A DNA stretch of 64,000 nucleotides, taken from positions 131,468 through 195,467 of the forward strand of contig CATOTD010000002.1 of the NCBI GenBank assembly GCA_951812995.1, given 5' to 3'. Origin of the DNA: an uncultured Gammaproteobacteria bacterium (GTDB taxonomy: Bacteria > Pseudomonadota > Gammaproteobacteria > Eutrophobiales > Eutrophobiaceae). Under the pieces are notes generated by a model, which made no database searches, was not told the DNA's origin, and was given only the letters and a program-made list of their open reading frames with translations. Below are positions 1-64,000 of this stretch, one piece after another. Both the position numbers and the translations under genes were made by a program. How positions within the stretch are numbered: the first letter of the stretch is position 1; each line of letters begins with the position of its first letter.

Positions 1-210
1 TTTCCAGTCTTTGACTTCCAAAAATAATAAGCCACGGGAGGGATGCAAAATAATGAAATCGGGATAACGGCGTTTTTTGCCAACCGGTATGTCATACCAA
101 ACAAGGTAATCGTTTTCGAGCATTGATTGCAGCCGCCGGGCCAGACGCTTCTCACCGTTCGTCATACGACTTAGGCTTTGCTGGTTGAGCATGGGGATTA
201 TTTCGGCCAT
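1..210 (-). CDS. NERD-domain (nuclease-related) protein, N-terminal part, cut by the window edge
   Basis: Seventy codons read on the minus strand from ATG at 210 and run off the window. The protein starts MAEIIPMLNQQSLSRMT and then has a basic stretch (GEKRLARRLQ), followed by YDIPVGKKRRYPDFIIL and LEVKDW. The PDF ... EVK pattern is that of the PD-(D/E)xK-like NERD domain, which in longer proteins sits in front of a UvrD- or DEAD-type helicase. Only the domain start is visible, so the helicase part is an expectation. The IS1595 element at 227-1685 sits 16 bp upstream of the start codon and has very probably separated the gene from its promoter. Confidence 0.7.
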   Translation of the reverse strand, partial: MAEIIPMLNQQSLSRMTNGEKRLARRLQSMLENDYLVWYDIPVGKKRRYPDFIILHPSRGLLFLEVKDWK

Positions 211-301
211 AGAGCAATTATTTAAGGGGAATTATATACTTTACTCCAATAGATAACCCATATAATCTAACATAAAAATGCAATAAAACGGAGGGTCATC
301 A

Positions 302-1233
302 ATGAAAGACAATACCATATCCACATTTGAGTTATTTCGCCAGTTTCCGGATGCTGAAGCCGCTAGATTGTATTTTGAGGGACAACGCGCTGGGGAGATT
401 ACATATCCTGTCCTCATTGTGGGGGATTTAAGCGTATTACCCCGCGCAAAGGAAAGCGGACAGGATATTACTTATGCCGGGACTGCAAGAGTGAGTTTAC
501 AGTGAGAACCGGCACTATCTTTGAACGTTCTCATGTTCCACTACATAAATGGCTATATGCTATTTACTTAACTGTCACCTCGCGCAAGGGCATATCTAGC
601 TTGCAGTTATCTAAACAAATCGGAGTAACTCAAAAGACCGCCTGGTTTATGCAGGCCCGCATTCGTGAATCCTGTAACGATAATACAGATAATTTACTTT
701 CTGGCATTGTTGAGATTGATGAGACCTATATCGGTGGGAAGGAACATAACAAACACAAACACAAGAAAGCCCGCGCAGGCCGTGGCGTAGCTGGCAAGCA
801 GGTAGTGGTCGGAATGCGTGAGCGCGGTGGCCGCACAAGGGCTAAGCCTATCCCATCAACTGATATACCGACCCTGCACAAAGAGATTGGCTGTTCAGTG
901 GAATATGGTGCCACCATTTACACAGATGAACACAGGTCATATCAGCATTTACAGTCTGCTTATCAGCATGGTACGGTAACCCATAGTGCGGGAGAATATG
1001 TGGGTTCAAACAACATTCATACCAATAGCATTGAAAGTGTCTGGGCTTTACTCAAACGCGGTCTGTATGGGGTATGGCCTCATGCCAGCACTAAACACTT
1101 ACATCGCTATGTGAACGAAGTGACTTTTAGACTGAATAACGGACAATGTAAGTTACCAACCAATCAACGTATAGAATCACTTATAAGCAACGCGATAGGT
1201 AAACGGATTACCTATCGCGAGGTGCTAGCATGA
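302..1233 (+). pseudogene. IS1595-family transposase, frameshifted in the zinc-ribbon region
   Basis: The N-terminal part starts at ATG 302. Near 388 an extra GC (CAACGCGCTGG where CAACGCTGG would keep frame) moves the rest into another frame. Read in that second frame from about 392, the protein shows a zinc ribbon CPHC ... CRDC, then the ISXO2-like DDE domain (EIDETYIGGKE, a later TDEHRSY, and NSIESVWALLKRG). Joined, it would be about 309 residues, the usual family size. Downstream of the shift the open frame runs to 1233. It is either a true pseudogene or a rare frameshift-expressed transposase. The copy at 39137 belongs to the same family but is not identical. Confidence 0.8.
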
Positions 1234-1273
1234 GCAAAGCAATGGAAATAGAATGCGGATATACAGGACGATA

Positions 1274-1622
1274 ATGAGAGAAGGTTACATCAAAGACTAT
1301 ATAAGTGGTGAAGAAGTAAAAGCTACGCCAGAAGAAGTAGAAGCAGTACAAGTCTTTTCCGAAACACTTGTCGAAGATTACGGATACCCCAAAGAACAAT
1401 TACAAACACGACCACAGTGGCGTGTAAAAGTAAGGCCATCTGATACCAAAAAAGAGTATCCGCTTGATATTGCAGTATTCAACAAAGATAAAAAACCGAT
1501 AAAAACCTTTTTATTGTCGTTGCGTGCAAACGAAAGACAAGAAAAGATGGTTTAACCCAAAATGGAGTGCAATTGAAAAATTGCATAAGGTAACAGGTGA
1601 GCATGGTGAGCTTGTTACTTGA
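1274..1622 (+). pseudogene. Fragment of a type I restriction HsdR N-terminal domain, passenger inside the IS
   Basis: The reading begins MREGYIKDYISGEEVKATPEEVEAVQ and continues with DYGYPKEQLQTRPQWRVKVRP and PLDIAVFNKDKK, recognisable as the nuclease-containing N-terminal domain of HsdR-like restriction subunits. The open frame ends at 1555. A one-base shift near 1497 would continue as DKNLFIVVACKRKTRKDGLT, where the usual catalytic E of the VVECK motif is A, so the fragment is likely dead twice over. A further short reading to 1622 (ending GEHGELVT) may be the tail of a second passenger. Lying inside the TIRs, it travels with the transposase. Confidence 0.6.
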
Positions 1623-1693
1623 AAAAACTAACAAATCATTGTGTTTGTATTTTGTAGTGAAGTTGGAGTCAAGTATATAATTCCCTATTTAAG

Positions 1694-2017
1694 AGATCGC
1701 GCGGTCAAAGTTTTTTTAATCATCTTGGTTTGCGGGACGGCTGATAAATGTAAGGGACAGACATGTAAATTTTCAAAGTATGTAAATAAGTGCTTACTAA
1801 CTTGTATGTTGTCCTATAGCAAGGGTTCCATTTTTCAAAGGTAACGCGCCAACAGTGGTTATAAATTGCATATTATCTTAGGGAAATGTCTGATTGTATC
1901 CATTCCCGTCATTCCCATGGAGGCCAACAATCTATGCTTTTCAATGACTGTTGGTAGATTGTCTCACCTTAGCATATACACATCGCTTGATAGCACTGGG
2001 GCTTGAGAGAAACGCGG
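1694..2017. other. Intergenic, no gene recognised
   Basis: This is the native sequence right of the IS1595 insertion and probably contains the separated promoter region of the NERD gene. Short ORFs are present but lack family signal or a ribosome binding site. A weak inverted repeat (ACAATCTA ... TAGATTGT) lies near 1927-1960. Confidence 0.4.
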
Positions 2018-2482
2018 CTATTGAAATGCTGCCATTGCGCCAATCAAGACACCAATCACCACGCCTAGTGGTATATCGATTTTTCTTTCAGGTGCCTCAT
2101 CTGTCTCTGGAATCGGTTGTGCCTCGGCTTCCCCGCCACTTTCAACATCCCCGCCTTCCGCCTGGTAATATACATATCGGTTACTATCAGTATATGAATA
2201 ATCTATGCCATTGACGTTAAATGCCTGTAAGCCATTACTATTCAATTTTAGATTAAATACGGCCGGTTTAGAATTTAATTGATTCATGGTAATCGGTTCA
2301 TGGGGTTGAACGAATGATCGATCAAACCTGAATCCAAAGTCATGCGCTGCTTTTTTCGACTGATCAATATCAAATATTAGATTGAAGTAAAGCAGGCCCT
2401 GATGATCCAATACAGGTTCATACGCATGTGTGTTCAAAGATACCAGCAATAGTGCAAGTATCAAACAATATACCTTCGACAT
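2018..2482 (-). CDS. Hypothetical exported protein with C-terminal membrane segment
   Basis: A 154-residue protein I do not recognise. It has a clear signal peptide (MSKVYCLILALLLVSLNTHA, cleavage after about residue 20), a soluble middle with Phe/Asp-rich and Tyr-rich stretches, an acidic low-complexity segment (around residues 108-132, rich in E, G and A) and a hydrophobic C-terminal helix (PLGVVIGVLIGAMAAF) that could anchor it. The start is supported by an AGGGAG-like stretch just upstream on the minus strand. It stands alone, transcribed away from the pentamer repeat at 2579. A periplasmic, membrane-tethered location is inferred; the function is unknown. Confidence 0.6.
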   Translation of the reverse strand: MSKVYCLILALLLVSLNTHAYEPVLDHQGLLYFNLIFDIDQSKKAAHDFGFRFDRSFVQPHEPITMNQLNSKPAVFNLKLNSNGLQAFNVNGIDYSYTDSNRYVYYQAEGGDVESGGEAEAQPIPETDEAPERKIDIPLGVVIGVLIGAMAAFQ

Positions 2483-2578
2483 AGCGACTCCCTAAAATTG
2501 ATTTTAACCAAAACATTAAATTAAGGTTAATGAAGTTAGTTGGATGTGTAAATAGCTTTATGAGCAATGCGCCTGGAT

Positions 2579-2712
2579 CGAGTCGGGTCGGGTCGGGTTG
2601 GGTCGGGCGTGGTCGGGTCGGGCTGGGCGTGGCCGGGTCGGGTTGGGCTGGGTCGGGCGTGGTCAGGCTGGGTCGGGTTGGGCTGGGCTGGGCATGGTCG
2701 GGTCGGGCTGGT
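2579..2712 (+). repeat. Degenerate G-rich pentamer repeat (GGNNG)n
   Basis: About 27 consecutive 5-bp units of the form GGTCG, GGTTG, GGCTG, GGCGT and variants keep strict 5-base phase. The + strand is nearly C-poor and G-run-rich, so G-quadruplex or slipped structures are plausible. The same kind of repeat occurs on the other strand at 12733-12940. Several ORFs cross the tract only because it lacks stops. Confidence 0.85.
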
Positions 2713-2939
2713 CAAGTATCGCTTTAGTGCAAAGATCGCAGGCTATATGTTATATGCAATATTTATATATCGTGGCACGACATACGTTGTTGCGTTTCAA
2801 GAATATGCTATTATTTAGTAGATTACTGTCTATATTTTAATTGACTCAATATAAAAATTTATCACAATTATGCCGCGCTTTTTGATAACACTCGGCTGGC
2901 AAGGCACTGATAAATCCTACCTAATGTAACGAAGGGAGA

Positions 2940-3920
2940 ATGGAGATGATTATAGACGAGGCAAAGATACCTGATGCGGCGCGTCTTAAGTGCCTTTTTT
3001 TGCTAGTCTTTGTGGCGCTTCTGTCGACTCCAGATACGCCACTTGCCAAAGATAGAGTCTATCCAGGCAAGCTGGTAAATATCGGCACACATCGTTTATA
3101 TATCAACTGTATGGGTAATCAATCGCCCGTTGTAATCATTGATTCAGGCATTGGTGGTTCTTCTCTGGAATGGCTCAATATACAAAATAATCTTGCCAAA
3201 AACGTTAAGGTTTGTAGCTATGATCGGGCCGGTTATGGCTGGAGCGATCCTGGCCCCTTGCCTAGAACAACCGCACGTATTGCAAATGAACTGCGGCAAT
3301 TATTAACAGCATCCAATATATCTGGTCCCTATATCCTGGTTGGACATTCATTCGGCGGCTATAACATTCGCTATTTTGCCAGCAAATACCCAGAACTTAC
3401 CGCCGGCTTGATACTCATTGATTCATCTCATCCTGAACAATTTAATACTGATGAATTTAAGAGTGTTGTAAAAACACATACCGAGACGCAATATGAAAAT
3501 AGTTATACCGTTCGGATAATACATCCGATTATCGCGCACAATTATCCTGCTGAAAACAAACAAATTGCTTTTCGTTTGATGGCAACAATGAAATCCAGAA
3601 ACACAATGTTCCATGAAATGGATTATATGGAAATCAGTGCTCGACAGGTGGCAAGACAAACCAATCATCCACCGTATATATTTCCAGTAACTATTCTAAC
3701 GCGCGGTGAACGAGTTTGGGACAATGATAAATTAGGCGAAAGTCGCGAGCAACAATGGCGAAGACTACAGAATGATTTAGAAAACATCAGCGTGCAAAGC
3801 AGGCATTTTATCGCTGAAAAAAGCGGGCATATTATCCATTTGGATCAACCTGAGTTTGTTTCTAATAATATAATGTCTGCCGTAACAAAAATAAGATCTC
3901 AATCTTATGAACAGTATTGA
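2940..3920 (+). CDS. Alpha/beta-hydrolase, probably membrane-anchored or exported
   Basis: A 326-residue alpha/beta hydrolase-fold protein. A hydrophobic segment at about residues 17-33 (LKCLFLLVFVALLSTP) acts as signal or anchor. The oxyanion-region strand VVIIDSGIGGSS is followed by YDRAGYGWS and the nucleophile elbow GHSFGG. The catalytic acid is probably in the region around LTRGE, and the catalytic His in the late KSGHIIHLDQP motif. This is the arrangement of prolyl-aminopeptidase or haloperoxidase-like esterases; the substrate cannot be told. ATG at 2940 is preceded by GAAGGGAG, a good ribosome binding site. It is monocistronic by spacing. Confidence 0.8.
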   Translation: MEMIIDEAKIPDAARLKCLFLLVFVALLSTPDTPLAKDRVYPGKLVNIGTHRLYINCMGNQSPVVIIDSGIGGSSLEWLNIQNNLAKNVKVCSYDRAGYGWSDPGPLPRTTARIANELRQLLTASNISGPYILVGHSFGGYNIRYFASKYPELTAGLILIDSSHPEQFNTDEFKSVVKTHTETQYENSYTVRIIHPIIAHNYPAENKQIAFRLMATMKSRNTMFHEMDYMEISARQVARQTNHPPYIFPVTILTRGERVWDNDKLGESREQQWRRLQNDLENISVQSRHFIAEKSGHIIHLDQPEFVSNNIMSAVTKIRSQSYEQY

Positions 3921-4081
3921 AAAAAATAATAACCCAAGATAACGGCGTAAATACTTCGCGCTCCTGTATCGCATCATCTGTAGCAACCTAACCTGAAAGA
4001 TCAACTGTCTTTATTCTGCGCCATTAGACGCTATAATCGTTGCTCACAAAATACACACATTATTTAAGAGATATGCCTGCT

Positions 4082-4423
4082 ATGACCGATACATTATTTA
4101 GCAAAATTATTAACCGTGAAATACCCGCAGATATAGTCTATGAAGACGATCTCTGCCTTGCGTTTCATGATATAACCCCGCAAGCACCGGTACATATTCT
4201 TATTATTCCGAAGCAAGCCATTGTGAAAATTGCGGATGCGGCTGAATCTGATCAATCATTGTTGGGTCATCTATTATTGAAAGCCCGCGTTATTGCAAAA
4301 GAACAGGGGTATGAAGATGCATTCCGCCTGGTAATAAACAATGGATCAGCAGCCGGACAAACTGTCTTCCACTTGCATGTACATATACTTGCTGGTCGGC
4401 AATTCAACTGGCCGCCTGGTTAA
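4082..4423 (+). CDS. hinT: HIT-family nucleotide hydrolase (HinT-like)
   Basis: The product, about 113 residues, shows FSKIINREIPADIVYEDD at the start and the histidine triad FHLHVHIL near the end, with VINNGSAAGQTV before it. HinT enzymes hydrolyse purine nucleoside phosphoramidates such as AMP-lysine. I chose ATG 4082 because the family begins at xxTLFSKII; ATG 4073, with AAGAGA just upstream, is an equally possible start adding three residues. The open frame extends further up to 4040 but without family similarity. DAHP synthase follows 44 bp downstream. Confidence 0.88.
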   Translation: MTDTLFSKIINREIPADIVYEDDLCLAFHDITPQAPVHILIIPKQAIVKIADAAESDQSLLGHLLLKARVIAKEQGYEDAFRLVINNGSAAGQTVFHLHVHILAGRQFNWPPG

Positions 4424-4467
4424 ATAAACTTTATATCAACACTGTTATAAAAATCGATACGAATACC

Positions 4468-5523
4468 ATGAATTTTAAAACTGACGATTTAAGAATCGAC
4501 TCAATTAAAGTATTGACCTCACCCTCGGTTATTTGTGAGGAAATTCCAATTACCGCAAATGTAGCAAAGACAATCGCTGCAACCCGTAATGCGATCCACA
4601 ATATACTACATGGCCAGGATCAGCGGTTGATTGTGATTGTCGGCCCTTGCTCAATCCATGATACTACTGCTGCAAAAGAATATGCAGCCAGATTAAGTAC
4701 CCTTATCAAAGACCACGCAGATGACTTGCTTATCATTATGCGAGTATATTTTGAGAAGCCACGAACGACTGTTGGCTGGAAAGGCTTGATCAATGATCCA
4801 GATTTGGATGCCAGTTTTAATATTAATAAAGGTCTGCGTGTTGCCAGACAATTATTGCTTGATCTTAATCAGATGGGGGTACCGGCTGGAACAGAATTCC
4901 TCGATTTAATAACCCCGCAATATGTTGCGGACTTGATCAGTTGGGGGGCAATTGGCGCACGCACCACGGAAAGTCAGGTTCACAGAGAATTAGCCTCTGG
5001 TTTATCGTGTCCGGTTGGTTTTAAAAACGGCACCGATGGTACTACCAGGATAGCCATTGATGCCATTGGTGCCGCAACTCGCCCACATCACTTTTTATCG
5101 CTACGAAAAGAAGGCAACGCAGCCATATTTTCGACCAAAGGGAATCCTGATTGCCATATCATATTACGGGGTGGCAAAGAACCCAATTACGATAGTGTGA
5201 GTACTAATAAGGTAGCAACAGAGCTCGAAGCCGCTGATCTATCCGCTAACATCATGATTGATTGTAGCCATGCAAACAGTCGCAAACAACATGATGCTCA
5301 AATAGAGGTTGCCAATAATGTCGCTGAACAAATTGCTAATGGCGATAAACGCATTATTGGCACTATGATTGAAAGCCATTTAGTTGCTGGCAGACAAGAT
5401 GTTATTAACGGGAAAGAACTTATTTATGGGCAAAGCATAACGGATGCCTGTTTGGGTTGGGAAGACAGCCTGACGTTAATCAAAAAATTAGCCCACGCCA
5501 GCAAGATTCGACAGCGTAAATAA
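4468..5523 (+). CDS. aroG: 3-deoxy-7-phosphoheptulonate (DAHP) synthase, class I
   Basis: This 351-residue enzyme catalyses the first step of the shikimate pathway, condensing phosphoenolpyruvate and erythrose-4-phosphate. Diagnostic stretches are IVIVGPCSIHD, MRVYFEKPRTTVGWKGLINDP, GAIGARTTESQVHRELASG, PVGFKNGTDG and MIDCSHANS, all typical of the AroF/G/H type. The length is the usual one. Which aromatic amino acid inhibits it cannot be read by eye. The gene ends close to the convergent znuB, leaving about 15 bp between the stops. Confidence 0.95.
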   Translation: MNFKTDDLRIDSIKVLTSPSVICEEIPITANVAKTIAATRNAIHNILHGQDQRLIVIVGPCSIHDTTAAKEYAARLSTLIKDHADDLLIIMRVYFEKPRTTVGWKGLINDPDLDASFNINKGLRVARQLLLDLNQMGVPAGTEFLDLITPQYVADLISWGAIGARTTESQVHRELASGLSCPVGFKNGTDGTTRIAIDAIGAATRPHHFLSLRKEGNAAIFSTKGNPDCHIILRGGKEPNYDSVSTNKVATELEAADLSANIMIDCSHANSRKQHDAQIEVANNVAEQIANGDKRIIGTMIESHLVAGRQDVINGKELIYGQSITDACLGWEDSLTLIKKLAHASKIRQRK

Positions 5524-5538
5524 ATTGTGAATGACTGG

Positions 5539-6369
5539 TTATTTATTGTTTATGAATTGCTTGAAAATGACTGATGAAAAATATGCGAAACATGCTGTCA
5601 GTACAATAACTGAACCCGTAGGCAAATCCTGTTCAAAGGATAGTACAACACCAACGACACTGATAATTGCACAAACCACGGCCGACAAAAAAAACATTTT
5701 ATGTAATGAGGCCACATATTGGTTTGCTATGGCAGCAGGTAATGTCAAGAGTGCGATAACCATAATTAGGCCGACAAGCTGAATCAGTGTCACTATTGTA
5801 ATAGAGATTAAACATAACAACAGGATATAGAATAACTCCGTTTTTATGCCACGCAAGCGCGCAAACTCTTCATCAAAAACACTCGCCAGAAATTGTTTAT
5901 AATAAATAAACACGGCTACTAATACGACGAGATCAAGCAATAACATTAACCATAAATCGTTGCTCGTGATGAGTAATATATTGCCAAACAAATAACTCAT
6001 TAAATCGACATTATAGCCAGCTGTTTGCGACAGAAATAAAATGCCGATAGCCATTCCCGCAGACCAAAACGCAGCAATCAATACATCTTCGTGTTCTTTC
6101 CAGCGCAGGTTTATCCAACCAATAAAAACACTGGAAATCAACGCGGCAATAATAGCACCAATGATCGGAGATGCATTATAAAAATAGGCCATTCCCATGC
6201 CAGCCAATACAGAATGCGCAATGCCGCCGGTCAAAAAACTAATCCGTTTTACTACGACATAACTACCAATCACACCACAACCAATGCTGGCTAATAGACA
6301 TGCAATAATAGCGTTTTGTAAAAACGTGTATCCGGTCAAGGCGGTTATAAATCCATTCATGATCTTCAA
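5539..6369 (-). CDS. znuB: Zinc ABC transporter permease ZnuB
   Basis: A 276-residue polytopic protein of the ABC-3 (metal) permease family. Roughly eight hydrophobic segments are visible, with family stretches such as YVVVKRISFLTGGIAHS and LVGLIMVIALLTLPAAIA. It forms the inner-membrane channel of the zinc importer with ZnuC and ZnuA. Its start overlaps the end of znuC by 4 bp, indicating translational coupling. It is the last gene of the unit zur-znuA-znuC-znuB. Confidence 0.93.
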   Translation of the reverse strand: MKIMNGFITALTGYTFLQNAIIACLLASIGCGVIGSYVVVKRISFLTGGIAHSVLAGMGMAYFYNASPIIGAIIAALISSVFIGWINLRWKEHEDVLIAAFWSAGMAIGILFLSQTAGYNVDLMSYLFGNILLITSNDLWLMLLLDLVVLVAVFIYYKQFLASVFDEEFARLRGIKTELFYILLLCLISITIVTLIQLVGLIMVIALLTLPAAIANQYVASLHKMFFLSAVVCAIISVVGVVLSFEQDLPTGSVIVLTACFAYFSSVIFKQFINNK

Positions 6370-7094
6370 TGATGATGTTGGATTATTTTTACAGGGGTGC
6401 CGTACAAATCTTCAATCATCTTCCCGCTAATTGACTCGGTATCATGACAAACCAGCGTGCGGTTTACGCAAGCAACGCGATCAACATAGCCTGATATAAA
6501 TGCAATATCGTGTGAGACGACGATGATGGTCATGTGTTCACTATAATTTTTCAATAGTGCGAAGATATCTTCTTCAACGCGCATATCAACGCTGGAAGTT
6601 GGTTCATCTAAGATTAATATCTCTGGCTGGCATACAAGTGCTCGCGCAATTAAAACACGTTGTAATTGGCCACCCGATAATTTTTCAATGTGGCGCTTTT
6701 CTATGCTTTCTATATCAAGTTTTTGTAGGACCTGCTTAGTCCGTTCTATCTCTTTTTTTTTGTACCGAAAGAATTTTTCTGGAGCGGATATATGTCCCAT
6801 CATAACAACTTCGCCAACTGTAATGGGAAAGTCTCTTGAAAATGCGCTGTGTTGTGGAACATAACCGATATGATTATGTACATTCCTGGTATCAGCATTG
6901 TATTTTGATATTGTGCCTTTATCAGGCTCTAATAAGCCGAGAATCAGTTTTAATAATGTACTTTTACCGCTAGCATTAGGCCCTATAATGCCTATGAATT
7001 CATCTTCATATATCTTCAGTGAGACCTCCTCAAGTACTGACACACCGCCGTAGCTAAAACTGACATTATCAATATCAATAACAACCTTATTCAT
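6366..7094 (-). CDS. znuC: Zinc ABC transporter ATP-binding protein ZnuC
   Basis: A 242-residue ATPase with Walker A (GPNASGKST), signature (LSGGQLQRV), Walker B (ILILDEPTSSVD) and the H-loop in IIVVSHD. It energises zinc import through ZnuB. The C-terminus ends in HHH, a possible metal contact. Overlaps with znuA (8 bp) and znuB (4 bp) show a tightly coupled operon. Assignment to zinc rather than manganese rests on the adjacent Zur-type regulator and ZnuD-like receptor. Confidence 0.94.
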   Translation of the reverse strand: MNKVVIDIDNVSFSYGGVSVLEEVSLKIYEDEFIGIIGPNASGKSTLLKLILGLLEPDKGTISKYNADTRNVHNHIGYVPQHSAFSRDFPITVGEVVMMGHISAPEKFFRYKKKEIERTKQVLQKLDIESIEKRHIEKLSGGQLQRVLIARALVCQPEILILDEPTSSVDMRVEEDIFALLKNYSEHMTIIVVSHDIAFISGYVDRVACVNRTLVCHDTESISGKMIEDLYGTPVKIIQHHH

Positions 7095-7950
7095 CAGCCA
7101 GGCCTAGCAAAATATTTTCTAGAACCGCATACATATTATCAAAATAGTTATATGCCAATGGGTCCAAGATGAATATATTCGCGTTTATTTCATCAGCAAT
7201 AACCCGTGCCGCCTTGTCGTTAAATTGTGGTTGTACAAATATGGATTTAATATTTTTCTCCCGGACTTGTTTAATTAACTGCACCATTGAACGGGCTTGT
7301 ATTTCCCTACCTTGTTGCTCAATCGAGATTTGTGTAAATCCATATTCTGCCGCAAAATAACCCCACGATGGATGAGAAACCATCAAATCTCTTTTTTTTA
7401 AGTTATTTGTTTTTTCTCTAATAATCTCATCCAGTTTTTGTAATTTCTTAATAAAGAATTTTGTTGCCGCCTTATATGAATCACGGTTTGGCTTATCTAA
7501 CGCAATCATTGCACTACCAATTAATTTGGCAATCTTGATAACATTTTTAGGGGCAGTCCATACATGCGGATCATAAAACGTATGTTGTTTGTGTGCATGA
7601 TCATGGTTGTTTATTGTTGCAAGCGATTCACAACACTCAACAACAACTAATTTTTTGTTATTAGTTTTTAACTTATCAAACCAGGCGGACTCAAATGGAA
7701 CGCCAATCTTGAAATAGATATCCGCATTAGCCAACTTTGCCATTTGTTGCGGTGTGGGTTCATAAGTCGCTGGACTCTGACCAGGGCCGACCATGACATG
7801 TACATCTACATGCGCATTCCCGATCTGCTGCACAAAATATTGCTGCGGCAGTATGCTGACAAAAGCAATGATTTTTTGATCGGCATAAGTGCTCTGTGGC
7901 ATGTAAAACATGACGCATAATAAAAACAAACTTGACTTTAAAATAGACAT
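7087..7950 (-). CDS. znuA: Periplasmic zinc-binding protein ZnuA
   Basis: The substrate-binding lipocalin-like 'cluster 9' component of the importer. The chosen ATG at 7950 gives a clean signal peptide (MSILKSSLFLLCVMFYMPQS, cleaved near TYADQ) and lies 5 bp after the zur stop with GGAGTAG upstream; the open frame extends to 7986 without function. Mature features are IVSILPQQYFVQQI near the N-terminus, a short His-containing loop (NNHDHAHKQH) shorter than in many ZnuA proteins, DPHVWTAPKN, and VSHPSWGYFAAEYG. The metal ligands are expected to be the His of DPHVW and VSHPS and the late Asp of the ILDPL stretch. Confidence 0.93.
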   Translation of the reverse strand: MSILKSSLFLLCVMFYMPQSTYADQKIIAFVSILPQQYFVQQIGNAHVDVHVMVGPGQSPATYEPTPQQMAKLANADIYFKIGVPFESAWFDKLKTNNKKLVVVECCESLATINNHDHAHKQHTFYDPHVWTAPKNVIKIAKLIGSAMIALDKPNRDSYKAATKFFIKKLQKLDEIIREKTNNLKKRDLMVSHPSWGYFAAEYGFTQISIEQQGREIQARSMVQLIKQVREKNIKSIFVQPQFNDKAARVIADEINANIFILDPLAYNYFDNMYAVLENILLGLADE

Positions 7951-7955
7951 ATCAG

Positions 7956-8450
7956 CTACTCCGCTGACCCACGACATTCCTGACAATGGCCTTTGATTTC
8001 AACCATCTCGTCTTTAATCTTGAATCCAAACTGATGGGCTTTTTTTCGGAGCAGATATCGAATATCGGGGTCGGCAATTTCAGCAACAGTGCCACAATCA
8101 TCACATATAAAAAATTGACTCTTATGCCCCTCTTGCGGATTATCACATCCTATATAAGCATTTAATGATTCAATCTTATGTACCAGGCCTTCCTCTTTCA
8201 AAAAATCCAGGGCGCGGTATACCGTAGGCGGTGCTGATGATTTTGCTAACTTTAATTGATCGAGAATATTATAAGCCTTGACTGGCGCATGATTTTGCCA
8301 GACCAATTCAAGGACACGATATCTAATGGGTGTCAGGCGTAAACCAAAGGCATCACAATGTTTTTTTGCCGCCGCCAGAGCAGTCTGAAGACATTTTTTA
8401 TGCTTGTGATTGGCAGATTTAAAAGGATTTTTTAGTTTGTTTTTCTGCAT
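7956..8450 (-). CDS. zur: Fur-family zinc uptake regulator Zur
   Basis: A 164-residue winged-helix Fur-family repressor. The DNA-binding part contains LRLTPIRYRVLELVWQNHAP and PPTVYRALDFL. The dimerisation part has CDDCG and a C-terminal CQEC, the two CxxC pairs that hold structural zinc, typical of Zur. It heads the znu operon and reads away from a palindrome at 8476-8501 that probably is its own operator. By family knowledge, zinc-loaded Zur represses both flanking units. The first ATG on the minus strand at 8450 fits the usual length. Confidence 0.92.
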   Translation of the reverse strand: MQKNKLKNPFKSANHKHKKCLQTALAAAKKHCDAFGLRLTPIRYRVLELVWQNHAPVKAYNILDQLKLAKSSAPPTVYRALDFLKEEGLVHKIESLNAYIGCDNPQEGHKSQFFICDDCGTVAEIADPDIRYLLRKKAHQFGFKIKDEMVEIKGHCQECRGSAE

Positions 8451-8475
8451 GCGTTCATTTACTCGTTGACAATAT

Positions 8476-8501
8476 AAATGTTACGTTATAATGTAACATT
8501 T
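8476..8501. promoter_or_regulatory. Candidate Zur operator (near-perfect 26-bp palindrome)
   Basis: The 26-bp sequence reads AAATGTTAC ... GTAACATTT with a single non-palindromic base pair position, and resembles gammaproteobacterial Zur boxes (AAATGTTATAATATAACATTT type). It sits between the divergent zur-znuACB unit and the small-protein/znuD unit, well placed to control both. Confidence 0.8.
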
Positions 8502-8530
8502 TCCATGCGGGAATAAAAATAAAATTACAA

Positions 8531-8806
8531 ATGCATCGCGTAATTAAAACACTTGTTTTATTTCTATTGTTGTCGCAATTTGTGACATTAGCACATGCTA
8601 TTGAACATCAATTTGTTTTTGAAGAAAGTACGCAATGTTTCATCTGCTTTCATGAAACTTCATCTAAAAGCGCGTTGATAAACAAGACTTTTGAGTATAA
8701 TTACGCATATTCAAGTCATGCAATAACCAACCATCAAAACATTTTACATCCTTTAAATACGGGCTCGCTTTACCACGCACGTAGTCCTCCCCCAAGCCTC
8801 ATATAG
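8531..8806 (+). CDS. Small exported Cys/His protein in the zinc regulon
   Basis: A 91-residue protein with a signal peptide (MHRVIKTLVLFLLLSQFVTL, cleavage near AHA). The mature part, about 68 residues, has the pair CFICFH and six further His, so it could bind metal. The composition resembles DUF2946-type or other small periplasmic proteins found next to TonB receptors, but I cannot place it in a family. It lies just downstream of the Zur-box candidate and upstream of znuD, separated from it by a terminator-like hairpin, so zinc-dependent regulation is expected. Confidence 0.65.
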   Translation: MHRVIKTLVLFLLLSQFVTLAHAIEHQFVFEESTQCFICFHETSSKSALINKTFEYNYAYSSHAITNHQNILHPLNTGSLYHARSPPPSLI

Positions 8807-8823
8807 CAATCTGTAAGTTTTCT

Positions 8824-8851
8824 CTGGATTGTATTTCAATCCAGTCTTTTT
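8824..8851 (+). terminator. Rho-independent terminator or attenuator before znuD
   Basis: The hairpin CTGGATTG-TATTT-CAATCCAG has a perfect 8-bp stem and is followed by TCTTTTT. It lies between the small protein gene and znuD, so it either ends the first transcript or lets only part of it reach znuD. Confidence 0.75.
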
Positions 8852-8872
8852 ATTATTATTGAGGTTATTTAA

Positions 8873-10852
8873 ATGAAATTATTTTTAGCCGGGATGATTA
8901 TCCCATTTGGCATGGCACAATATGCCTGTGCAGAAGCGCCCATGTCCTTAGATGAATATATAGTCACAGCACGGCCTATCGGCCTACAAAGCATGGAACA
9001 TATTGCACAACCGATCACTGTTTTAAATAATGCTGATCTCGCAAAAAAGCAATCATCTACAATAGGTGAGACATTATCGAATGTGCCGGGCGTTACGACT
9101 AATCGTTTCAGCCCATTGGCGAGCCGTCCTGTGATACGCGGCCTTGGTGGTTCACGGGTAATGGTGTTGGAAAACGGTGTCGGATCACTTGATGTTTCGA
9201 CGATTAGCGTGGACCATGCCGTGACTATTGATCCCATGCAGGCCGAACAGATAGAAATATTTCGTGGGCCATCAACCTTACTTTATGGTAGCGAAGCGTT
9301 TGGCGGTTTGGTGAATGTAGTAACAAACCGTATCCCCGAATATGTGCCAGATACATTTAATGCCAATATATATTCCAGCTTTAACAGCAATGCTTTAGAA
9401 AAGCTATTTTCCTTTCAAGCAGACGGGGGCTATAAAAAATTAGCTTTCCATCTTGATGGCATAAACCGTGATGCCAAAGATTATGAAGCTAAGGATCGGC
9501 AAGTCGACAATAGTTTTTACGATGCAAGGAATTTTAATTTTGGCAGTTCGTTTGTGGACGATTGGGGTTTCATCGGTTTAGCCTATGGTCGTTTTGACTC
9601 TACGCATGGTGTGCCACTCAACCTGGACGATCCAGATGAATTGCCCTTTATTGATACCAAACAGGATCGCATAGACCTTGCGGCGCAAATCAATACGCCT
9701 TTTAATGGCGTTAAGGCAATCAATATTCAGGGTGGGTATAACGATTACCAACACACTGAATTTGAGGACGCTACTGAGCCAGGAACGGTATTTGATAATG
9801 AACAACGCGATGGCAGAATAGAGATACAACATGCAAAAATAGGACGCTTCAATGGTGCTATTGGTACACAATTTGGCTATCGCAATGTCAGCGCAATTGG
9901 AGAAGAAGCCTTTATACCACAAACAAAGACCGCAACAGTTGCGGTTTTTATTTTAGAAGAAACCGATATTACGGACGCGTTTCATTTTGAAATAGGTGCG
10001 CGCTATGAGCATCAAAAGCATGATCCAGATAACGCGGCCGCCGTTAGTCGGAATATGTATAGCATCGCCTCTGGCATACATTGGCATTTTACCGAAGCTA
10101 CTGCACTGGGGTTGAGCCTTGGTCGTAGCCAACGTTCGCCGGCCGCCGAAGAATTATTTGCCAATGGCCCACATGTAGCAACAGGCACTTTTGAAATAGG
10201 TCAATCAGAGCTGGATGTCGAAACAGCAAATAATATTGATTTCTCACTGGCTCGAGAAAAAGGCACTATCCAATGGAATCTCAATTTTTTCGCAAACTAC
10301 ATAGAAGATTTTATCTTCTTGCAAGGTCTGGATAGAGACAATAATGGTATTGTTGATTTAGTCGATGACACAGGCGCTGCGGGCAATGAATTTACATTAG
10401 TCCAATTTCAGCAGGATAACGTCATATTATATGGCTTTGAAGTAGCAAGCACTATCAACTTATACGCAGGTAGCAGTGGCAAACTGGATTTTAATGTATT
10501 CGGCGATTATGTTCATGCTGAACGCGACAATGGAGATAATCTGCCGCGCATTTCGCCAGCGCGAATTGGGGGTAGTATAGACTATCAATACCATAAATTT
10601 CGTGCCGATTTGGGTCTAACAAGCTATCTTTCACAAACCGATAATGCGGCATTGGAAACAGATACGGGCGGTTATTCTGTGCTGGACATCAATGCAAAAT
10701 ATGATGTCTTTGACGGTGATCAGAATCTGAGTATCTTTATCAAAGCAACAAACTTACTGGATGAAGATGGCCGTTTACATACCTCGTTTATCAAAGACCG
10801 TGCGCCAATAATGGGGAGATCTTTAACGGTTGGGTTCCAGGCCGGTTTTTAA
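8873..10852 (+). CDS. znuD: TonB-dependent outer-membrane receptor, ZnuD-like
   Basis: A 659-residue receptor. A signal peptide (MKLFLAGMIIPFGMAQYACA) is followed by the plug domain with QPITVLNNADL, TIGETLSNVPGV, RPVIRGLGGSRVMVLENG and FRGPSTLLYGSEAFGGLVNV, then a beta-barrel ending in an aromatic residue (VGFQAGF) as required for BAM recognition. ZnuD receptors bring zinc, or zinc-histidine or haem in some species, across the outer membrane with TonB energy. The zinc assignment comes from its position downstream of the Zur box. Confidence 0.88.
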   Translation: MKLFLAGMIIPFGMAQYACAEAPMSLDEYIVTARPIGLQSMEHIAQPITVLNNADLAKKQSSTIGETLSNVPGVTTNRFSPLASRPVIRGLGGSRVMVLENGVGSLDVSTISVDHAVTIDPMQAEQIEIFRGPSTLLYGSEAFGGLVNVVTNRIPEYVPDTFNANIYSSFNSNALEKLFSFQADGGYKKLAFHLDGINRDAKDYEAKDRQVDNSFYDARNFNFGSSFVDDWGFIGLAYGRFDSTHGVPLNLDDPDELPFIDTKQDRIDLAAQINTPFNGVKAINIQGGYNDYQHTEFEDATEPGTVFDNEQRDGRIEIQHAKIGRFNGAIGTQFGYRNVSAIGEEAFIPQTKTATVAVFILEETDITDAFHFEIGARYEHQKHDPDNAAAVSRNMYSIASGIHWHFTEATALGLSLGRSQRSPAAEELFANGPHVATGTFEIGQSELDVETANNIDFSLAREKGTIQWNLNFFANYIEDFIFLQGLDRDNNGIVDLVDDTGAAGNEFTLVQFQQDNVILYGFEVASTINLYAGSSGKLDFNVFGDYVHAERDNGDNLPRISPARIGGSIDYQYHKFRADLGLTSYLSQTDNAALETDTGGYSVLDINAKYDVFDGDQNLSIFIKATNLLDEDGRLHTSFIKDRAPIMGRSLTVGFQAGF

Positions 10853-10889
10853 TAGAATAACAATAACAACCTATAAATGATGAAACACC

Positions 10890-11156
10890 TTGGTTACAGT
10901 AAATATAGAAGATTATGACGAATTCCTTGATGCGAAAGGCCTGCATTGCCCTTTGCCGATACTGAAAACCAAGGTGCTTCTCAATAAAATGGAACCCGGC
11001 AAGACATTGCTTGTAGAAGCAACCGACCCCCATTCTCAAGTTGATTTTGAAGCCTATTGCGCTCGCACGGGACATAAGATTATTGAATCAACGTTGTCTG
11101 ACAGTGGGGTCTATCAGTTTTCTATAAAACGCGCGAACAACCCTAAAAAAATTTAA
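10890..11156 (+). CDS. tusA: TusA-family sulfurtransferase
   Basis: An 88-residue protein with the hallmark DAKGLHCPLPILKTK, in which the Cys of CPxP carries the persulfide, and a C-terminal SGVYQFSIKR. TusA relays sulfur for tRNA 2-thiouridine synthesis; paralogues act in sulfur oxidation or molybdenum cofactor supply. The start appears to be TTG at 10890, because the upstream ATGATG at 10878 is in another frame. It stands 37 bp after znuD, on the same strand. Confidence 0.88.
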   Translation: MVTVNIEDYDEFLDAKGLHCPLPILKTKVLLNKMEPGKTLLVEATDPHSQVDFEAYCARTGHKIIESTLSDSGVYQFSIKRANNPKKI

Positions 11157-11328
11157 CGGCATTGATTGCTTAAAATCATGCGTCATAAGCCTGCATATTT
11201 GCCTTATAGAAAGATAAAATACCGGTTTAGTCAATTCAAACTACCAAGAAATACCGGCAAATTGCAGCTTCTGGCGCAGATAAAGCAAGCCTGTTGCAAC
11301 GGTGTTTTTGAAAGTGTAAAAAACAGCA

Positions 11329-11760
11329 TTACAAACTGGCTTCGGCCTCATCAAGGATTTCATAATCGTGGCTTATCTTGGCTGTTGCACCAAGCATAAT
11401 AGAAGCCGAGCAATACTTTTCTGCTGATAGAGAAACCGCTCGTTTGACTTGCGTCTCTTTCAGGCCGAGCCCCGTGATTTTGAAGTGGATATGGATACGG
11501 GTATATACTCTCGGTTCGCTGTCGGCTCGTTCAGCACGAATGACGACATCACAAGCACTGATACTTTGCCGTGCTTTTTTCAAAATGGAGATAACATCAT
11601 AGCTACTACATGCGCCCGTACCCAATAACAGCATTTCCATAGGCCGCGGGCCAAGATCCCGGCCACCGCCTTCGGCAGGACCGTCCATTACGACTTTATG
11701 TCCGGTGCCAGATTCTCCCACGAATGCGGCATTACTAACCCAATTTACTTTGATTTCCAA
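11329..11760 (-). CDS. yhfA: OsmC-family protein, YhfA-like
   Basis: A 143-residue OsmC/Ohr-fold protein with RPMEMLLLGTGACSSYDV (first peroxidatic-type Cys), a central Arg/His-rich strand, and AEKYCSASIMLG (second Cys). OsmC proteins reduce organic peroxides; the YhfA subgroup is uncharacterised. It is divergent from crp with about 87 bp between them, the same yhfA/crp neighbourhood seen in enterobacteria, which supports the subgroup call. Confidence 0.85.
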   Translation of the reverse strand: MEIKVNWVSNAAFVGESGTGHKVVMDGPAEGGGRDLGPRPMEMLLLGTGACSSYDVISILKKARQSISACDVVIRAERADSEPRVYTRIHIHFKITGLGLKETQVKRAVSLSAEKYCSASIMLGATAKISHDYEILDEAEASL

Positions 11761-11847
11761 TTTTACTCTCCAAACACTTGATTTTTACTGAAAAAACTAC
11801 CATAGTTTACATATTACTAGCAGTCATAGTCTAACTGGGGGAAAGAT

Positions 11848-12489
11848 ATGACGACATTAACACCTTTGCAGCGAGATGCGTTAATTTCTCGCTTTCTTGA
11901 GCACTGCCATCAAAAAACCTACGTTGCCAAACAACTTATCATAAGAGAAGGCGATCCTTCCAATGATCTGTATTACATCATCAGCGGTTCCGTAACCGTA
12001 ATGGCAGAAGACGATAAAGGGCATGAAATTGTATTAGCTTATCTTAATGCGGGCGAATTTTTTGGCGAAATTGGGCTATTTGAAGTAGGAGAAGACACAA
12101 ACCGTACCGCTTTTGTCCGCACAAAATCAAAGTCGTATATCGCTAAAATCACTTATGAAAAATTAAAAAATCTACACACTATTTTCCCAGAGTTGCTATT
12201 TTCCATTGCATCACAAATGGCAATTCGTCTCCGCCGTACCAATCGTAAAGTCAGCGATTTAGCCTTCATGGACGTAAAAGGCCGTGTCGCACGTGCCTTA
12301 TTGGATTTATGCGAAGAACCTGATGCCATGACCCATCCTGACGGAATGCAAATCCGTGTAACCCGACAAGAATTAGGCCGCATTGTTGGCTGTTCCCGTG
12401 AAATGGTTGGCCGCGTAATTAAAAGTCTGGAAGAGGATAATTTAATCTCTGTCGCCGGGAAAACCATGGTGATCTTTGGTACACGTTGA
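11848..12489 (+). CDS. crp: cAMP receptor protein (CRP/Vfr type)
   Basis: A 213-residue transcription factor. The cyclic-nucleotide-binding beta-roll contains GDPSNDLYYIISGSV and GEFFGEIGLFE, followed by the Arg-containing RTAFVRTKS segment that contacts the cAMP phosphate. The C-terminal winged helix shows RVTRQELGRIVGCSREMVGR, matching the CRP recognition helix. It is preceded by GGGGGAAAG, a strong ribosome binding site. It is expected to control carbon-source genes and could act on the nan operon at 27.5 kb, but I found no convincing site there. Confidence 0.93.
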   Translation: MTTLTPLQRDALISRFLEHCHQKTYVAKQLIIREGDPSNDLYYIISGSVTVMAEDDKGHEIVLAYLNAGEFFGEIGLFEVGEDTNRTAFVRTKSKSYIAKITYEKLKNLHTIFPELLFSIASQMAIRLRRTNRKVSDLAFMDVKGRVARALLDLCEEPDAMTHPDGMQIRVTRQELGRIVGCSREMVGRVIKSLEEDNLISVAGKTMVIFGTR

Positions 12490-12608
12490 TTAAAGAGAGC
12501 AGAGGAGATGACTACAAGGCCCGCAACCTATGCTTGACAATCCCCTTTGAAGAAAAGACAATCCCGCGCCGCAACCTGCCAGTTTATAGAAATCAGTTAT
12601 CCATTAAT

Positions 12609-12685
12609 GGCTATGTAGCTCAGCTGGTTAGAGCACAGCACTCATAACGCTGGGGTCGGTGGTTCAAGTCCACCCATAGCCACCA
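12609..12685 (+). tRNA. tRNA-Met (CAT), elongator type
   Basis: 77 nt with acceptor stem GGCTATG/CATAGCC, D-arm AGCTCAGCTGGTTAGAGC, anticodon loop CTCATAA (anticodon CAT), T-loop GGTTCAAGTCC and encoded CCA end. The first base pair G-C distinguishes it from initiator tRNA, which has an unpaired first position. Confidence 0.95.
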
Positions 12686-12732
12686 TCCCTTTGGTATAGA
12701 TAAGGATACTACCAACCTTGCCAATCTCGATC

Positions 12733-12940
12733 TCAATCCATACAGCCAAGCTCAATCCAACCTAGTCCGACCACGCTCAACCCAGCCCGGCCCAGTCCGA
12801 CCAAGCCCAACCTAGTCCGACCATGCTCAACTCGACTTGACCCACATCCGCCTCGACCACGCTCAACCCAGCCCGGCCCAACTCGATCCGACTCACACCA
12901 AGCCCTGCCCAACCACGCTCAACCCGACCCAACCGGCCGC
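12733..12940 (-). repeat. Degenerate C-rich pentamer repeat (complement of the 2579 tract)
   Basis: About 40 units of 5 bp (CTCAA, CCCAG, TCCGA, CCACG and the like) run between the tRNA and rph, the G-rich strand being the minus strand. A larger-scale block (CCACGCTCAACCCAGCCCGG) recurs within the tract, so expansion also happened by multi-unit duplication. The last part of the 450-bp gap to rph holds no gene that I can see. Confidence 0.8.
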
Positions 12941-13179
12941 GCTTCATCATCCAGCTTGCGATCACCCACAACCCGGCATCCGAGCTGTGTTGCGCTCCTT
13001 CAACGCGGCCCACAGGTTGTCGTTGTAATTAAGCCTGGCATACTGATCCGAATCCATACCCTCTGCGTCAGCCCTAAAATTTCCCATTCATTGTAAAATC
13101 GTCCGCGCGCTACTTATAGGGGAAATACACAAGCGCATTTTATCGCTATAATGCAGTATTTATTTATGGGGAAAGATTT

Positions 13180-13896
13180 ATGCGCCCAAGCGGACGTGCG
13201 TCAGATCAGCTGAGACCAGTCACAATAACGCGTCATTATACCTGCCATGCTGAAGGTTCTGTATTGATCGAGTTTGGCAATACCAAGGTGATTTGCAATG
13301 CGAGTTTTGATACCGGTGTACCCCGCTTTCTGCGTGGCAAGAATCAAGGTTGGCTGACGGGTGAATATGGCATGTTGCCGCGCTCAACCGGATCGCGCAT
13401 GCGGCGTGAATCGACACAGGGTAGGCAGGGTGGTCGTACTATGGAGATACAACGATTGATAGGTCGTTCTTTACGCGCCATCATCAACATGCAAGCCTTG
13501 GGAGAAAATACCCTATATATAGATTGTGATGTTATTCAAGCCGATGGCGGCACCCGCACAGCCGCTATCACCGGGGCTTATGTTGCGCTGGTTGATGCAC
13601 TCGACAAGGCTACGGCAAAGCGATTGGTTAAATCAGATCCGCTCAAAGGAATGGTAGCCTCAATATCGGTTGGCATGCACAATGGTGTACCGGTGCTGGA
13701 TCTGGATTACGCAGAAGATGCCGCCGCCGCAACAGATATGAATGTCGTCATGAATCAGGATAACCATTTTATCGAAGTACAGGGAACGGCCGAAGGCGCG
13801 GCCTTTTCGGCAGACGCATTAAACAGCATGTTAGCACTGGCCCAAAAAGGGATTAGCGAACTATTTGAACATCAACGCAATGCCTTGCAGGAATAA
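13180..13896 (+). CDS. rph: Ribonuclease PH
   Basis: A 238-residue phosphorolytic exoribonuclease that trims tRNA 3' ends. Seen are MRPSGR at the N-terminus, [53 protein letters not shown] and [19 protein letters not shown]. The ATG at 13180 has GGGGAAAG just upstream, and a TATAAT at 13147-13152 could be its -10 box. It is followed 29 bp later by rdgB, then hemW, a common gammaproteobacterial order. Confidence 0.95.
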
Positions 13897-13925
13897 CCGC
13901 CAGCAAACAAACAAGAGAAAATAAC

Positions 13926-14525
13926 TTGGAAAAACAAGCGATAGTGCTGGCAAGCAATAATCCGGGTAAGACCAAAGAGATTAACGACCTACTGGCCGAT
14001 AGTGCGTTTAAGCTGTTGCCGCAAGCGGATTTTGCTGTTGTTGAAGTAGCCGAGACGGGTTTAACCTTTGTCGAAAATGCCTTGCTTAAGGCACGCAATG
14101 CCGCTCAATATGCAACGTTGCCAGTGATAGCGGATGATTCAGGTATTGAAGTCCCGGTGCTAAAAGGCCGCCCCGGTATCTACTCTGCACGCTATGCCGG
14201 AGCTGGGGCTAGTGATGAGGCAAATGTCGAAAAACTCATTAACGCCATCAAGCCGCTTACCAAGGCAGATAGAAAGGCACGCTTTGTGTGTGTGATGGTC
14301 TATTTAAGACATGCCGAAGATCCAACGCCGATTATAGCGCACGGGATCTGGCATGGTGTTGTCGTCACAAAACCCCGTGGTGAAAATGGATTCGGTTATG
14401 ATCCCGTGTTTTATGTGCCGACACATGATTGTGTCGCCGCCGAACTACCGCCTGCCATCAAAAACCAACTCAGTCATCGGGGACAGGCGTTAAAACAGCT
14501 CGTCGAACAGATAAATAAAATGTAA
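13926..14525 (+). CDS. rdgB: XTP/dITP diphosphatase (RdgB/HAM1)
   Basis: A 199-residue nucleotide-pool sanitiser that removes non-canonical purine triphosphates. Motifs are LASNNPGKTKEI at the N-terminus, TFVENALLKARNA, IADDSGIEVPVL, GVYSARYAG-type GIYSARYAG, and GFGYDPVFYVP followed by SHRGQALKQL. The start is TTG at 13926 (TTGGAAAAACAAGCG), preceded by AAGAGAAAATAAC; no ATG fits the family start. It is cotranscribed with rph by spacing. Confidence 0.95.
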   Translation: MEKQAIVLASNNPGKTKEINDLLADSAFKLLPQADFAVVEVAETGLTFVENALLKARNAAQYATLPVIADDSGIEVPVLKGRPGIYSARYAGAGASDEANVEKLINAIKPLTKADRKARFVCVMVYLRHAEDPTPIIAHGIWHGVVVTKPRGENGFGYDPVFYVPTHDCVAAELPPAIKNQLSHRGQALKQLVEQINKM

Positions 14526-14570
14526 AACGCATGACGGCCCGGTAGCATACGATCTGTCTACAGATACATA

Positions 14571-15737
14571 ATGACGCGCTTGACCTGCCATCAAAACCCA
14601 CCACTCTCGCTCTATATACATTTGCCTTGGTGTATTAAGAAATGTCCCTATTGTGATTTCAACGCCCATGCGTTTTCACCATCAAACCTTGATGAAGATA
14701 ATTACATAGAAGTGTTAATCCGCGATCTTGAATTTGAGCTACCGCGGATCGAGGGGCGAGCGATCAATACCATTTTTATTGGCGGCGGCACGCCTAGTTT
14801 ATTTTCAGTCGCGGCATTGGCTAAACTACTCAGCGCAATACAGTCGCGCTTGCACATGCACCCGGCCATTGAAATAACACTAGAAGCAAACCCGGGCACG
14901 GCTGAAGCAGAAAAATTTCGAGGTTTTAGAGAAATAGGCATCAATCGATTATCACTCGGCGTACAAAGTTTTAACGATAAACACTTAAAGGCCTTAGGTC
15001 GTATTCATGATGCGACTGATGCCCGCCGGGCACTGACGCTGGCCAAGGATGCTGGCTTTCTGAATTTTAATATTGATTTAATGTTTGGTTTACCAGCACA
15101 AACAATGAATGAATCCTTGCATGATCTTGAACAGGTACTAGCGCAAGAACCTACGCATATATCCTGGTATCAATTAAACATTGAGCCAAATACGGTTTTT
15201 AATTCAAGCCCACCCACATTACCCAATGACGATGATATTTGGGCCATGCAGGAACGCGGGCAATTATTGCTTGAAGCGCATGGTTTTAAGCAGTATGAGA
15301 TTTCTGCCTATGCAAAAGGAAAGTTCACCGCCTTGCATAATGTTAATTATTGGCAGTTTGGTGATTATCTTGGCATCGGTGCTGGAGCGCACAGCAAGAT
15401 TACCCAGGTCGCGGAAAATAAAATAGAACGCGTAACAAGGCACAAAATACCTAAACGATATATTGAGTTGGCCGGGACTCGGGCCGCTGTTACCAGCACT
15501 AAGGTCTTGACAGACAATGAACTGCCGCTTGAGTTTATGATGAATGCCTTGCGTTTAACCGCAGGCATAAAGACGCATTTATTTTTTGAGCGAACGGGTC
15601 TATTTTTAGAAAGTGTGGGAAAAGAATTAAATATGGCTAAAGATCATGGATTCATTGATTGGCAAACAAGCATATTAAAACCTTCCGCAAAAGGTCGTCA
15701 ATATTTGAATGAATTACTTGAAATATTTGTGAGATAG
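14571..15737 (+). CDS. hemW: Radical SAM haem chaperone HemW
   Basis: 388 residues. The radical SAM cluster motif is CIKKCPYCDFNAH, with one residue more before the cluster than coproporphyrinogen oxidase HemN has, and it is followed by IFIGGGTPSLF, EANPGT, RLSLGVQSF, LMFGLPAQT and the HemW-type C-terminal domain (LTAGIKTHLFFERTG). HemW hands haem to respiratory enzymes and is often misannotated as HemN. It lies 45 bp after rdgB. Confidence 0.93.
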   Translation: MTRLTCHQNPPLSLYIHLPWCIKKCPYCDFNAHAFSPSNLDEDNYIEVLIRDLEFELPRIEGRAINTIFIGGGTPSLFSVAALAKLLSAIQSRLHMHPAIEITLEANPGTAEAEKFRGFREIGINRLSLGVQSFNDKHLKALGRIHDATDARRALTLAKDAGFLNFNIDLMFGLPAQTMNESLHDLEQVLAQEPTHISWYQLNIEPNTVFNSSPPTLPNDDDIWAMQERGQLLLEAHGFKQYEISAYAKGKFTALHNVNYWQFGDYLGIGAGAHSKITQVAENKIERVTRHKIPKRYIELAGTRAAVTSTKVLTDNELPLEFMMNALRLTAGIKTHLFFERTGLFLESVGKELNMAKDHGFIDWQTSILKPSAKGRQYLNELLEIFVR

Positions 15738-15844
15738 TCATGTATATTATAGCTATTTTCCTATCAGCCACTAGCTTTATGACTATAAAGATAGTATTTT
15801 ATTACTCAAGTTAACTCGTTGAATGTTATCGCTATCGTATAAAA

Positions 15845-18214
15845 ATGTTAACCGACGCTATTAAACAAAATATTGTTTCCATCAACCTGTCTGAATTGGA
15901 GGCCTTATTCGCGAAATTCATGGCCGAGAATAGTACGCGCACAGGAGAAGAATTTGTACACTATCTCTATAACTCGAAACGTATCACTGCCAAGGAATTC
16001 AAGAATATTCAAGCATACGAAAGGATCCATGTATCCACTATTTCAAACATAATCGATATAAATGATATAAACAAAATTCAGCAGAAACTTAAAAACTCTT
16101 TTAAAGAGACTGTCTATACCGATACTGACACCAAAGACACCAAAGACACCACTGATGGTGATGAAAATTACACGCTCCTCGAATCGATTGATGAAGGTGC
16201 CATGGGTGAAATCCTGATAGCCCATGACAATAAACTAAACCGCACGGTGGCCTATAAAAGAATACACTCGCATATTGCCCAACTCCCAAGTTATCTAGGC
16301 CGCTTTTATATGGAAGCGCAGGTTACAGCACAGCTACAACATCCCAATATCGTCCCCGTCTATGATTTAATGACAACTGATAGTTCTGTCGGCTACGCCA
16401 TGAAATTGATTGATGGCATAACATTAAAAGCACATATCAAGGAGACGCAGAATCAATATGTAAAAAATGGTGAGCCCGATGAACATCATACTTTGCATGC
16501 AAGACTTGAACACTTTCTAAAAGTGTGTGATGCCATGCATTATGCCCATCGCAAAGGCGTGATCCATCGTGACTTGAAGCCGCTGAATATTATGATTGGT
16601 CCTTACAACGAAGTTTATGTAATGGATTGGGGCATTGCGAAAACGGTTGAGGTCGATAAAGACACATTTAACGATAAAACCGCGCTTGTTGGTCGTGAAG
16701 AAGTCGATGCTGATGACAAGACCAAGCAAGGACAGGTCATGGGCACGCCAGCTTATATGTCACCAGAGCAGGCAGAAGGCGAACATGACATCCTTGATCA
16801 TCGTAGCGACCTCTATGCTTTGGGTTTGATCCTATTCGAACTGGTGACATTTCATCGTGCTATTAATGGTGATGATTCAAGTCAAGTGATGATGAAGGCA
16901 CGTCGTGGGCATATCGACCCGCCGCCAGCATACAATAAACAGGCAGATGATCAGGAGCAACTATTAGCAATCGTTGCTAAAGCGACTGAGTACCTGCCAC
17001 AAGATCGTTACCCGACGGTTGCTGAGTTTGCTGATGATATTCGTCGCTTTATGCATGGCGAAGCAATCAAGGCCCGGCCAGAAACAAGAAAACAAAAAAT
17101 CATGCGTTGGATAACGCACCATAGACAGGCGACAGTAAGCATAGTGGCTTATTCTGTGTTGGTCAGCTTTTTATCTGTGGTTGCAATTTTGGTTATGCAA
17201 ATGCAAGCGATGATAGCGTCTCAAAGCGAAGATAAAATAATAAACCAATTTGTTAGTAGTGTTGCGGACAAGGCGCAGCAAATCGATGCACAATTCCTTA
17301 AATATACAGGCATTCTGGAGGGCGTAACTATCGGTGCAACTAACCTGTTAAATCAGGGTAGCATTGATCGCTCAATTTATTACACCAATGATACTATTGG
17401 CATTCCAGGTAAAGGCCCACCTGATTATGCGTTTTCCAAAACGTATGATTTTCCCATCAGTGTCGATTACCACGTCTATAAATTGGCACCCGGTGTCAGT
17501 GAAATAGCGGTTGGGGCGACCTTGCGACGCTTGAATCCCTTGCGACATTCATTCAAATCGCTGTTGTTAAAAAGTTATAGACAACCTGTGCCGATTGATG
17601 ATGATGCGGCCGCTCGTAAGATTATTATGCAAGAGGGATTACCGCTAGTTTGGTCGTATGTCGGTCTTGAAAAAGGTGTCATGGCGGCCTACCCGGGCCG
17701 CGCGGGCTATCCCGATGCGCTAGATCCAAGAGAGCGTCCATGGTACCAAGGCACACTTGATAAAGCCGAGATAACGTGGCTGTCGCCTTATATTGATGTA
17801 GGGGGACAAGGTCTCTTATTGCCTGCAACCAGCCCCATATTTAATAATAATGGAAAATTTATTGGTGTTGCTGTTGTGGAAACAACACTGGATTATCTCC
17901 GCAGACGATTACTGCCCTTATATAATATAGAAGGGCTGGAAGAGATTTATTTGGTGAATGATAAGGCGGAAGTTATTGTCACCTCATTAGACAAGTCCCA
18001 AACGTACGATCTTGGCATGATGGACAATGTAGTTGAGAAACTTGACATATTCCCTAATAAATATGTCACCAATAAAATACTCAGAAAACAATCAGGGCAA
18101 TACTTTTATATAGATGGCGAACGTGAAAAAGTAGTTGCTTTTGAAAGACTGAAGTCTATCGGTTGGTATTATATTGCCCGGGCCGATGCGGAAGAATTAT
18201 TAGGCGGACCGTAG
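15845..18214 (+). CDS. Membrane Ser/Thr protein kinase with extracytoplasmic dCache-like sensor
   Basis: 789 residues in three parts. Residues 1-105 are an N-terminal extension ending in a short D-T-K repeat. Residues 106-405 are a Hanks-type kinase: glycine loop IDEGAMGEI, Lys138 in VAYKRI, catalytic HRDLKPLN (Asp243), DWG instead of DFG at 261-263, and GTPAYMSPEQA. A single transmembrane helix lies at about 430-452. The rest (about 455-785) is extracytoplasmic and looks like a dCache domain as in chemoreceptors (RPWYQGTLDK, WLSPYIDVG, GVAVVETTL, IGWYYIARAD). It probably senses a small periplasmic ligand and signals by phosphorylation; no partner phosphatase or FHA gene is adjacent. Confidence 0.85.
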   Translation: MLTDAIKQNIVSINLSELEALFAKFMAENSTRTGEEFVHYLYNSKRITAKEFKNIQAYERIHVSTISNIIDINDINKIQQKLKNSFKETVYTDTDTKDTKDTTDGDENYTLLESIDEGAMGEILIAHDNKLNRTVAYKRIHSHIAQLPSYLGRFYMEAQVTAQLQHPNIVPVYDLMTTDSSVGYAMKLIDGITLKAHIKETQNQYVKNGEPDEHHTLHARLEHFLKVCDAMHYAHRKGVIHRDLKPLNIMIGPYNEVYVMDWGIAKTVEVDKDTFNDKTALVGREEVDADDKTKQGQVMGTPAYMSPEQAEGEHDILDHRSDLYALGLILFELVTFHRAINGDDSSQVMMKARRGHIDPPPAYNKQADDQEQLLAIVAKATEYLPQDRYPTVAEFADDIRRFMHGEAIKARPETRKQKIMRWITHHRQATVSIVAYSVLVSFLSVVAILVMQMQAMIASQSEDKIINQFVSSVADKAQQIDAQFLKYTGILEGVTIGATNLLNQGSIDRSIYYTNDTIGIPGKGPPDYAFSKTYDFPISVDYHVYKLAPGVSEIAVGATLRRLNPLRHSFKSLLLKSYRQPVPIDDDAAARKIIMQEGLPLVWSYVGLEKGVMAAYPGRAGYPDALDPRERPWYQGTLDKAEITWLSPYIDVGGQGLLLPATSPIFNNNGKFIGVAVVETTLDYLRRRLLPLYNIEGLEEIYLVNDKAEVIVTSLDKSQTYDLGMMDNVVEKLDIFPNKYVTNKILRKQSGQYFYIDGEREKVVAFERLKSIGWYYIARADAEELLGGP

Positions 18215-18269
18215 TCTAAACAGCCTATCTTGCCAGCAACACGGTTTTCTCACGCATAAAATAGATACA

Positions 18270-18548
18270 ATGGACTGGATAGTCTACGTCCTGCGCTGTT
18301 CCGATAACACACTCTATACAGGCATTGCCCGCGATTTAAGGCGAAGATTAGGCGAACATAACCACAATGATCGACTTGCTGCGGCATACACACGCGCCCG
18401 ACGACCTGTCACGCTGGCCTATCAAGAAGCGCACATTGATCGTTCCACTGCGAGCAAGCGTGAGGCCGCTATAAAAAAAATGACAAAATCAGAAAAAGAA
18501 CGATTGATTAAAGCACACGATGGCAAGATCCGACGCAAAGAATATTGA
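18270..18548 (+). CDS. GIY-YIG domain protein (UPF0213/YhbQ-like)
   Basis: 92 residues: WIVYVLRCSDNTLYTGIARDLRRRLGEHN is the GIY-YIG motif region, with an Arg in the active helix and a basic C-terminus. Small GIY-YIG proteins of this kind are structure-specific nucleases of poorly known role. Its last 29 bp overlap the start of the ABC exporter gene, so the two are probably cotranscribed. Confidence 0.85.
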   Translation: MDWIVYVLRCSDNTLYTGIARDLRRRLGEHNHNDRLAAAYTRARRPVTLAYQEAHIDRSTASKREAAIKKMTKSEKERLIKAHDGKIRRKEY

Positions 18549-20331
18549 TCGTCCCAAGGCCAGTAACCTTAAGCCTTTGCGCTTGGCCTTGCCCTTCATG
18601 CGACCTTATATAACAAGGTTATTGTGCGCATTCTTGTTTTTAATGTTGGCCTCGGTTGCCATGTTAGCCATGCCCGTTGCTATCCGCTACGTCATCGATT
18701 TTGGTTTTTCCAGTGACAAGATCGATTCAATCAACACATATTTCATGGCCTTGCTTGGCCTTGCCGTCTGCTTTGCTATCTTTGCGTCACTGCGTTATTA
18801 CCTGGTGATGTGGATAGGCGAGCGGGTGGTCGCGGATATACGCGCCGCTGTTTATAAGCATGTCATAAAAATGAGTCCGGCGTTTTTTGAAGTGACGCGC
18901 ACTGGCGAAGTCTTGTCGCGGCTGACCACCGATACCACGCTGGTGCAAACAGTATTTGGTGCGGGTCTGTCGGTCGCACTACGCAGTCTGTTCAGCGTTG
19001 TTGGTTGTTTGATCATGTTGTTCGTGACCAGTCCAAAATTAACGTTAATGATCATCATGCTGATCCCGGTCGTCGTCGTACCTGTTATGCTGTACAGCCG
19101 CAAGGTAAGGAGGCTGTCGCGCGCCAATCAGGATCGTATTGCCGACTCCAGCAACATTGCGGATGAATCATTACATGCGATCCATATCATTCAGGCGTTT
19201 ACCCTGGCTGGTTTTTTTGGTGACCGTTTTAGTGCTTCGGTAGAGGCAACATTCAAAACCGCAAGAACACGCTTGCAGGTAAGCTCGTTATTATCCGGCA
19301 CCATCATATTGTCGGCCTTTGGTGCCATGGTGGTCGTGTTGTGGGTGGGTGCCCATGCGGTTGTCAATGGCTCTATGAGCCCTGGCACCCTCGGGCAATT
19401 CTTGTTGTATGCGATCTTTCTTGCCGGCAGTACCACCTCCTTGGGCGAGGTCTGGAATGATGTGCAACGTGCGGCCGGCGCGATGGAACGTTTGATGCAA
19501 TTACTGCATGTACAATCGGCGATTCAAGTGCCGCCAAACCCGGTGCCATTGCCTGCCGCAAGTCGTGGGCGGATACAAATTCAGGCGGTCTGTTTCAGCT
19601 ACCCATCGCGCCCGGCCATGCGGTCGCTGGAACAATTCAGTCTTGAGATAAATCCGGGCGAAACCGTGGCACTGGTCGGGCCTTCTGGTGCTGGCAAGAG
19701 TACGGTGTTTCAATTATTGTTGCGTTTTTATGACCCACAATCCGGCTGTATTCTGCTCGATGGTGTTGATATTAAAACGGCCAACCCGGATGCCGTGCGC
19801 CAACGCATTGCCATCGTGCCGCAAAACACCATCCTGTTTGCCACAACAGCAATGGAAAATATTCGTTATGGCAATCCAGTAGCGACGGATGAGGCCGTTA
19901 AAAATGCGGCGCGCGCCGCCATCGCCGATGAATTTATTGAACGGCAACCCGAAGCGTATGCCAGTTTTTTAGGCGAGCGCGGCGTGCGGTTGTCGGGCGG
20001 ACAACAACAGCGCATTGCGATTGCCCGCGCCATTTTGAAAAACCCGTCGATCATGTTGCTAGATGAGGCGACCAGCGCCCTTGATTCAGAGAGTGAAAAA
20101 TTAGTCCAAACAGCACTTGACCATCTAATGCAGGATCATACAACATTGGTCATCGCGCATCGTTTATCAACCGTCATCAAGGCCGACCGCATCGTGGTCA
20201 TGGATGCGGGGCAGATTGTTGATATTGGCCAGCATCATGAATTGATGCAAAAGAGCGGGTTATACAAACGGCTGGCGAAAATTCAATTCAGTCATGCCCA
20301 AAAAACAAAGGAAGGAAACTATGAAAATTAA
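18520..20331 (+). CDS. MsbA-like ABC exporter (fused permease and ATPase)
   Basis: 603 residues: an N-terminal six-helix ABC exporter domain (about 25-320) followed by an ATPase domain with Walker A GPSGAGKSTVF, signature LSGGQQQRIAIARA, Walker B IMLLDEATSALD and the switch His in IAHRLST. Homodimers of this type export lipids, peptides or drugs; the Pro/Arg-rich linker and the length fit lipid-A-exporter relatives, but the substrate is not determinable. Base composition in 18.5-21.4 kb is richer in G and C than neighbouring genes. The start at 18520 overlaps the GIY-YIG gene. Confidence 0.88.
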   Translation: MARSDAKNIDRPKASNLKPLRLALPFMRPYITRLLCAFLFLMLASVAMLAMPVAIRYVIDFGFSSDKIDSINTYFMALLGLAVCFAIFASLRYYLVMWIGERVVADIRAAVYKHVIKMSPAFFEVTRTGEVLSRLTTDTTLVQTVFGAGLSVALRSLFSVVGCLIMLFVTSPKLTLMIIMLIPVVVVPVMLYSRKVRRLSRANQDRIADSSNIADESLHAIHIIQAFTLAGFFGDRFSASVEATFKTARTRLQVSSLLSGTIILSAFGAMVVVLWVGAHAVVNGSMSPGTLGQFLLYAIFLAGSTTSLGEVWNDVQRAAGAMERLMQLLHVQSAIQVPPNPVPLPAASRGRIQIQAVCFSYPSRPAMRSLEQFSLEINPGETVALVGPSGAGKSTVFQLLLRFYDPQSGCILLDGVDIKTANPDAVRQRIAIVPQNTILFATTAMENIRYGNPVATDEAVKNAARAAIADEFIERQPEAYASFLGERGVRLSGGQQQRIAIARAILKNPSIMLLDEATSALDSESEKLVQTALDHLMQDHTTLVIAHRLSTVIKADRIVVMDAGQIVDIGQHHELMQKSGLYKRLAKIQFSHAQKTKEGNYEN

Positions 20332-21451
20332 GTCCGTATTATTGATCCTTGTAAGCATATTGTGCGCGGCTAACCAGGTGGCGGCAAATGATAACGATGA
20401 TGCACTGGCACAACTCAATATAACCGATTGGCATGTGCATGTAGCAGGATTGGGTTATGGCGATTCAAAAAACTTTGTCAACGATGTGATGTACAACAAT
20501 TATCGTTTCGGTTTTTTCTTAAAGTGGATGAACGTCACCGAAGCCGACTTGCAAAAGCACGGCGACCAGATTTTGGTGGCGCGGCTCCATAAAAAAATAG
20601 CGCAGGCAAAATATATCGACCAGGCCATCATCCTCGCCATGGATGGGGTGATTGATAAAGAAACAAAACAGCTCGATAAAGCCGCGACCCAGTTTTATGT
20701 GGACAATGCGTTTGTCGCGCGCGAGGCGGCAAAATATCCCAATTTATTATTTGGTGCGAGCATTAACCCGAGTCGTGTTGATGCGATCGAACGCTTAGAA
20801 CAGGCCCATGCCCAGGGCGCGGTTTTGATCAAGTGGATCCCCTCGATCATGCATTTTGATCCCGCGGATAAACAATTCACAGCGTTTTATCGCAAGCTGG
20901 CCGCCCTAGATATGCCGTTACTCACGCACACCGGCATGGAAAAATCCTTTCCCAACGCCAATGATATCCTGGCCGACCCGCGCCGACTCGAGCTGGCATT
21001 AAACAGCGGCGTGACGGTTATCGCAGCGCATATCGCAACAACGGGCGAGTCGGAGGGGCAGGATAACTTTGAGCGTATCTTGCCCATGTTTGCCAAGTTT
21101 CCCAATCTCTATGCTGATATTTCAAGCCTGACGCAGATCAATAAACGCGGCTATCTGGCGCGGGCACTCAAGCAGCCGGGGCTAACCGAGCGCATGATTT
21201 ACGGGACTGATTGGCCCTTGCAGTCGTTTCCAATCGTCTCGCCCTGGTATCACCTCAAGCATATCGGCATAAAAAACGCCTGGCGCCTGGGCAAGATAGA
21301 CAATAAATGGGATCGCGATGTGCAGTTAAAAGCCGCCTTTGGCGTGCCGCATGCTGTCTTTAGCAGACAGGTGGGGCGGATCAATCTATTGTTGCCAAGC
21401 AACCCGCGACCGCAACCCGGGCTATCATCGGGGTCATCACCCACGCCATGA
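20321..21451 (+). CDS. Exported amidohydrolase-family protein
   Basis: The preferred start is ATG 20321 (after AAGGAAGGAAACT), which gives a signal peptide MKIKSVLLILVSILCAANQ; the frame is open from 20294. The mature TIM-barrel shows the metal-ligand pattern of the amidohydrolase superfamily: DWHVH, LTHTG, IAAHIATTG and YGTDWPL. The fold resembles the amidohydrolase-2 group (decarboxylases and hydrolases). The C-terminus ends in a Pro/Ser-rich tail that runs into a short C-rich stretch (about 21395-21480) resembling the pentamer tracts. It overlaps the ABC exporter end by 11 bp, so a shared task is possible. Confidence 0.8.
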   Translation: MKIKSVLLILVSILCAANQVAANDNDDALAQLNITDWHVHVAGLGYGDSKNFVNDVMYNNYRFGFFLKWMNVTEADLQKHGDQILVARLHKKIAQAKYIDQAIILAMDGVIDKETKQLDKAATQFYVDNAFVAREAAKYPNLLFGASINPSRVDAIERLEQAHAQGAVLIKWIPSIMHFDPADKQFTAFYRKLAALDMPLLTHTGMEKSFPNANDILADPRRLELALNSGVTVIAAHIATTGESEGQDNFERILPMFAKFPNLYADISSLTQINKRGYLARALKQPGLTERMIYGTDWPLQSFPIVSPWYHLKHIGIKNAWRLGKIDNKWDRDVQLKAAFGVPHAVFSRQVGRINLLLPSNPRPQPGLSSGSSPTP

Positions 21452-21704
21452 CCATGCAACGTCCGACCTCAACCCGACCCAGCAAAACTTTATCATATTG
21501 AGCAAGCGATTGAGCATTCAAAGTCGCTTTTGAAAGCATGGCTTCCACAATACAAGTTTAAAGATTGGGCAACTACGTCTAGCGGCAAAAATGTAGACGA
21601 TAAAAGGTATGCCTTAAATCAAAAGATATTGCCTACGATAGCTTAACGGCAGAAAAGAAAAACCAGTGTCAAGTGTCAAAGATTGTTGTTATAATCAGCA
21701 CATC

Positions 21705-21893
21705 ATGAGTGGAACAGCATTATATCGCGCATTGATCAATGCAGGCAGTAACGAAGAGTTAGCCAAAGAGGCCGCTATGGAAATTGATGACATGAAAAAT
21801 ATCCTGATTGAGGTAAGAATTTCTGTTCGCATCATCATCGTCATTCTATTTGTCGTGATTGGCATTTTGGTAAAACTTCTCACTATCAGTTGA
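21705..21893 (+). CDS. Small protein with C-terminal membrane helix (paralogue 1)
   Basis: 62 residues from ATG 21705: MSGTALYRALINAGSNEELA, a short helical acidic stretch and then a hydrophobic helix (IIIVILFVVIGILVKLL). The first residues are almost identical to those of the 22012 gene. The proteins resemble the small coiled-coil/one-TM proteins grouped under DUF1640-like names, but this is a weak recollection. No function can be assigned. Confidence 0.5.
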   Translation: MSGTALYRALINAGSNEELAKEAAMEIDDMKNILIEVRISVRIIIVILFVVIGILVKLLTIS

Positions 21894-21903
21894 CCGCCCA
21901 CAA

Positions 21904-21999
21904 TGGAAAAAGACATTGCAGAGATTAAAACGACCAATCGATTTTTGCTTGCATTGGTTCTTATGAATACAGCTATCTTGATTCAACCATTCGTTTAAC
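21904..21999 (+). CDS. Very short membrane-helix ORF, truncated relative of its neighbours
   Basis: 31 codons from ATG 21904: MEKDIAEIKTTNRFLLALVL and so on. It matches only the second half of the neighbouring paralogues (the AEVRITNRILIVLVL part at 22012). It may be a genuine micro-gene or a decayed copy; it starts 10 bp after the previous stop. Confidence 0.35.
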
Positions 22000-22011
22000 C
22001 CTTGATCTCTC

Positions 22012-22221
22012 ATGCGTGGAACAGCATTATATCGAGCATTGATTCAAGCTGGCGCTGAAGAAGAGACAGCAAAGGAAGTTGCTGATGGTTTTGATAATAA
22101 TATTAAAATTATTAATGATAGATTATCCAATTTAGAAATAGCTGTTGCTGAAGTTCGTATTACCAATCGAATTTTAATCGTGTTGGTATTAGCTATATTC
22201 ATCAAATCGTTTTTCGTTTAA
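22012..22221 (+). CDS. Small coiled-coil protein with C-terminal membrane helix (paralogue 2)
   Basis: 69 residues: MRGTALYRALIQAGAEEETA, a heptad-like middle (IKIINDRLSNLEIAVAEV) and a C-terminal transmembrane helix (ILIVLVLAIFIKSFF). Together with the ORFs at 21705 and 21904 it forms a tandem trio just left of an IS cluster. Function unknown. Confidence 0.5.
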   Translation: MRGTALYRALIQAGAEEETAKEVADGFDNNIKIINDRLSNLEIAVAEVRITNRILIVLVLAIFIKSFFV

Positions 22222-22309
22222 CCCCCCTCCCGTTTCAAGGAGTTTTGACATGGGTTCTGACGCGGGCATAAAAGCTTTGATATTTTTTGCTGTCGTGCTT
22301 AAAAAAACT

Positions 22310-23608
22310 GGAGGCCTCGAACAACGCTGATTCTGGATGGATTTTGACGCGAGCACCAGTCGTTGTCACCCGCATAGTGGGTGTGAAGGTCAAGGTCGGT
22401 GGTATTTGAGGCTGTGTTGCGCTGTTTGGGTCTGCCAGGGCGGGTATTTCCGGAATTTGGGCGGAGTCAGGCTGTGGCCTGTCGTCGCTCGTGGAAAATG
22501 AGACGGCGGAAGTTGTAGCTCAGGTTGGCCATGGTCATGCGGGCCTTCGCACGGGTTTGGCCGATTGAGCGGATGGTCAGAGCCATGGGCCCTTTCTCGT
22601 AGCCGAACACAGGCGCGGATGGCGGAGCGTGTCGCGTTGCCCCGACGAATATGCCTGGCCATGGGTTTGCCGCGTGGCTTCTTGCGATGGATATGTGAGC
22701 GGTACCCTTGCGCCTTCAGCCAAGCCTCATTCCTGGCCGAGCGGTACCTGGTATCGGCCCAAACCGCCTTCGAGCTGTTTGTCTCGTCCAGAACCGAGGA
22801 GCGTTCATGCCCGTCGTAGCGAGCCGCATTCGTGCCAGTCTCACCCCGGATGAAGCGCCATTTGCGGTCAATGGACACGTGGTTCTTGTACCCAAAGTGT
22901 GGGACCGAAATATCGACAAGGCCAGTATCCTCCTCACCCTCCTTGGTCGTCTTGGCCTTTGAATACTTGACCGTCCAACGCGCATCGGTGTCTTTCTGCG
23001 CTGCCTTGGACAGATCATCGGGCCAGATGTCAGACGCGGCCTCACCTGCCTTGGCGCGCGCTTTCTCTGCTTTCGTCATCCGCTGGCGCGGGGCAAAGAC
23101 CAACGTGGCATCCATAATCTGACCGCCGGTCGGTTTGTATCCCCGCGCGCACAGCTGAGCTTCAAACGCGGCAAACAGGGCCTTGCAGACACCCGCCTGG
23201 GTCAGCTTCTCTCTGAAAAGCCAGATCGTTTTTTGGTCGGGGGTTGGCTCCCCGATTTGAAATCCCAGGAACCGTAGCCAACTGAAACGGTCACGAATGA
23301 GAAACTCCATCCGCTCATCGCTCAGATTGTGCATCGAGGCCAAGACCAGCACCTTGAACATCACAACGGCATCATAGGGTGGGCGACCACCTTTGGGACG
23401 TTCCCCATAGCCAAGCGCTTCAACAAGAACTGGGCGAAACACTTCGAAATCAACGTGCCGCTCCAAAACCTCAAGCGGATCTCCCATCGCCGAAAGCCGC
23501 GCCAAATGATCCGTCAAATCAAACAATCCAGGTGCGGGCATAAACAAAATCCTCCCACACCCAATGAATCAGATCGTACCACAAAATGTACGGTTTTTAG
23601 AGGCTTCC
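22310..23608 (-). mobile_element. IS-A copy 1 (IS5-family, GC-rich)
   Basis: The boundaries come from comparing three copies (also 25221-26519 and 36769-38067). One end reads GGAAGCCTCTAAAAACCG (complement ends at 23608), the other GGAGGCCTCGAACAACG (from 22310), an imperfect inverted repeat. It is much richer in G and C than the surroundings and codon use is unlike the neighbours, suggesting arrival from a GC-rich donor such as an alphaproteobacterium (inference). It truncates IS-B copy 1. Confidence 0.8.
22466..23541 (-). pseudogene. IS-A transposase, copy 1 (frameshift near the catalytic Glu)
   Basis: From ATG 23541 (after GGAGG) the frame reads an IS5-type DDE transposase: MPAPGLFDLTDHLARLSAMG, GYGERPKGGRPPYDAVVMFK, TPDQKTIWLFREKL, QIMDATLVFAPRQR (first Asp), FGYKNHVSIDRKW and VWADTRYRSARNEAWL (second Asp). 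After RSAIRAC the frame is wrong; one base on it continues FGYEKGPMALTIRSIGQTRA ... FHERRQATA, the proper C-terminus, ending at 22466. The gap is where AVEHVF normally stands, so an 8- or 11-nt deletion has removed the third catalytic residue (Glu). Copy 1 lacks the amber codon of copies 2 and 3. Confidence 0.82.
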
Positions 23609-24532
23609 ATCTGACTTTGGTAAATCCATATTGTCGCTACATGATATGAAAGACATGCTCAACCTTGGCACGGACTTTGGATTTGTGCCGGTTTTTAGCC
23701 TTGTCCTGTTCGGTCAGTTTGCGGTGACGTGAGCCTTTGACCTGGGTGTAGTCTTTTACCTTGGGGTCATTATCCTTGAGTACGGATTGCTGACCCGCAT
23801 AGGCACTATCTCCCCAAAGACGGGTCTCTTCTCCATGCAGCAGGTCTCCAGGTACCTGTGAGTCGTGGACATTGGCTGGTGTGGCAACAACAGAGTGTAT
23901 CAGTTTGGTTTTGCTATCCACACCGATGTGTGCCTTCATGCCAAAGTACCATGGCTTGCCTTGTTTGGTCTGATGCCTATCAAGGTCACGGGTTTTGCTT
24001 TTGTTCTTGGTGGCGGTAGGCGCATTGATGATGGTCGCATCAACAATAGTGCCTTTGGATACTTTCATGCCGTTTTCCTCCAGATAGACGGCAACAGCAT
24101 CAAACAGGGCAACTCCGAGGTTGTTCTCCTCCAGTAGATGACGGAATTTACAGCGGGTGCTTGCATCTGGCACGGGTTCCTGACCTAAGTCTATCTGGGC
24201 AAAACACCGCATGGCAGGTGTGTCATATAAAGCCGCTTCTGTGGCAGGATCAGATAAGGCAAACCAGTGTTGCAGGAAGTAGATTCTCAGCATGCGTTCC
24301 ATGCCCACCGGACGGCGACCAGCACCCCGGGGGTTGGGGTAATGAGGCTCAATTACTGCAGTCAGCGCTTTCCAGGGAATGAGCTGATTCATCTCTTCGA
24401 GAAATATCTCTTTGCGTGTCTGCTTGCGGTATTTCTCGAATCCAGAACCTGCCAGGCTTTTTTGTTGCATCTTTTGACCCTCCACTTAAAACATTGCGGT
24501 ATTATCGCATATTATGGAATTAATCAGAGGTT
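23609..24532 (-). mobile_element. IS-B copy 1 (IS5-family), truncated by IS-A copy 1
   Basis: Identical in layout to IS-B at 33801-34977 but cut on the left at the IS-A junction (23608/23609), losing about 270 bp beyond the transposase amber codon. The right end, ...TTAATCAGAGGTT, is short of the full terminal repeat by several bases and adjoins an IS256-type remnant. Confidence 0.75.
23637..24470 (-). CDS. IS-B transposase copy 1, ends at an amber codon before the usual C-terminus
   Basis: 277 residues from ATG 24470 (preceded by GGAGGG; the frame is open to 24485). IS5-type DDE transposase: RRPVGMERMLRIYFLQHWFAL, DASTRCKFRHLLE, GTIVDATIINAPTATKNKSK, PWYFGMKAHIGVDSKT, LWGDSAYAGQQ, then KVRAKVEHVFHIM and TAG. 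The catalytic Glu in VEHVF is kept. In complete relatives the protein continues after HIM; the copies at 33801 and 59063 still hold that continuation after the same TAG. Confidence 0.8.
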   Translation of the reverse strand: MQQKSLAGSGFEKYRKQTRKEIFLEEMNQLIPWKALTAVIEPHYPNPRGAGRRPVGMERMLRIYFLQHWFALSDPATEAALYDTPAMRCFAQIDLGQEPVPDASTRCKFRHLLEENNLGVALFDAVAVYLEENGMKVSKGTIVDATIINAPTATKNKSKTRDLDRHQTKQGKPWYFGMKAHIGVDSKTKLIHSVVATPANVHDSQVPGDLLHGEETRLWGDSAYAGQQSVLKDNDPKVKDYTQVKGSRHRKLTEQDKAKNRHKSKVRAKVEHVFHIM

Positions 24533-25220
24533 CCAAAAATTTTATAGATAGTCCCAAAAACTATGTAACTGCTTATCATTGATTATTGCCCCGAAGGGGT
24601 TGAGGATAAGCACATGCAACCCGAAGCAATCAAATCACTGGCACGTGAAACTGCCAGGGGCATCAAAACCGAAGAAGACCTGTATACGTTTCGTCAGGCA
24701 TTGACCAGGGTAAGCATTGAGGCGGCACTGAATGCCGAGTTCGATGAACACCTTGGCTATGCCAGACATGAGTAGGCCGGAAAATCCAATAACCGTAATG
24801 GTCGCAGTCATAAAATGCTGTGCACTGAAGAGGGCGCATTCGAGCTGGAAACACCACGCGACAGAAAGGGTAGCTTGGTGCCAGCACTGGTCAAGCAACA
24901 CCCATCTCGCTACACCGGTATGGATGACAAGATTCTCAGTCTCTATGCCAAAGGCAATACCACCTGTGACATTGTCGCGCTGTTTCAGGAAATGTAGGGC
25001 GTGGCGGTCTCAATCAGCCTGCTCTCGTGTGTGACAGAAAAGGTGATTGCGTGGCAATCGGCCACTAGCACTGATATACCCCATTACATACCTTGACTGC
25101 ATAGTCGTTACAATCCGCCAGGACAAGAAAGTCATCAACAAGGCTGTCTATCTGGCACTGGGCGTGAACCTGGAAGGACTACAAGGCGGTTGTAGTCGAC
25201 TTGTAGCAAATCTACCAGAT
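24533..25220 (+). pseudogene. IS256-family transposase remnant, 5' part (split by IS-A copy 2)
   Basis: From ATG 24614 the frame reads MQPEAIKSLARETARGIKTE, ALNAEFDEHLGYARHE, then TAG, KSNNRNGRSHKML, ETPRDRKGSLVPALVKQHPS, LSLYAKGNTTCDIVALFQEM, TAG and more damage, up to [19 protein letters not shown]. That is followed directly by [10 protein letters not shown], so about 70 codons with the catalytic core are deleted. The reading then breaks at IS-A copy 2 and resumes at 26520. No functional product is possible. Confidence 0.8.
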
Positions 25221-26519
25221 GGAAGCCTCTAAAAACCGTACATTTTGTGGTACGATCTGATTCACTTGATGTGGGAGGATTTTGTTTATGCACGCACCTG
25301 GATTGTTTGATTTGACGGATCATTTGGCGCGGCTTTCGGCGATGGGAGATCCGTTTGAAGCTCTGGACTGTCATGTGAATTTCGAAGTGTTTCGCCCAGT
25401 TCTTGTTGAAGTGCTTGGCTATGGGGAACGTCCCAAAGGTGGTCGCCCGCCCTATGATGCCGTTGTGATGTTCAAGGTGCTGGTCTTGGCCTTGATGCAC
25501 AATCTGAGCGATGAGCGGATGGAGTTTCTCATTCGTGACCGTTTCAGTTGGCTGCGGTTCCTGGGATTTCAAATCGGGGAGCCGACACCTGATCAGAAGA
25601 CGATCTGGCTTTTCAGAGAGAAGCTGACCTAGGCGGGTGTCTTCAAGGCCCTGTTTGCCGCGTTTGAAGCTCAGCTCTGCGCGCGGGGATACAAACCGGC
25701 CGGCGGTCAGATTGTGGATGCCACGTTGGTCTTTGCCCCGCGCCAGCGGATGACGAAAGAAGAGAAAGCGCGCGCCAAGGCAGGTGAGGCCGCATCTGAC
25801 ATCTGGCCCGATGATCTGTCCAAGGCAGCGCAGAAAGACACCGATGCGCGTTGGACGGTCAAGTATTCAAAGGCCAAGACGACCAAGGAGGGTGAGGAGG
25901 ATACTGGCCTTGTCGATATTTCGGTTCCGCACTTTGGGTACAAGAACCACGTGTCCATAGACCGCAAATGGCGCTTCATCCAGGGTGAGACTGGCACGAA
26001 TGCGGCTCGCTACGACGGGCATGAACTCTCCTCGGTTCTGGACGAGACAAACAGCTCGAAGGCGGTTTGGGCCGATACCAGGTACCGCTCGGCCAGGAAT
26101 GAGGCTTGGCTGAAGGCGCAAGGGTACCGCTCACATATCCATCGCAAGAAGCCACGCGGCAAACCCATGGCCAGGCATATTCGTCGGGGCAACGCGACAC
26201 GCTCCGCCATCCGCGCCTGTGTTCGGCTACGAGAAAGGGCCCATGGCTCTGACCATCCGCTCAATCGGCCAAACCCGTGCGAAGGCCCGCATGACCATGG
26301 CCAACCTGAGCTACAACTTCCGCCGTCTCATTTTCCACGAGCGACGACAGGCCACAGCCTGACTCCGCCCAAATTCCGGAAATACCCGCCCTGGCGGACC
26401 CAAACAGCGCAACACAGCCTCAAATACCACCGACCTTGACCTTCACACCCACTATGCGGGTGACAACGACTGGTGCTCGCGTCAAAACCCATCCAGAATC
26501 AGCGTTGTTCGAGGTCTCC
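25221..26519 (+). mobile_element. IS-A copy 2, inserted inside an IS256 remnant
   Basis: Same element as 22310-23608 but in opposite orientation, so the two copies form an inverted pair about 1.6 kb apart. The IS256 reading frame stops at QIYQ on the left and resumes as SATEAEALLVLDV on the right, which defines the insertion point. Confidence 0.82.
25288..26362 (+). pseudogene. IS-A transposase, copy 2 (amber stop plus frameshift)
   Basis: Identical in design to copy 1. A TAG at about 25630-25632 follows WLFREKLT, where copy 1 has CAG (Gln), and the catalytic-Glu deletion with its frame change is also present. The C-terminal frame (FGYEKGPMAL ... HERRQATA) ends at 26362. Confidence 0.82.
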
Positions 26520-26950
26520 AGTCAGCTACGGAGGCGGAAGCACTGTTGGTGCTTGATGTCTTTGGTGACGAATGGGATGCCAAATACCCTAAGACCAGCC
26601 GCTCCTGGCAGAGTCATTGGCAAAACCTCAACACCCTGTTTGATTACCCGCAGGACTTGCGCAAGACAATCTATACCACCAACGCCATTGCAGCGCGCAA
26701 CAGCGTCATCAGGAAAGCCATCAAAAAACGTAAGTTGTTTCCAACCGACAACGCTACCAGAAAGGTGAACTATCTGGCCATTCAAGATGCATCAAAGAAG
26801 TGGACTATGTCGATTAAATATTGGAAACCAGCGATGAATCGCTTTATGATCGAATTCGAAGACCGACTAAAGGACTTCGTTTAACCAACGGCAGTTACAC
26901 AGAATTCGGGAAAGGCTCGAAACAGAAAGTGCGAAAGATTCTTTACACTA
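26520..26950 (+). pseudogene. IS256-family transposase remnant, 3' part
   Basis: Continuation of the element at 24533: LVLDVFGDEWDAKYPKTSRS, IYTTNAIAARNSVIRKAIKK, SKKWTMSIKYWKPAMNRFMI, ending at the TAA at 26884. The normal IESLN stretch is IAARN here. The end of the element is near GTGCGAAAGATTCTTT at about 26930-26945, similar to the IS256-type end at 36768. Confidence 0.78.
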
Positions 26951-27472
26951 CCACAAAGTGAGATATTAACCTATAAACATGATACGTATTTCGTCTGTAA
27001 TGCCATAAACAGGACATCTTGCAATGGCTAATGCTATTATCAGCCAATAAACTTAGGGAGAGCCCCGATATTTACGCTACGTGATTAAACAGACAGATAT
27101 CAATTTTCGTTGATTTTTTGCTAAAATCTAGGGGAACTCGATCTCCTTGCCAGTTCACTGGTGCCTTTGTCAATTAGGTAATTGTGCACAGTTGGATATT
27201 CACAAGTCAGAAAAACACAACCAGATGGGCTACGAGGTACATCTATAAATTCTGAAGAGAATCTAGAGCCATGATATTTTAAAGTGCTGACAGAACACTC
27301 CAAACACACCTCTAGAACGCTTACGACCTATTCTATGACAGCACCAACAAGTAGACCGCGTGGTAAGAGCTGATGAAGCTTGAATTCCATGAAAGCATTA
27401 GTCTCATTTATTATGGTATGATATCCTGCAGATTCTGCATACGCCTACTCACAATCACTACAGGAGACATTG
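26951..27472. other. Intergenic region upstream of the nan operon
   Basis: Over 500 bp without a gene that I can support. A minus-strand ORF at 27121-27309 has no recognisable features. The promoter and any regulator site of the nan operon should lie here; I see no convincing NanR- or CRP-like palindrome by eye. Confidence 0.5.
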
Positions 27473-30379
27473 ATGGTCTGGTGGAAAAAGATTGCCACAA
27501 TACTGTTGTTATTCTCGCTCGCCGCCCTTGCGCAAGCACAAACCAACACACTCTACTGGCAACAAATCGGCAATCTACCGGACGCGACTGGGTTAACTGA
27601 ACAACAACCCAACCTCGGTGTTGCCGGTCCCTTCGTGGGAACTCACAGAGGGGCTCTTATTGTTGCGGGCGGAGCGAACTTTCCCGTACCAAATGGTCAA
27701 GGTCTGTGGGATAAAAAGACACAAAAAATCTATTATAATAAGATATGGGTGGCGACCCGAGGACCTGGTTCAGATACCGATGAAAACGGCACAATTTCAG
27801 CTGCTGAACGCCCGCTGCTATGGCATAACAACAATGTTACACTGCCGGGGAACCGCGCTTACGGTGCATCAGCGAGCCATTCACTGGGTATGATTATGGT
27901 CGGCGGCAGTGATGGAAACAACAACTATTCCGATGCCTACCTGTTGCGCTGGAACGAATATTCGCAAGAACTTACTGTCCTGCAACTACCGCCCCTGCCA
28001 AGTATTTCCGTTAACGGTGGCGCAGTGGTAATCGGGAATGTGTTATACGTCATGGTCGGCAGCAACGGAGAATCCGCTACTGGTGATTTATATGCTTTTG
28101 ATTTATCCCGCATTGAAACGGATGAAAATGGTGTCCCCGTAAGCAATGGCAACCACGTCACGATTTTGAAAAAAGCAGACATGTATGGTGAACAAATTAA
28201 ACCATGGCAAAAATTGCCCTCTTTACCAGAATTTGACGGAGAGAATCTAGCTCGAACCCACATGATGCTCACAACACAAAATGACGGACGAGGAGACAAG
28301 CTCTATCTCATGGGCGGTCGGCGCAATACTACGCTTTTTGAACATCCCGATGCGTTCCCCGTTGAGCTTGGTGACAAACGTTATTACCTGCACTACTACA
28401 GCGATGTGTGGGCCTTCAATCCCATGGCAAAAACAAAAACCGACGCATGGTCGAAAAAATCAGATATATCAATTGACGGTATCACTACCATGCGTAGTGC
28501 TGCTGGTACCGCCATTACCTTTGGGCAATCCCATATATTGCTATTGAGCGGTTCAGATGGTAGCCATTTACGCAAGGCTTTTGGTGATCAGGAGGTTGGC
28601 TGGGCGGACTACCCCACTCATCCCGGCTTCAATCGCCAAACTCTGTCATATAACGCTATTACTGATGCATGGACTAGTTATGGTGATGCCCCACTGATCA
28701 CCGATCCCATGGGTGTAAACGGACATGAAGTCGCCGCCAACGCAGTGACGACACCCGCAGTCAGCTGGGAAGGTAGCATTGTCTTGGTATCAGGTGAACT
28801 ACGTCCACGAGTGCGTTCACCGAAAATTTGGAAGATCGCGGTCGAAGACCGCCAAACGGATTTTGGTCTAACAAACATGACGGTGCTGTTCGTTTACTTA
28901 CTAGCCATGGTCATGGTAGGTGTTTATTTCGTCACTAAGAACAAAAACACAGATGATTACTTTCGTGGTGGGCAGAATATTCCTTGGTGGGTTGCGGCCT
29001 GCTCAATGTATGCCACTATGCTCAGTTCGCTCACCTACGTAGCCCTGCCTGCCTTGGTTTATCGCACCGACTGGTTGGTCTACATAGGCACTATGATGAT
29101 TGTGGTGGTGGCACCCATTGCAATTTATGTGGTTATGCCTTTTTTCCGACAAATTGATGCTACCAGCGCCTACGAATATCTCTCCAAACGCTTTAATATG
29201 CCGGTTCGACTCTTTGCCAGTAGCCTTTTCACCCTGTTCCACATCGGCAGAATGGGAATTGTGATGGCACTCACAGCCTTGGCACTGGCGACGGTCACCC
29301 CGCTGGATGCTTGGCAGTGCGTATTCATCATGGGAATGCTGTGCCTGATCTATTGCACTCTCGGCGGCATTGAGGCAGTGGTATGGACTGACACTATCCA
29401 GACTGTGGTGCTCCTGATAGGTGCCATTGTATGCTTCTTTTATCTGCTCAACGGTATTGATGGCGGCTTTACTGGCTTCATTGACGCGGGAATGACGGCT
29501 GACAAATTCAAGATGGTAAATCTGGATTTTGGCCTAGGTAGTATCAGCACTTTGTCGCTATGGGTGATCATACTGGGGGGTATTGGCCAAAACATATCCA
29601 GCTACACGGCAGACCAAGCGATAGTCCAGCGCTATATGGTAACCAGTGATGCTCGGGTAGCCGCGCGCGCAATTTGGGCCAATGCGATATTGGCGATACC
29701 CGGTGCGCTACTATTTTTCTGCATAGGTACCGGTCTGTTCGCATTTTATCAGTCACAACCAGGCAAATTGGATCCCCTCATTCAGATCGATCAAATATTC
29801 CCAGCCTTTATTGCAACCGAACTACCAGTGGGAATTGCCGGATTGATCGTCGCAGGCATTTTCGCTGCAGCCCAATCAACCGTGTCCACCAGCATGAACT
29901 CGCTCTCCACGACACTGGTAACTGACTTTCTGAGGCCATTCAACATTTGCCGGAACGAACACAAATATTTGAATGCGGCTCGTCTCCTTACCTTCACCGT
30001 CGGTATACTAGGTACGCTGATCGGCCTGCTATTTATCAACCCGAAAATTGGTTCTCTGATGGAAGAATACTTCAAGGTTATCGGCATGTTCATGGGCGCA
30101 CTGGGTGGCCTGTTCATACTGGGGATTACGACGCGGCGAGCCAACGGCTGGGGCGCACTGATAGGCCTTTTTACCGGAGTTGGTTTGATGGTAACAACTT
30201 GGCTGATGCAATGGGCGAACGGCTACCTATTTGCTACTATAGGTATTCTCATTTGTTTGCTGGTGGGTTATCTGGCAAGCCTGTTGTTGCCGTCTGATAA
30301 CAAAAATCTAGATGGCTTGACGCTACACACCCTTAACACCCAAGATCGCGAGATCGAAAGCCCAACAGCATCAGCATAA
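27473..30379 (+). CDS. NanM-type N-acetylneuraminate mutarotase fused to an SSS-family symporter
   Basis: 968 residues from ATG 27473 (GGAGAC upstream; a TTG one codon earlier is also open). A signal peptide (MVWWKKIATILLLFSLAALA) leads into an extracytoplasmic Kelch-type beta-propeller (about 25-455; GGANFPVPNGQGLWDKK, GSDGNNNYSDAYLLRW, LYLMGGRRN) like NanM, which interconverts sialic acid anomers. From about 463 follows a sodium:solute symporter with 12-13 membrane segments (TKNKNTDDYFRGGQNIPWWV, CSMYATMLSSLTYVALPAL, YLSKRFNMP, GGIEAVVWTDTIQT). The fusion ties anomer conversion to uptake. NanE, NanK and NagB downstream support sialic acid or ManNAc as substrate. Confidence 0.88.
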   Translation: MVWWKKIATILLLFSLAALAQAQTNTLYWQQIGNLPDATGLTEQQPNLGVAGPFVGTHRGALIVAGGANFPVPNGQGLWDKKTQKIYYNKIWVATRGPGSDTDENGTISAAERPLLWHNNNVTLPGNRAYGASASHSLGMIMVGGSDGNNNYSDAYLLRWNEYSQELTVLQLPPLPSISVNGGAVVIGNVLYVMVGSNGESATGDLYAFDLSRIETDENGVPVSNGNHVTILKKADMYGEQIKPWQKLPSLPEFDGENLARTHMMLTTQNDGRGDKLYLMGGRRNTTLFEHPDAFPVELGDKRYYLHYYSDVWAFNPMAKTKTDAWSKKSDISIDGITTMRSAAGTAITFGQSHILLLSGSDGSHLRKAFGDQEVGWADYPTHPGFNRQTLSYNAITDAWTSYGDAPLITDPMGVNGHEVAANAVTTPAVSWEGSIVLVSGELRPRVRSPKIWKIAVEDRQTDFGLTNMTVLFVYLLAMVMVGVYFVTKNKNTDDYFRGGQNIPWWVAACSMYATMLSSLTYVALPALVYRTDWLVYIGTMMIVVVAPIAIYVVMPFFRQIDATSAYEYLSKRFNMPVRLFASSLFTLFHIGRMGIVMALTALALATVTPLDAWQCVFIMGMLCLIYCTLGGIEAVVWTDTIQTVVLLIGAIVCFFYLLNGIDGGFTGFIDAGMTADKFKMVNLDFGLGSISTLSLWVIILGGIGQNISSYTADQAIVQRYMVTSDARVAARAIWANAILAIPGALLFFCIGTGLFAFYQSQPGKLDPLIQIDQIFPAFIATELPVGIAGLIVAGIFAAAQSTVSTSMNSLSTTLVTDFLRPFNICRNEHKYLNAARLLTFTVGILGTLIGLLFINPKIGSLMEEYFKVIGMFMGALGGLFILGITTRRANGWGALIGLFTGVGLMVTTWLMQWANGYLFATIGILICLLVGYLASLLLPSDNKNLDGLTLHTLNTQDREIESPTASA

Positions 30380-30410
30380 TGCTCGTGCATAAACCAAAGG
30401 TATATTACTA

Positions 30411-31118
30411 GTGACACCAGTAAACACAACGCTGGAGAGTAAACTTCTCGATCAGTTAAAATATTCCCTGATTGTATCGTGCCAACCTGTAGATAACGGA
30501 CCTATGGATAAAGTGGATCATATAGTCGCGATGGCACTAGCCGCTCTCGATGGTGCTGCCGCAGGACTACGTATCGAAGGTGTTGACAATGTCCGTGCCG
30601 TAGCCGCTACAACTGATACTCCGATAATTGGCATCGTGAAACGTGACTTGCCGGATAGCCCTGTGCGTATTACCCCATTTGTCGAAGACGTGGTTCTGCT
30701 TGCCGAAGCTGGTGCGAGTATTATTGCCTTTGATGCTACTGACCGTGTTCGTCCCACCTCCTGCGAAGAATTACTGAACGCCGTGCACACCAAAGGCTGT
30801 GTTGCCATGGTGGACTGCTCAAACTATTCTGAAGGGGTTGCCATGGCCGATATGGGCTGCACTTTCATTGGTAGCACCTTATCCGGATATGTGAATCCAG
30901 ATAACACACCGCTTACTCCCGATCTGCAGTTGGTGGAACAATGGGTTGCACTGGGCTACAACGTTATCGCAGAGGGACGATATAACTCTCCAGAGCGAGC
31001 GAGTCAGGCCATCAGTGCTGGAGCATGGGCGGTGACCGTTGGCTCGGCTATAACACGCATTGAACATATCACTAGTTGGTTTGTAGCCGACATTAACAAT
31101 ACAGCGGCGAAAGTCTAA
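30411..31118 (+). CDS. nanE: N-acetylmannosamine-6-phosphate 2-epimerase
   Basis: A 235-residue TIM-barrel enzyme turning ManNAc-6-phosphate into GlcNAc-6-phosphate. Family stretches are [73 protein letters not shown] and [11 protein letters not shown]. The start is GTG at 30411, 31 bp after the transporter stop. nanK follows after 10 bp, so the genes form one operon. Confidence 0.93.
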
Positions 31119-31128
31119 AGATTTCGAC

Positions 31129-32019
31129 ATGATTATTGGTATTGATATTGGTGGCACCAAAATTTCAGCGGCCCTGATGAATGACAATCATATCGTTGAG
31201 CAACGTAGCGCAGCGTCACCGATTCACGATGATTTATCACAACTCCTGCCAACCATAGCACATTTGCTAACAGGTTGGACGGGGCAGGCTAACGGCATCG
31301 CCGTTGGTTGCACTGGTCTGGTTAGTGACGCTGAAGTACGCTTTATGTCCGTAGGCGCAGACAAGGTACTACCACTCAAATCCCTCTTATTTGAAATGTT
31401 TTCCCTTCCAGTTCTGATATTGAACGATGCCTGGGCTGCCGCTTGGGGTGAGCATTGCCTGGGCAACCACACCCCTGAAGACACGCTGGTTTACGTTACC
31501 ATCTCAACTGGTATCAGTGGTGGAATTATCCAGAATGGTCGTTTACTCACTAGTCGGCACGGCTTTTCCGCCCATCTGGGACACCTCACAGTGACCCGCA
31601 ATCACGATAACAACATGCTCTGCGTTTGCGATCGGTGGAACTGCGTTGAAGCCGTAGCATCAGGTAACGCTATTGGATGCCGAGCCAGCGAACTGCTGTC
31701 ACAAAATATAAGCTGCAACGAAGTATTTGAGTGTCTGGACAGTCAGCCAAAACTTGTTGTTCTGATCGAAGACTGCGCTAAGGCAGTGGCGGAAATGATC
31801 GCCAACATAAAGGCAGTTACTGGCACTGAGTTAATTGTGTTGGGCGGTAGCGTCGGACTCAACAAAATATTCCGGAGCAAAATAGAGCTGGCATTGGCTA
31901 AGCTGCCTGAAGTTTACGCGGTAAAATTAGCAATGCCAGCACTGGGTAGGGACGCTGATATCATCGGTGCCGCATTATTCGCAATACAAAACAATTTCTC
32001 GAAGAAGTCCCATGACTGA
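31129..32019 (+). CDS. nanK: ROK-family N-acetylmannosamine kinase
   Basis: 296 residues with the ATP-binding IGIDIGGTKISAAL, NDAWAAAWGE, YVTISTGISGG, GHLTV and a zinc-site-like CVCDRWNCVE, where the usual CxCGxxGC has D in place of the first G. Phosphorylates ManNAc to ManNAc-6-phosphate, the substrate of NanE. Its stop codon overlaps the start of the PIG-L gene (CATGACTGA), so the two are translationally coupled. Confidence 0.88.
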   Translation: MIIGIDIGGTKISAALMNDNHIVEQRSAASPIHDDLSQLLPTIAHLLTGWTGQANGIAVGCTGLVSDAEVRFMSVGADKVLPLKSLLFEMFSLPVLILNDAWAAAWGEHCLGNHTPEDTLVYVTISTGISGGIIQNGRLLTSRHGFSAHLGHLTVTRNHDNNMLCVCDRWNCVEAVASGNAIGCRASELLSQNISCNEVFECLDSQPKLVVLIEDCAKAVAEMIANIKAVTGTELIVLGGSVGLNKIFRSKIELALAKLPEVYAVKLAMPALGRDADIIGAALFAIQNNFSKKSHD

Positions 32020-32848
32020 TAACAACATCGATTTTTTCGTGCCCGACGGACGACCCTTGCAAGATGCTCTCGTGCGCACGACTCACCTTGCCATCGTTGC
32101 CCACCAAGACGATCTGGAGATAAACTGCTTTCATGGTATTGCCCAATGTTACCAACGCAGTGACTTGTGGTTTACCGGCATAGTAATAACCAATGGTGCA
32201 GGCTCACCTCGCGGTGGGTATTACGCATCTGTCAGTGATGATGAAATGGTGACAATCCGTAATGAGGAGCAAAAACAAGCTGCGTCACTAGGCCAGTATT
32301 CATTGGTCATTCAGTATGGTGCCAGCAGTTCTCAAATTAAAGGGCGGCGTGATCACTCACTGATCGTTGATCTTGCTAACTGGATGAAATTAGCCAAGCC
32401 ACAGATCATCTATCTGCACAATATTGCCGACCGTCATGACACACATGTCAGGACAGCGATCCATGCTCTGGATGCATTGAAGTTGATACCGGAGAATGAA
32501 TTTCCCGAGCAAGTTCTTGGGGTAGAGGGCTGGAGAAACCTAGACTGGTTGCCAGATCCTTATCGTAGCCGTCTGGATGTGGGACAGCACCGCCAGTTGC
32601 ATGATCAACTGATCCGATTATTCAAATCCCAAGTGGCGGGAGGTAAGCGCTATGATTTAGCGTCGGAGGCGCGTCACCGTGCCAATGCCACATTTGATCA
32701 GTCACACACTATAGACACCACAGAATATGTATCGCTCGCAATGGACCTTCTACCCTTACTCAAGCAACAAAATTGTCAATATAGCGACTACCTCGGATCA
32801 ATAGTCGAAGATTTTTTATCTGACTCAACAAGAATTTTAAACTCATAA
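32012..32848 (+). CDS. PIG-L/LmbE-family N-deacetylase
   Basis: 278 residues from ATG 32012 (overlapping the nanK stop by 8 bp; upstream open frame to 31967 is ignored). The zinc site is seen as AHQDDLE (AHxDD) and HNIADRHDTHVRTAIHALD (HxxH). Family members remove N-acetyl groups from GlcNAc-containing sugars. NagA, the usual GlcNAc-6-phosphate deacetylase, is absent from the cluster, and this gene sits exactly between NanK/NanE and NagB, so it may fill that step (inference). Confidence 0.88.
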   Translation: MTDNNIDFFVPDGRPLQDALVRTTHLAIVAHQDDLEINCFHGIAQCYQRSDLWFTGIVITNGAGSPRGGYYASVSDDEMVTIRNEEQKQAASLGQYSLVIQYGASSSQIKGRRDHSLIVDLANWMKLAKPQIIYLHNIADRHDTHVRTAIHALDALKLIPENEFPEQVLGVEGWRNLDWLPDPYRSRLDVGQHRQLHDQLIRLFKSQVAGGKRYDLASEARHRANATFDQSHTIDTTEYVSLAMDLLPLLKQQNCQYSDYLGSIVEDFLSDSTRILNS

Positions 32849-32864
32849 CTTAGGAGACTCTTAA

Positions 32865-33671
32865 ATGGAAGTCGTCATTGTTAAAAACCCAGACGATGTT
32901 GCCGTCCATGCGGCGAAACGCATTGTTGAATTTATGATTAAAAAACCTGATGTGGTACTTGGGTTGGCGACAGGTAACACCCCTATTGCACTCTATGAAC
33001 GGCTGGTTGCGATTTACAACGAAGGCAAGTTGAGTTTTCAGGACGCAACAACTTTTAATCTTGATGAATATATCGGAATTGAACCATCAAATCCTCAGAG
33101 CTACCGAAGCTTCATGAACACACATTTGTTTGAGAAAGTAGACATAGCCCAAAGCCGCACTCATGTACCCGAATGTCCTCCAGGCGAAAACCCCCGTGTC
33201 ATCGGAGACGCATATGAACAAAAAATTACTGCCGTCGGCGGTATCGATTTACAGATTCTCGGCATCGGCAGCAATGGTCATATCGGCTTCAACGAACCTT
33301 ATTCAAGCCTTGCCTCAAGAACTAGGGTCAAAACCCTGACGCAACAAACAGTTGCAGATAACAACCGATTATTCGCTAGCGGAGAATTCCAACCTCAGCT
33401 CGCCATCACCATGGGTATCGCAACAATTCTAGAGGCGAGGCATATCCTGTTACTCGCCACTGGAAAACAAAAGGCATCCTGCATTCGTAAAGCGATCGAA
33501 GGCCCAGTTTCCGCAATGTGTCCAGCATCGGCATTACAAATGCATAGATACACCACTGTTATTCTCGATGAGGATGCAGCTAGCGAGTTGAAGGAGTCAG
33601 ATTACTATCGCTGGGTAAATTTAAAACACGAGTCACTGGTCGATGAATACGGGTATTTTCATAATGATTAA
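32865..33671 (+). CDS. nagB: Glucosamine-6-phosphate deaminase
   Basis: 268 residues: LGLATGNTPIALYERL, FNLDEYIGI (catalytic Asp), QSYRSFMNTHLF, LGIGSNGHIGFNEP (catalytic His and Glu), RVKTLTQQTVADNNRLF, and TMGIATILEARHILLLATG. Converts GlcN-6-phosphate into fructose-6-phosphate and ammonium, completing amino-sugar breakdown. It follows the PIG-L gene by 16 bp and ends the operon; IS-B copy 2 lies about 130 bp downstream. Confidence 0.95.
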   Translation: MEVVIVKNPDDVAVHAAKRIVEFMIKKPDVVLGLATGNTPIALYERLVAIYNEGKLSFQDATTFNLDEYIGIEPSNPQSYRSFMNTHLFEKVDIAQSRTHVPECPPGENPRVIGDAYEQKITAVGGIDLQILGIGSNGHIGFNEPYSSLASRTRVKTLTQQTVADNNRLFASGEFQPQLAITMGIATILEARHILLLATGKQKASCIRKAIEGPVSAMCPASALQMHRYTTVILDEDAASELKESDYYRWVNLKHESLVDEYGYFHND

Positions 33672-33800
33672 TCTACATATCAACGGCATCGAACTTAATC
33701 CTTGTGTGTCAACTTGCAGGAGAATCCACCACCACTTATTTTACTCTTCCAGTACCGTCCCATTATCGGAATAGTGCTTTTATTACTGATTCTAATAATT

Positions 33801-34977
33801 AAGGAACATCTGATCAATTAAGGATTTTCAAGCAAGTGGGCATCACTGTGCTCGATAGTAGCGAGCATTGAACGTCTTGCTCATTACTCTCTTTCATTTC
33901 TCTTGTCCCGGCCTACTGTTTTCAGCTATCGCCCCTATTCCAGGCGTACTAAGCCACTGATAGCCGTAATAATTGTTTCTTTGATAGCATAAGATTAATC
34001 AGGGCACAGTGGGCAAACAGGTGGTTCGCATTCTTGCCTGGCCCTTTGAATCTGACTTTGGTAAATCCATATTGTCGCTACATGATATGAAAGATAGGCT
34101 CAACCTTGGCACGGACTTTGGATTTGTGCCGGTTTTTAGCCTTGTCCTGTTCGGTCAGTTTGCGGTGACGTGAGCCTTTGACCTGGGTGTAGTCTTTTGC
34201 CTTGGGGTCATTATCCTTGAGTACGGATTGCTGACCCGCATAGGCACTATCTCCCCAAAGACGGGTCTCTTCTCCATGCAGTAGGTCTCCAAGTACCTGT
34301 GAGTCGTGGACATGGGCTGGTGTGGCAGCAACAGAGTGTATCAGTTTGGTTTTGCTATCCACACCGATGTGCGCCTTCATGCCAAAGTACCATGGCTTGC
34401 CTTGTTTGGTCTGATGCCTATCAAGATCACGGGTTTTGCTTTTGTTCTTGGTGGCGGTAGGCGCATTGATGAGGGTCGCATCAACAATAGTGCCTTTGGA
34501 TACTTTCATGCCGTTTTCCTCCAGATAGACGGCAACAGCATCAAACAGGGCAACTCCGAGGTTGTTCTCCTCCAGCAGATGACGGCATTGACAGCGGGTG
34601 CTTGCATCTGGCACGGGTTCCTGACCTAAGTCTATCTGGGCAAAGCACCGCATGGCAGGTGTGTCATATAAAGCCGCTTCTGTGGCAGGATCAGATAAGG
34701 CAAACCAGTGTTGCAGGAAGTCAATTCTCAGCATGCGTTCCATGCCCACCGGACGGCGACCAGCACCCCGGGGGTTGGGGTAATGAGGCTCAATTACTGC
34801 AGTCAGCGTTTTCCAGGGAATGAGCTGATTCATCTCTTCGAGAAATATCTCTTTGCGTGTCTGCTTGCGGTATTTCTCGAATCCAGATACTGCCAGGCTT
34901 TTTTGTTGCATCTTTTCACCCTCCACTTAAAACATTGCGGTATTATCGCATATTATGGAATTAATCAGAGGTTTCTT
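33801..34977 (-). mobile_element. IS-B copy 2 (IS5-family), complete ends
   Basis: 1177 bp bounded by related inverted ends AAGGAACATCTGATCAATT (33801) and AAGAAACCTCTGATTAATT (complement, ending 34977). The flanks read TTAA and TTAG in the YTAR-type target style of IS5 relatives, not identical, so no clean duplication is claimed. Confidence 0.75.
33949..34911 (-). pseudogene. IS-B transposase copy 2, amber codon with conserved downstream frame
   Basis: Open from ATG 34911 to TAG at 34078 as in copy 1, with a few substitutions (KVEPIFHIM here instead of KVEHVFHIM, so the usual Glu-His-Val is Glu-Pro-Ile). After the TAG the same frame continues RQYGFTKVRFKGPGKN and ends at 33949, matching the normal C-terminus of the family. 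Either the amber is read through at low level or the element now relies on the short form. Confidence 0.72.
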
Positions 34978-35425
34978 AGAGGTAACACATCAGGTTTTGC
35001 ATCGTTAACTGCCAACCAACTATAAGCTTACTCTATGTGCCAGCAGAGACTGGAATGATAATGTATGTGTTGCTCTTCGCTGGACGGTGGCTACCCATTA
35101 TGGCATTCAATGATCATTAACTCGGTGATCTTACAATATTTGTAACCATCAAATTAAAAGCTTAGTTTTACCACCGAAGTATCAACATTGAAATAATAAA
35201 AAACGCACAATAATAATCGTCAAACTCAACCAACTATAGGCCTATCTGGTGTCCACTCCATTATTCCAGATGGACCCCTGACTGTGGTAGTTTTTATTGT
35301 CACAAGCTATTTATTTCATCATTCCAGACAGAAACTTTTATGTTCATCCAGTGCTGGGGCAATAGCAATATTGTCTACGTGCTGTATTTGCCCGAGACCG
35401 ACCACATGATTGGATAACATAAATT
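34978..35425. other. Intergenic between two IS elements, no gene recognised
   Basis: Contains a short direct repeat (CCAACCAACTATA at about 35011 and 35228) but no ORF or RNA signal that I can support. Probably remnant sequence right of the nan island. Confidence 0.4.
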
Positions 35426-36768
35426 ATCTTTCGCAAATATGAAGAGGCGGTTTTCCTTTATCTGGTTAAATAAAAAGTGACATAACCATTTATTTGACCA
35501 GGAGAAGAGTCGCCATGAGCGATTATACAAGCAAGCACTTGAACAACGTAGTCCCTATTGATGAACAGGAACTGCAGGGCCATCTCAACAAAGTGGTACT
35601 GAAGACTGTGGAAGACACCCTTAACCAGATTCTGGACGCTGAGGCTGATGCGCTGGTGGGTGCTGATCGATACGAACGCACTGAGACGCGCAAAGACGAC
35701 CGGTCTGGTAGCTACACCAGGAAGTGCCACACAAGGGCTGGAGAGCTTGAGTTAAAGATGCCGAAGCTACGCAAGCAGACCTTTGAGATGGCGATCATAG
35801 AGCGCTATCGACACCGTGTAGCGTCTGTCGAAGAGGCACTGATTGAGATGTATCTGGCAGGTGTTTCAGTACAACGTGTAGAAGACATTACCGCAGCATT
35901 GTGGGGTACCCGTGTCAGCTTAGGGACTATTTCAAAGCTCAACCAGCGTATCTATGGGCAGATTGAAGAGTGGCGTAATCGCCCCATAGGGAGTGATTTC
36001 CCTTATGTATACCTGGACGGTGTTGTGCTCAAACGCAGTTGGGGCGGTGCAGTGAAGAACGTTTCTGTTCTAGTCGCCATAGGTGTTGGGGACGATGGCT
36101 ACCGCCGCATTCTAGGGATTGTTGAAGGTACTAAGGAGGATAAGGTGGGATGGTCAGGATTCCTGCGTCATTTAAAGGCACGCGGTCTCAAGGGCATCAG
36201 GTTGGTGCTCAGTGATGCCTGTCTTGGGCGCAAGGAGTCGATCGGTGACTTCTACCCTGATGCTGAGTGGCAGCGTTGTATTGTGCACTTCTACCGCAAC
36301 GTCTTCAGTCATGTGTCTCGTGGTCGTGTCAAAGAAGTCTCTCGCATGTTGCAGGCTATTCATGCATCTGAATATCTGGAATCTGCCAGGCATAAGGCCA
36401 CGGAGGTCGAGAAGAAACTCAGGGACATGAAGTTATCGAGTGCGGCGGATTGGCTGGGTAGTGCATGGAAGAGACCCTGACGTATTATCGGTTTCTGGCA
36501 GAGCACTGGATTCGCATTCGGACTAACAATCCTTTGGAGAGGATCATTCGAGAAATCAGGCGGCGAACACGAGTAGTGTGTGCATTCCCGGATGGCAACT
36601 CGGCGTTGATGCTTTGTGCGGCAAGGCTTAGACACATCGCGGGGAGCTAGTGGGGAACGCGGACATATCTGAACATGGATTTGCTCCAAGAGATGGATAA
36701 AGAAAAGGATTTTCAGGTAGCGTAACAACCAGATTTAAGGGAAAGCCAAATCAGAAAATGCGAAAGAT
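35426..36768 (+). mobile_element. IS256-family element with visible inverted ends
   Basis: The left end ATCTTTCGCAAATATGAAG (35426) and the right end, whose complement reads ATCTTTCGCATTTTCTGAT (36768), are clear inverted repeats with further matches inside. IS-A copy 3 begins at the very next base (36769). Confidence 0.78.
35515..36725 (+). pseudogene. IS256-family (Mutator-type) transposase, frameshift and late amber
   Basis: From ATG 35515 (AGGAGAAGAG upstream) the frame reads LDAEADALVGADRYERTETR, GSYTRKCHTRAGELELKMPK, YVYLDGVVLKRSWGGAVKNV (Asp), LVLSDACLGRKESI (Asp) and QRCIVHFYRNVFSHV. Near 36463 a missing G (GCATGGAAGAG for GCAGTGGAAGAG) shifts the frame; in the next frame EETLTYYRFLAEHWIRIRTN, NPLERIIREIRRRTRV (Glu) follows, then a TAG at 36648 and the end at 36725. 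One indel and one stop inactivate it. Confidence 0.82.
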
Positions 36769-38067
36769 GGAAACCTCGAACAACGCTGATTCTGGATGGA
36801 TTTTGACGCGAGCACCAGTCGTTGTCACCCGCATAGCGGGTGTGAAGGTCAAGGTCGGTGGTATTTGAGGCTGTGTTGCGCTGTTTGGGTCTGCCAGGTC
36901 GGGTATTTCCGGAATTTGGGCGGATTCAGGCTGTGGCCTGTCGTCGCTCGTGGAAAATCAGACGGCGGAAGTTGTAGCTCAGGTTGGCCATGGTCATGCG
37001 GGCCTTCGCACGGGTTTGGCCGATTGAGCGGATGGTCAGAGCCATGGGCCCTTTCTCGTAGCCGAACACAGGCGCGGATGGCGGAGCGTGTCGCGTTGCC
37101 CCGACGAATATGCCTGGCCATGGGTTTGCCGCGTGGCTTCTTGCGATGGATATGTGAGCGGTACCCTTGCGCCTTCAGCCAAGCCTCATTCCTGGCCGAG
37201 CGGTACCTGGTATCGGCCCAAACCGCCTTCGAGCTGTTTGTCTCGTCCAGAACCGAGGAGCGTTCATGCCCGTCGTAGCGAGCCGCATTCGTGCCAGTCT
37301 CACCCCGGATGAAGCGCCATTTGCGGTCAATGGACACGTGGTTCTTGTACCCAAAGTGCGGAACCGAAATATCGACAAGGCCAGTATCCTCCTCACCCTC
37401 CTTGGTCGTCTTGGCCTTTGAATACTTGACCGTCCAACGCGCATCGGTGTCTTTCTGCGCTGCCTTGGACAGATCATCGGGCCAGATGTCAGACGCGGCC
37501 TCACCTGCCTTGGCGCGCGCTTTCTCTGCTTTCGTCATCCGTTGGCGCGGGGCAAAGACCAACGTGGCATCCATAATCTGACCGCCGGTCGGTTTGTATC
37601 CCCGCGCGCACAGCTGAGCTTCAAACGCGGCAAAAAGGGCCTTGAAGACACCCGCCTAGGTCAGCTTCTCTCTGAAAAGCCAGATCGTCTTCTGATCAGG
37701 TGTCGGCTCCCCGATTTGAAATCCCAGGAAACGCAACCAACTGAAACGGTCACGAATGAGAAACTCCATCCGCTCATCGCTCAGATTGTGCATCAAGGCC
37801 AGCACCAGCACCTTGAACATCACAACGGCATCATAGGGCGGACGACCCCCTTTGGGACGTTCCCCATAGCCAAGTGTTTCAACAAGAACTGGGCGAAACA
37901 CTTCGAAATCAACGTGCCGCTCCAAAACCTCAAGCGGATATCCCATCGCCGAAAGCCGCGCCAAATGATCCGTCAAATCAAACAATCCAGGTGCGTGCAT
38001 AAACAAAATCCTCCCACATCAAGTGAATCAGATCGTACCACAAAATGTACGGTTTTTAGAGGCTTCC
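36769..38067 (-). mobile_element. IS-A copy 3
   Basis: Third copy of the GC-rich IS5-type element, inserted exactly at the terminal base of the IS256 element ending at 36768. Ends GGAAACCTCGAACAACG (36769) and the complement of GGAAGCCTCTAAAAACC (38067). Confidence 0.82.
36926..38000 (-). pseudogene. IS-A transposase, copy 3 (amber stop plus frameshift)
   Basis: Same reading as copy 2: the amber after WLFREKLT (complement of CTA near 37656) and the deletion at the catalytic Glu are shared. The two open parts are 38000-37656 and 37574-36849; the proper C-terminal frame ends at 36926. Copies 2 and 3 are thus closer to each other than to copy 1. Confidence 0.82.
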
Positions 38068-38160
38068 AGTTTATTGGCTCAGAGAGGTTAAAAAAATAAC
38101 CAATTTGATCCAAAAAGCCGGTAGTGTCCGTACAGCCCTTGTCTCGGCTTTACTTCGTTT

Positions 38161-39068
38161 TCAAGACGCACTGACCCGTGCCAGAAAGCATAAACGCCTC
38201 ATATTGTACCTTAGATTCATCAAGCCGATATGCATGCTTGTTCGCGTAATGCAAATGCAAGGAACCGCTTTGCGGTGTAAATTGCGCTGTGCTCCAAACA
38301 CAGGTTCGACCCGACTACGAACTTTGGAGCGCGTGCGCTTACCTTGCGCCTTGAGAAACGCTACTTTTTCCTCTGACCGATAGGCACTGTCAGCCCAGAC
38401 ATCTTTACTGGTATTGCTGTCATCTGGCAGGTCGGCAAAAACCTGCGCATCATGGACGCTGGCATCAGTGACCTGATAGTCACGAATCAACTTGTTGTCA
38501 TGGTCTATCTGTATGTGGTTCTTGTAAGCAAAATGGCTACGGCTATGTTTCTTCGTCCAGCGGGCAGGGACAGTGCCTGCCTTAATCCGGGCATTGTATT
38601 CCCGAAGGTTACGCGGCAACAGTGCCGGAATGATTGAGGAGGCAACTATCTGATCCTTGCGAGCGATATAAGCCGCCTGGTTCAACGACAACTGCTCAAA
38701 CAACGATGCCATCAGACCCAGCGCCGCTAACCGATGCTTGAATGCCCAGCAGGTTTTGGCATCAGCGACTCGTTGCTGGCTAGCAAGACCCAGAAACTGC
38801 TGAAAACTGCAACGGTCTTCGATTTGGTATTCCAACTGAGTATCGCTGAGACCATACAGATTTTGCACAAGCAGTCCCTTGAACATCATCACTACGTTTG
38901 TTGGGCGTTGCCCGCCTGACGCTTACGTTGTTTCTCATGAACCTTGTTCAACAACGACCGAAAAGCTCCCTAGTCAACCGTCTTTTCCAGTTCAGGCAGA
39001 GGATTACCCAACTGTTTGAGACGATAGTCTTGAAGATTAAACAGAGAACCGAAAATGTCATTGCTCAT
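38161..39068 (-). pseudogene. IS5-family transposase of another subgroup, decayed
   Basis: The N-terminus reads from ATG 39068: MSNDIFGSLFNLQDYRLKQL, ELEKTVD, TAG where Trp is expected, GAFRSLLNKVHEKQRKRQ. A frameshift then leads to MMMFKGLLVQNLYGLSDTQL, AYKNHIQIDHDNKLIRDY, VWADSAYRSEEKVAFLK and RVEPVFGAQRNLH, ending at 38161. The DDE triad is recognisable but the gene has at least one stop and one frame change. It lies just upstream of the truncated IS1595 transposase. Confidence 0.75.
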
Positions 39069-39136
39069 GGAAGTTTCTTTGTCAGTTTGGAAACTTCAAC
39101 ATTGTACCAAATAGCGTCATTAATAGAGATGCCTTA

Positions 39137-39793
39137 ATGCAAACTGGGCGCAAGGGCATATCCAGTTTGCATTTAGCCAAAGAGTTGGGTATTACCCAAA
39201 AATCTGCCTGGTTTCTATCACATAGAATTAGAGAAGCATGTGGAGGTAATGACAACAAGTTGAGTGGCATCATAGAGATTGATGAGACTTACCTTGGTGG
39301 CAAGGAAGCGAACAAGCATGAGAACAAGAAGCTCAAGGCAGGACGTGGGACGGTTGGCAAGGTTGCGGTCATGGGTATGAAAGTACGCGGTGGTTCTGTT
39401 AGGGCAGTTCCGATAAGCAATACCGACCAGTATACCATACAGTCTACAATTCATAAAAATATCACCGCTGGAAGCCAGCTAGTTACTGATGAGCATAAGG
39501 GATATGCTGGTCTTGAGCGTTTGTATCAGCATGATACGGTTAATCACAGTGCCAAGGAGTTTGTAAACGGGATGGCCCACACAAACAGCATTGAAAGCGT
39601 CTGGGCTGTATTAAAGCGTGGGTTCTATGGCACTTATCATAACTGGAGTAAAAAGCATTGTCATCGGTATATCAATGAGTTTGTTTTTAGATTAAATGAT
39701 GGTAATTGCCGGATTGATACCATTAACCGGGTATGCAGTTTAATAGCTAATATTACTGGTAAGCGATTGACCTATGAAAATCTTACGCAATAA
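39137..39793 (+). pseudogene. IS1595-family transposase, N-terminally truncated
   Basis: The open frame keeps the DDE domain (RKGISSLHLAKELGITQKSA, IIEIDETYLGGKEANKHENK, VTDEHKGYAGLERLYQHDTV, NSIESVWAVLKRGFYGTYHN) but lacks the zinc ribbon and about 90 N-terminal residues of the copy at 302. Similarity begins abruptly at the GCGCAAGGGCATATC stretch near 39147, right after the IS5-type remnant. It appears to be the left part of a larger IS1595-type transposon whose right end is at about 44064-44083. Confidence 0.75.
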
Positions 39794-39909
39794 AAAAGCA
39801 TGAATCTGAGCCAAAAAGGAATTGACGACGGCTTGATCAAACTGGATGATGAGCAAAAATATATTACCTAGTTTTTTGCATAAATACTCAGAGTGATGCA
39901 CTATGCATC

Positions 39910-40116
39910 ATGACCACTGAGAGGATTCGCTTATGTCAGATAAAAAAACGCATAATAGTTAATCTTGAGCCTGAAGAATATCAGCAGCTTTCGGAATTGA
40001 ATGTCCAAGAGGAGCGTTCGTTTTCATGGCTAGGCCGTCAGGCTATTCTTGATTACACCAAAAAACACAAGTCATCTTCATCTCAGCCGATTGCCAAGGC
40101 ATCCACAAGAAAGTAG
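39910..40116 (+). CDS. Ribbon-helix-helix (Arc/CopG-like) small protein, transposon passenger
   Basis: 68 residues: KKRIIVNLEPEEYQQLSELN then SWLGRQAILDYTKKHK, a beta-strand plus two helices as in Arc/MetJ-type DNA binders. The native start may have been ATGTCAGATAAAAAA at 39931, which now is one base out of frame, so the ORF from ATG 39910 could be an accident of decay. Placed between the transposase and a DNA methyltransferase, it could have regulated the latter. Confidence 0.5.
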   Translation: MTTERIRLCQIKKRIIVNLEPEEYQQLSELNVQEERSFSWLGRQAILDYTKKHKSSSSQPIAKASTRK

Positions 40117-40122
40117 AGTCTG

Positions 40123-40944
40123 ATGAAGTTTCTTGGAGGCAACATTTATCAAGGCGATTGCCTGGAAGTCATGAAAGATATTCCCGATCAGTCGATTGGG
40201 ATGATTTTGTGTGATCTTCCTTATGGGATCACACAAAACAATTGGGACAGCGTTATTCCGTTGGATGATCTTTGGGCAGAGTATCAGCGCATCATCAAAC
40301 CACGGGGCGTTATAGCCCTTACGTCACAGGGTATTTTTACCGCGAAACTCATTCTGAGCAATGAAGCATGGTTCGTTACAAATTTGTTTGGATAATAAAG
40401 TAAGTCAACCAACTTTTTGAACGCCCGCCGCCAGCCATTGCGACAGCATGAGGATGTGTGCATTTTTTACGGTAAACAGCCTGATTATCGACCTATTATG
40501 CAACAGGATGAACCCTACGACAAAGGCACTCGCAAGAATCAATATACGGGTAGCTATGGGGACTTCAAGCCTGTTCATGTCAAGAGTAACGGGGAAAGAT
40601 TCCCCACCGATACGCTGTATTGCAAGACTGTCGAAAGCGAAGCTGGGGGGCGTGTCTGGCATCCAACACAGAAACCTGTTGCTTTGGGCCGCTATCTGAT
40701 ACGCATGTTCACTGGCCCGGAAGATGTTGTTCTCGACAATGCCTTTGGTAGCGGCAGTTTTCTTGTTGCTGTTGCAATGGAGGAAAGGTGCTATATAGGC
40801 ATTGAAAAAAACGAAGAAGTTCATCTCTTCAAAAAAGAGCGCATCGATTATATAGCCGTTGCTCAAGAACGCCTTGAAGAAATTAAGAATATGTTTGCTC
40901 GAGACGAGGCACCCCCCCGCCCTTCTTTCAGCGTTGTAGCCTAG
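40123..40944 (+). pseudogene. DNA N4/N6-methyltransferase (beta class), two in-frame stops
   Basis: The first part (40123-40395) has YQGDCLEVMKDIPDQSIGMI and LCDLPYGITQNNWD (motif IV, DLPY for DPPY). Two TAA codons stand at 40393-40398. The same frame then continues NARRQPLRQHEDVCIFYGKQ, VWHPTQKPVALGRYLIRMF and NAFGSGSFLVAVAMEERCYI (motif I region). The order IV then I makes it beta class. A one-base loss after AATTTG and a one-base gain after ATAAAG would explain the stops and restore WIIK-KSTNFLNA. No partner endonuclease is complete. Confidence 0.75.
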
Positions 40945-41018
40945 TACCGCACCGAGAAAATCAAGCGGCGCGGGATAATTGATGTGGATGAGATATTGAA
41001 GCAGGCGCATGAGGTTTA

Positions 41019-43483
41019 ATGAATATCGAGCTTAGGTATAACGAGCGGTCGTGGGCCATTGATCTAATTGGCCATATCAAATCTGTGGTATCCGCACAGA
41101 ATCGTGCCATCAAAGATGCTGGTGGTGAACAAACAATCATAACAGACGGGGGGAGTTTATTCCCGGATGTGTTGCTGTTTGGAGACCGTTCCCTTGCCCT
41201 TATCTTGCAAGGGTGGGAATTGAAAATGCCAGATACGAGCATTGACGACCACGAGTTCCAACACAACGCGACACAGAAGGCAATCGCCTTGGGGCTGGAT
41301 AGCTTTGTTTTGTGGAATGTTTCTTATGCTCACTTGTATATTAAACAAGGTGATAAATACACCTGCCGGAAAAAATGGGATACTCTTGCTCATATCAAGA
41401 GCCGCAATAGTGTTTCCAGCAACAGAGCGCAATGGGGAGCCCTTGCCACAGAAATCATCAATTATGTGAATGACCTATTCGACCGAAAGTCATTGGAAGG
41501 TAGGCAGTTCGTTGAAGCCTACAAAAGCGGCGGCATTACTTCTCTTATCATGGAAAACACGGACGATGTAGCCAATGCATTGGAAGCAGAGGCTCGGCGG
41601 AATTCCAATCTAGGGGCAGAAATAACACTGTGGTGGAAGCGGCATAAATCCGAATACGGCGGCGGCGATGACCTATATAAAAAACTAGCACAGTCCAATA
41701 TTGCCAACTGGATTGGCAAATTCTTGTTCGCACATATCCTGCAAGGACGGGATAGCCGAGCGCAGGCCGTCACCCAGATAGGGGACATCACTACGCCGCT
41801 TGAGGCGCTGAAGATATTCGAACGCCTGTCACAGGATTGCAATTTCTGGACGATCTTTTTTGGCAATATCGATCTTGTTGTCATGCCGGAACAAGCATGG
41901 AAACAGATGCGGCAACTGAACAAGCTGCTTACGGACCTAAGAATTGGCGCAATTGAGCAAAGCCAGTTTTCCAGGATTCTTGAGGCCACGGTTGAAGTAG
42001 CGGTTCGCAAGTTGCGTGGACAATACCCAACCCCGCCAACTCTGGCAAACCTTCTGGTACAGCTATGCGTGGATAACATTGAAGATGACAGGGTGCTTGA
42101 CCCGTGTTGCGGTAGCGGGACTATTCCGCGCGCCGCACTGGAGCAGAAATTAGCCGCTGGCGTTGCTTCGGAACAAGCATCATCATCCGTATTTGCAGGA
42201 GATGAAGACTCACAGGCTATTCAGATTGCCGCCTTTGCAATGACAAAGCCAGACCTGATGAACATCCCCTTGCGTCTGTTTCGGCGGGATGCTTTTTCCC
42301 TCAAGCCTGATACCACATTAGAGTTTAGCGATCCTAGCACTGGGCAACCGTTCACCGAGCAGGCCGGGCAATTCAATGCTATCACCAGCAATCTTCCCTT
42401 TGTTGCACAGGAGGGACGCACCCAATACGGTAACGCTATTACACAGGTCACAGCATCTTTTGGGGCAGGTACTGGCAGGTTGCCGCAAACTGCTGATGTT
42501 GCGGCTTACTTGCCATTTGCATTGCGTTCGCTTTTGGTTGAAGGGGGAAAACTGGGAGTTATCATAACAAATTCGTGGCTTTCGACTACGTGGGGTGAAG
42601 CGTTCTTTGATCTCTTGGGGCGTTATTATCATTTGCGATTTGTTATCACATCTGACGCAGGCCGCTGGTTTCAAAACAGCACCGTTGTGACGAATATTCT
42701 TGTTATGGAGAAGAAGAACAACTTGGACGAAGCGGATAAGCTGATTAATTTTGTGGTTCTTACCCGCCCGTTGGAAGAATTGTCTGATATTGCAGACATC
42801 AACCTAACTGCCTCACAAATCCGGCTTGCAAATCAGCATGATGATACGATGACCATTCGCAGCGTGGCGCGAGACAGCATCCAACAGTTCCGGTCCTACG
42901 GATTAGGTGGCAATGCTCAGTTTGTGGATTGCAATTGGGTGCTAGACTTTCCCCTTGTGCCGGTTAAGTCACTGTTCCAAATCCGGCGTGGTGCGCGCAG
43001 AGGGTGGGACAGATTGTTCTATCCAGAAGCAGGTCACGACATCGAGGTAGCCTACATCCGCCCTGTTCTGAAAAACCCAAAAGAAATAAGTCGCTACACA
43101 ACCACCACAGGTAGCGATGCTTTTAGTTGTTCCCTTAAGCATTGCGGAACTGGAACAGGCTGGTCATACTGGTGCGTTAAACTGGATACGCACGTTTTGA
43201 AAATGCCACAAACGAAACAGGCACCACCCTCACCCAAACATTGGCCCGCAGGGGACTACATTGGTATGAGATGGGAACGGACGCGCTTGCCGATCTGGTC
43301 ATGCCACTGAATTTCGGTAACAGGCTGTTTGTGTCTCGTATGGTGCCCGCCGCCTTTGCTAATCAACGTCTCATTTGTTTCAATGCCAAGGATGGAGTTG
43401 ATCTTGATCTGTGCCATGCCTTACTGAACTGTGCCATTAGTCTGTTTATGATTGAAGGGATGGGCTTTGGGCGTGGACAAGGG
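41019..43483 (+). pseudogene. Large N6-adenine methylase with N-terminal nuclease-like domain, frameshifted and truncated
   Basis: The main frame runs 41019-43310. Near the start FPDVLLFGDRSLALILQGWE-LKMPDT has the PD ... ExK pattern of a restriction nuclease. Methylase motif I is VLDPCCGSGTIPRAAL and motif IV ITSNLPFV (NLPF instead of NPPF). A one-base shift near 43130 changes frame; the neighbouring frame continues IAELEQAGHTGALNWI ... LARRGLHWYEMGTDALADL up to 43483, where an IS256 end begins. The layout, nuclease-methylase-target recognition in one chain, is that of type IIG enzymes. Damage makes activity unlikely. Confidence 0.7.
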
Positions 43484-43694
43484 AGCTATTGTCAAAAGTA
43501 GTGTCTGACAATTTGATCATGCGGCGGCCTTGTCGTCCTCAGTGACCTCGATTCCATCTTTAAGCTTCACGCCTTTAATCACCTTTGCCAGGTGTCTGAA
43601 GCCTCTCAATTTGCGCCAGGAATCTTCGGCACATAATCCCATCTTGCAGATCATCGTCAGCATCGTAATCCGCGTGACACAACCTTTGGCCTGA
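43483..43694 (-). mobile_element. IS256-type end remnant (inverted copy of 45330-45537)
   Basis: The sequence from GAGCTATTGTCAAAAG onward is, over about 210 bp, the near-exact reverse of the right end of the IS at 44153-45537, including the C-terminal transposase residues KGVKLKDGIEVTEDDK. It cuts the methylase gene. The following bases up to about 43860 form an open minus-strand frame of unknown origin. Confidence 0.75.
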
Positions 43695-43896
43695 GTGTCA
43701 CACGAGATCAGGTCTATGACAGCCTTGTCCGCCTTGTTGAAATCAGACAAACAGCAGTCGAAGTATTTGACTGATATATCACGGGAGCATTGGTAGAAAA
43801 AAGGTATCTGACGCATCCTTCTCAACTTGCGCCCAATATCCTGTAAAATAATGTATTTGGGTGGTTTTGTACCTTAACAACAAGGGTAACTAAACA

Positions 43897-44051
43897 ATGA
43901 TCACACAAAAGCAATTTGCTAAAACAGTTAAGAAAATAGCATCCTACAAACCTAAAAAGGCTTATCGAATGCCAAACAACCCCCACTGAAAAAAGAGCTA
44001 GAGCGGAGGTTTAAGCTAATAAACGGTAAAGTTATTGAAAATACAGATTAA
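43897..44051 (+). pseudogene. Small passenger ORF at the transposon's right end, frameshifted
   Basis: ATG 43897 reads MITQKQFAKTVKKIASYKPK and stops at 43989. With one more C in the CCCC run at 43981-43984 it would continue PPLKKELERRFKLINGKVIE to 44051. Basic, about 51 residues, no family recognised. It ends 12 bp before the terminal repeat. Confidence 0.4.
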
Positions 44052-44063
44052 ATCATATCTTGT

Positions 44064-44083
44064 GGCATTAAGTATATAATTCC
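44064..44083 (-). repeat. IS1595-type terminal inverted repeat abutting the GT42 array
   Basis: GGCATTAAGTATATAATTCC matches the right end of the element at 227-1685 (GGAGTCAAGTATATAATTCC) in 17 of 20 bases. GT42 array sequence begins within a few bases after it, with the start codon of the first gene lost. Confidence 0.65.
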
Positions 44084-44152
44084 TCAAAAACCAAACAACA
44101 AATAAGGACTCTATTTTAATCGTCGGCAATGGCCCGTCTGCGGCTGATCCAA

Positions 44153-45537
44153 GAGTTATAACCGAACCTGGTGTCTGAAGAGGTTGAAGTATGCGGCGTG
44201 CCTTGCTGGAATTGGTTTTGTCTAGCAATCGAAAGTAACAAGAGGAGCACGCCACACATGACAAAAGATACTGTGATTAATCTGGGTACACCAGAGGATA
44301 TTGACCCGTTGACTGAATTGCTACGTAGCGGTGCCAAACAGCTGATAACAGAAGCGATTCAGGCGGAGTTGGCCGAGTTGATGGCAAGTTTTGATAATCA
44401 GAAAACGAGTGAAGGCAGACAGCGTGTTGTGCGCAATGGCTATCACCCAGAACGAGAAGTATTGACCGGTGTTGGCAAAGTACCAGTGTCGGTGCCAAAG
44501 ATCCGTAGCCGAGAAGGCGAGCCTGAGAGCTTCCAATCGTTAATAGTGCCTCCTTACATCCGGCGCACAGCGACCCTGGACGCGGCGATTCCCTGGCTTT
44601 ATTTGCAGGGTGTTTCGAGTGGTCAGATGCAGAGCGCCCTGGAAGTGATTGTCGGGCCTGATGCCAAGGGCTTATCCGCCAATGCAGTTGGTCGCCTGAA
44701 ACGTCAGTGGGAATCAGAGTACAAAACCTGGAGTACACGTTCAGTGACTGACGAATGGGTCTATATCTGGGCTGATGGCATCTACAGTGGTCTTCGAGGT
44801 GACGATGGTTGATTGTGTTGTCTGGTCATCATTGGCGTGAACAGCCGCGGTCAGAAGCACTTCCTGGCAATTAAGGATGGTGTCAGGGAATCGAAGCAGA
44901 GCTGGTGAGAAGTCTTGTTGTCGTTGAAACAGCGAGGTTTAAACCAACCACCGAAGCTGGCGATTGGCGACGGTGCTCTGGGATTCTGGGTAGCATTGGA
45001 AGAAGTCTATCCTGAGACAACAGCACAACGCTACTGGATGCATAAGACCGGTAATGTACTGAACTATCTGCCGAAGTCTGTCCAGGAGAAAGCGAAACAA
45101 GGGCTACATGACATTTGGATGGCAGAGGGGCGCACTGATGCAGAGAAGGCATTTGATGCATTTGAGGAACGTTTTGGGGCGAAGTATCCGAAGGCAGTGG
45201 CCATGCTTATCGAAAGACCGTGATGCGTTGCTGGCATTTTATGACTTTCCAGCAGAGCACTGGACCCACATCAGGACAACGAATGTCACCCCGTCGAGTT
45301 TTGCGACAATCCGGCATAGAACACGCCAGGCCAAAGGTTGTGTCACACGAATAACGATGCTGACGATGATCTACAAGATGGGATTATGCGCAGAAGATTC
45401 CTGGCGCAAACTGAGGAGCTTCAGACACCTGGCGAAGGTGATTGAAGGCGTGAAGCTTAAAGATGGAATCGAGGTAACTGAGGACGACAAGGTAGCCGCA
45501 TGATCAACTTGTCAGACACTACTTTTGACAATAGCTC
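44153..45537 (+). mobile_element. IS256-family element inserted in GT42 gene 1, 9-bp target duplication
   Basis: 1385 bp. Left end GAGTTATAACCGAACC..., right end complement GAGCTATTGTCAAAAG...; both share GTGTCTGA and ATGCGGC further in. CTGATCCAA occurs at 44144-44152 and 45538-45546, a perfect 9-bp duplication as IS256 elements make. Confidence 0.88.
44258..45503 (+). pseudogene. IS256-family transposase with two in-frame TGA codons and a frameshift
   Basis: ATG 44258 (GAGGAG upstream) starts MTKDTVINLGTPEDIDPLTE. SEGRQRVVRNGYHPEREVLT, VPKIRSREGEPESFQSLIVP and WVYIWADGIY follow, then TGA at 44810, LCCLVIIGVNSRGQKHFLAI, a second TGA near 44908, LSLKQRGLNQPPKLAIGDGA, and a frame change at about 45215 into DRDALLAFYDFPAEHWTHIR and VTRITMLTMIYKMGLCAEDS. 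Both TGA codons can be explained as CGA-to-TGA transitions. Confidence 0.8.
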
Positions 45538-46606
45538 CTGATCCAAAGGCCGCTTACCTCAAAGATGCCAACACAAAAGTCTTTCGCCTCAACTGGTTTT
45601 TCTTGGAATCCAATCTGGTTTTTGGTAAACAAGTCGATTGGTGTATGTTTAATTATAGAGAAGTCATTTTATTTCACTTATTACGCCAGGTTATTGAAGG
45701 CAGGTATTATGAGTTTAACCAGCTACATTTTAGTCCAGATAAACCTAAAACAATAACAGAATATACGCAATTTTACCGAGAGTACTTTGGTGATGATTAT
45801 TTCCAGTCGCTTTATAAACGGCAACGCTTTAACTGGCCCACGCCAGCAACGATAGGCAATCTGGTCACTGATTATAACCGTCGCCTCGGAATTAAAAGCA
45901 TTAGGAAAACAACAATGCCAACCGCCGCAGTTATGACTCTTGCTAAAGTAGCCGATGCCGGATTTAAGGATATCCGATTGGCTGGGGTTGATTTTTATAT
46001 GGATAGTACCCTCTATGGATACCACCCGCTCCCTAAACACCTTGCTCATTATAGAAGAAGCGACTTTAAAGTTGAACAGATTAATAAAGTTCGCAAACTA
46101 CTCGGGAAGCCTTTACTAAAAGAAGACTATTGGCGGCCACAAACCACAAGTTCAAGATACTCCATCCATACAGTTGATATAGATACAGCAATCATTAATC
46201 ATGTGCTGTCCAGTTATCCCGATATACAACTGACAGTATTTTGTACCGACCCAGCACTTGCTGTATGGCAGCAGGTAAAAGGTATTAAACTGCTAGCGGG
46301 GGGTGATATACAAGATACAGCCCCAGCACCAGATAATCGTTTTATCCCATTGTTGGATACGATTAAACTCAATCGCACGCAACAGAGAAAGGTTGTTATT
46401 TTGATGTGGAAACTTCGGTTAATAGATGCCAGCATAAAATTTATCAGAAACCATTGCCCACATCTACACCGGTTCATTCGTCCGCTATACCGTTTTATCC
46501 GAGATAGGACATGGATAGGCCGATGAGCGTGACAGGCACTGTTCCTTCGCTAGTGATATTGTAACAATCCATCGCCGCTCGCTCATTGACACAATAGGAG
46601 TACGCT

Positions 46607-46666
46607 TTGAACACCGTCATCACGCAGGGTGTTACTCAATCCCGTTTATTTGTTATATTACCCTGA
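46607..46666 (+). promoter_or_regulatory. Leader ORF overlapping each GT42 start codon (translational coupling candidate)
   Basis: In the spacer before every intact gene a frame begins at TTG, preceded 6 bases earlier by GGAG, and reads 19 codons (MNTVITQGVTQSRLFVILP if TTG initiates) to a TGA whose A is the A of the gene's ATG (CCCTGATGG). The ATG itself has no Shine-Dalgarno sequence. The same ORF starts at 47805, 48997, 50194, 51395, 52587, 53779, 54971 and 56159; before genes 5 and 10 the ribosome site is GGCG. An AT-rich TTATATT 7 bases before the ATG could alternatively be a -10 box for leaderless transcription. Confidence 0.5.
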
Positions 46667-47730
46667 TGGAAAAAAACCAAACAACAAACAAGGACTCTAT
46701 TTTAATCGTCGGCAATGGCCCGTCTGCAGCTGATCCAAAGGCCGCTTACCTCAAAGATGCCAACACAAAAGTCTTTCGCCTCAACTGGTTTTTCTTGGAA
46801 CCCACCATCAACTTTGGCCGACAAGTGGATTGGCATATGCCCAGTTTCAGTGAACTTATTTTAATACATGTACTACGCCATGTCATTGCAGGCGAACACT
46901 ATGACATTAAACAACTCATTTACCGTGAAAATTTATCAACAGAGTACTATATGCAGAAGTATCGCCGCTACTTCGGGGATGACTTTGTGCAACAACTGTA
47001 TGAAAAACATGGTCGCCACATGTTTGCTGTGTCAGAACCCCCGACGGGATTACAGGCAATGTTCAATAAACACCAGAAAAACGCTACTTATCCGACTGCT
47101 GCTGTCCTTGCATTCACGCAAGCGGTCGCAATGGGGTTTAGAGACATACGCATAGTCGGGCTGGAGTTTTATCGCGGCGACAGCATGTATGGCTTACATG
47201 ATCTGCCAGCACACTTGCACAACTTTTGCTACGCACCATTCAAGAGACAGGTACTCAATAAAATACGCAAGTTATCGGGTCAGCCTTTATTGTCAGACAG
47301 GCTTCATATACCACTGGATAAGGGTCAGCCATATCAAAAAACAGACCGCATGGTTATATCAATTCACAGCATTCAAACCGATATAGACATCATCCAGGCC
47401 GTACTGGATGCTTATCCAGACATTGAACTGACAGTATTTTGTACCGACCCAGCACTTGCTGTATGGCAGCAGGTAAAAGGTATTAAACTGCTAGCGGGGG
47501 GTGATATACAAGATACAGCCCCAGCACCAGATAATCGTTTTATCCCATTGTTGGATACGATTAAACTCAATCGCGCGCAACAGAGAAAAATTGTTATTTT
47601 GATGTGGGAATTCCTGTTAAAAGATGTCATCGTAAATTTTATCAAGCCTCATTTCCCAAATCTATACTGTTTCCTTCGTCCGCTATACCGTTTTATCCGA
47701 GATAGGACATGGATAGGCCGATGGGTGTGA
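46666..47730 (+). CDS. GT42 sialyltransferase-like protein 2 (type B)
   Basis: 354 residues. By eye it aligns with Campylobacter Cst-II over most of its length: donor loop ILIVGNGPS (Asn17, like N9), VFRLNWFF (Asn40, like N31), TAAVLAFTQAVAMGFRDIRI, GLEFYRGDSMYGL (Tyr169 and Tyr175, same spacing as Y156/Y162) and SIHSIQTDIDII (His234, like H188). GT42 enzymes transfer sialic acid from CMP-sialic acid to a surface glycan at the inner membrane face. The C-terminal tail is basic and amphipathic (EFLLKDVIVNFIKPH, then RFIRDRTWIGRWV), suiting membrane association. Type B middle; GLE instead of GLD is unique to this copy. First intact gene of the array. Confidence 0.85.
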   Translation: MEKNQTTNKDSILIVGNGPSAADPKAAYLKDANTKVFRLNWFFLEPTINFGRQVDWHMPSFSELILIHVLRHVIAGEHYDIKQLIYRENLSTEYYMQKYRRYFGDDFVQQLYEKHGRHMFAVSEPPTGLQAMFNKHQKNATYPTAAVLAFTQAVAMGFRDIRIVGLEFYRGDSMYGLHDLPAHLHNFCYAPFKRQVLNKIRKLSGQPLLSDRLHIPLDKGQPYQKTDRMVISIHSIQTDIDIIQAVLDAYPDIELTVFCTDPALAVWQQVKGIKLLAGGDIQDTAPAPDNRFIPLLDTIKLNRAQQRKIVILMWEFLLKDVIVNFIKPHFPNLYCFLRPLYRFIRDRTWIGRWV

Positions 47731-47863
47731 CGGGCACCGTTCCTTCGCTAGTGATATTGCAACAATCCATCGCCGCTCGCTCATTGACACAATAGGAGTA
47801 CGCTTTGAACACCGTCATCACGCAGGGTGTTACTCAATCCCGTTTATTTGTTATATTACCCTG

Positions 47864-48916
47864 ATGGAAAAAAACCAAACAACAAACAAGGACTCTATTT
47901 TAATCGTCGGCAGTGGCCCGTCTGCGGCTGATCCAAAGGCCGCTTACCTTAAAGATGTCAACACAAAAGTCTTTCGCATGAGTTGGTTTTTCTTGGAATC
48001 CAATCTGGTTTTTGGTAAACAAGTCGATTGGTTTTGGTTTAATTGTGGAGAGGTAATTTTATTTCACTTATTACGCCAGGTTATTGAAGGCAGGTATTAT
48101 GAATTTAACCAGCTACATTTTAGTCCAGATAAACCTAAAACAATAACAGAATATACGCAATTTTACCGAGAGTACTTTGGTGATGATTATTTCCAGTCGC
48201 TTTATAAACGGCAACGCTTTAACTGGCCCACGCCAGCAACGATAGGCAATCTGGTCACTGATTATAACCGTCGCCTCGGAATTAAAAGCATTAGGAAAAC
48301 AACAATGCCAACCGCCGCAGTTATGACTCTTGTTAAAGTAGCCGATGCCGGATTTAAGGATATCCGATTGGCTGGGGTTGATTTTTATATGGATAGTACC
48401 CTCTATGGATACCACCCGCTCCCTAAACACCTTGCTCATTATAGAAGAAGCGACTTTAAAGTTGAACAGATTAATAAAGTTCGCAAACTACTCGGGAAGC
48501 CTTTACTAAAAGAAGACTATTGGCGGCCACAAACCACAAGTTCAAGATACTCCATCCATACAGTTGATATAGATACAGCAATCATTAATCATGTGCTGTC
48601 CAGTTATCCCGATATACAACTGACAGTATTTTGTACCGACCCAGCACTTGCTGTATGGCAGCAGGTAAAAGGTATTAAACTGCTAGCGGGGGGTGATATA
48701 CAAGATACAGCCCCAGCACCAGATAATCGTTTTATCCCATTGTTGGATACGATTAAACTCAATCGCACGCAACAGAGAAAGGTTGTTATTTTGATGTGGA
48801 AACTTCGGTTAATAGATGCCAGCATAAAATTTATCAGAAACCATTGCCCACATCTACACCGGTTCATTCGTCCGCTATACCGTTTTATCCGAGATAGGAC
48901 ATGGATAGGCCGATGA
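47864..48916 (+). CDS. GT42 sialyltransferase-like protein 3 (type A)
   Basis: 350 residues, type A middle (ESNLVFGKQVDW, FSPDKPKTITEYTQFYREYF, GVDFYMDSTLYGY with Tyr175/Tyr181, SIHTVDIDTA with His232). Both donor-loop Asn are Ser here: GSGPS at 16-20 and VFRMSWFF at 36-43. If these positions are as important as N9 and N31 in Cst-II, this copy may use another donor or be inactive. The tail is KLRLIDASIKFIRNHCPHLH, and the protein lacks the final Trp-Val of other copies. The encoded protein is identical to gene 8. Confidence 0.83.
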   Translation: MEKNQTTNKDSILIVGSGPSAADPKAAYLKDVNTKVFRMSWFFLESNLVFGKQVDWFWFNCGEVILFHLLRQVIEGRYYEFNQLHFSPDKPKTITEYTQFYREYFGDDYFQSLYKRQRFNWPTPATIGNLVTDYNRRLGIKSIRKTTMPTAAVMTLVKVADAGFKDIRLAGVDFYMDSTLYGYHPLPKHLAHYRRSDFKVEQINKVRKLLGKPLLKEDYWRPQTTSSRYSIHTVDIDTAIINHVLSSYPDIQLTVFCTDPALAVWQQVKGIKLLAGGDIQDTAPAPDNRFIPLLDTIKLNRTQQRKVVILMWKLRLIDASIKFIRNHCPHLHRFIRPLYRFIRDRTWIGR

Positions 48917-49055
48917 GCGTGACAGGCACTGTTCCTTCGCTAGTGATATTGTAACAATCCATCGCCGCTCGCTCATTGACACAATAGGAGTACGCTTTGA
49001 ACACCGTCATCACGCAGGGTGTTACTCAATCCCGTTTATTTGTTATATTACCCTG

Positions 49056-50120
49056 ATGGAAAAAAACCAAACAACAAACAAGGACTCTATTTTAATCGTC
49101 GGCAATGGCCCGTCTGCGGCTGATCCAAAGGCCGCTTACCTCAAAGATGCCAACACAAAAGTCTTTCGCATCAACTGGTTTTTCTTGGAACCCACCATCA
49201 ACTTTGGCCGACAAGTGGATTGGCATATGCCCAGTTTCAAGGAACTTACTTTAATACATGTACTACGCCATGTCATTGCAGGCGAACACTATGACATTAA
49301 ACAACTCATTTACCGTGAAAGTTTATCAACAAAGCACTATATGCGGAGGTATCGTCGCTACTTCGGGGATGATTTTGTGCAACAACTGTATGAAAAACAT
49401 GGTCGCCACATGTTTGCTGTGTCAGAACTCCCGACGGGAGTACAGGCAATGCTCAATAAACACCAGAAAAACGATACTTATCCGACTGCTGCTGTCCTTG
49501 CATTCACGCAAGCGGCCGCAATGGGGTTTAGAGACATACGCATAGTCGGGCTGGATTTTTATCGCAACGACAGCATGTATGGCTTACATGATCTGCCAGC
49601 ATACTTGCACAACTTTTGCTACGGACCATTCAAGAGACAGGTGTTCAATAAAATACGTAGGTTATCGGGTCAGTCTTTATTGTCAGACGGGTTTCATATA
49701 CCACTGGATAAGGGTCAGGCACATCAAAAAACAGACCGCATGGTTATATCAACTCACAGTATTCAAACCGATATAGACATCATCCAGGCCGTACTGGATG
49801 CTTATCCAGATATTGAACTGACCGTATTTTGTACCGAGCCAGTACTTGCTGTATGGCAGCAGGTAAAAGGTATTAAACTGTTGACGACTGGTGATATACA
49901 AGACACAGCCCCAGCACCAGATAATCGTTTTATCCCATTGTTGGATACGATTAAACTCAATCGTGCACAACAGATAAAGGTTGTTATTTGGATGTGGCAT
50001 GGGTTACTCAGCTGGGATGTCGCAATATTTATCAGAAACCATTTCCCAAATCTATACCGCATCCTTCGTCCGCTATGGCGTTTTATCCGAGATAGGACAT
50101 GGATAGGCCGATGGGTGTGA
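49056..50120 (+). CDS. GT42 sialyltransferase-like protein 4 (type B)
   Basis: 354 residues, type B. Donor loop GNGPS and VFRINWFF; GLDFYRNDSMYGL keeps the Tyr pair; STHSIQTDIDII keeps the His. It differs from gene 2 in scattered residues of the middle (MPSFKELTLIHVL, KHYMRRYRRYF, SDGFHIPLDKGQAHQ), in LLTTGDIQ for LLAGGDIQ, and in its tail (HGLLSWDVAIFIRNHFPNLY). The LLTTGD variant is shared with gene 5 only, a sign of gene conversion between neighbours. Confidence 0.85.
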   Translation: MEKNQTTNKDSILIVGNGPSAADPKAAYLKDANTKVFRINWFFLEPTINFGRQVDWHMPSFKELTLIHVLRHVIAGEHYDIKQLIYRESLSTKHYMRRYRRYFGDDFVQQLYEKHGRHMFAVSELPTGVQAMLNKHQKNDTYPTAAVLAFTQAAAMGFRDIRIVGLDFYRNDSMYGLHDLPAYLHNFCYGPFKRQVFNKIRRLSGQSLLSDGFHIPLDKGQAHQKTDRMVISTHSIQTDIDIIQAVLDAYPDIELTVFCTEPVLAVWQQVKGIKLLTTGDIQDTAPAPDNRFIPLLDTIKLNRAQQIKVVIWMWHGLLSWDVAIFIRNHFPNLYRILRPLWRFIRDRTWIGRWV

Positions 50121-50252
50121 CAGGCACTGTTCTTCGCTAGTGATATTACAACAATCCATCGCCCCTCGCTCATTGACACAATAGGCGTAGGCTTTGAACA
50201 CCGTCATCACGCAGGGTGTTACTCAATCCCGTTTATTTGTTATATTACCCTG

Positions 50253-51320
50253 ATGGAAAAAAACCAAACAACAAACAAGGACTCTATTTTAATCGTCGGC
50301 AATGGCCCGTCTGCGGCTGATCCAAAGGCCGCTTACCTTAAAGATGCCAACACAAAAGTCTTTCGCATCAACTGGTTTTTCTTGGAACCCACCATCAACT
50401 TTGGCCGACAAGTGGATTGGTATGCGCCCATTTTAAGTAACCCTGTTTTAATACATGTACTCCGTCATGTCATGGTAGGCGAACACTATGACATTAAACA
50501 ACTCATTATCGGTCGTGAAGGCCCAGTACAAGTAGCACACTATCTACAGAAGTATCGTCGCTACTTCGGGGATGACTTTGTGCAACAACTACATGAAAAA
50601 CATGGTCGCAACTTGTTTGCTGTGTCAGAACTCCCGATGGGAGTACAGGCAATATTCGACAAATACCAGAAAAACTTTATGTTGACTGCTACTGTCCTCG
50701 CATTCACGCAAGCGGCCGCAATGGGATTTAGAGACATACGCATAGTCGGGCTGGATTTTTATCGCGGCGACAGCATGTATGGCTTACACGATCTGCCAGC
50801 ACACTTGCACGACTTTTGCTACGCACCATTCAAGAGACAGGTGTTCAATAAAATACGCAGGTTATTGGGTCAGCCTTTATTGTCAGACGGGACTCAGGTA
50901 CCACTGGATAAGGGTCAGCCACATCAAAAAACAGACCGCATGGTTACATCAACTCACAGTATTCAAACCGATATAGACATCATCCAGGCCGTACTGGATG
51001 CTTATCCAGACATTGAACTGACCGTATTTTGTACCGAGCCAGTACTTGCTGTATGGCAGCAGGTAAAAGGTATTAAACTGTTGACGACTGGTGATATACA
51101 AGACACAGCCCCAGCACCAGATAATCGTTTTATCCCATTATTGGATACGATTAAACTCAATCGCGCGCAACAGAGAAAGGTTGTTATTTGGATGTGGGAA
51201 TTCCTGTTAAAAGATGTCATCGTAAATTTTATCAAGCCTCATTTCCCAAATCTATACTGTTTCCTTCGTCCGCTATACCGTTTTATCCGAGATAGGACAT
51301 GGATAGGCCGATGGGTGTGA
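50253..51320 (+). CDS. GT42 sialyltransferase-like protein 5 (type B, most divergent N-terminal middle)
   Basis: 355 residues. The segment after QVDW is unlike other type B copies (YAPILSNPVLIHVLRHVMVG, then KQLIIGREGPVQVAHYLQKY), and NFMLTATVLAF replaces TYPTAAVLAF. Catalytic features are kept: GNGPS, VFRINWFF, GLDFYRGDSMYGL, STHSIQTD. From LLTTGD it matches gene 4, while its tail (EFLLKDVIVNFIKPHFPNLY) matches gene 2. It is thus a three-way mosaic. Confidence 0.85.
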   Translation: MEKNQTTNKDSILIVGNGPSAADPKAAYLKDANTKVFRINWFFLEPTINFGRQVDWYAPILSNPVLIHVLRHVMVGEHYDIKQLIIGREGPVQVAHYLQKYRRYFGDDFVQQLHEKHGRNLFAVSELPMGVQAIFDKYQKNFMLTATVLAFTQAAAMGFRDIRIVGLDFYRGDSMYGLHDLPAHLHDFCYAPFKRQVFNKIRRLLGQPLLSDGTQVPLDKGQPHQKTDRMVTSTHSIQTDIDIIQAVLDAYPDIELTVFCTEPVLAVWQQVKGIKLLTTGDIQDTAPAPDNRFIPLLDTIKLNRAQQRKVVIWMWEFLLKDVIVNFIKPHFPNLYCFLRPLYRFIRDRTWIGRWV

Positions 51321-51453
51321 CGGGCACCGTTCCTTCGCTAGTGATATTGCAACAATCCATCGCCGCTCGCTCATTGACACAATAGGAGTACGCTTTGAAC
51401 ACCGTCATCACGCAGGGTGTTACTCAATCCCGTTTATTTGTTATATTACCCTG

Positions 51454-52512
51454 ATGGAAAAAAACCAAACAACAAACAAGGACTCTATTTTAATCGTCGG
51501 CAGTGGCCCGTCTGCGGCTGATCCAAAGGCCGCTTACCTCAAAGATGCCAACACAAAAGTCTTTCGCCTCAACTGGTTTTTCTTGGAATCCAATCTGGTT
51601 TTTGGTAAACAAGTCGATTGGTGTATGTTTAATTATAGAGAAGTCATTTTATTTCACTTATTACGCCAGGTTATTGAAGGCAGGTATTATGAGTTTAACC
51701 AGCTACATTTTAGTCCAGATGAACCTAAAATAATAACAGAATATACGCAATTTTACCGAGAGTACTTTGGTGATGATTATTTCCAGTCGCTTTATAAACG
51801 GCAACGCTTTAACTGGCCCACGCCAGCAACGATAGGCAATCTGGTCACTGATTATAACCGTCGCCTCGGAATTAAAAGCATTAGGAAAACAACAGTGCCA
51901 ACCACCGCAGTTATGACTCTTGTTAAAGTAGCCGATGCCGGATTTAAGGATATCCGATTGGCTGGGGTTGATTTTTATATGGATAGTACCCTCTATGGAT
52001 ACCACCCGCTCCCTAAACACCTTGCTCATTATAGAAGAAGCGCCATTAAAATTGAACAGCTTAATAAAGTTCACAAACTACTCGGGAAGCCTTTACTAAA
52101 AGAAGACTATTGGCGGCCACAAACCACAAGTTCAATACAATCTCGCCATGCAGTTGATCTAGATACAGCAATCATTAATCATGTGCTGTCCAGTTATCCC
52201 GATATACAACTGACAGTATTTTGTACCGACCCAGCACTTGCTGTATGGCAGCAGGTAAAAGGTATTAAACTGCTAGCGGCGGGTGATATACAAGACACAG
52301 CACCAGCACCAGATAATCGTTTTATCCCATTGTTGGATACGATTAAACTCAATCGTGCACAACAGAGAAAAATTGTTATTTTGATGCGGCATTTACTACT
52401 CAGGGTGGACACCCTAATATTTATCAGAACTCATTTCCCAAATCTATACCCCATCCTTCGTCCGCTATACCGTTTTATCCGAGATAGGACATGGATAGGC
52501 CGATGGGTGTGA
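51454..52512 (+). CDS. GT42 sialyltransferase-like protein 6 (type A)
   Basis: 352 residues, type A. Donor loop is GSGPS (Asn to Ser) but VFRLN keeps Asn40. The segment from YRRSAIKIEQLNKVHKLL to SIQSRHAVDLDTA differs from genes 3 and 8, with the catalytic His in the context RHAVDLD. Tail: HLLLRVDTLIFIRTHFPNLY. Private changes relative to gene 7 are DEPKIITEY and TTVPTTAVMTLVKV. Confidence 0.83.
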   Translation: MEKNQTTNKDSILIVGSGPSAADPKAAYLKDANTKVFRLNWFFLESNLVFGKQVDWCMFNYREVILFHLLRQVIEGRYYEFNQLHFSPDEPKIITEYTQFYREYFGDDYFQSLYKRQRFNWPTPATIGNLVTDYNRRLGIKSIRKTTVPTTAVMTLVKVADAGFKDIRLAGVDFYMDSTLYGYHPLPKHLAHYRRSAIKIEQLNKVHKLLGKPLLKEDYWRPQTTSSIQSRHAVDLDTAIINHVLSSYPDIQLTVFCTDPALAVWQQVKGIKLLAAGDIQDTAPAPDNRFIPLLDTIKLNRAQQRKIVILMRHLLLRVDTLIFIRTHFPNLYPILRPLYRFIRDRTWIGRWV

Positions 52513-52645
52513 CGGGCACCGTTCCTTCGCTAGTGATATTGCAACAATCCATCGCCGCTCGCTCATTGACACAATAGGAGTACGCTTTGAACACCGTCAT
52601 CACGCAGGGTGTTACTCAATCCCGTTTATTTGTTATATTACCCTG

Positions 52646-53704
52646 ATGGAAAAAAACCAAACAACAAACAAGGACTCTATTTTAATCGTCGGCAGTGGCC
52701 CGTCTGCGGCTGATCCAAAGGCCGCTTACCTCAAAGATGCCAACACAAAAGTCTTTCGCCTCAACTGGTTTTTCTTGGAATCCAATCTGGTTTTTGGTAA
52801 ACAAGTCGATTGGTGTATGTTTAATTATAGAGAAGTCATTTTATTTCACTTATTACGCCAGGTTATTGAAGGCAGGTATTATGAGTTTAACCAGCTACAT
52901 TTTAGTCCAGATAAACCTAAAACAATAACAGAATATACGCAATTTTACCGAGAGTACTTTGGTGATGATTATTTCCAGTCGCTTTATAAACGGCAACGCT
53001 TTAACTGGCCCACGCCAGCAACGATAGGCAATCTGGTCACTGATTATAACCGTCGCCTCGGAATTAAAAGCATTAGGAAAACAACAATGCCAACCGCCGC
53101 AGTTATGACTCTTGCTAAAGTAGCCGATGCCGGATTTAAGGATATCCGATTGGCTGGGGTTGATTTTTATATGGATAGTACCCTCTATGGATACCACCCG
53201 CTCCCTAAACACCTTGCTCATTATAGAAGAAGCGCCATTAAAATTGAACAGCTTAATAAAGTTCACAAACTACTCGGGAAGCCTTTACTAAAAGAAGACT
53301 ATTGGCGGCCACAAACCACAAGTTCAATACAATCTCGCCATGCAGTTGATCTAGATACAGCAATCATTAATCATGTGCTGTCCAGTTATCCCGATATACA
53401 ACTGACAGTATTTTGTACCGACCCAGCACTTGCTGTATGGCAGCAGGTAAAAGGTATTAAACTGCTAGCGGCGGGTGATATACAAGACACAGCACCAGCA
53501 CCAGATAATCGTTTTATCCCATTGTTGGATACGATTAAACTCAATCGTGCACAACAGAGAAAAATTGTTATTTTGATGCGGCATTTACTACTCAGGGTGG
53601 ACACCCTAATATTTATCAGAACTCATTTCCCAAATCTATACCCCATCCTTCGTCCGCTATACCGTTTTATCCGAGATAGGACATGGATAGGCCGATGGGT
53701 GTGA
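52646..53704 (+). CDS. GT42 sialyltransferase-like protein 7 (type A)
   Basis: 352 residues, differing from gene 6 in only a handful of positions (DKPKTITEY, TTMPTAAVMTLAKV). Same GSGPS loop, VFRLN, GVDFYMDSTLYGY, RHAVDLD and HLLLRVD tail. The near-identity of adjacent units 6 and 7, spacers included, fits a recent tandem duplication by unequal crossing-over. Confidence 0.83.
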   Translation: MEKNQTTNKDSILIVGSGPSAADPKAAYLKDANTKVFRLNWFFLESNLVFGKQVDWCMFNYREVILFHLLRQVIEGRYYEFNQLHFSPDKPKTITEYTQFYREYFGDDYFQSLYKRQRFNWPTPATIGNLVTDYNRRLGIKSIRKTTMPTAAVMTLAKVADAGFKDIRLAGVDFYMDSTLYGYHPLPKHLAHYRRSAIKIEQLNKVHKLLGKPLLKEDYWRPQTTSSIQSRHAVDLDTAIINHVLSSYPDIQLTVFCTDPALAVWQQVKGIKLLAAGDIQDTAPAPDNRFIPLLDTIKLNRAQQRKIVILMRHLLLRVDTLIFIRTHFPNLYPILRPLYRFIRDRTWIGRWV

Positions 53705-53837
53705 CGGGCACCGTTCCTTCGCTAGTGATATTGCAACAATCCATCGCCGCTCGCTCATTGACACAATAGGAGTACGCTTTGAACACCGTCATCACGCAGG
53801 GTGTTACTCAATCCCGTTTATTTGTTATATTACCCTG

Positions 53838-54890
53838 ATGGAAAAAAACCAAACAACAAACAAGGACTCTATTTTAATCGTCGGCAGTGGCCCGTCTGCG
53901 GCTGATCCAAAGGCCGCTTACCTTAAAGATGTCAACACAAAAGTCTTTCGCATGAGTTGGTTTTTCTTGGAATCCAATCTGGTTTTTGGTAAACAAGTCG
54001 ATTGGTTTTGGTTTAATTGTGGAGAGGTAATTTTATTTCACTTATTACGCCAGGTTATTGAAGGCAGGTATTATGAATTTAACCAGCTACATTTTAGTCC
54101 AGATAAACCTAAAACAATAACAGAATATACGCAATTTTACCGAGAGTACTTTGGTGATGATTATTTCCAGTCGCTTTATAAACGGCAACGCTTTAACTGG
54201 CCCACGCCAGCAACGATAGGCAATCTGGTCACTGATTATAACCGTCGCCTCGGAATTAAAAGCATTAGGAAAACAACAATGCCAACCGCCGCAGTTATGA
54301 CTCTTGTTAAAGTAGCCGATGCCGGATTTAAGGATATCCGATTGGCTGGGGTTGATTTTTATATGGATAGTACCCTCTATGGATACCACCCGCTCCCTAA
54401 ACACCTTGCTCATTATAGAAGAAGCGACTTTAAAGTTGAACAGATTAATAAAGTTCGCAAACTACTCGGGAAGCCTTTACTAAAAGAAGACTATTGGCGG
54501 CCACAAACCACAAGTTCAAGATACTCCATCCATACAGTTGATATAGATACAGCAATCATTAATCATGTGCTGTCCAGTTATCCCGATATACAACTGACAG
54601 TATTTTGTACCGACCCAGCACTTGCTGTATGGCAGCAGGTAAAAGGTATTAAACTGCTAGCGGGGGGTGATATACAAGATACAGCCCCAGCACCAGATAA
54701 TCGTTTTATCCCATTGTTGGATACGATTAAACTCAATCGCACGCAACAGAGAAAGGTTGTTATTTTGATGTGGAAACTTCGGTTAATAGATGCCAGCATA
54801 AAATTTATCAGAAACCATTGCCCACATCTACACCGGTTCATTCGTCCGCTATACCGTTTTATCCGAGATAGGACATGGATAGGCCGATGA
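53838..54890 (+). CDS. GT42 sialyltransferase-like protein 8 (type A)
   Basis: 350 residues, the same protein as gene 3, including the double Ser change (GSGPS, VFRMS) and the KLRLIDAS tail; the flanking spacer also agrees with that after gene 3. Genes 3 and 8 are separated by four other copies, so this is either a duplicated block or a gene-conversion tract of at least 1 kb. If the double Ser form were simply dead, keeping two unmutated copies would be surprising. Confidence 0.83.
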   Translation: MEKNQTTNKDSILIVGSGPSAADPKAAYLKDVNTKVFRMSWFFLESNLVFGKQVDWFWFNCGEVILFHLLRQVIEGRYYEFNQLHFSPDKPKTITEYTQFYREYFGDDYFQSLYKRQRFNWPTPATIGNLVTDYNRRLGIKSIRKTTMPTAAVMTLVKVADAGFKDIRLAGVDFYMDSTLYGYHPLPKHLAHYRRSDFKVEQINKVRKLLGKPLLKEDYWRPQTTSSRYSIHTVDIDTAIINHVLSSYPDIQLTVFCTDPALAVWQQVKGIKLLAGGDIQDTAPAPDNRFIPLLDTIKLNRTQQRKVVILMWKLRLIDASIKFIRNHCPHLHRFIRPLYRFIRDRTWIGR

Positions 54891-55029
54891 GCGTGACAGG
54901 CACTGTTCCTTCGCTAGTGATATTGTAACAATCCATCGCCGCTCGCTCATTGACACAATAGGAGTACGCTTTGAACACCGTCATCACGCAGGGTGTTACT
55001 CAATCCCGTTTATTTGTTATATTACCCTG

Positions 55030-56085
55030 ATGGAAAAAAACCAAACAACAAACAAGGACTCTATTTTAATCGTCGGCAATGGCCCGTCTGCGGCTGATCC
55101 AAAGGCCGCTTACCTCAAAGATGCCAACACAAAAGTCTTTCGCCTCAACTGGTTTTTCTTGGAACCCACCATCAACTTTGGCCGACAAGTGGATTGGTAT
55201 ACGCCCAGTTTCAGTGAACTTATTTTAATACATGTACTACGCCATGTCATTGCAGGCGAACACTATGACATTAAACAACTCATTTACCGTGAAAGTTTAT
55301 CAACAAAGCACTATATGCGGAGGTATCGTCGCTACTTCGGGGATGATTTTGTGCAACAACTGTATGAAAAACATGGTCGCAACATGTTTGCTGTGTCAGA
55401 ACTCCCGACGGGAGTACAGGCAATATTCAATCAACAAAATAAAAATCCAATTACTGGTGTCCTCGCATTCACGCAAGCGGCCGCAATGGGGTTTAGAGAC
55501 ATACGCATAGTCGGGATGGATTTTTATCACAACGACAGCAGGTATGGGTTACATGATCTGCCAGCACACTTGCACGACTTTCGCTACAGACTGCTCAGGA
55601 AACAGGTACTCAATAAAATACGTAGGTTATCGGGTCAGTCTTTATTGTCAGACAGGACTGATATATCACTGTATAAGGGTCAGCCATATCAAAAAACAGA
55701 CCGTGTGCTTACATCAACTCACAGTATTCAAACCGATATAGACATCATCCAGGCCGTACTGGATGCTTATCCAGATATTGAACTGACCGTATTTTGTACC
55801 GAGCCAGCACTTGCTATATGGCAGCAGGTAAAAGGTATTAAACTGCTAGCGGCGGGTGATATACAAGACACAGCACCAGCACCAGATAATCGTTTTATCC
55901 CATTGTTGGATACGATTAAACTCAATCGTGCACAACAGAGAAAGGTTGTTATTTGGGTGTGGTATGGACTACTCAGGTTGGACACCCGGATATTTATCAG
56001 AAACCATTGCCCACATCTACACCGGTTCATTCGTCCGCTATGGCGTTTTATCCGAGATAGGACATGGATAGGCCGATGGGTGTGA
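55030..56085 (+). CDS. GT42 sialyltransferase-like protein 9 (type B with type A tail)
   Basis: 351 residues, type B middle with a shortened loop (FNQQNKNPITGVLAF in place of FNKHQKNATYPTAAVLAF) and GMDFYHNDSRYGL, where both Tyr remain. STHSIQTD carries the His. The tail YGLLRLDTRIFIRNHCPHLH joins a private part to the NHCPHLHRFIRPL sequence of type A genes 1, 3 and 8, ending PLWRFIRDRTWIGRWV. It is the clearest A/B recombinant. Confidence 0.85.
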   Translation: MEKNQTTNKDSILIVGNGPSAADPKAAYLKDANTKVFRLNWFFLEPTINFGRQVDWYTPSFSELILIHVLRHVIAGEHYDIKQLIYRESLSTKHYMRRYRRYFGDDFVQQLYEKHGRNMFAVSELPTGVQAIFNQQNKNPITGVLAFTQAAAMGFRDIRIVGMDFYHNDSRYGLHDLPAHLHDFRYRLLRKQVLNKIRRLSGQSLLSDRTDISLYKGQPYQKTDRVLTSTHSIQTDIDIIQAVLDAYPDIELTVFCTEPALAIWQQVKGIKLLAAGDIQDTAPAPDNRFIPLLDTIKLNRAQQRKVVIWVWYGLLRLDTRIFIRNHCPHLHRFIRPLWRFIRDRTWIGRWV

Positions 56086-56217
56086 CAGGCACTGTTCTTC
56101 GCTAGTGATATTGCAACAATCCATCGCCGCTCGCTCATTGACACAATAGGCGTAGGCTTTGAACACCGTCATCACGCAGGGTATTACTCAATCCCTTTTA
56201 TTTGTTATATTACCCTG

Positions 56218-57336
56218 ATGGAAAAAAACCAAACAACAAACAAGGACTCTATTTTAATCGTCGGCAATGGCCCGTCTGCGGCTGATCCAAAGGCCGCTTA
56301 CCTTAAAGATGCCAACACAAAAGTCTTTCGCCTCAACTGGTTTTTCTTGGAACCCACCATCAACTTTGGCCGACAAGTGGATTGGCATATGCTCTGTTTC
56401 TATGAAGCTGTTTTAATATATTTACTGCGTCATGTCATTGCAGGCGAACACTATGACATTAAACAACTCATTGCCCATGAAAATCCACTACAAGCAGAAT
56501 ACTATATACAGCAGTATCGTCGCTACTTCGGGGATGACTTTGTGCAACAACTGTATGAAAAACATGGTCGCAACTTGCTTGCTGTGTCAGAACTCCCGAC
56601 GGGAGTACAGGCAATGTTCAATAAACACCAGAAAAACGCTACTTATCCGACTGCTGCTGTCCTTGCATTCACGCAAGCGGCCGCAATGGGGTTTAGAGAC
56701 ATACGCATAGTCGGGCTGGATTTTTATCGCGGCGACAGCATGTATGGCTTACATGATCTGCCAGCACACTTGCACAACTTTTGCTACGCACCATTCAAGA
56801 GACAGGTACTCAATAAAATACGCAAGTTATCGGGTCAGCCTTTATTGTCAGACAGGCTTCATATACCACTGGATAAGGGTCAGCCATATCAAAAAACAGA
56901 CCGCATGGTTATATCAATTCACAGCATTCAAACCGATATAGACATCATCCAGGCCGTACTGGATGCTTATCCAGACATTGAACTGACGGTATTTTGTACC
57001 GAGCCAGCACTTGCTGTATGGCAGCAGGTAAAAGGTATTAAACTGCTAGCGGCGGGTGATATACAAGATACAGCCCCAGCACCAGATAATCGTTTTATCC
57101 CATTGTTGGATACGATTAAACTCAATCGCGCGCAACAGAGAAAGGTTGTTATTTGGATGTGGAAACTCTGGTTAATGAATACCAGATCAAAGCTTCTTAT
57201 GTATATAAAAAAGAAACATCCAAATCTATACCGCATCCTGCGTCCGATATACCTGTTCCTGCGTACGCTATGGCGTTTTATCCGAGATAGGACATGGATG
57301 GGCCGATGGGTGTGGCAGGCACTGTTCCTTCGCTAG
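56218..57336 (+). CDS. GT42 sialyltransferase-like protein 10 (type B, extended tail)
   Basis: 372 residues, the longest copy. The N-terminal middle is private (MLCFYEAVLIYLLRHVIAG, AHENPLQAEYYIQQYRRYF); from HQKNATYP to the His region it is nearly gene 2. The tail is lengthened by an extra basic-hydrophobic repeat (MYIKKKHPNLYRILRPIYLF-LRTLWRFIRDRTWMGRW) and the stop found in other copies is passed (TGG for TGA), adding QALFLR. Last gene of the array; the following spacer breaks off after about 72 bp. Confidence 0.85.
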   Translation: MEKNQTTNKDSILIVGNGPSAADPKAAYLKDANTKVFRLNWFFLEPTINFGRQVDWHMLCFYEAVLIYLLRHVIAGEHYDIKQLIAHENPLQAEYYIQQYRRYFGDDFVQQLYEKHGRNLLAVSELPTGVQAMFNKHQKNATYPTAAVLAFTQAAAMGFRDIRIVGLDFYRGDSMYGLHDLPAHLHNFCYAPFKRQVLNKIRKLSGQPLLSDRLHIPLDKGQPYQKTDRMVISIHSIQTDIDIIQAVLDAYPDIELTVFCTEPALAVWQQVKGIKLLAAGDIQDTAPAPDNRFIPLLDTIKLNRAQQRKVVIWMWKLWLMNTRSKLLMYIKKKHPNLYRILRPIYLFLRTLWRFIRDRTWMGRWVWQALFLR

Positions 57337-57485
57337 TGATATTGCAACAATCCGTCTCAGCTCGCTCATTGACACAATGGGAGTACGCTTTGAACACCGT
57401 CATCACTCGGTTTCTGGAAAATCTGGCAATGACTTAGGCCTTGCCATGTGCTTGCCGCATTGATGACTCAAGACTGGCGTACCGC

Positions 57486-58514
57486 TCACGTGATGCAATG
57501 CCACTTGGTCGGGAAACGGTCTAGATACCGTCTCAAGCCACGCCCGTCCCTCAGTGCAAACAGCAGATGTTTTTTGATCCGCCGTTTCAAGCCACGCCCG
57601 ACCCTCCGTCCAAACACATGTTTATTGCCCCGTTGACTAACTGGAACCTTGAACTCGTATTGGGATGGCACCACAAACACCCGATCGGGGAAATAACCCG
57701 GCAAGAATCCGCGATACTCTGCAATCAACGCTTGGCTATGTCAAAAATACAGCGGGCTGTTTGCGGAAAATTCCCAGGGCCTTGGTTTCGCCGTGAAGTG
57801 CAAAACTTCTGGATCGGCGTATTTTCTAAGAAACGGATACAAGTCGATGCCATGCCAGTTCCAGACCGGGCTAAGCTCGGCCCATTGATCTTGGAGGGTC
57901 AGGTTCAGCAACGACTGATCATGATAAAAAAACGGCCCCAGCATAGCGTGGGTGTGCAACATCCGCTCCAGGCACTGCTGTTCGTTGAAGGTGCGCGTGT
58001 CGATCAGCAACACGCCGGAGTTGAGATACCTGGTAGCGGTGATGCCGCGCTCGGCAAAGTCATATATCGGCTTGTCTGTTGTGCTGTGTCGCCATTGTAT
58101 GACATCACGAACAGCGGCGATGGGGTGTGGGCCTATATCAAGGCTCAGCAGACGGTCTAGCGCCCGCGACAATACCTTGGTATCCGCATCCAGATACAAG
58201 ATGCGATCATACGCCCCGCCCAGCGCACTGGCCAACCACAGCCGCATGAAGGCGACCGCGGGCAGATTCCGGTACCCGGGCGTGGTATGTTCGCTAAAGC
58301 CTTCGGGCAAGGACAATACACGCGACTCGATGCCGAGTGCTGCCAGCGGCGCGGGGATCGTCAGTGGGACATCGCTACAGATCAACACATCGAAATCACG
58401 CCCCGGATTGCATGCGATGGCCGCGTGTGCCGAGAACAGGGCAAAGGGTAGCATCGCCGCATCGGTACAGTATACCAACGCCTTGCGCAGGCTAGGACTG
58501 CAAGCGTCGTTCAT
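57486..58514 (-). pseudogene. GT8-family glycosyltransferase with an in-frame TGA
   Basis: The first part (58514-57741, 257 residues) is a GT8 retaining glycosyltransferase: ALVYCTDAAMLPFALFSAHA, FDVLICSDVP, MRLWLASALGGAYDRILYLD with DAD as the metal-binding DxD, RYLNSGVLLIDTRTF, FFYHDQSLLN and EVLHFTAKPRPWEF. TGA follows SPLYF, but the same frame continues HSQALIAEYRGFLPGYFPDR to 57486, so the complete protein was about 342 residues. The truncated product keeps all known catalytic motifs and might be active. Such enzymes add glucose or galactose to LPS cores, fitting a surface-glycan locus next to the GT42 array. GC content is above that of the array. Confidence 0.78.
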
Positions 58515-58534
58515 GTGCTGCCGTCCGCACAGTG

Positions 58535-59062
58535 CAACCGGTCGTTAATGGGCATACTATGCAACAAGGACCGTCCCCAATGACCGCCATACGGTTGTCA
58601 GTAGCCATGTCAAGCAAAGCCTTGGCACCCGTGTTGACGGTGTTGACCTTATCGATGATTGTCATGCTGTCATTACTGATTATAGAGAGACTAACAGAGG
58701 GAGACCTACGCGGATCCGCAATCGTCGCCGTCTTCGCGGCCCTCGCTCACGACACCGTGCACTTGCGGCCCCAGTGTTATCCATTCGCTATCCATTCGGC
58801 CTGCGACCATGACGGTATTGTCGTTGTCGGTGTCGTTGTCAGTGGTCTGGGCATCCACGACCTCGCCAGCAATGAGGGTAAGCGTGTCCGCGCCAGCGGC
58901 ATCATGGGTCACGGTCGCCATGGTGTTATCGTGTGGTCTGTAGCGAAGACGAGCACTGATACAATCAGACAGCGCGGCTGGGGCCGGACAACGGGGCGGT
59001 TGAGTCTTACCGGCATAAGGGATGGCGTTGGCATGGTGACAGCTCCAATGATTGCTTATGAA
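58535..59062. other. GC-rich stretch, possible remnant of a large repetitive protein gene
   Basis: Open frames exist on both strands. The minus-strand frame at 58706-58921 reads HDAAGADTLTLIAGEVVDAQ followed by an Asp/Thr/Asn-rich stretch, reminiscent of Ca-binding repeat adhesins, but it is too short to classify. The long plus-strand frame (58532-59110) has a hydrophobic stretch yet runs into IS-B sequence and is probably spurious. Confidence 0.35.
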
Positions 59063-60220
59063 TTATTAATTAAGGATTTTCAAGCAAGTGGGCATCACTG
59101 TGCTCGATAGTAGCGAGCATTGAACGTTTTGCTCATTACGCTCTTTCATTTCTCTTGTCCCGGCCTACTGTTTTCAGCTATCGCCCCTATTTAAGGCGTA
59201 CTAAGCCACTGATAGCCGTAATCATTGCTTCTTTGATAGCATAAGATTAATCAGGGCACAGTGGGCATACAGGTGGTTCGCATTCTTGCCTGGCCCTTTG
59301 AATCTGACTTTGGTAAATCCATATTGTCGCTACATGATATGAAAGACATGCTCAACCTTGGCACGGACTTTGGATTTGTGCCGGTTTTTAGCCTTGTCCT
59401 GTTCGGTCAGTTTGCGGTGACGTGAGCCTTTGACCTGGGTGTAGTCTTTTACCTTGGGGTCATTATCCTTGAGTACGGATTGCTGACCCGCATAGGCACT
59501 ATCTCCCCAAAGACGGGTCTTTTCTCCATGCAGTAGGTCTCCAAGTACCTGTGAGTCGTGGACATGGGCTGGTGTGGCAACAACAGAGTGTATCAGTTTG
59601 GTTTTGCTATCCACACCGATGTGCGCCTTCATGCCAAAGTACCATGGCTTGCCTTGTTTGGTCTGATGCCTATCAAGATCACGGGTTTTGCTTTTGTTCT
59701 TGGTGGCGGTAGGCGCATTGATGAGGGTCGCATCAACAATAGTGCCTTTGGATACTTTCATGCCGTTTTCCTCCAGATAGACGGCAACAGCATCAAACAG
59801 GGCAACTCCGAGGTTGTTCTCCTCCAGCAGATGACGGAATTTACAGCGGGTGCTTGCATCTGGCACGGGTTCCTGACCTAAGTCTATCTGGGCAAAGCAC
59901 CGCATGGCAGGTGTGTCATATAAAGCCGCTTCTGTGGCAGGATCAGATAAGGCAAACCAGTGTTGCAGGAAGTAGATTCTCAGCATGCGTTCCATGCCCA
60001 CCGGACGGCGACCAGCAGGGGTTGGGGTAATGAGGCTCAATTACTGCAGTCAGCGCTTTCCAGGGAATGAGCTGATTCATCTCTTCGAGAAATATCTCTT
60101 TGCGTGTCTGCTTGCGGTATTTCTCGAATCCAGATACTGCCAAGCTTTTTTGTTGCATCTTTTGACCCTCCACTTAAAACATTGCGGTATTATCGCATAT
60201 TATGGAATTAATCAGAGGTT
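59063..60220 (-). mobile_element. IS-B copy 3 (IS5-family), left end shortened
   Basis: Homologous to 33801-34977 from ATTAAGGATTTTCAAGC on; the first 15 or so bases of the left terminal repeat are absent. The right end is AATCAGAGGTTTCTT. Confidence 0.75.
59201..60158 (-). pseudogene. IS-B transposase copy 3, 5-bp deletion plus amber
   Basis: From ATG 60158 the frame reads the IS-B N-terminus to EPHYPNP; then five bases (CCCCG on the plus strand near 60017) are missing compared with copies 1 and 2, shifting the frame. The rest (AGRRPVGMERMLRIYFLQ ... KVEHVFHIM) is intact in the other frame down to the shared TAG at 59330, with the post-amber continuation to 59201. Confidence 0.78.
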
Positions 60221-60364
60221 TCTTATTTATAATCCAGACAACTTAAATCATGCAATAGTTTAAGCAAAGTTTTATTGATTGCGTTTGATTGGCACATTAC
60301 CATTAGCCCGCTAATAAAAGTATGATATTCAAAGTACGAATCAAAACGCTTCGGTAATAAAATA

Positions 60365-61288
60365 ATGAATATGGATGATCGTGACGGTGTGATATGGCTT
60401 GATGGGGCGTTCGTTCCCTGGAGAGAAGCAAAAACCCATGTGCTGACGCACACTTTGCACTACGGCATGGGTGTTTTTGAAGGTATTCGTGCCTATAAAA
60501 CGGCTTCTGGCACGGCTATTTTTCGGCTACACGAACATACCGACCGTTTGTTTGCTTCTGCAAAAATATTGAATATGCCGATGCCTTATACAAAAGAGAT
60601 GCTCAACCAGGTCTGTCTTGATGTTGTTAAAAACAATCATCTTGCAACCGCCTATATCCGTCCCATGTGTTTTTACGGATCAGAAGGCATGGGGTTAAGG
60701 GCCGATAATCTGGCGGTTCATGTCATGATTGCGGCCTGGGACTGGGGCTCCTATCTTGGTAAAGAGGAGCTTGAAAAAGGGCTTAGAATAAAGACCTCTT
60801 CATTTTCGCGTCACCATGTCAACGTCACCCTGTGCAAGGCCAAGGCCAACGGTAACTACATAAACTCAATGCTTGCATTGCAAGAGGCGTGTGCCAACGG
60901 CTATGATGAGGCCTTATTGCTTGATGTCGATGGTTATGTCGCAGAAGGTAGCGGTGAAAATATATTCATCATTCGCAATGGCGTACTGTATACCCCGGAT
61001 TTGACCTCTGCGCTTGAGGGCATTACACGCGATACAATTATGCAGTTTGCGCGGGAAAACGGCATTGTTGTTAAAGAAAAAAGAATCACGCGCGATGAAG
61101 TTTATATTGCTGATGAGGCTTTTTTTACCGGCACCGCCGCCGAAGTAACGCCCATACGGGAACTGGATAATCGACCAATCGGCAACGGCAAAAGAGGCCC
61201 CATTACAGCAAAATTACAACAGCAGTATTTTGATTGCGTCGAAGGAAGATTGGACGAACACCAAGATTGGTTGCACTATATATCATGA
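60365..61288 (+). CDS. ilvE: Branched-chain amino acid aminotransferase
   Basis: 307 residues, class IV PLP aminotransferase: GVIWLDGAFVPWREAKTHVL, HTLHYGMGVFEGIRAY, AYIRPMCFYGSEGMG, CKAKANGNYINSMLA (PLP Lys in the CKAKANG motif), EALLLDVDGYVAEGSGENIF and FFTGTAAEVTPIRELD. Catalyses the last step of Leu, Ile and Val synthesis. It starts at ATG 60365, about 145 bp after IS-B copy 3. Confidence 0.95.
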   Translation: MNMDDRDGVIWLDGAFVPWREAKTHVLTHTLHYGMGVFEGIRAYKTASGTAIFRLHEHTDRLFASAKILNMPMPYTKEMLNQVCLDVVKNNHLATAYIRPMCFYGSEGMGLRADNLAVHVMIAAWDWGSYLGKEELEKGLRIKTSSFSRHHVNVTLCKAKANGNYINSMLALQEACANGYDEALLLDVDGYVAEGSGENIFIIRNGVLYTPDLTSALEGITRDTIMQFARENGIVVKEKRITRDEVYIADEAFFTGTAAEVTPIRELDNRPIGNGKRGPITAKLQQQYFDCVEGRLDEHQDWLHYIS

Positions 61289-61297
61289 GGTAAGGCT

Positions 61298-61501
61298 ATG
61301 CGTGAACCGGTACAAGATGCGGCAAAGGTTTATACCAGCGACAAAACAACGTTTTACATCACGCAGGATCAACTGCCTTTACATTGCCCCCTGCCAGCAA
61401 TGAGCCTGTGGAATCAACACCCGCGGGTTTATCTAGCCATTGCAGACACGGGTAAATCAAAATGCCCTTATTGTGGCTCTGAATTTATTCTTGAGACTTA
61501 A
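61298..61501 (+). CDS. Zinc-finger (CHCC-type) domain protein
   Basis: 67 residues with a Cys-His-Cys-Cys arrangement: LHCPLP, then NQHPRVYL, and KCPYCGSEFIL at the end. It resembles the small bacterial relatives of the NDUFS6-type zinc domain, commonly found beside ilvE in proteobacteria. The specific role is not known. It follows ilvE after 9 bp and is surely cotranscribed. Confidence 0.85.
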   Translation: MREPVQDAAKVYTSDKTTFYITQDQLPLHCPLPAMSLWNQHPRVYLAIADTGKSKCPYCGSEFILET

Positions 61502-61526
61502 GAGCGCGCTTTAGCGTTGAGCAGCC

Positions 61527-62435
61527 ATGGCGTTTAATATCTGGCGGTTTACGGACGGGAAGCCTGGCCACGACTCGCAGAGTATTGGGTTATGTGCCGC
61601 TATCGAAAAACAAATAAGCTGTCATTGCTTTGATATCCCGATTGCACCTGTATTAAAAAATATCGGCTGTTTATTGTCCGGCAGATTTCCGCTGGGCGCA
61701 GACCTCCCGGATCCAAACTTCATAATCGGTGCTGGACACGGGACGCATCTGGCAATGTTGGCGGCACGTAAGACCCGCAAAGGCAAAATCATTGTCTTAA
61801 TGAAACCAAGTCTGCCCTTATCATGCTTTGATGTCTGCATAATCCCACAACATGATTTGGTGTCCGAAAAAAATAATGTCATAACAACCGTTGGCGCATT
61901 GAACCCGATTCAGTTTAGTCATAAAAAATCGGCCGCATTAGGTTTAATCCTGCTCGGCGGCCTTTCCAAACATTATCACTGGGATAGCGAGGCGATAATC
62001 ACTCAGATTGACACTATCATTTCGCATAATCCCGAGATCAAATGGTCAATCGCAGATTCTCCGCGTACGCCCGACACGGTTTTAGATGGTCTGCATAAAA
62101 AATCCTACAATAATTTACGCATATTGCGTTTCGCTGAAACCGACCGCACCAAAATTCATGCACTTATTTATAATGCCAGCCCTATCTGGGTCACACGAGA
62201 TAGTATTTCCATGATTTACGAAGCGCTTTCTTCTGGCGCCAGCGTGGGTCTGATTGATCTGCCTCAAAAGAAAAATAACCGGCTCCAAAAAGGCATTGAC
62301 GATCTTGTTAAAAAAGGACTCGTGACAATATACGATGAAAGCAACGCAAGGCCTGCATTAGACGCAAATACAACGGTGTTTAATGAAGCGCGGCGTTGTG
62401 CAAAATTGCTACTTGATCGTGAAATATTGCGTTAA
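61527..62435 (+). CDS. ELM1-like (DUF1022) protein
   Basis: 302 residues: IWRFTDGKPGHDSQSIGLCA at the start, IGAGHGTHLAMLAARKTRKG, LIVLMKPS-type IVLMKPSLPL, LLGGLSKHYHWD, and WVTRDSISMIYEALSSGASV near the end. This family is related in fold to GT-B glycosyltransferases; the plant ELM1 acts in mitochondrial fission, bacterial function unproven. The SxSMIYEALSSG region resembles a nucleotide-sugar site. It is the third gene of the ilvE unit, 25 bp after the zinc-finger gene. Confidence 0.85.
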   Translation: MAFNIWRFTDGKPGHDSQSIGLCAAIEKQISCHCFDIPIAPVLKNIGCLLSGRFPLGADLPDPNFIIGAGHGTHLAMLAARKTRKGKIIVLMKPSLPLSCFDVCIIPQHDLVSEKNNVITTVGALNPIQFSHKKSAALGLILLGGLSKHYHWDSEAIITQIDTIISHNPEIKWSIADSPRTPDTVLDGLHKKSYNNLRILRFAETDRTKIHALIYNASPIWVTRDSISMIYEALSSGASVGLIDLPQKKNNRLQKGIDDLVKKGLVTIYDESNARPALDANTTVFNEARRCAKLLLDREILR

Positions 62436-62659
62436 ATCAAAAATCCTGTGTTTTGTGACGTATTTAGCGATAGTCTTATAAAAATATAGGTACACAAAAG
62501 AAAAACCCTCAAGGCTGAAGGGCCATCCGTAAACCAGGCGCGACAAACATTACGTTATCCCATTCAAGCTATTACAAGGCAATTCATTTATACTGTTGCG
62601 TTCTAGTCATCGTACTTGTGACCAGCGTTACTTGATATTGATCAATCAATAATTTCATC

Positions 62660-63583
62660 ATGTCGGCATTAGTAATAAAAAATTTAAAAAAAACGTACCG
62701 CAACAAACTTACGGCCCTTAAAGGGATTAATCTCCATATCAACCAAGGCGATTTTTTTGCCTTATTAGGGCCTAACGGCGCGGGTAAATCAACGGCCATT
62801 GGTATAATCTGTGGCCTGGTAAATAAAACATCTGGCACCATTGAAGTCTTTGGGCATGACATAGATACGGCCACTAATGTAGCAAAATCCTGTATTGGTA
62901 TCGTTCCCCAGGAAATAAATTTTTCGCAATTCGAGACCTGCCTCAGCATCGTATTAAATCAGGGTGGCTACTATGGCATTCATCGCAAAGTGGCTATGCA
63001 ACGCGCAGAAAAATACCTTGTAAAACTTGGACTTTGGGACAAACGGCACGAATATTCACGCGATTTGTCAGGCGGTATGAAACGCCGTTTGATGATTGCC
63101 AGAGCATTAATACACGAACCAAAAATGTTGATTTTAGATGAACCGACAGCGGGCGTTGATGTTGAGTTAAGACGTTCCACATGGCGCTTTTTAATTGATA
63201 TCAACCAGCAAGGTACAACGATTGTGCTGACGACACATTATCTTGAAGAAGCTGAAAGTCTCTGTAAAAACATTGCCATTATTGATAAGGGGGAGATAGT
63301 CAAAGATACATCAATGAAGCAATTGCTATCGAATTTGAATAAGGAGACATTTATATTTGATCTGATTGAACCCATTAAAACATTGCCTGAGCTAACTGGC
63401 TTCAAAGCCAAGTTAATAGATTTCTCAACGATAGAAATTGAGATAAAACGTGAAAATAATATCAATGCGCTTTTCAAAATACTTTCTAGCCACGGCATTA
63501 ATGTATGTAGCATGAGAAATAAATCCAATCGTCTGGAAGAATTGTTTCTCAATTTGTTGGACAACAATAGTAAGACAGATTAA
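62660..63583 (+). CDS. ABC-2 transporter ATP-binding protein (YadG-like)
   Basis: 307 residues with Walker A GPNGAGKSTA, signature LSGGMKRRLMIARAL, Walker B MLILDEPTAGVD and the switch His in LTTHYLEEAE, followed by a C-terminal domain of about 80 residues. It pairs with the membrane protein starting two bases after its stop. The YadG/YadH pair is widespread in gammaproteobacteria; the exported substrate is unknown. Confidence 0.9.
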   Translation: MSALVIKNLKKTYRNKLTALKGINLHINQGDFFALLGPNGAGKSTAIGIICGLVNKTSGTIEVFGHDIDTATNVAKSCIGIVPQEINFSQFETCLSIVLNQGGYYGIHRKVAMQRAEKYLVKLGLWDKRHEYSRDLSGGMKRRLMIARALIHEPKMLILDEPTAGVDVELRRSTWRFLIDINQQGTTIVLTTHYLEEAESLCKNIAIIDKGEIVKDTSMKQLLSNLNKETFIFDLIEPIKTLPELTGFKAKLIDFSTIEIEIKRENNINALFKILSSHGINVCSMRNKSNRLEELFLNLLDNNSKTD

Positions 63584-63585
63584 AT

Positions 63586-64000
63586 ATGTATAAAAATTCA
63601 TTGATTCCATTTATAACGATTGTCATAAAGGAAGTCTGCCGCTTCATGCGTATTTGGGTGCAAACTATCCTACCTCCCGCAATTAGTATGGCGCTTTATT
63701 TTGTAATTTTTGGCAGCTTGATTGGACCCAGAATTGGCACTATGAACGGCTTTGATTATATCGATTATATAGCACCAGGGATCATTATGATGTCGATCAT
63801 AAATAATGCTTATGGCAATGTTGTTTCCTCATTTTTCGGTGCCAAATTCCAACGACATATAGAAGAGATGTTAGTCGCACCAATCCCGAATTTTGTAATC
63901 TTGGCAGGCTATGTTACGGGCGGGGTTGTGCGTGGCTTTCTGGTTGGAGCGGTAGTCGCAATTGTTGCACTCTTTTTCACAGATCTGAAGCTACACAGTC
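63586..64000 (+). CDS. ABC-2 transporter permease (YadH-like), cut by the window end
   Basis: 138 codons are visible from ATG 63586: a cytoplasmic N-terminus (KEVCRFMRIWVQTILPPAIS), then membrane segments (MALYFVIFGSLIG, YIAPGIIMMSIINNAYGNVV), the amphipathic HIEEMLVAPIPNFVILAGYV and a further helix. These match the start of ABC-2 permeases such as YadH. The remainder lies beyond 64000. Confidence 0.9.
   Translation, partial: MYKNSLIPFITIVIKEVCRFMRIWVQTILPPAISMALYFVIFGSLIGPRIGTMNGFDYIDYIAPGIIMMSIINNAYGNVVSSFFGAKFQRHIEEMLVAPIPNFVILAGYVTGGVVRGFLVGAVVAIVALFFTDLKLHS

Follow-up and report, generated by a model that had tools for sequence, protein, structure and literature searches.

The PIG-L/LmbE-family protein encoded in an amino-sugar operon of the window (the whole stretch of 64,000 nucleotides analyzed here) is likely the operon's GlcNAc-6-phosphate deacetylase, a predicted activity by which it would replace NagA, to which it is unrelated. 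The first-pass annotation had suggested such a non-orthologous replacement. The suggestion is supported by the absence of NagA, by orthologs located beside varied kinases and two unrelated deaminases, and by the lack of NagA in 16 of 22 genomes harboring the enzyme.

The operon is made up of five closely packed genes on the + strand at positions 27473-33671, in the following order:

27473..30379, + strand, membrane transporter of 968 residues, a kelch-SSF fusion (Pfam NANM and SSF, NCBIfam mutarot_permut)
30411..31118, + strand, NanE, ManNAc-6-phosphate 2-epimerase (PF04131, 250.6 bits; NF002231, 293.7 bits)
31129..32019, + strand, NanK-like ROK-family kinase, predicted ManNAc kinase (PF00480, 175.7 bits)
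32012..32848, + strand, PIG-L/LmbE-family deacetylase, predicted GlcNAc-6-phosphate deacetylase (PF02585, 46.6 bits)
32865..33671, + strand, NagB, glucosamine-6-phosphate deaminase (TIGR00502, 281 bits vs. a cut-off of 236.9)

Gene calls and family models confirmed that NanE, a NanK-like kinase and NagB are present in this operon and that NagA is absent from it. The top NCBIfam model for the ROK kinase was N-acetylmannosamine kinase (NF003461; 222.7 bits, under the cut-off of 283). The ATG of the PIG-L gene (32012) is located upstream of the nanK stop codon (32017-32019). The resulting 8-base overlap is in line with the earlier claim that the two genes are translationally coupled. The spacing between the PIG-L gene and nagB is 16 bases.

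The operon had also been named a nan operon, a name to be used with caution. Like the canonical nan operon (NanA, NanT, NanE, NanK), it contains NanE, a NanK-like kinase and a sialic-acid-type transporter with a NanM-like domain. In contrast to the canonical operon, NagB and PIG-L are located inside it, the transporter is a kelch-SSF fusion, and no NanA lyase was found anywhere in the genome (3.05 Mb, 17 contigs, 99.1% complete). The sole DHDPS-family (PF00701) gene of this genome has a neighbor that we read as bamC-like, i.e., it appears to be in a dapA-bamC setting. The transporter comprises an N-terminal signal-like segment, a kelch mutarotase (NanM-like; Pfam NANM, residues 21-163) and a C-terminal SSF domain (residues 497-903). 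Its residues 463-947 matched PDB entry 5nv9 (E 5.5e-100), which is described as the sialic acid symporter SiaT (PMC5931594). Among the residues given there for the Neu5Ac-binding site are the carboxylate-binding Ser60, Thr63, and Arg135 (PMC5931594). According to the alignment to 5nv9, all three are kept in the transporter, while Thr58 is replaced by Met and Gln82 by Thr.

Since NanA is missing from the genome, the entry sugar of the operon is uncertain, and the operon may be incomplete. The genome carries NeuB and a NeuA-type cytidylyltransferase with a HAD domain, and GT42-like genes form a tandem array 12 kb from the operon. Given these genes and the lack of NanA, imported sialic acid may feed surface sialylation, and ManNAc would be what the operon enzymes handle; alternatively, nanA may have disappeared. 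Among 53 genomes of this family, one has NanE, and near-identical IS copies flank the operon on both sides; thus, the operon looks acquired. The linkage seen in the window rests on one IS-flanked segment in 1 of 53 family genomes, and this counts against our main reading. Conceivably, what is left here is a sialic acid operon in decay, trapped between IS copies, from which nanA and perhaps nagA were lost and whose PIG-L protein has no catabolic role at present. The missing NanA (with the sole DHDPS-family gene beside bamC, like dapA), the IS copies and the rarity of NanE in the family would fit such decay. However, none of the five closely spaced reading frames is disrupted, and the same PIG-L enzyme is retained in lineages where it has other partners, making a remnant quite unlikely in our view.

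The rest of the genome was searched for nagA, as had been proposed as a refutation test, and none was found: the best TIGR00221 match in the whole genome had 17.4 bits over 35 positions. Since this model is an imperfect NagA detector (a Bacillus subtilis control was missed at E 1e-20), Amidohydro_1 proteins were identified one by one. The genome encodes three, a TRZ/ATZ (MTA/SAH deaminase type) hydrolase and two dihydroorotases. Based on this listing and the TIGR00221 search, we rejected the presence of a NagA outside the operon. Among the Amidohydro_1 proteins identified singly, no NagA was found in the own genome (3 of 3), in genome G255 (3 of 3) and in genome G036 (7 of 10 match rows; L092, L094, and L096 were left out, and L092 and L094 overlap L090). 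The genome has no PIG-L gene other than that of the operon. For the class (Gammaproteobacteria, as Piscirickettsia belongs to it), 369 genomes were sampled and the five best candidates per genome were scored; NagA was detected in 31 genomes and NagB in 5. Of the latter, four also have NagA; the sole exception is the genome studied here.

We then consider the PIG-L protein itself. Its Pfam score for the PIG-L/LmbE family (CE14-type) is above the curated cut-off (PF02585, 46.6 vs. 28.2 bits). No NagA or amidohydrolase model was matched: Pfam gave PIG-L only, and NCBIfam gave only BshB1 below the cut-off. The motif AHxDDxE is present as AHQDDLE (residues 30-36), and downstream the HxxH motif is present as H142-D-T-H145. 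Residues H31, D33, D34, E36, H142, and H145 are invariant in the alignment of 20 orthologs and align with the metal-site motifs of BC1534; their catalytic roles are presumably those of the corresponding residues in MshB and related enzymes. Several basic residues (Arg67, Lys110, Arg175, Lys212, Arg213, and Arg221) are invariant or nearly so in the 20-sequence alignment and could be candidate phosphate holders.

An AlphaFold model of the protein (mean pLDDT 93) has the PIG-L Rossmann-like fold. The first 22 structural matches were known PIG-L-fold proteins (Z 17.5-24.5), and the next ones had Z values of at most 7.8. BC1534 and BshB were at the top (Z 24.5, rmsd 2.1 over 202-203 residues), and the diacetylchitobiose deacetylase Dac matched with a Z of ~22 at 15-18% sequence identity. 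In the sequence search of the PDB, phmmer with the single protein gave no match at E 0.1, and a 20-row profile did match. The window protein has the fold and the metal-site residues in common with BshB1/BshB2 and BC1534, but it is 18-19% identical to them and differs from them in having amino-sugar catabolic gene neighbors. An identity as the bacillithiol enzyme BshB was rejected (26.6 bits vs. a BshB1 cut-off of 182.5); of 20 clade members, all matched BshB1 (best E 3.6e-9) and 18 matched BshB2 (best E 6.5e-12). With archaeal Dac, the protein shares the fold and the association with amino-sugar catabolism. However, the substrate of Dac is a free disaccharide, whereas the neighbors of the window protein imply a phosphorylated monosaccharide. 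Finally, NagA (amidohydrolase superfamily, CE9) catalyzes the reaction predicted for the window protein and does so at the equivalent step, after NanE or NagK and before NagB, but belongs to an unrelated protein family with a different fold.

For the survey of relatives, GTDB genomes were scanned. The single protein matched nothing, and a two-row alignment gave 64 loci, of which 18 (L017-L034) were taken as orthologs and 46 (L035-L080) as weak or partial matches. Seventeen ortholog loci were full-length or near-full-length with 40-48% best-segment identity, and L034 was a partial match of 38%. Together with G000, G036, G139, G255, and G354, the 18 loci correspond to 22 genomes (L021 is on the same contig as G255:C109). 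As labeled, they belong to seven phyla: Pseudomonadota, Bacillota, Mycoplasmatota, Chloroflexota, Planctomycetota, Verrucomicrobiota, and Bdellovibrionota. The members are ~40-50% identical to the window protein, and its nearest relative (50-51% identity) is encoded in G036, a genome of the same family. In a maximum-likelihood tree, 20 aligned members formed one side of a 100/100 branch separating them from 15 distant PIG-L proteins. Judged by alignment and tree, the window protein belongs to a distinct PIG-L clade. The gene is rare: it was detected in 2 of 58 relatives searched (own genome included), at E 0.001 in 5 of the 369 genomes from the class (with G253 as a weak hit), and in 1 of 398 phylum genomes, which is the own genome. 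No relative was found on plasmids.

The gene neighborhoods of the orthologs were then compared. In G036, a BadF-type kinase gene, the PIG-L gene and nagB are followed by genes for two MFS permeases, a TonB receptor and a GH29 fucosidase; NagA is not encoded. The loci in three Piscirickettsia genomes contain genes for a NagB-II-like SIS protein, a sugar permease, a NagK-like kinase and PIG-L, and NagA is absent from all three genomes. The Piscirickettsia kinase is closest to NagK_SO3507 (183.4 bits) and the SIS protein to NagB_SO3506 (321.9 bits), both under the equivalog cut-offs. These loci resemble the Shewanella GlcNAc pathway (NagP, NagA, NagB-II, NagK) in holding permease, NagB-II-like and NagK-like genes, but they have PIG-L where nagA would be. 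NagK and NagB-II were described as the novel enzymes of the Shewanella pathway, in a text that does not mention LmbE (PMC2996990). At locus L025, genes for AnmK, MurQ, a BadF kinase and a ROK-like protein precede that for PIG-L. A NagB-II-like SIS protein is encoded at L018, L031, and L032, two of which (L018 and L032) also have a GntR regulator (UTRA-type by Pfam in L018), and NagB is encoded at L027, L028, and L033. NanE is absent from G036, and tblastn did not detect it at the other ortholog loci.

At least one tested amino-sugar neighbor was detected at 17 of 21 ortholog loci vs. 1 of 46 distant PIG-L loci, and a GlcN-6-P deaminase of either type at 10 of 21 vs. 0 of 46, a comparison that is partly circular because the queries ROK-like protein, BadF, NagB-II, MurQ, AnmK, and GntR were taken from ortholog loci. 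The counts also overstate independence, since the three Piscirickettsia loci represent one lineage and queries came from the loci themselves. When only the window's own NagB was used as a query, the count was 4 of 21 ortholog loci vs. 0 of 46 distant loci. From the distant set, L062, which matched over 28 residues at a contig end, was removed, and L016 was added to it. No tested neighbor was found at 4 of the 21 ortholog loci (L017, L019, L023, and L034). Across the clade, the neighbors vary while the pathway step stays constant.

The substrate of NanE is a sugar that already carries a phosphate, and the route via AnmK and MurQ leads to GlcNAc-6-P, the product released by MurQ. Thus, GlcNAc-6-P would be the compound that the window and L025 have in common. 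GlcNAc kinases also yield GlcNAc-6-P, and both deaminase types, NagB and NagB-II, use GlcN-6-P. Since the upstream enzymes end at GlcNAc-6-P and the deaminases start from GlcN-6-P, a deacetylation would be the missing step, which is the kind of reaction that PIG-L enzymes typically catalyze. With GlcNAc-6-P common to these neighborhoods, we read the PIG-L protein as a non-orthologous GlcNAc-6-P deacetylase. Action on imported O- or N-acetylated sugars, which had been considered as well, fits the set of neighborhoods less well.

A free sugar (GlcNAc, ManNAc or a chitobiose-like disaccharide) might instead be deacetylated before phosphorylation, as by archaeal diacetylchitobiose deacetylase, and the linked kinase would then be a glucosamine kinase. 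The nearest solved folds, BshB, BC1534, and diacetylchitobiose deacetylase, belong to enzymes acting on unphosphorylated GlcNAc compounds, and BadF-family kinases include glucosamine kinases; both points count for this explanation. However, the N-acetyl sugar passes NanE as ManNAc-6-P in the window, and AnmK and MurQ yield GlcNAc-6-P in L025, suggesting that deacetylation would follow phosphorylation. In addition, the kinases of Piscirickettsia and G036 best match a GlcNAc kinase model, though under its cut-off. We therefore consider deacetylation of a free sugar unlikely and retain GlcNAc-6-P as the predicted substrate.

The co-occurrence with NagA divides the clade. A NagA-like protein of more than 33 bits was missing in 16 of the 22 ortholog genomes, an absence that may reflect incompleteness, since most of these genomes are MAGs. 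NagA was present in the other six, in five of them over the model cut-off and in G414 in two contig-end pieces. At nine loci, PIG-L is linked to a 465-aa ROK-like protein. NagA was detected in 6 of these 9 vs. 0 of the 13 others (Fisher p 0.0011, with the split made post hoc). Because all six NagA genomes are ROK-like-linked, this subgroup may do something else, and the branch that coexists with NagA may have a sister function.

This bears on whether the clade acts on another acetylated sugar phosphate or conjugate (e.g., ManNAc-6-P or GalNAc-6-P), with the adjacency to nagB being secondary. Such a substrate would be in agreement with NagA in 6 of 22 genomes and with the linkage of 9 of 21 loci to the unassigned ROK-like protein; moreover, a ManNAc-6-P deacetylase would bypass NanE. 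NanE is nevertheless kept in the window, and it is absent from G036 and the other ortholog loci. Furthermore, among the 13 genomes without the ROK-like protein, 9 have the GlcN-6-P enzyme NagB or NagB-II as a neighbor and none has NagA. Another substrate for the clade as a whole thus seems very unlikely.

According to the GlcNAc-6-P deacetylase reading, the ROK kinase would convert ManNAc to ManNAc-6-P, and NanE would convert ManNAc-6-P to GlcNAc-6-P. The PIG-L protein would then remove the acetyl group from GlcNAc-6-P, using a single divalent metal on His31, Asp34, and His145 and Asp33 as the base, and NagB would convert GlcN-6-P to fructose-6-P and ammonia. In other lineages, the same enzyme type would serve at this step in pathways from GlcNAc (kinase and NagB or NagB-II) or MurNAc (AnmK, MurQ). 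We infer the substrate, the metal use and the direction of flux.

No description of a PIG-L GlcNAc-6-P deacetylase was found in the literature searched, which was covered mainly at the title and abstract level, with most subscription journals outside the scope. Non-orthologous replacements were predicted in mucin-sugar catabolism by a study that names neither "LmbE" nor "PIG-L" (PMC5583593). A non-orthologous GlcNAc-6-P deacetylase of this kind is probably new both for the PIG-L family and for the NagA step.

GlcNAc, ManNAc, sialic acid and recycled cell wall enter central metabolism through the deacetylation of GlcNAc-6-phosphate, a step that is predicted with NagA as the marker. That PIG-L relatives lie next to amino-sugar genes in distantly related bacteria as well suggests that a substitute for the textbook enzyme has been overlooked. 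If true, this would close a pathway gap not only here but also in Piscirickettsia, a genus of fish pathogens, and in some scattered members of further phyla. Moreover, it would provide a testable substrate for a PIG-L subfamily with only BshB matches in NCBIfam, where the window protein is far below the cut-off. It seems rather probable that this unnamed type of PIG-L-fold GlcNAc-6-phosphate deacetylase is a plug-in module of at least seven phyla. It would combine with kinases (NanK-like ROK, BadF/NagK) and either deaminase (NagB or NagB-II) in sialic acid, GlcNAc and MurNAc pathways, possibly with a sister function in the ROK-like-linked branch, and genomes considered incapable of amino-sugar use because they lack nagA may be capable of it.

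The DHDPS family is represented in the genome that carries the window by a single gene, which is dapA-like, and the window itself encodes a fused transporter:

Locus L097, 1498-2385: dapA-like gene of the DHDPS family
Window 27473-30379: one polypeptide, NanM-like kelch domain plus SiaT-type SSF symporter

Because this sole member is dapA-like, examination of the genome's DHDPS-family genes indicated that NanA is absent, and the sialic-acid-type transporter, NanE, and NanK are thus present without it. The kelch domain and the symporter are fused in a single protein.

At nine ortholog loci, the PIG-L gene is immediately preceded by a gene for a 465-aa ROK-like protein:

Locus L022, 7578-8969: 465-aa ROK-like protein
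Locus L032, 5319-6719: 465-aa ROK-like protein
Seven more loci: the same protein

Its match to Pfam ROK was weak or absent, and NagA is retained in six of the nine genomes with this arrangement. Two other ortholog loci contain genes broken into overlapping frames, namely the kinase gene on a Piscirickettsia salmonis LF-89 contig (L021, 4590-5502) and the PIG-L gene of class genome G354 (L015, 8098-8956). These splits reflect either true decay or assembly error.

IS copies flank the operon:

Window 22307-26522, 33813-38068, and 59065-60225: IS copies

The copies on either side are 97-98% identical, suggesting that the operon segment may have been mobilised. By eye, fragmented methyltransferase-like genes are interspersed with transposases at window 40123-43310, perhaps a broken restriction-modification locus.

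The window also contains a gene array, and the same genome encodes candidate enzymes for making a CMP-nonulosonate:

Window 45525-57336, + strand: ten tandem ORFs of ~350 aa each, four of them compared with CST-I or CstII-type sialyltransferases
Locus L100 (contig C5), 9452-11662: NeuB, then a cytidylyltransferase carrying a HAD domain at its C terminus

The array ORFs are closely alike and spaced by ~1.2 kb. Two of the three scanned against Pfam CST-I (sialyltransferase, GT42) exceeded the threshold, the remaining one falling slightly under it. A fourth array ORF matched CstII-type structures (E 1.7e-7; the query started 60 bases 5' of the ATG). This stretch is possibly a recombining sialyltransferase array. 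Given the NeuB and cytidylyltransferase-HAD pair, the organism appears able to make a CMP-nonulosonate for the array transferases.

Follow-up and report, generated by a model that had tools for sequence, protein, structure and literature searches.

The window, a 64,000-nucleotide stretch of DNA from an uncultured gammaproteobacterium, carries a tandem array of ten sialyltransferase-like genes, and comparison of the copies strongly supports the conclusion that their middles and tails have been reshuffled among them by recombination. We think it probable that the array is a repertoire of complete GT42 enzymes that has grown by unequal crossing-over and been reshuffled through exchange within constant flanks, which would diversify acceptor recognition.

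The array is composed of 10 units in direct orientation on the + strand, with a repeat unit of ~1.19 kb. Nine intact genes of 350-372 codons, all running in one direction with a spacing of 1189-1200 bp, occupy positions 46666-57336, and a broken tenth copy, unit 1, lies just upstream at 44086-46526. A preliminary description had placed ten genes within 46666-57336; ten copies do exist, but that interval holds nine of them and the first lies outside it. Unit 1 is split by an IS256-family (Mutator transposase) element at 44153-45537, which is flanked on both sides by CTGATCCAA (44144-44152 and 45538-45546), a 9-bp target duplication. The 5′ remnant of the unit (44086-44152) has no start codon, carries an N-type GNGPS motif and ends in the duplicated 9 bp, and the remainder (45538-46526) has a type A middle, as defined below, and a tail like those of genes 3 and 8. 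It is the only incomplete copy, the other nine frames being intact. On its right side the array ends in a truncated spacer copy (57337-57406), and a search of the whole genome found no other copies of the array genes or of the spacer.

Each gene combines constant blocks with a middle of one of two types. Type A middles are found in unit 1 and in units 3 (47864-48916), 6 (51454-52512), 7 (52646-53704) and 8 (53838-54890), and type B middles in units 2 (46666-47730), 4 (49056-50120), 5 (50253-51320), 9 (55030-56085) and 10 (56218-57336), an assignment that the preliminary description had made correctly for all ten copies. A three-segment fit to the fixed A/B differences located its two change-points at nt 136 and nt 761 of the gene (log-likelihood gain 233), and the rates of fixed difference were 0.4% in the 5′ segment, 46% in the middle and 0% after nt 761. 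The 3′ switch, at codon 254, falls exactly at the LTVFCT motif where it had been drawn before, but the 5′ switch lies at codon 46 and not near codon 35 as had been estimated. The constant blocks are thus the 5′ end (nt 1-135) and a core from nt 761 to ~925. Protein identity between A and B is 91-98% over codons 1-45, 36-39% over codons 46-248 and 88-95% over codons 249-308, and synonymous divergence (dS) is 0.067 in the 5′ end and 0.197 in the core but reaches saturation in the middle (pS 0.81).

The tails follow a different pattern from the middles. Genes 2 and 5 have tails that are 99% alike, those of genes 1, 3 and 8 are 100% alike, gene 9 joins a B middle to a mosaic tail, part of which matches the 1/3/8 tail exactly, and LLTTGD is confined to genes 4 and 5, so that every one of the tail relations described earlier was recovered. 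Nucleotides 926-1015 of the tail group genes 4, 6, 7 and 9 across the two types, and the tail of unit 10 is the longest and most diverged. Exact repeats of 1498, 808 and 784 bp occur between units. The longest covers units 3 and 8, whose type A middles are identical, together with parts of both neighbors (47672-49169 and 53646-55143, both +), and since its two copies are exact the duplication or conversion that produced them must be recent. Units 6 and 7 are 99% identical in their middles.

Statistical tests point decisively to exchange between copies. For the whole gene set the observed PHI was 0.079, compared with 0.173 ± 0.003 after permutation, and none of 1000 permutations was as low. For the B genes alone (n = 5) the corresponding counts were 0 of 2000 across the whole unit and 4 of 2000 inside the middle, and recombination points were scattered at many sites, the interiors of the B middles included. 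The A|B split was rejected by the tail (AU p = 0.006), so the segment phylogenies are not congruent; on the 5′ and core segments, which are too conserved, the topology test does not discriminate and it is the branch-length contrast that counts. Purifying selection was ruled out as what keeps the ends constant, since the conservation extends to synonymous sites and to the non-coding spacers. The low dS of the ends and the near-identity of the non-coding spacers indicate that the ends are homogenized by recombination and are not merely constrained. The earlier proposal that recombination in the constant flanks swaps middles and tails is therefore strongly supported by the change-points, the contrast in dS and the PHI results, with per-site divergence switching sharply at the two positions given above.

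By sequence family, the units are diverged GT42 (CST-I/Cst-II) sialyltransferases, and we infer transferase activity from this membership. Units 2 and 10 match PF06002 (CST-I alpha-2,3-sialyltransferase, GT42) at 29-33 bits, above the 25-bit cut-off, and type A unit 3 falls just under it at 23.8 bits. The A1 profile (profile of the ten copies) matches the Cst-II structures 2drj, 1ro7 and 1ro8 with E values of 7e-10 to 3e-9. His234, which corresponds to His188, the catalytic base of Cst-II (PMC4202792), and Asp239 are invariant in the copies aligned and in two GT42 proteins from other genomes (L046 and L012). The type B motif is GNGPS, as in Cst-II, and the intact type A genes have GSGPS, which puts Ser at the Cst-II Asn9 position; in genes 3 and 8 the Asn31 position is Ser as well. 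Because of these substitutions some type A copies, genes 3 and 8 among them, may be inactive or may handle the donor differently.

We next consider where the variation falls within the enzyme. The B middles contain 90 amino-acid and 18 silent changes, compared with 8 and 12 in the 5′ end plus core (Fisher p = 1.3e-4), a 7.5-fold enrichment of amino-acid over silent changes relative to the conserved parts, which suggests positive selection on the B middles. Taken alone, the B-middle ratio is not significantly above the neutral expectation (binomial p = 0.24), so relaxed constraint is possible there, and this counts against the explanation that we prefer. Codons 57-62, a block picked after viewing the alignment, are among the most variable in the B middles (permutation p = 0.0009) and align with Cst-II residues 48-53. 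Residue 51 of Cst-II, which lies in this segment, sets acceptor specificity (PMC4510130, PMC4202792), and in Campylobacter jejuni Asn51 versus Thr51 alters the acceptor range (PMC4510130). The variable middle thus probably includes acceptor-facing segments. Since AlphaFold2 modeled both types poorly (pLDDT 42 and 44, low confidence for a GT-A-type fold) and the block was chosen post hoc, this placement comes from the alignment, and the identification of the variable part with the acceptor-site region in the preliminary description finds indirect support in it.

The spacers suggest how the copies could be translated. Nine spacers of ~130-140 bp precede units 2-10 and are mostly 96-100% identical, that before unit 2 (46527-46665, +) being representative. 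Each contains a TTG-start ORF of 19 codons, and the stop codon of this ORF shares bases with the ATG of the gene (TGATG). The leader ORF encodes LNTVITQGVTQSRLFVILP in eight of the nine copies; the one before unit 10 carries two substitutions. Six bases 5′ of the TTG, seven spacers have an AGGAG-like sequence, and the two before units 5 and 10 have AGGCG instead. From this arrangement, translational coupling through the leader would be the simplest reading. No promoter-like or terminator-like sites were found in the spacers or near any one privileged unit, and for this reason expression of single units is something we infer, a second point against the preferred explanation. RNA structure in the spacers is no more stable than in shuffled sequences (z about 0). 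Phase variation by simple repeats was ruled out, as positions 43901-57500 contain no phase-variable tracts (eight consecutive A or T, seven consecutive C or G, or five repeats of a dinucleotide).

A donor for the predicted enzymes is plausible given that the genome carries neuB next to a neuA-HAD phosphatase fusion on another contig (C5). The NeuB and NeuA proteins score below the curated equivalog cut-offs, and the donor is therefore assigned to the nonulosonic-acid class and not to an exact sugar. A nan-type catabolic gene set lies within the window. A second cluster with cytidylyltransferase and epimerase genes (C6) was rejected as the donor pathway, since it resembles a polysaccharide locus with IS256-type transposase genes scattered through it, and the only NeuB of the genome is encoded elsewhere. 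The array was absent from all 11 congeners. The congeners examined have a conserved ELM1 gene, with an adjoining ilvE-like aminotransferase gene where covered, at the border of a locus that contains genes for methyltransferases and GT4/GT2 glycosyltransferases. Here the array is located upstream of the same ELM1/ilvE-like pair, in an IS-rich stretch that the congeners lack. Among 53 genomes of the order, one besides this one has a GT42 match, and among 398 of the phylum two others do, always as single genes; a general collection of genome contigs held no relatives. A phage origin was rejected after phage records and viral contigs gave no matches. The named relatives of a neighboring protein are uncultured Legionellales MAGs, at 47-50% identity, which would place this gammaproteobacterium close to Legionellales.

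In the explanation that we favor, a family of complete GT42-like genes was amplified in tandem and would be evolving through intragenomic homologous recombination. Units would be gained and lost when the long direct repeats cross over unequally, and crossovers or conversion tracts ending in the constant blocks would swap middles and tails between copies. Only the variable segments, which probably face the acceptor, would change places in such swaps; the leader, the reading frame, the catalytic core and the C-terminal end would be preserved. Translation of each intact unit probably proceeds through its leader, by way of the TTG start and the stop that overlaps the ATG. The predicted product would be a transferase that adds a nonulosonic acid (sialic acid or a related sugar) from its CMP-activated form to a surface glycan, and sialic-acid-type decoration of the surface may be varied through the array. 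The array would then constitute a standing set of acceptor specificities, presumably of benefit to the cell and re-assorted at a pace that we take to be continual. A stronger form of this proposal would make the array an evolved device for generating surface-glycan diversity, with the flanks serving as recombination handles that shuffle the acceptor-recognition middles and C-terminal tails of the ten genes; we regard this form as conceivable but somewhat unlikely. If it is true, a bacterium of protists or animals would gain a combinatorial, changeable sialic-acid-type coat that is varied through enzymes and not through a surface protein.

Ordinary concerted evolution would account for the array by tandem duplication, through dosage or drift, with the ends homogenized and the middles diverging slowly and largely neutrally. 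Near-identical neighbors such as 6 and 7, and exact copies such as 3 and 8, are expected from unequal crossing-over, the B-middle ratio does not significantly exceed neutrality, and the IS-disrupted, start-less unit 1 indicates that decay is tolerated. Against this, middles of 36-39% identity stand beside ends of 88-98%, so that homogenization would have to halt sharply at the edges of the variable segments; moreover, the other nine frames are all intact and amino-acid changes are enriched in the B middles, and we judge the explanation unlikely. Mosaics could also arise as an assembly artefact, by chimeric joins of mixed-population reads or of repeat copies, given that the genome is in 17 contigs and that repeats of up to 1498 bp are difficult for short reads. 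The array sits inside an 812-kb contig, however, all junctions are in frame, unit lengths are regular and recombination is spread over many points, including inside the B middles. We consider such an artefact very improbable.

The preliminary description had raised a dedicated antigenic-variation system, in which a bank of cassettes recombines into one or a few expressed units, so that a host or predator meets an altered surface sialo-glycan. Constant flanks with swapped middles and tails would be expected of it, as would the very recent exchange recorded by the 1498-bp repeat, and in Helicobacter pylori the rearrangement of glycosyltransferase paralogues alters LPS (PMC2583950). That label, which requires within-species change and a selecting observer, goes beyond what the array supports: we found no single expression site, no silent cassettes and no phase-variable tract. 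Nine of the ten copies are complete frames with their own near-identical leaders and start codons, and no promoter-like site distinguishes a privileged unit. A model of cassettes feeding a single expression site is unsupported because the region upstream is nearly the same at every intact unit. Relatedness to uncultured Legionellales MAGs further makes adaptive immunity doubtful as the selecting force, and we consider dedicated antigenic variation quite unlikely. Our preferred explanation remains a recombining repertoire of complete enzymes.

Recombination between glycosyltransferase paralogues is already known from gene pairs such as futA/futB. As far as the literature and genomes examined show, a ten-unit tandem array with two middles of saturated divergence between near-identical flanks is undescribed for sialyltransferases. 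The array makes it possible to test if module shuffling yields new acceptor specificities in one step and if bacteria beyond the well-known mucosal pathogens diversify sialylated coats, and its units are natural chimeras for mapping GT42 acceptor specificity.

Among known systems, the array shares constant ends, variable modules, tandem copies and segmental exchange with pilE/pilS and Borrelia vlsE (PMC11499132), but those systems combine one expressed gene with incomplete silent cassettes, whereas nearly all copies here are complete and encode enzymes. With C. jejuni Cst-I/Cst-II (PF06002) it shares the family, the GNGPS motif (GSGPS in type A), the catalytic His and variability around residue 51; the array proteins, which have diverged far from these enzymes, differ in carrying a long C-terminal extension and in being encoded in a mosaic tandem array. 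The closest precedent in kind is H. pylori futA/futB (PMC2583950), alpha-1,3-fucosyltransferase paralogues that exchange segments by homologous recombination, potentially altering LPS sugars, and we find the same kind of mosaic, incongruent segment histories. The futA/futB system comprises two genes with poly-C phase variation, and exchange was demonstrated in isolates (PMC2583950), whereas the array described here, from one genome only, comprises ten tandem units of another family that lack such tracts and carry two middles of saturated divergence.

Directly upstream of unit 1 of the array of GT42 sialyltransferase-like genes, we found a 212-bp stretch (window 43482-43693) that repeats, inverted and with 93% complementarity, the right end of the IS256 element interrupting this unit; this copy is the leftover of a second insertion. 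Elsewhere in the same genome, Mutator-family transposase genes are scattered among the genes of a polysaccharide cluster (stretch L068, 6746-16430), which encodes a cytidylyltransferase, a UDP-GlcNAc 2-epimerase, an NAD-epimerase and a GT4 protein.

On another contig of this genome, neuB adjoins a single fusion gene encoding a neuA-like cytidylyltransferase and a KdsC/KDN-9-phosphatase-like HAD domain (stretch L039, 9936-11162). The window itself carries a nan-type sialic acid catabolic set (27470-33671), which comprises NanE, a ROK kinase, a PIG-L deacetylase, a glucosamine-6-phosphate isomerase-like protein and a 969-aa protein in which an N-acetylneuraminate epimerase-like (kelch) domain is fused to a sodium:solute symporter.

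Among the 53 genomes of the order that were searched, the sole other GT42 is one part of an 866-aa frame that runs on into further sequence (stretch L041, 6510-9110); a transposase-like gene lies close to this frame. In another proteobacterium, a single protein appears by eye to carry a GT42 domain followed by a GT8-like domain (stretch L046, 460-2265, minus strand). In the window, GT8 is a separate gene adjoining the array (57741-58514, minus strand). The window also encodes a 789-aa serine/threonine protein kinase (15845-18214), which weakly resembles the Legionella effector kinase LegK1.
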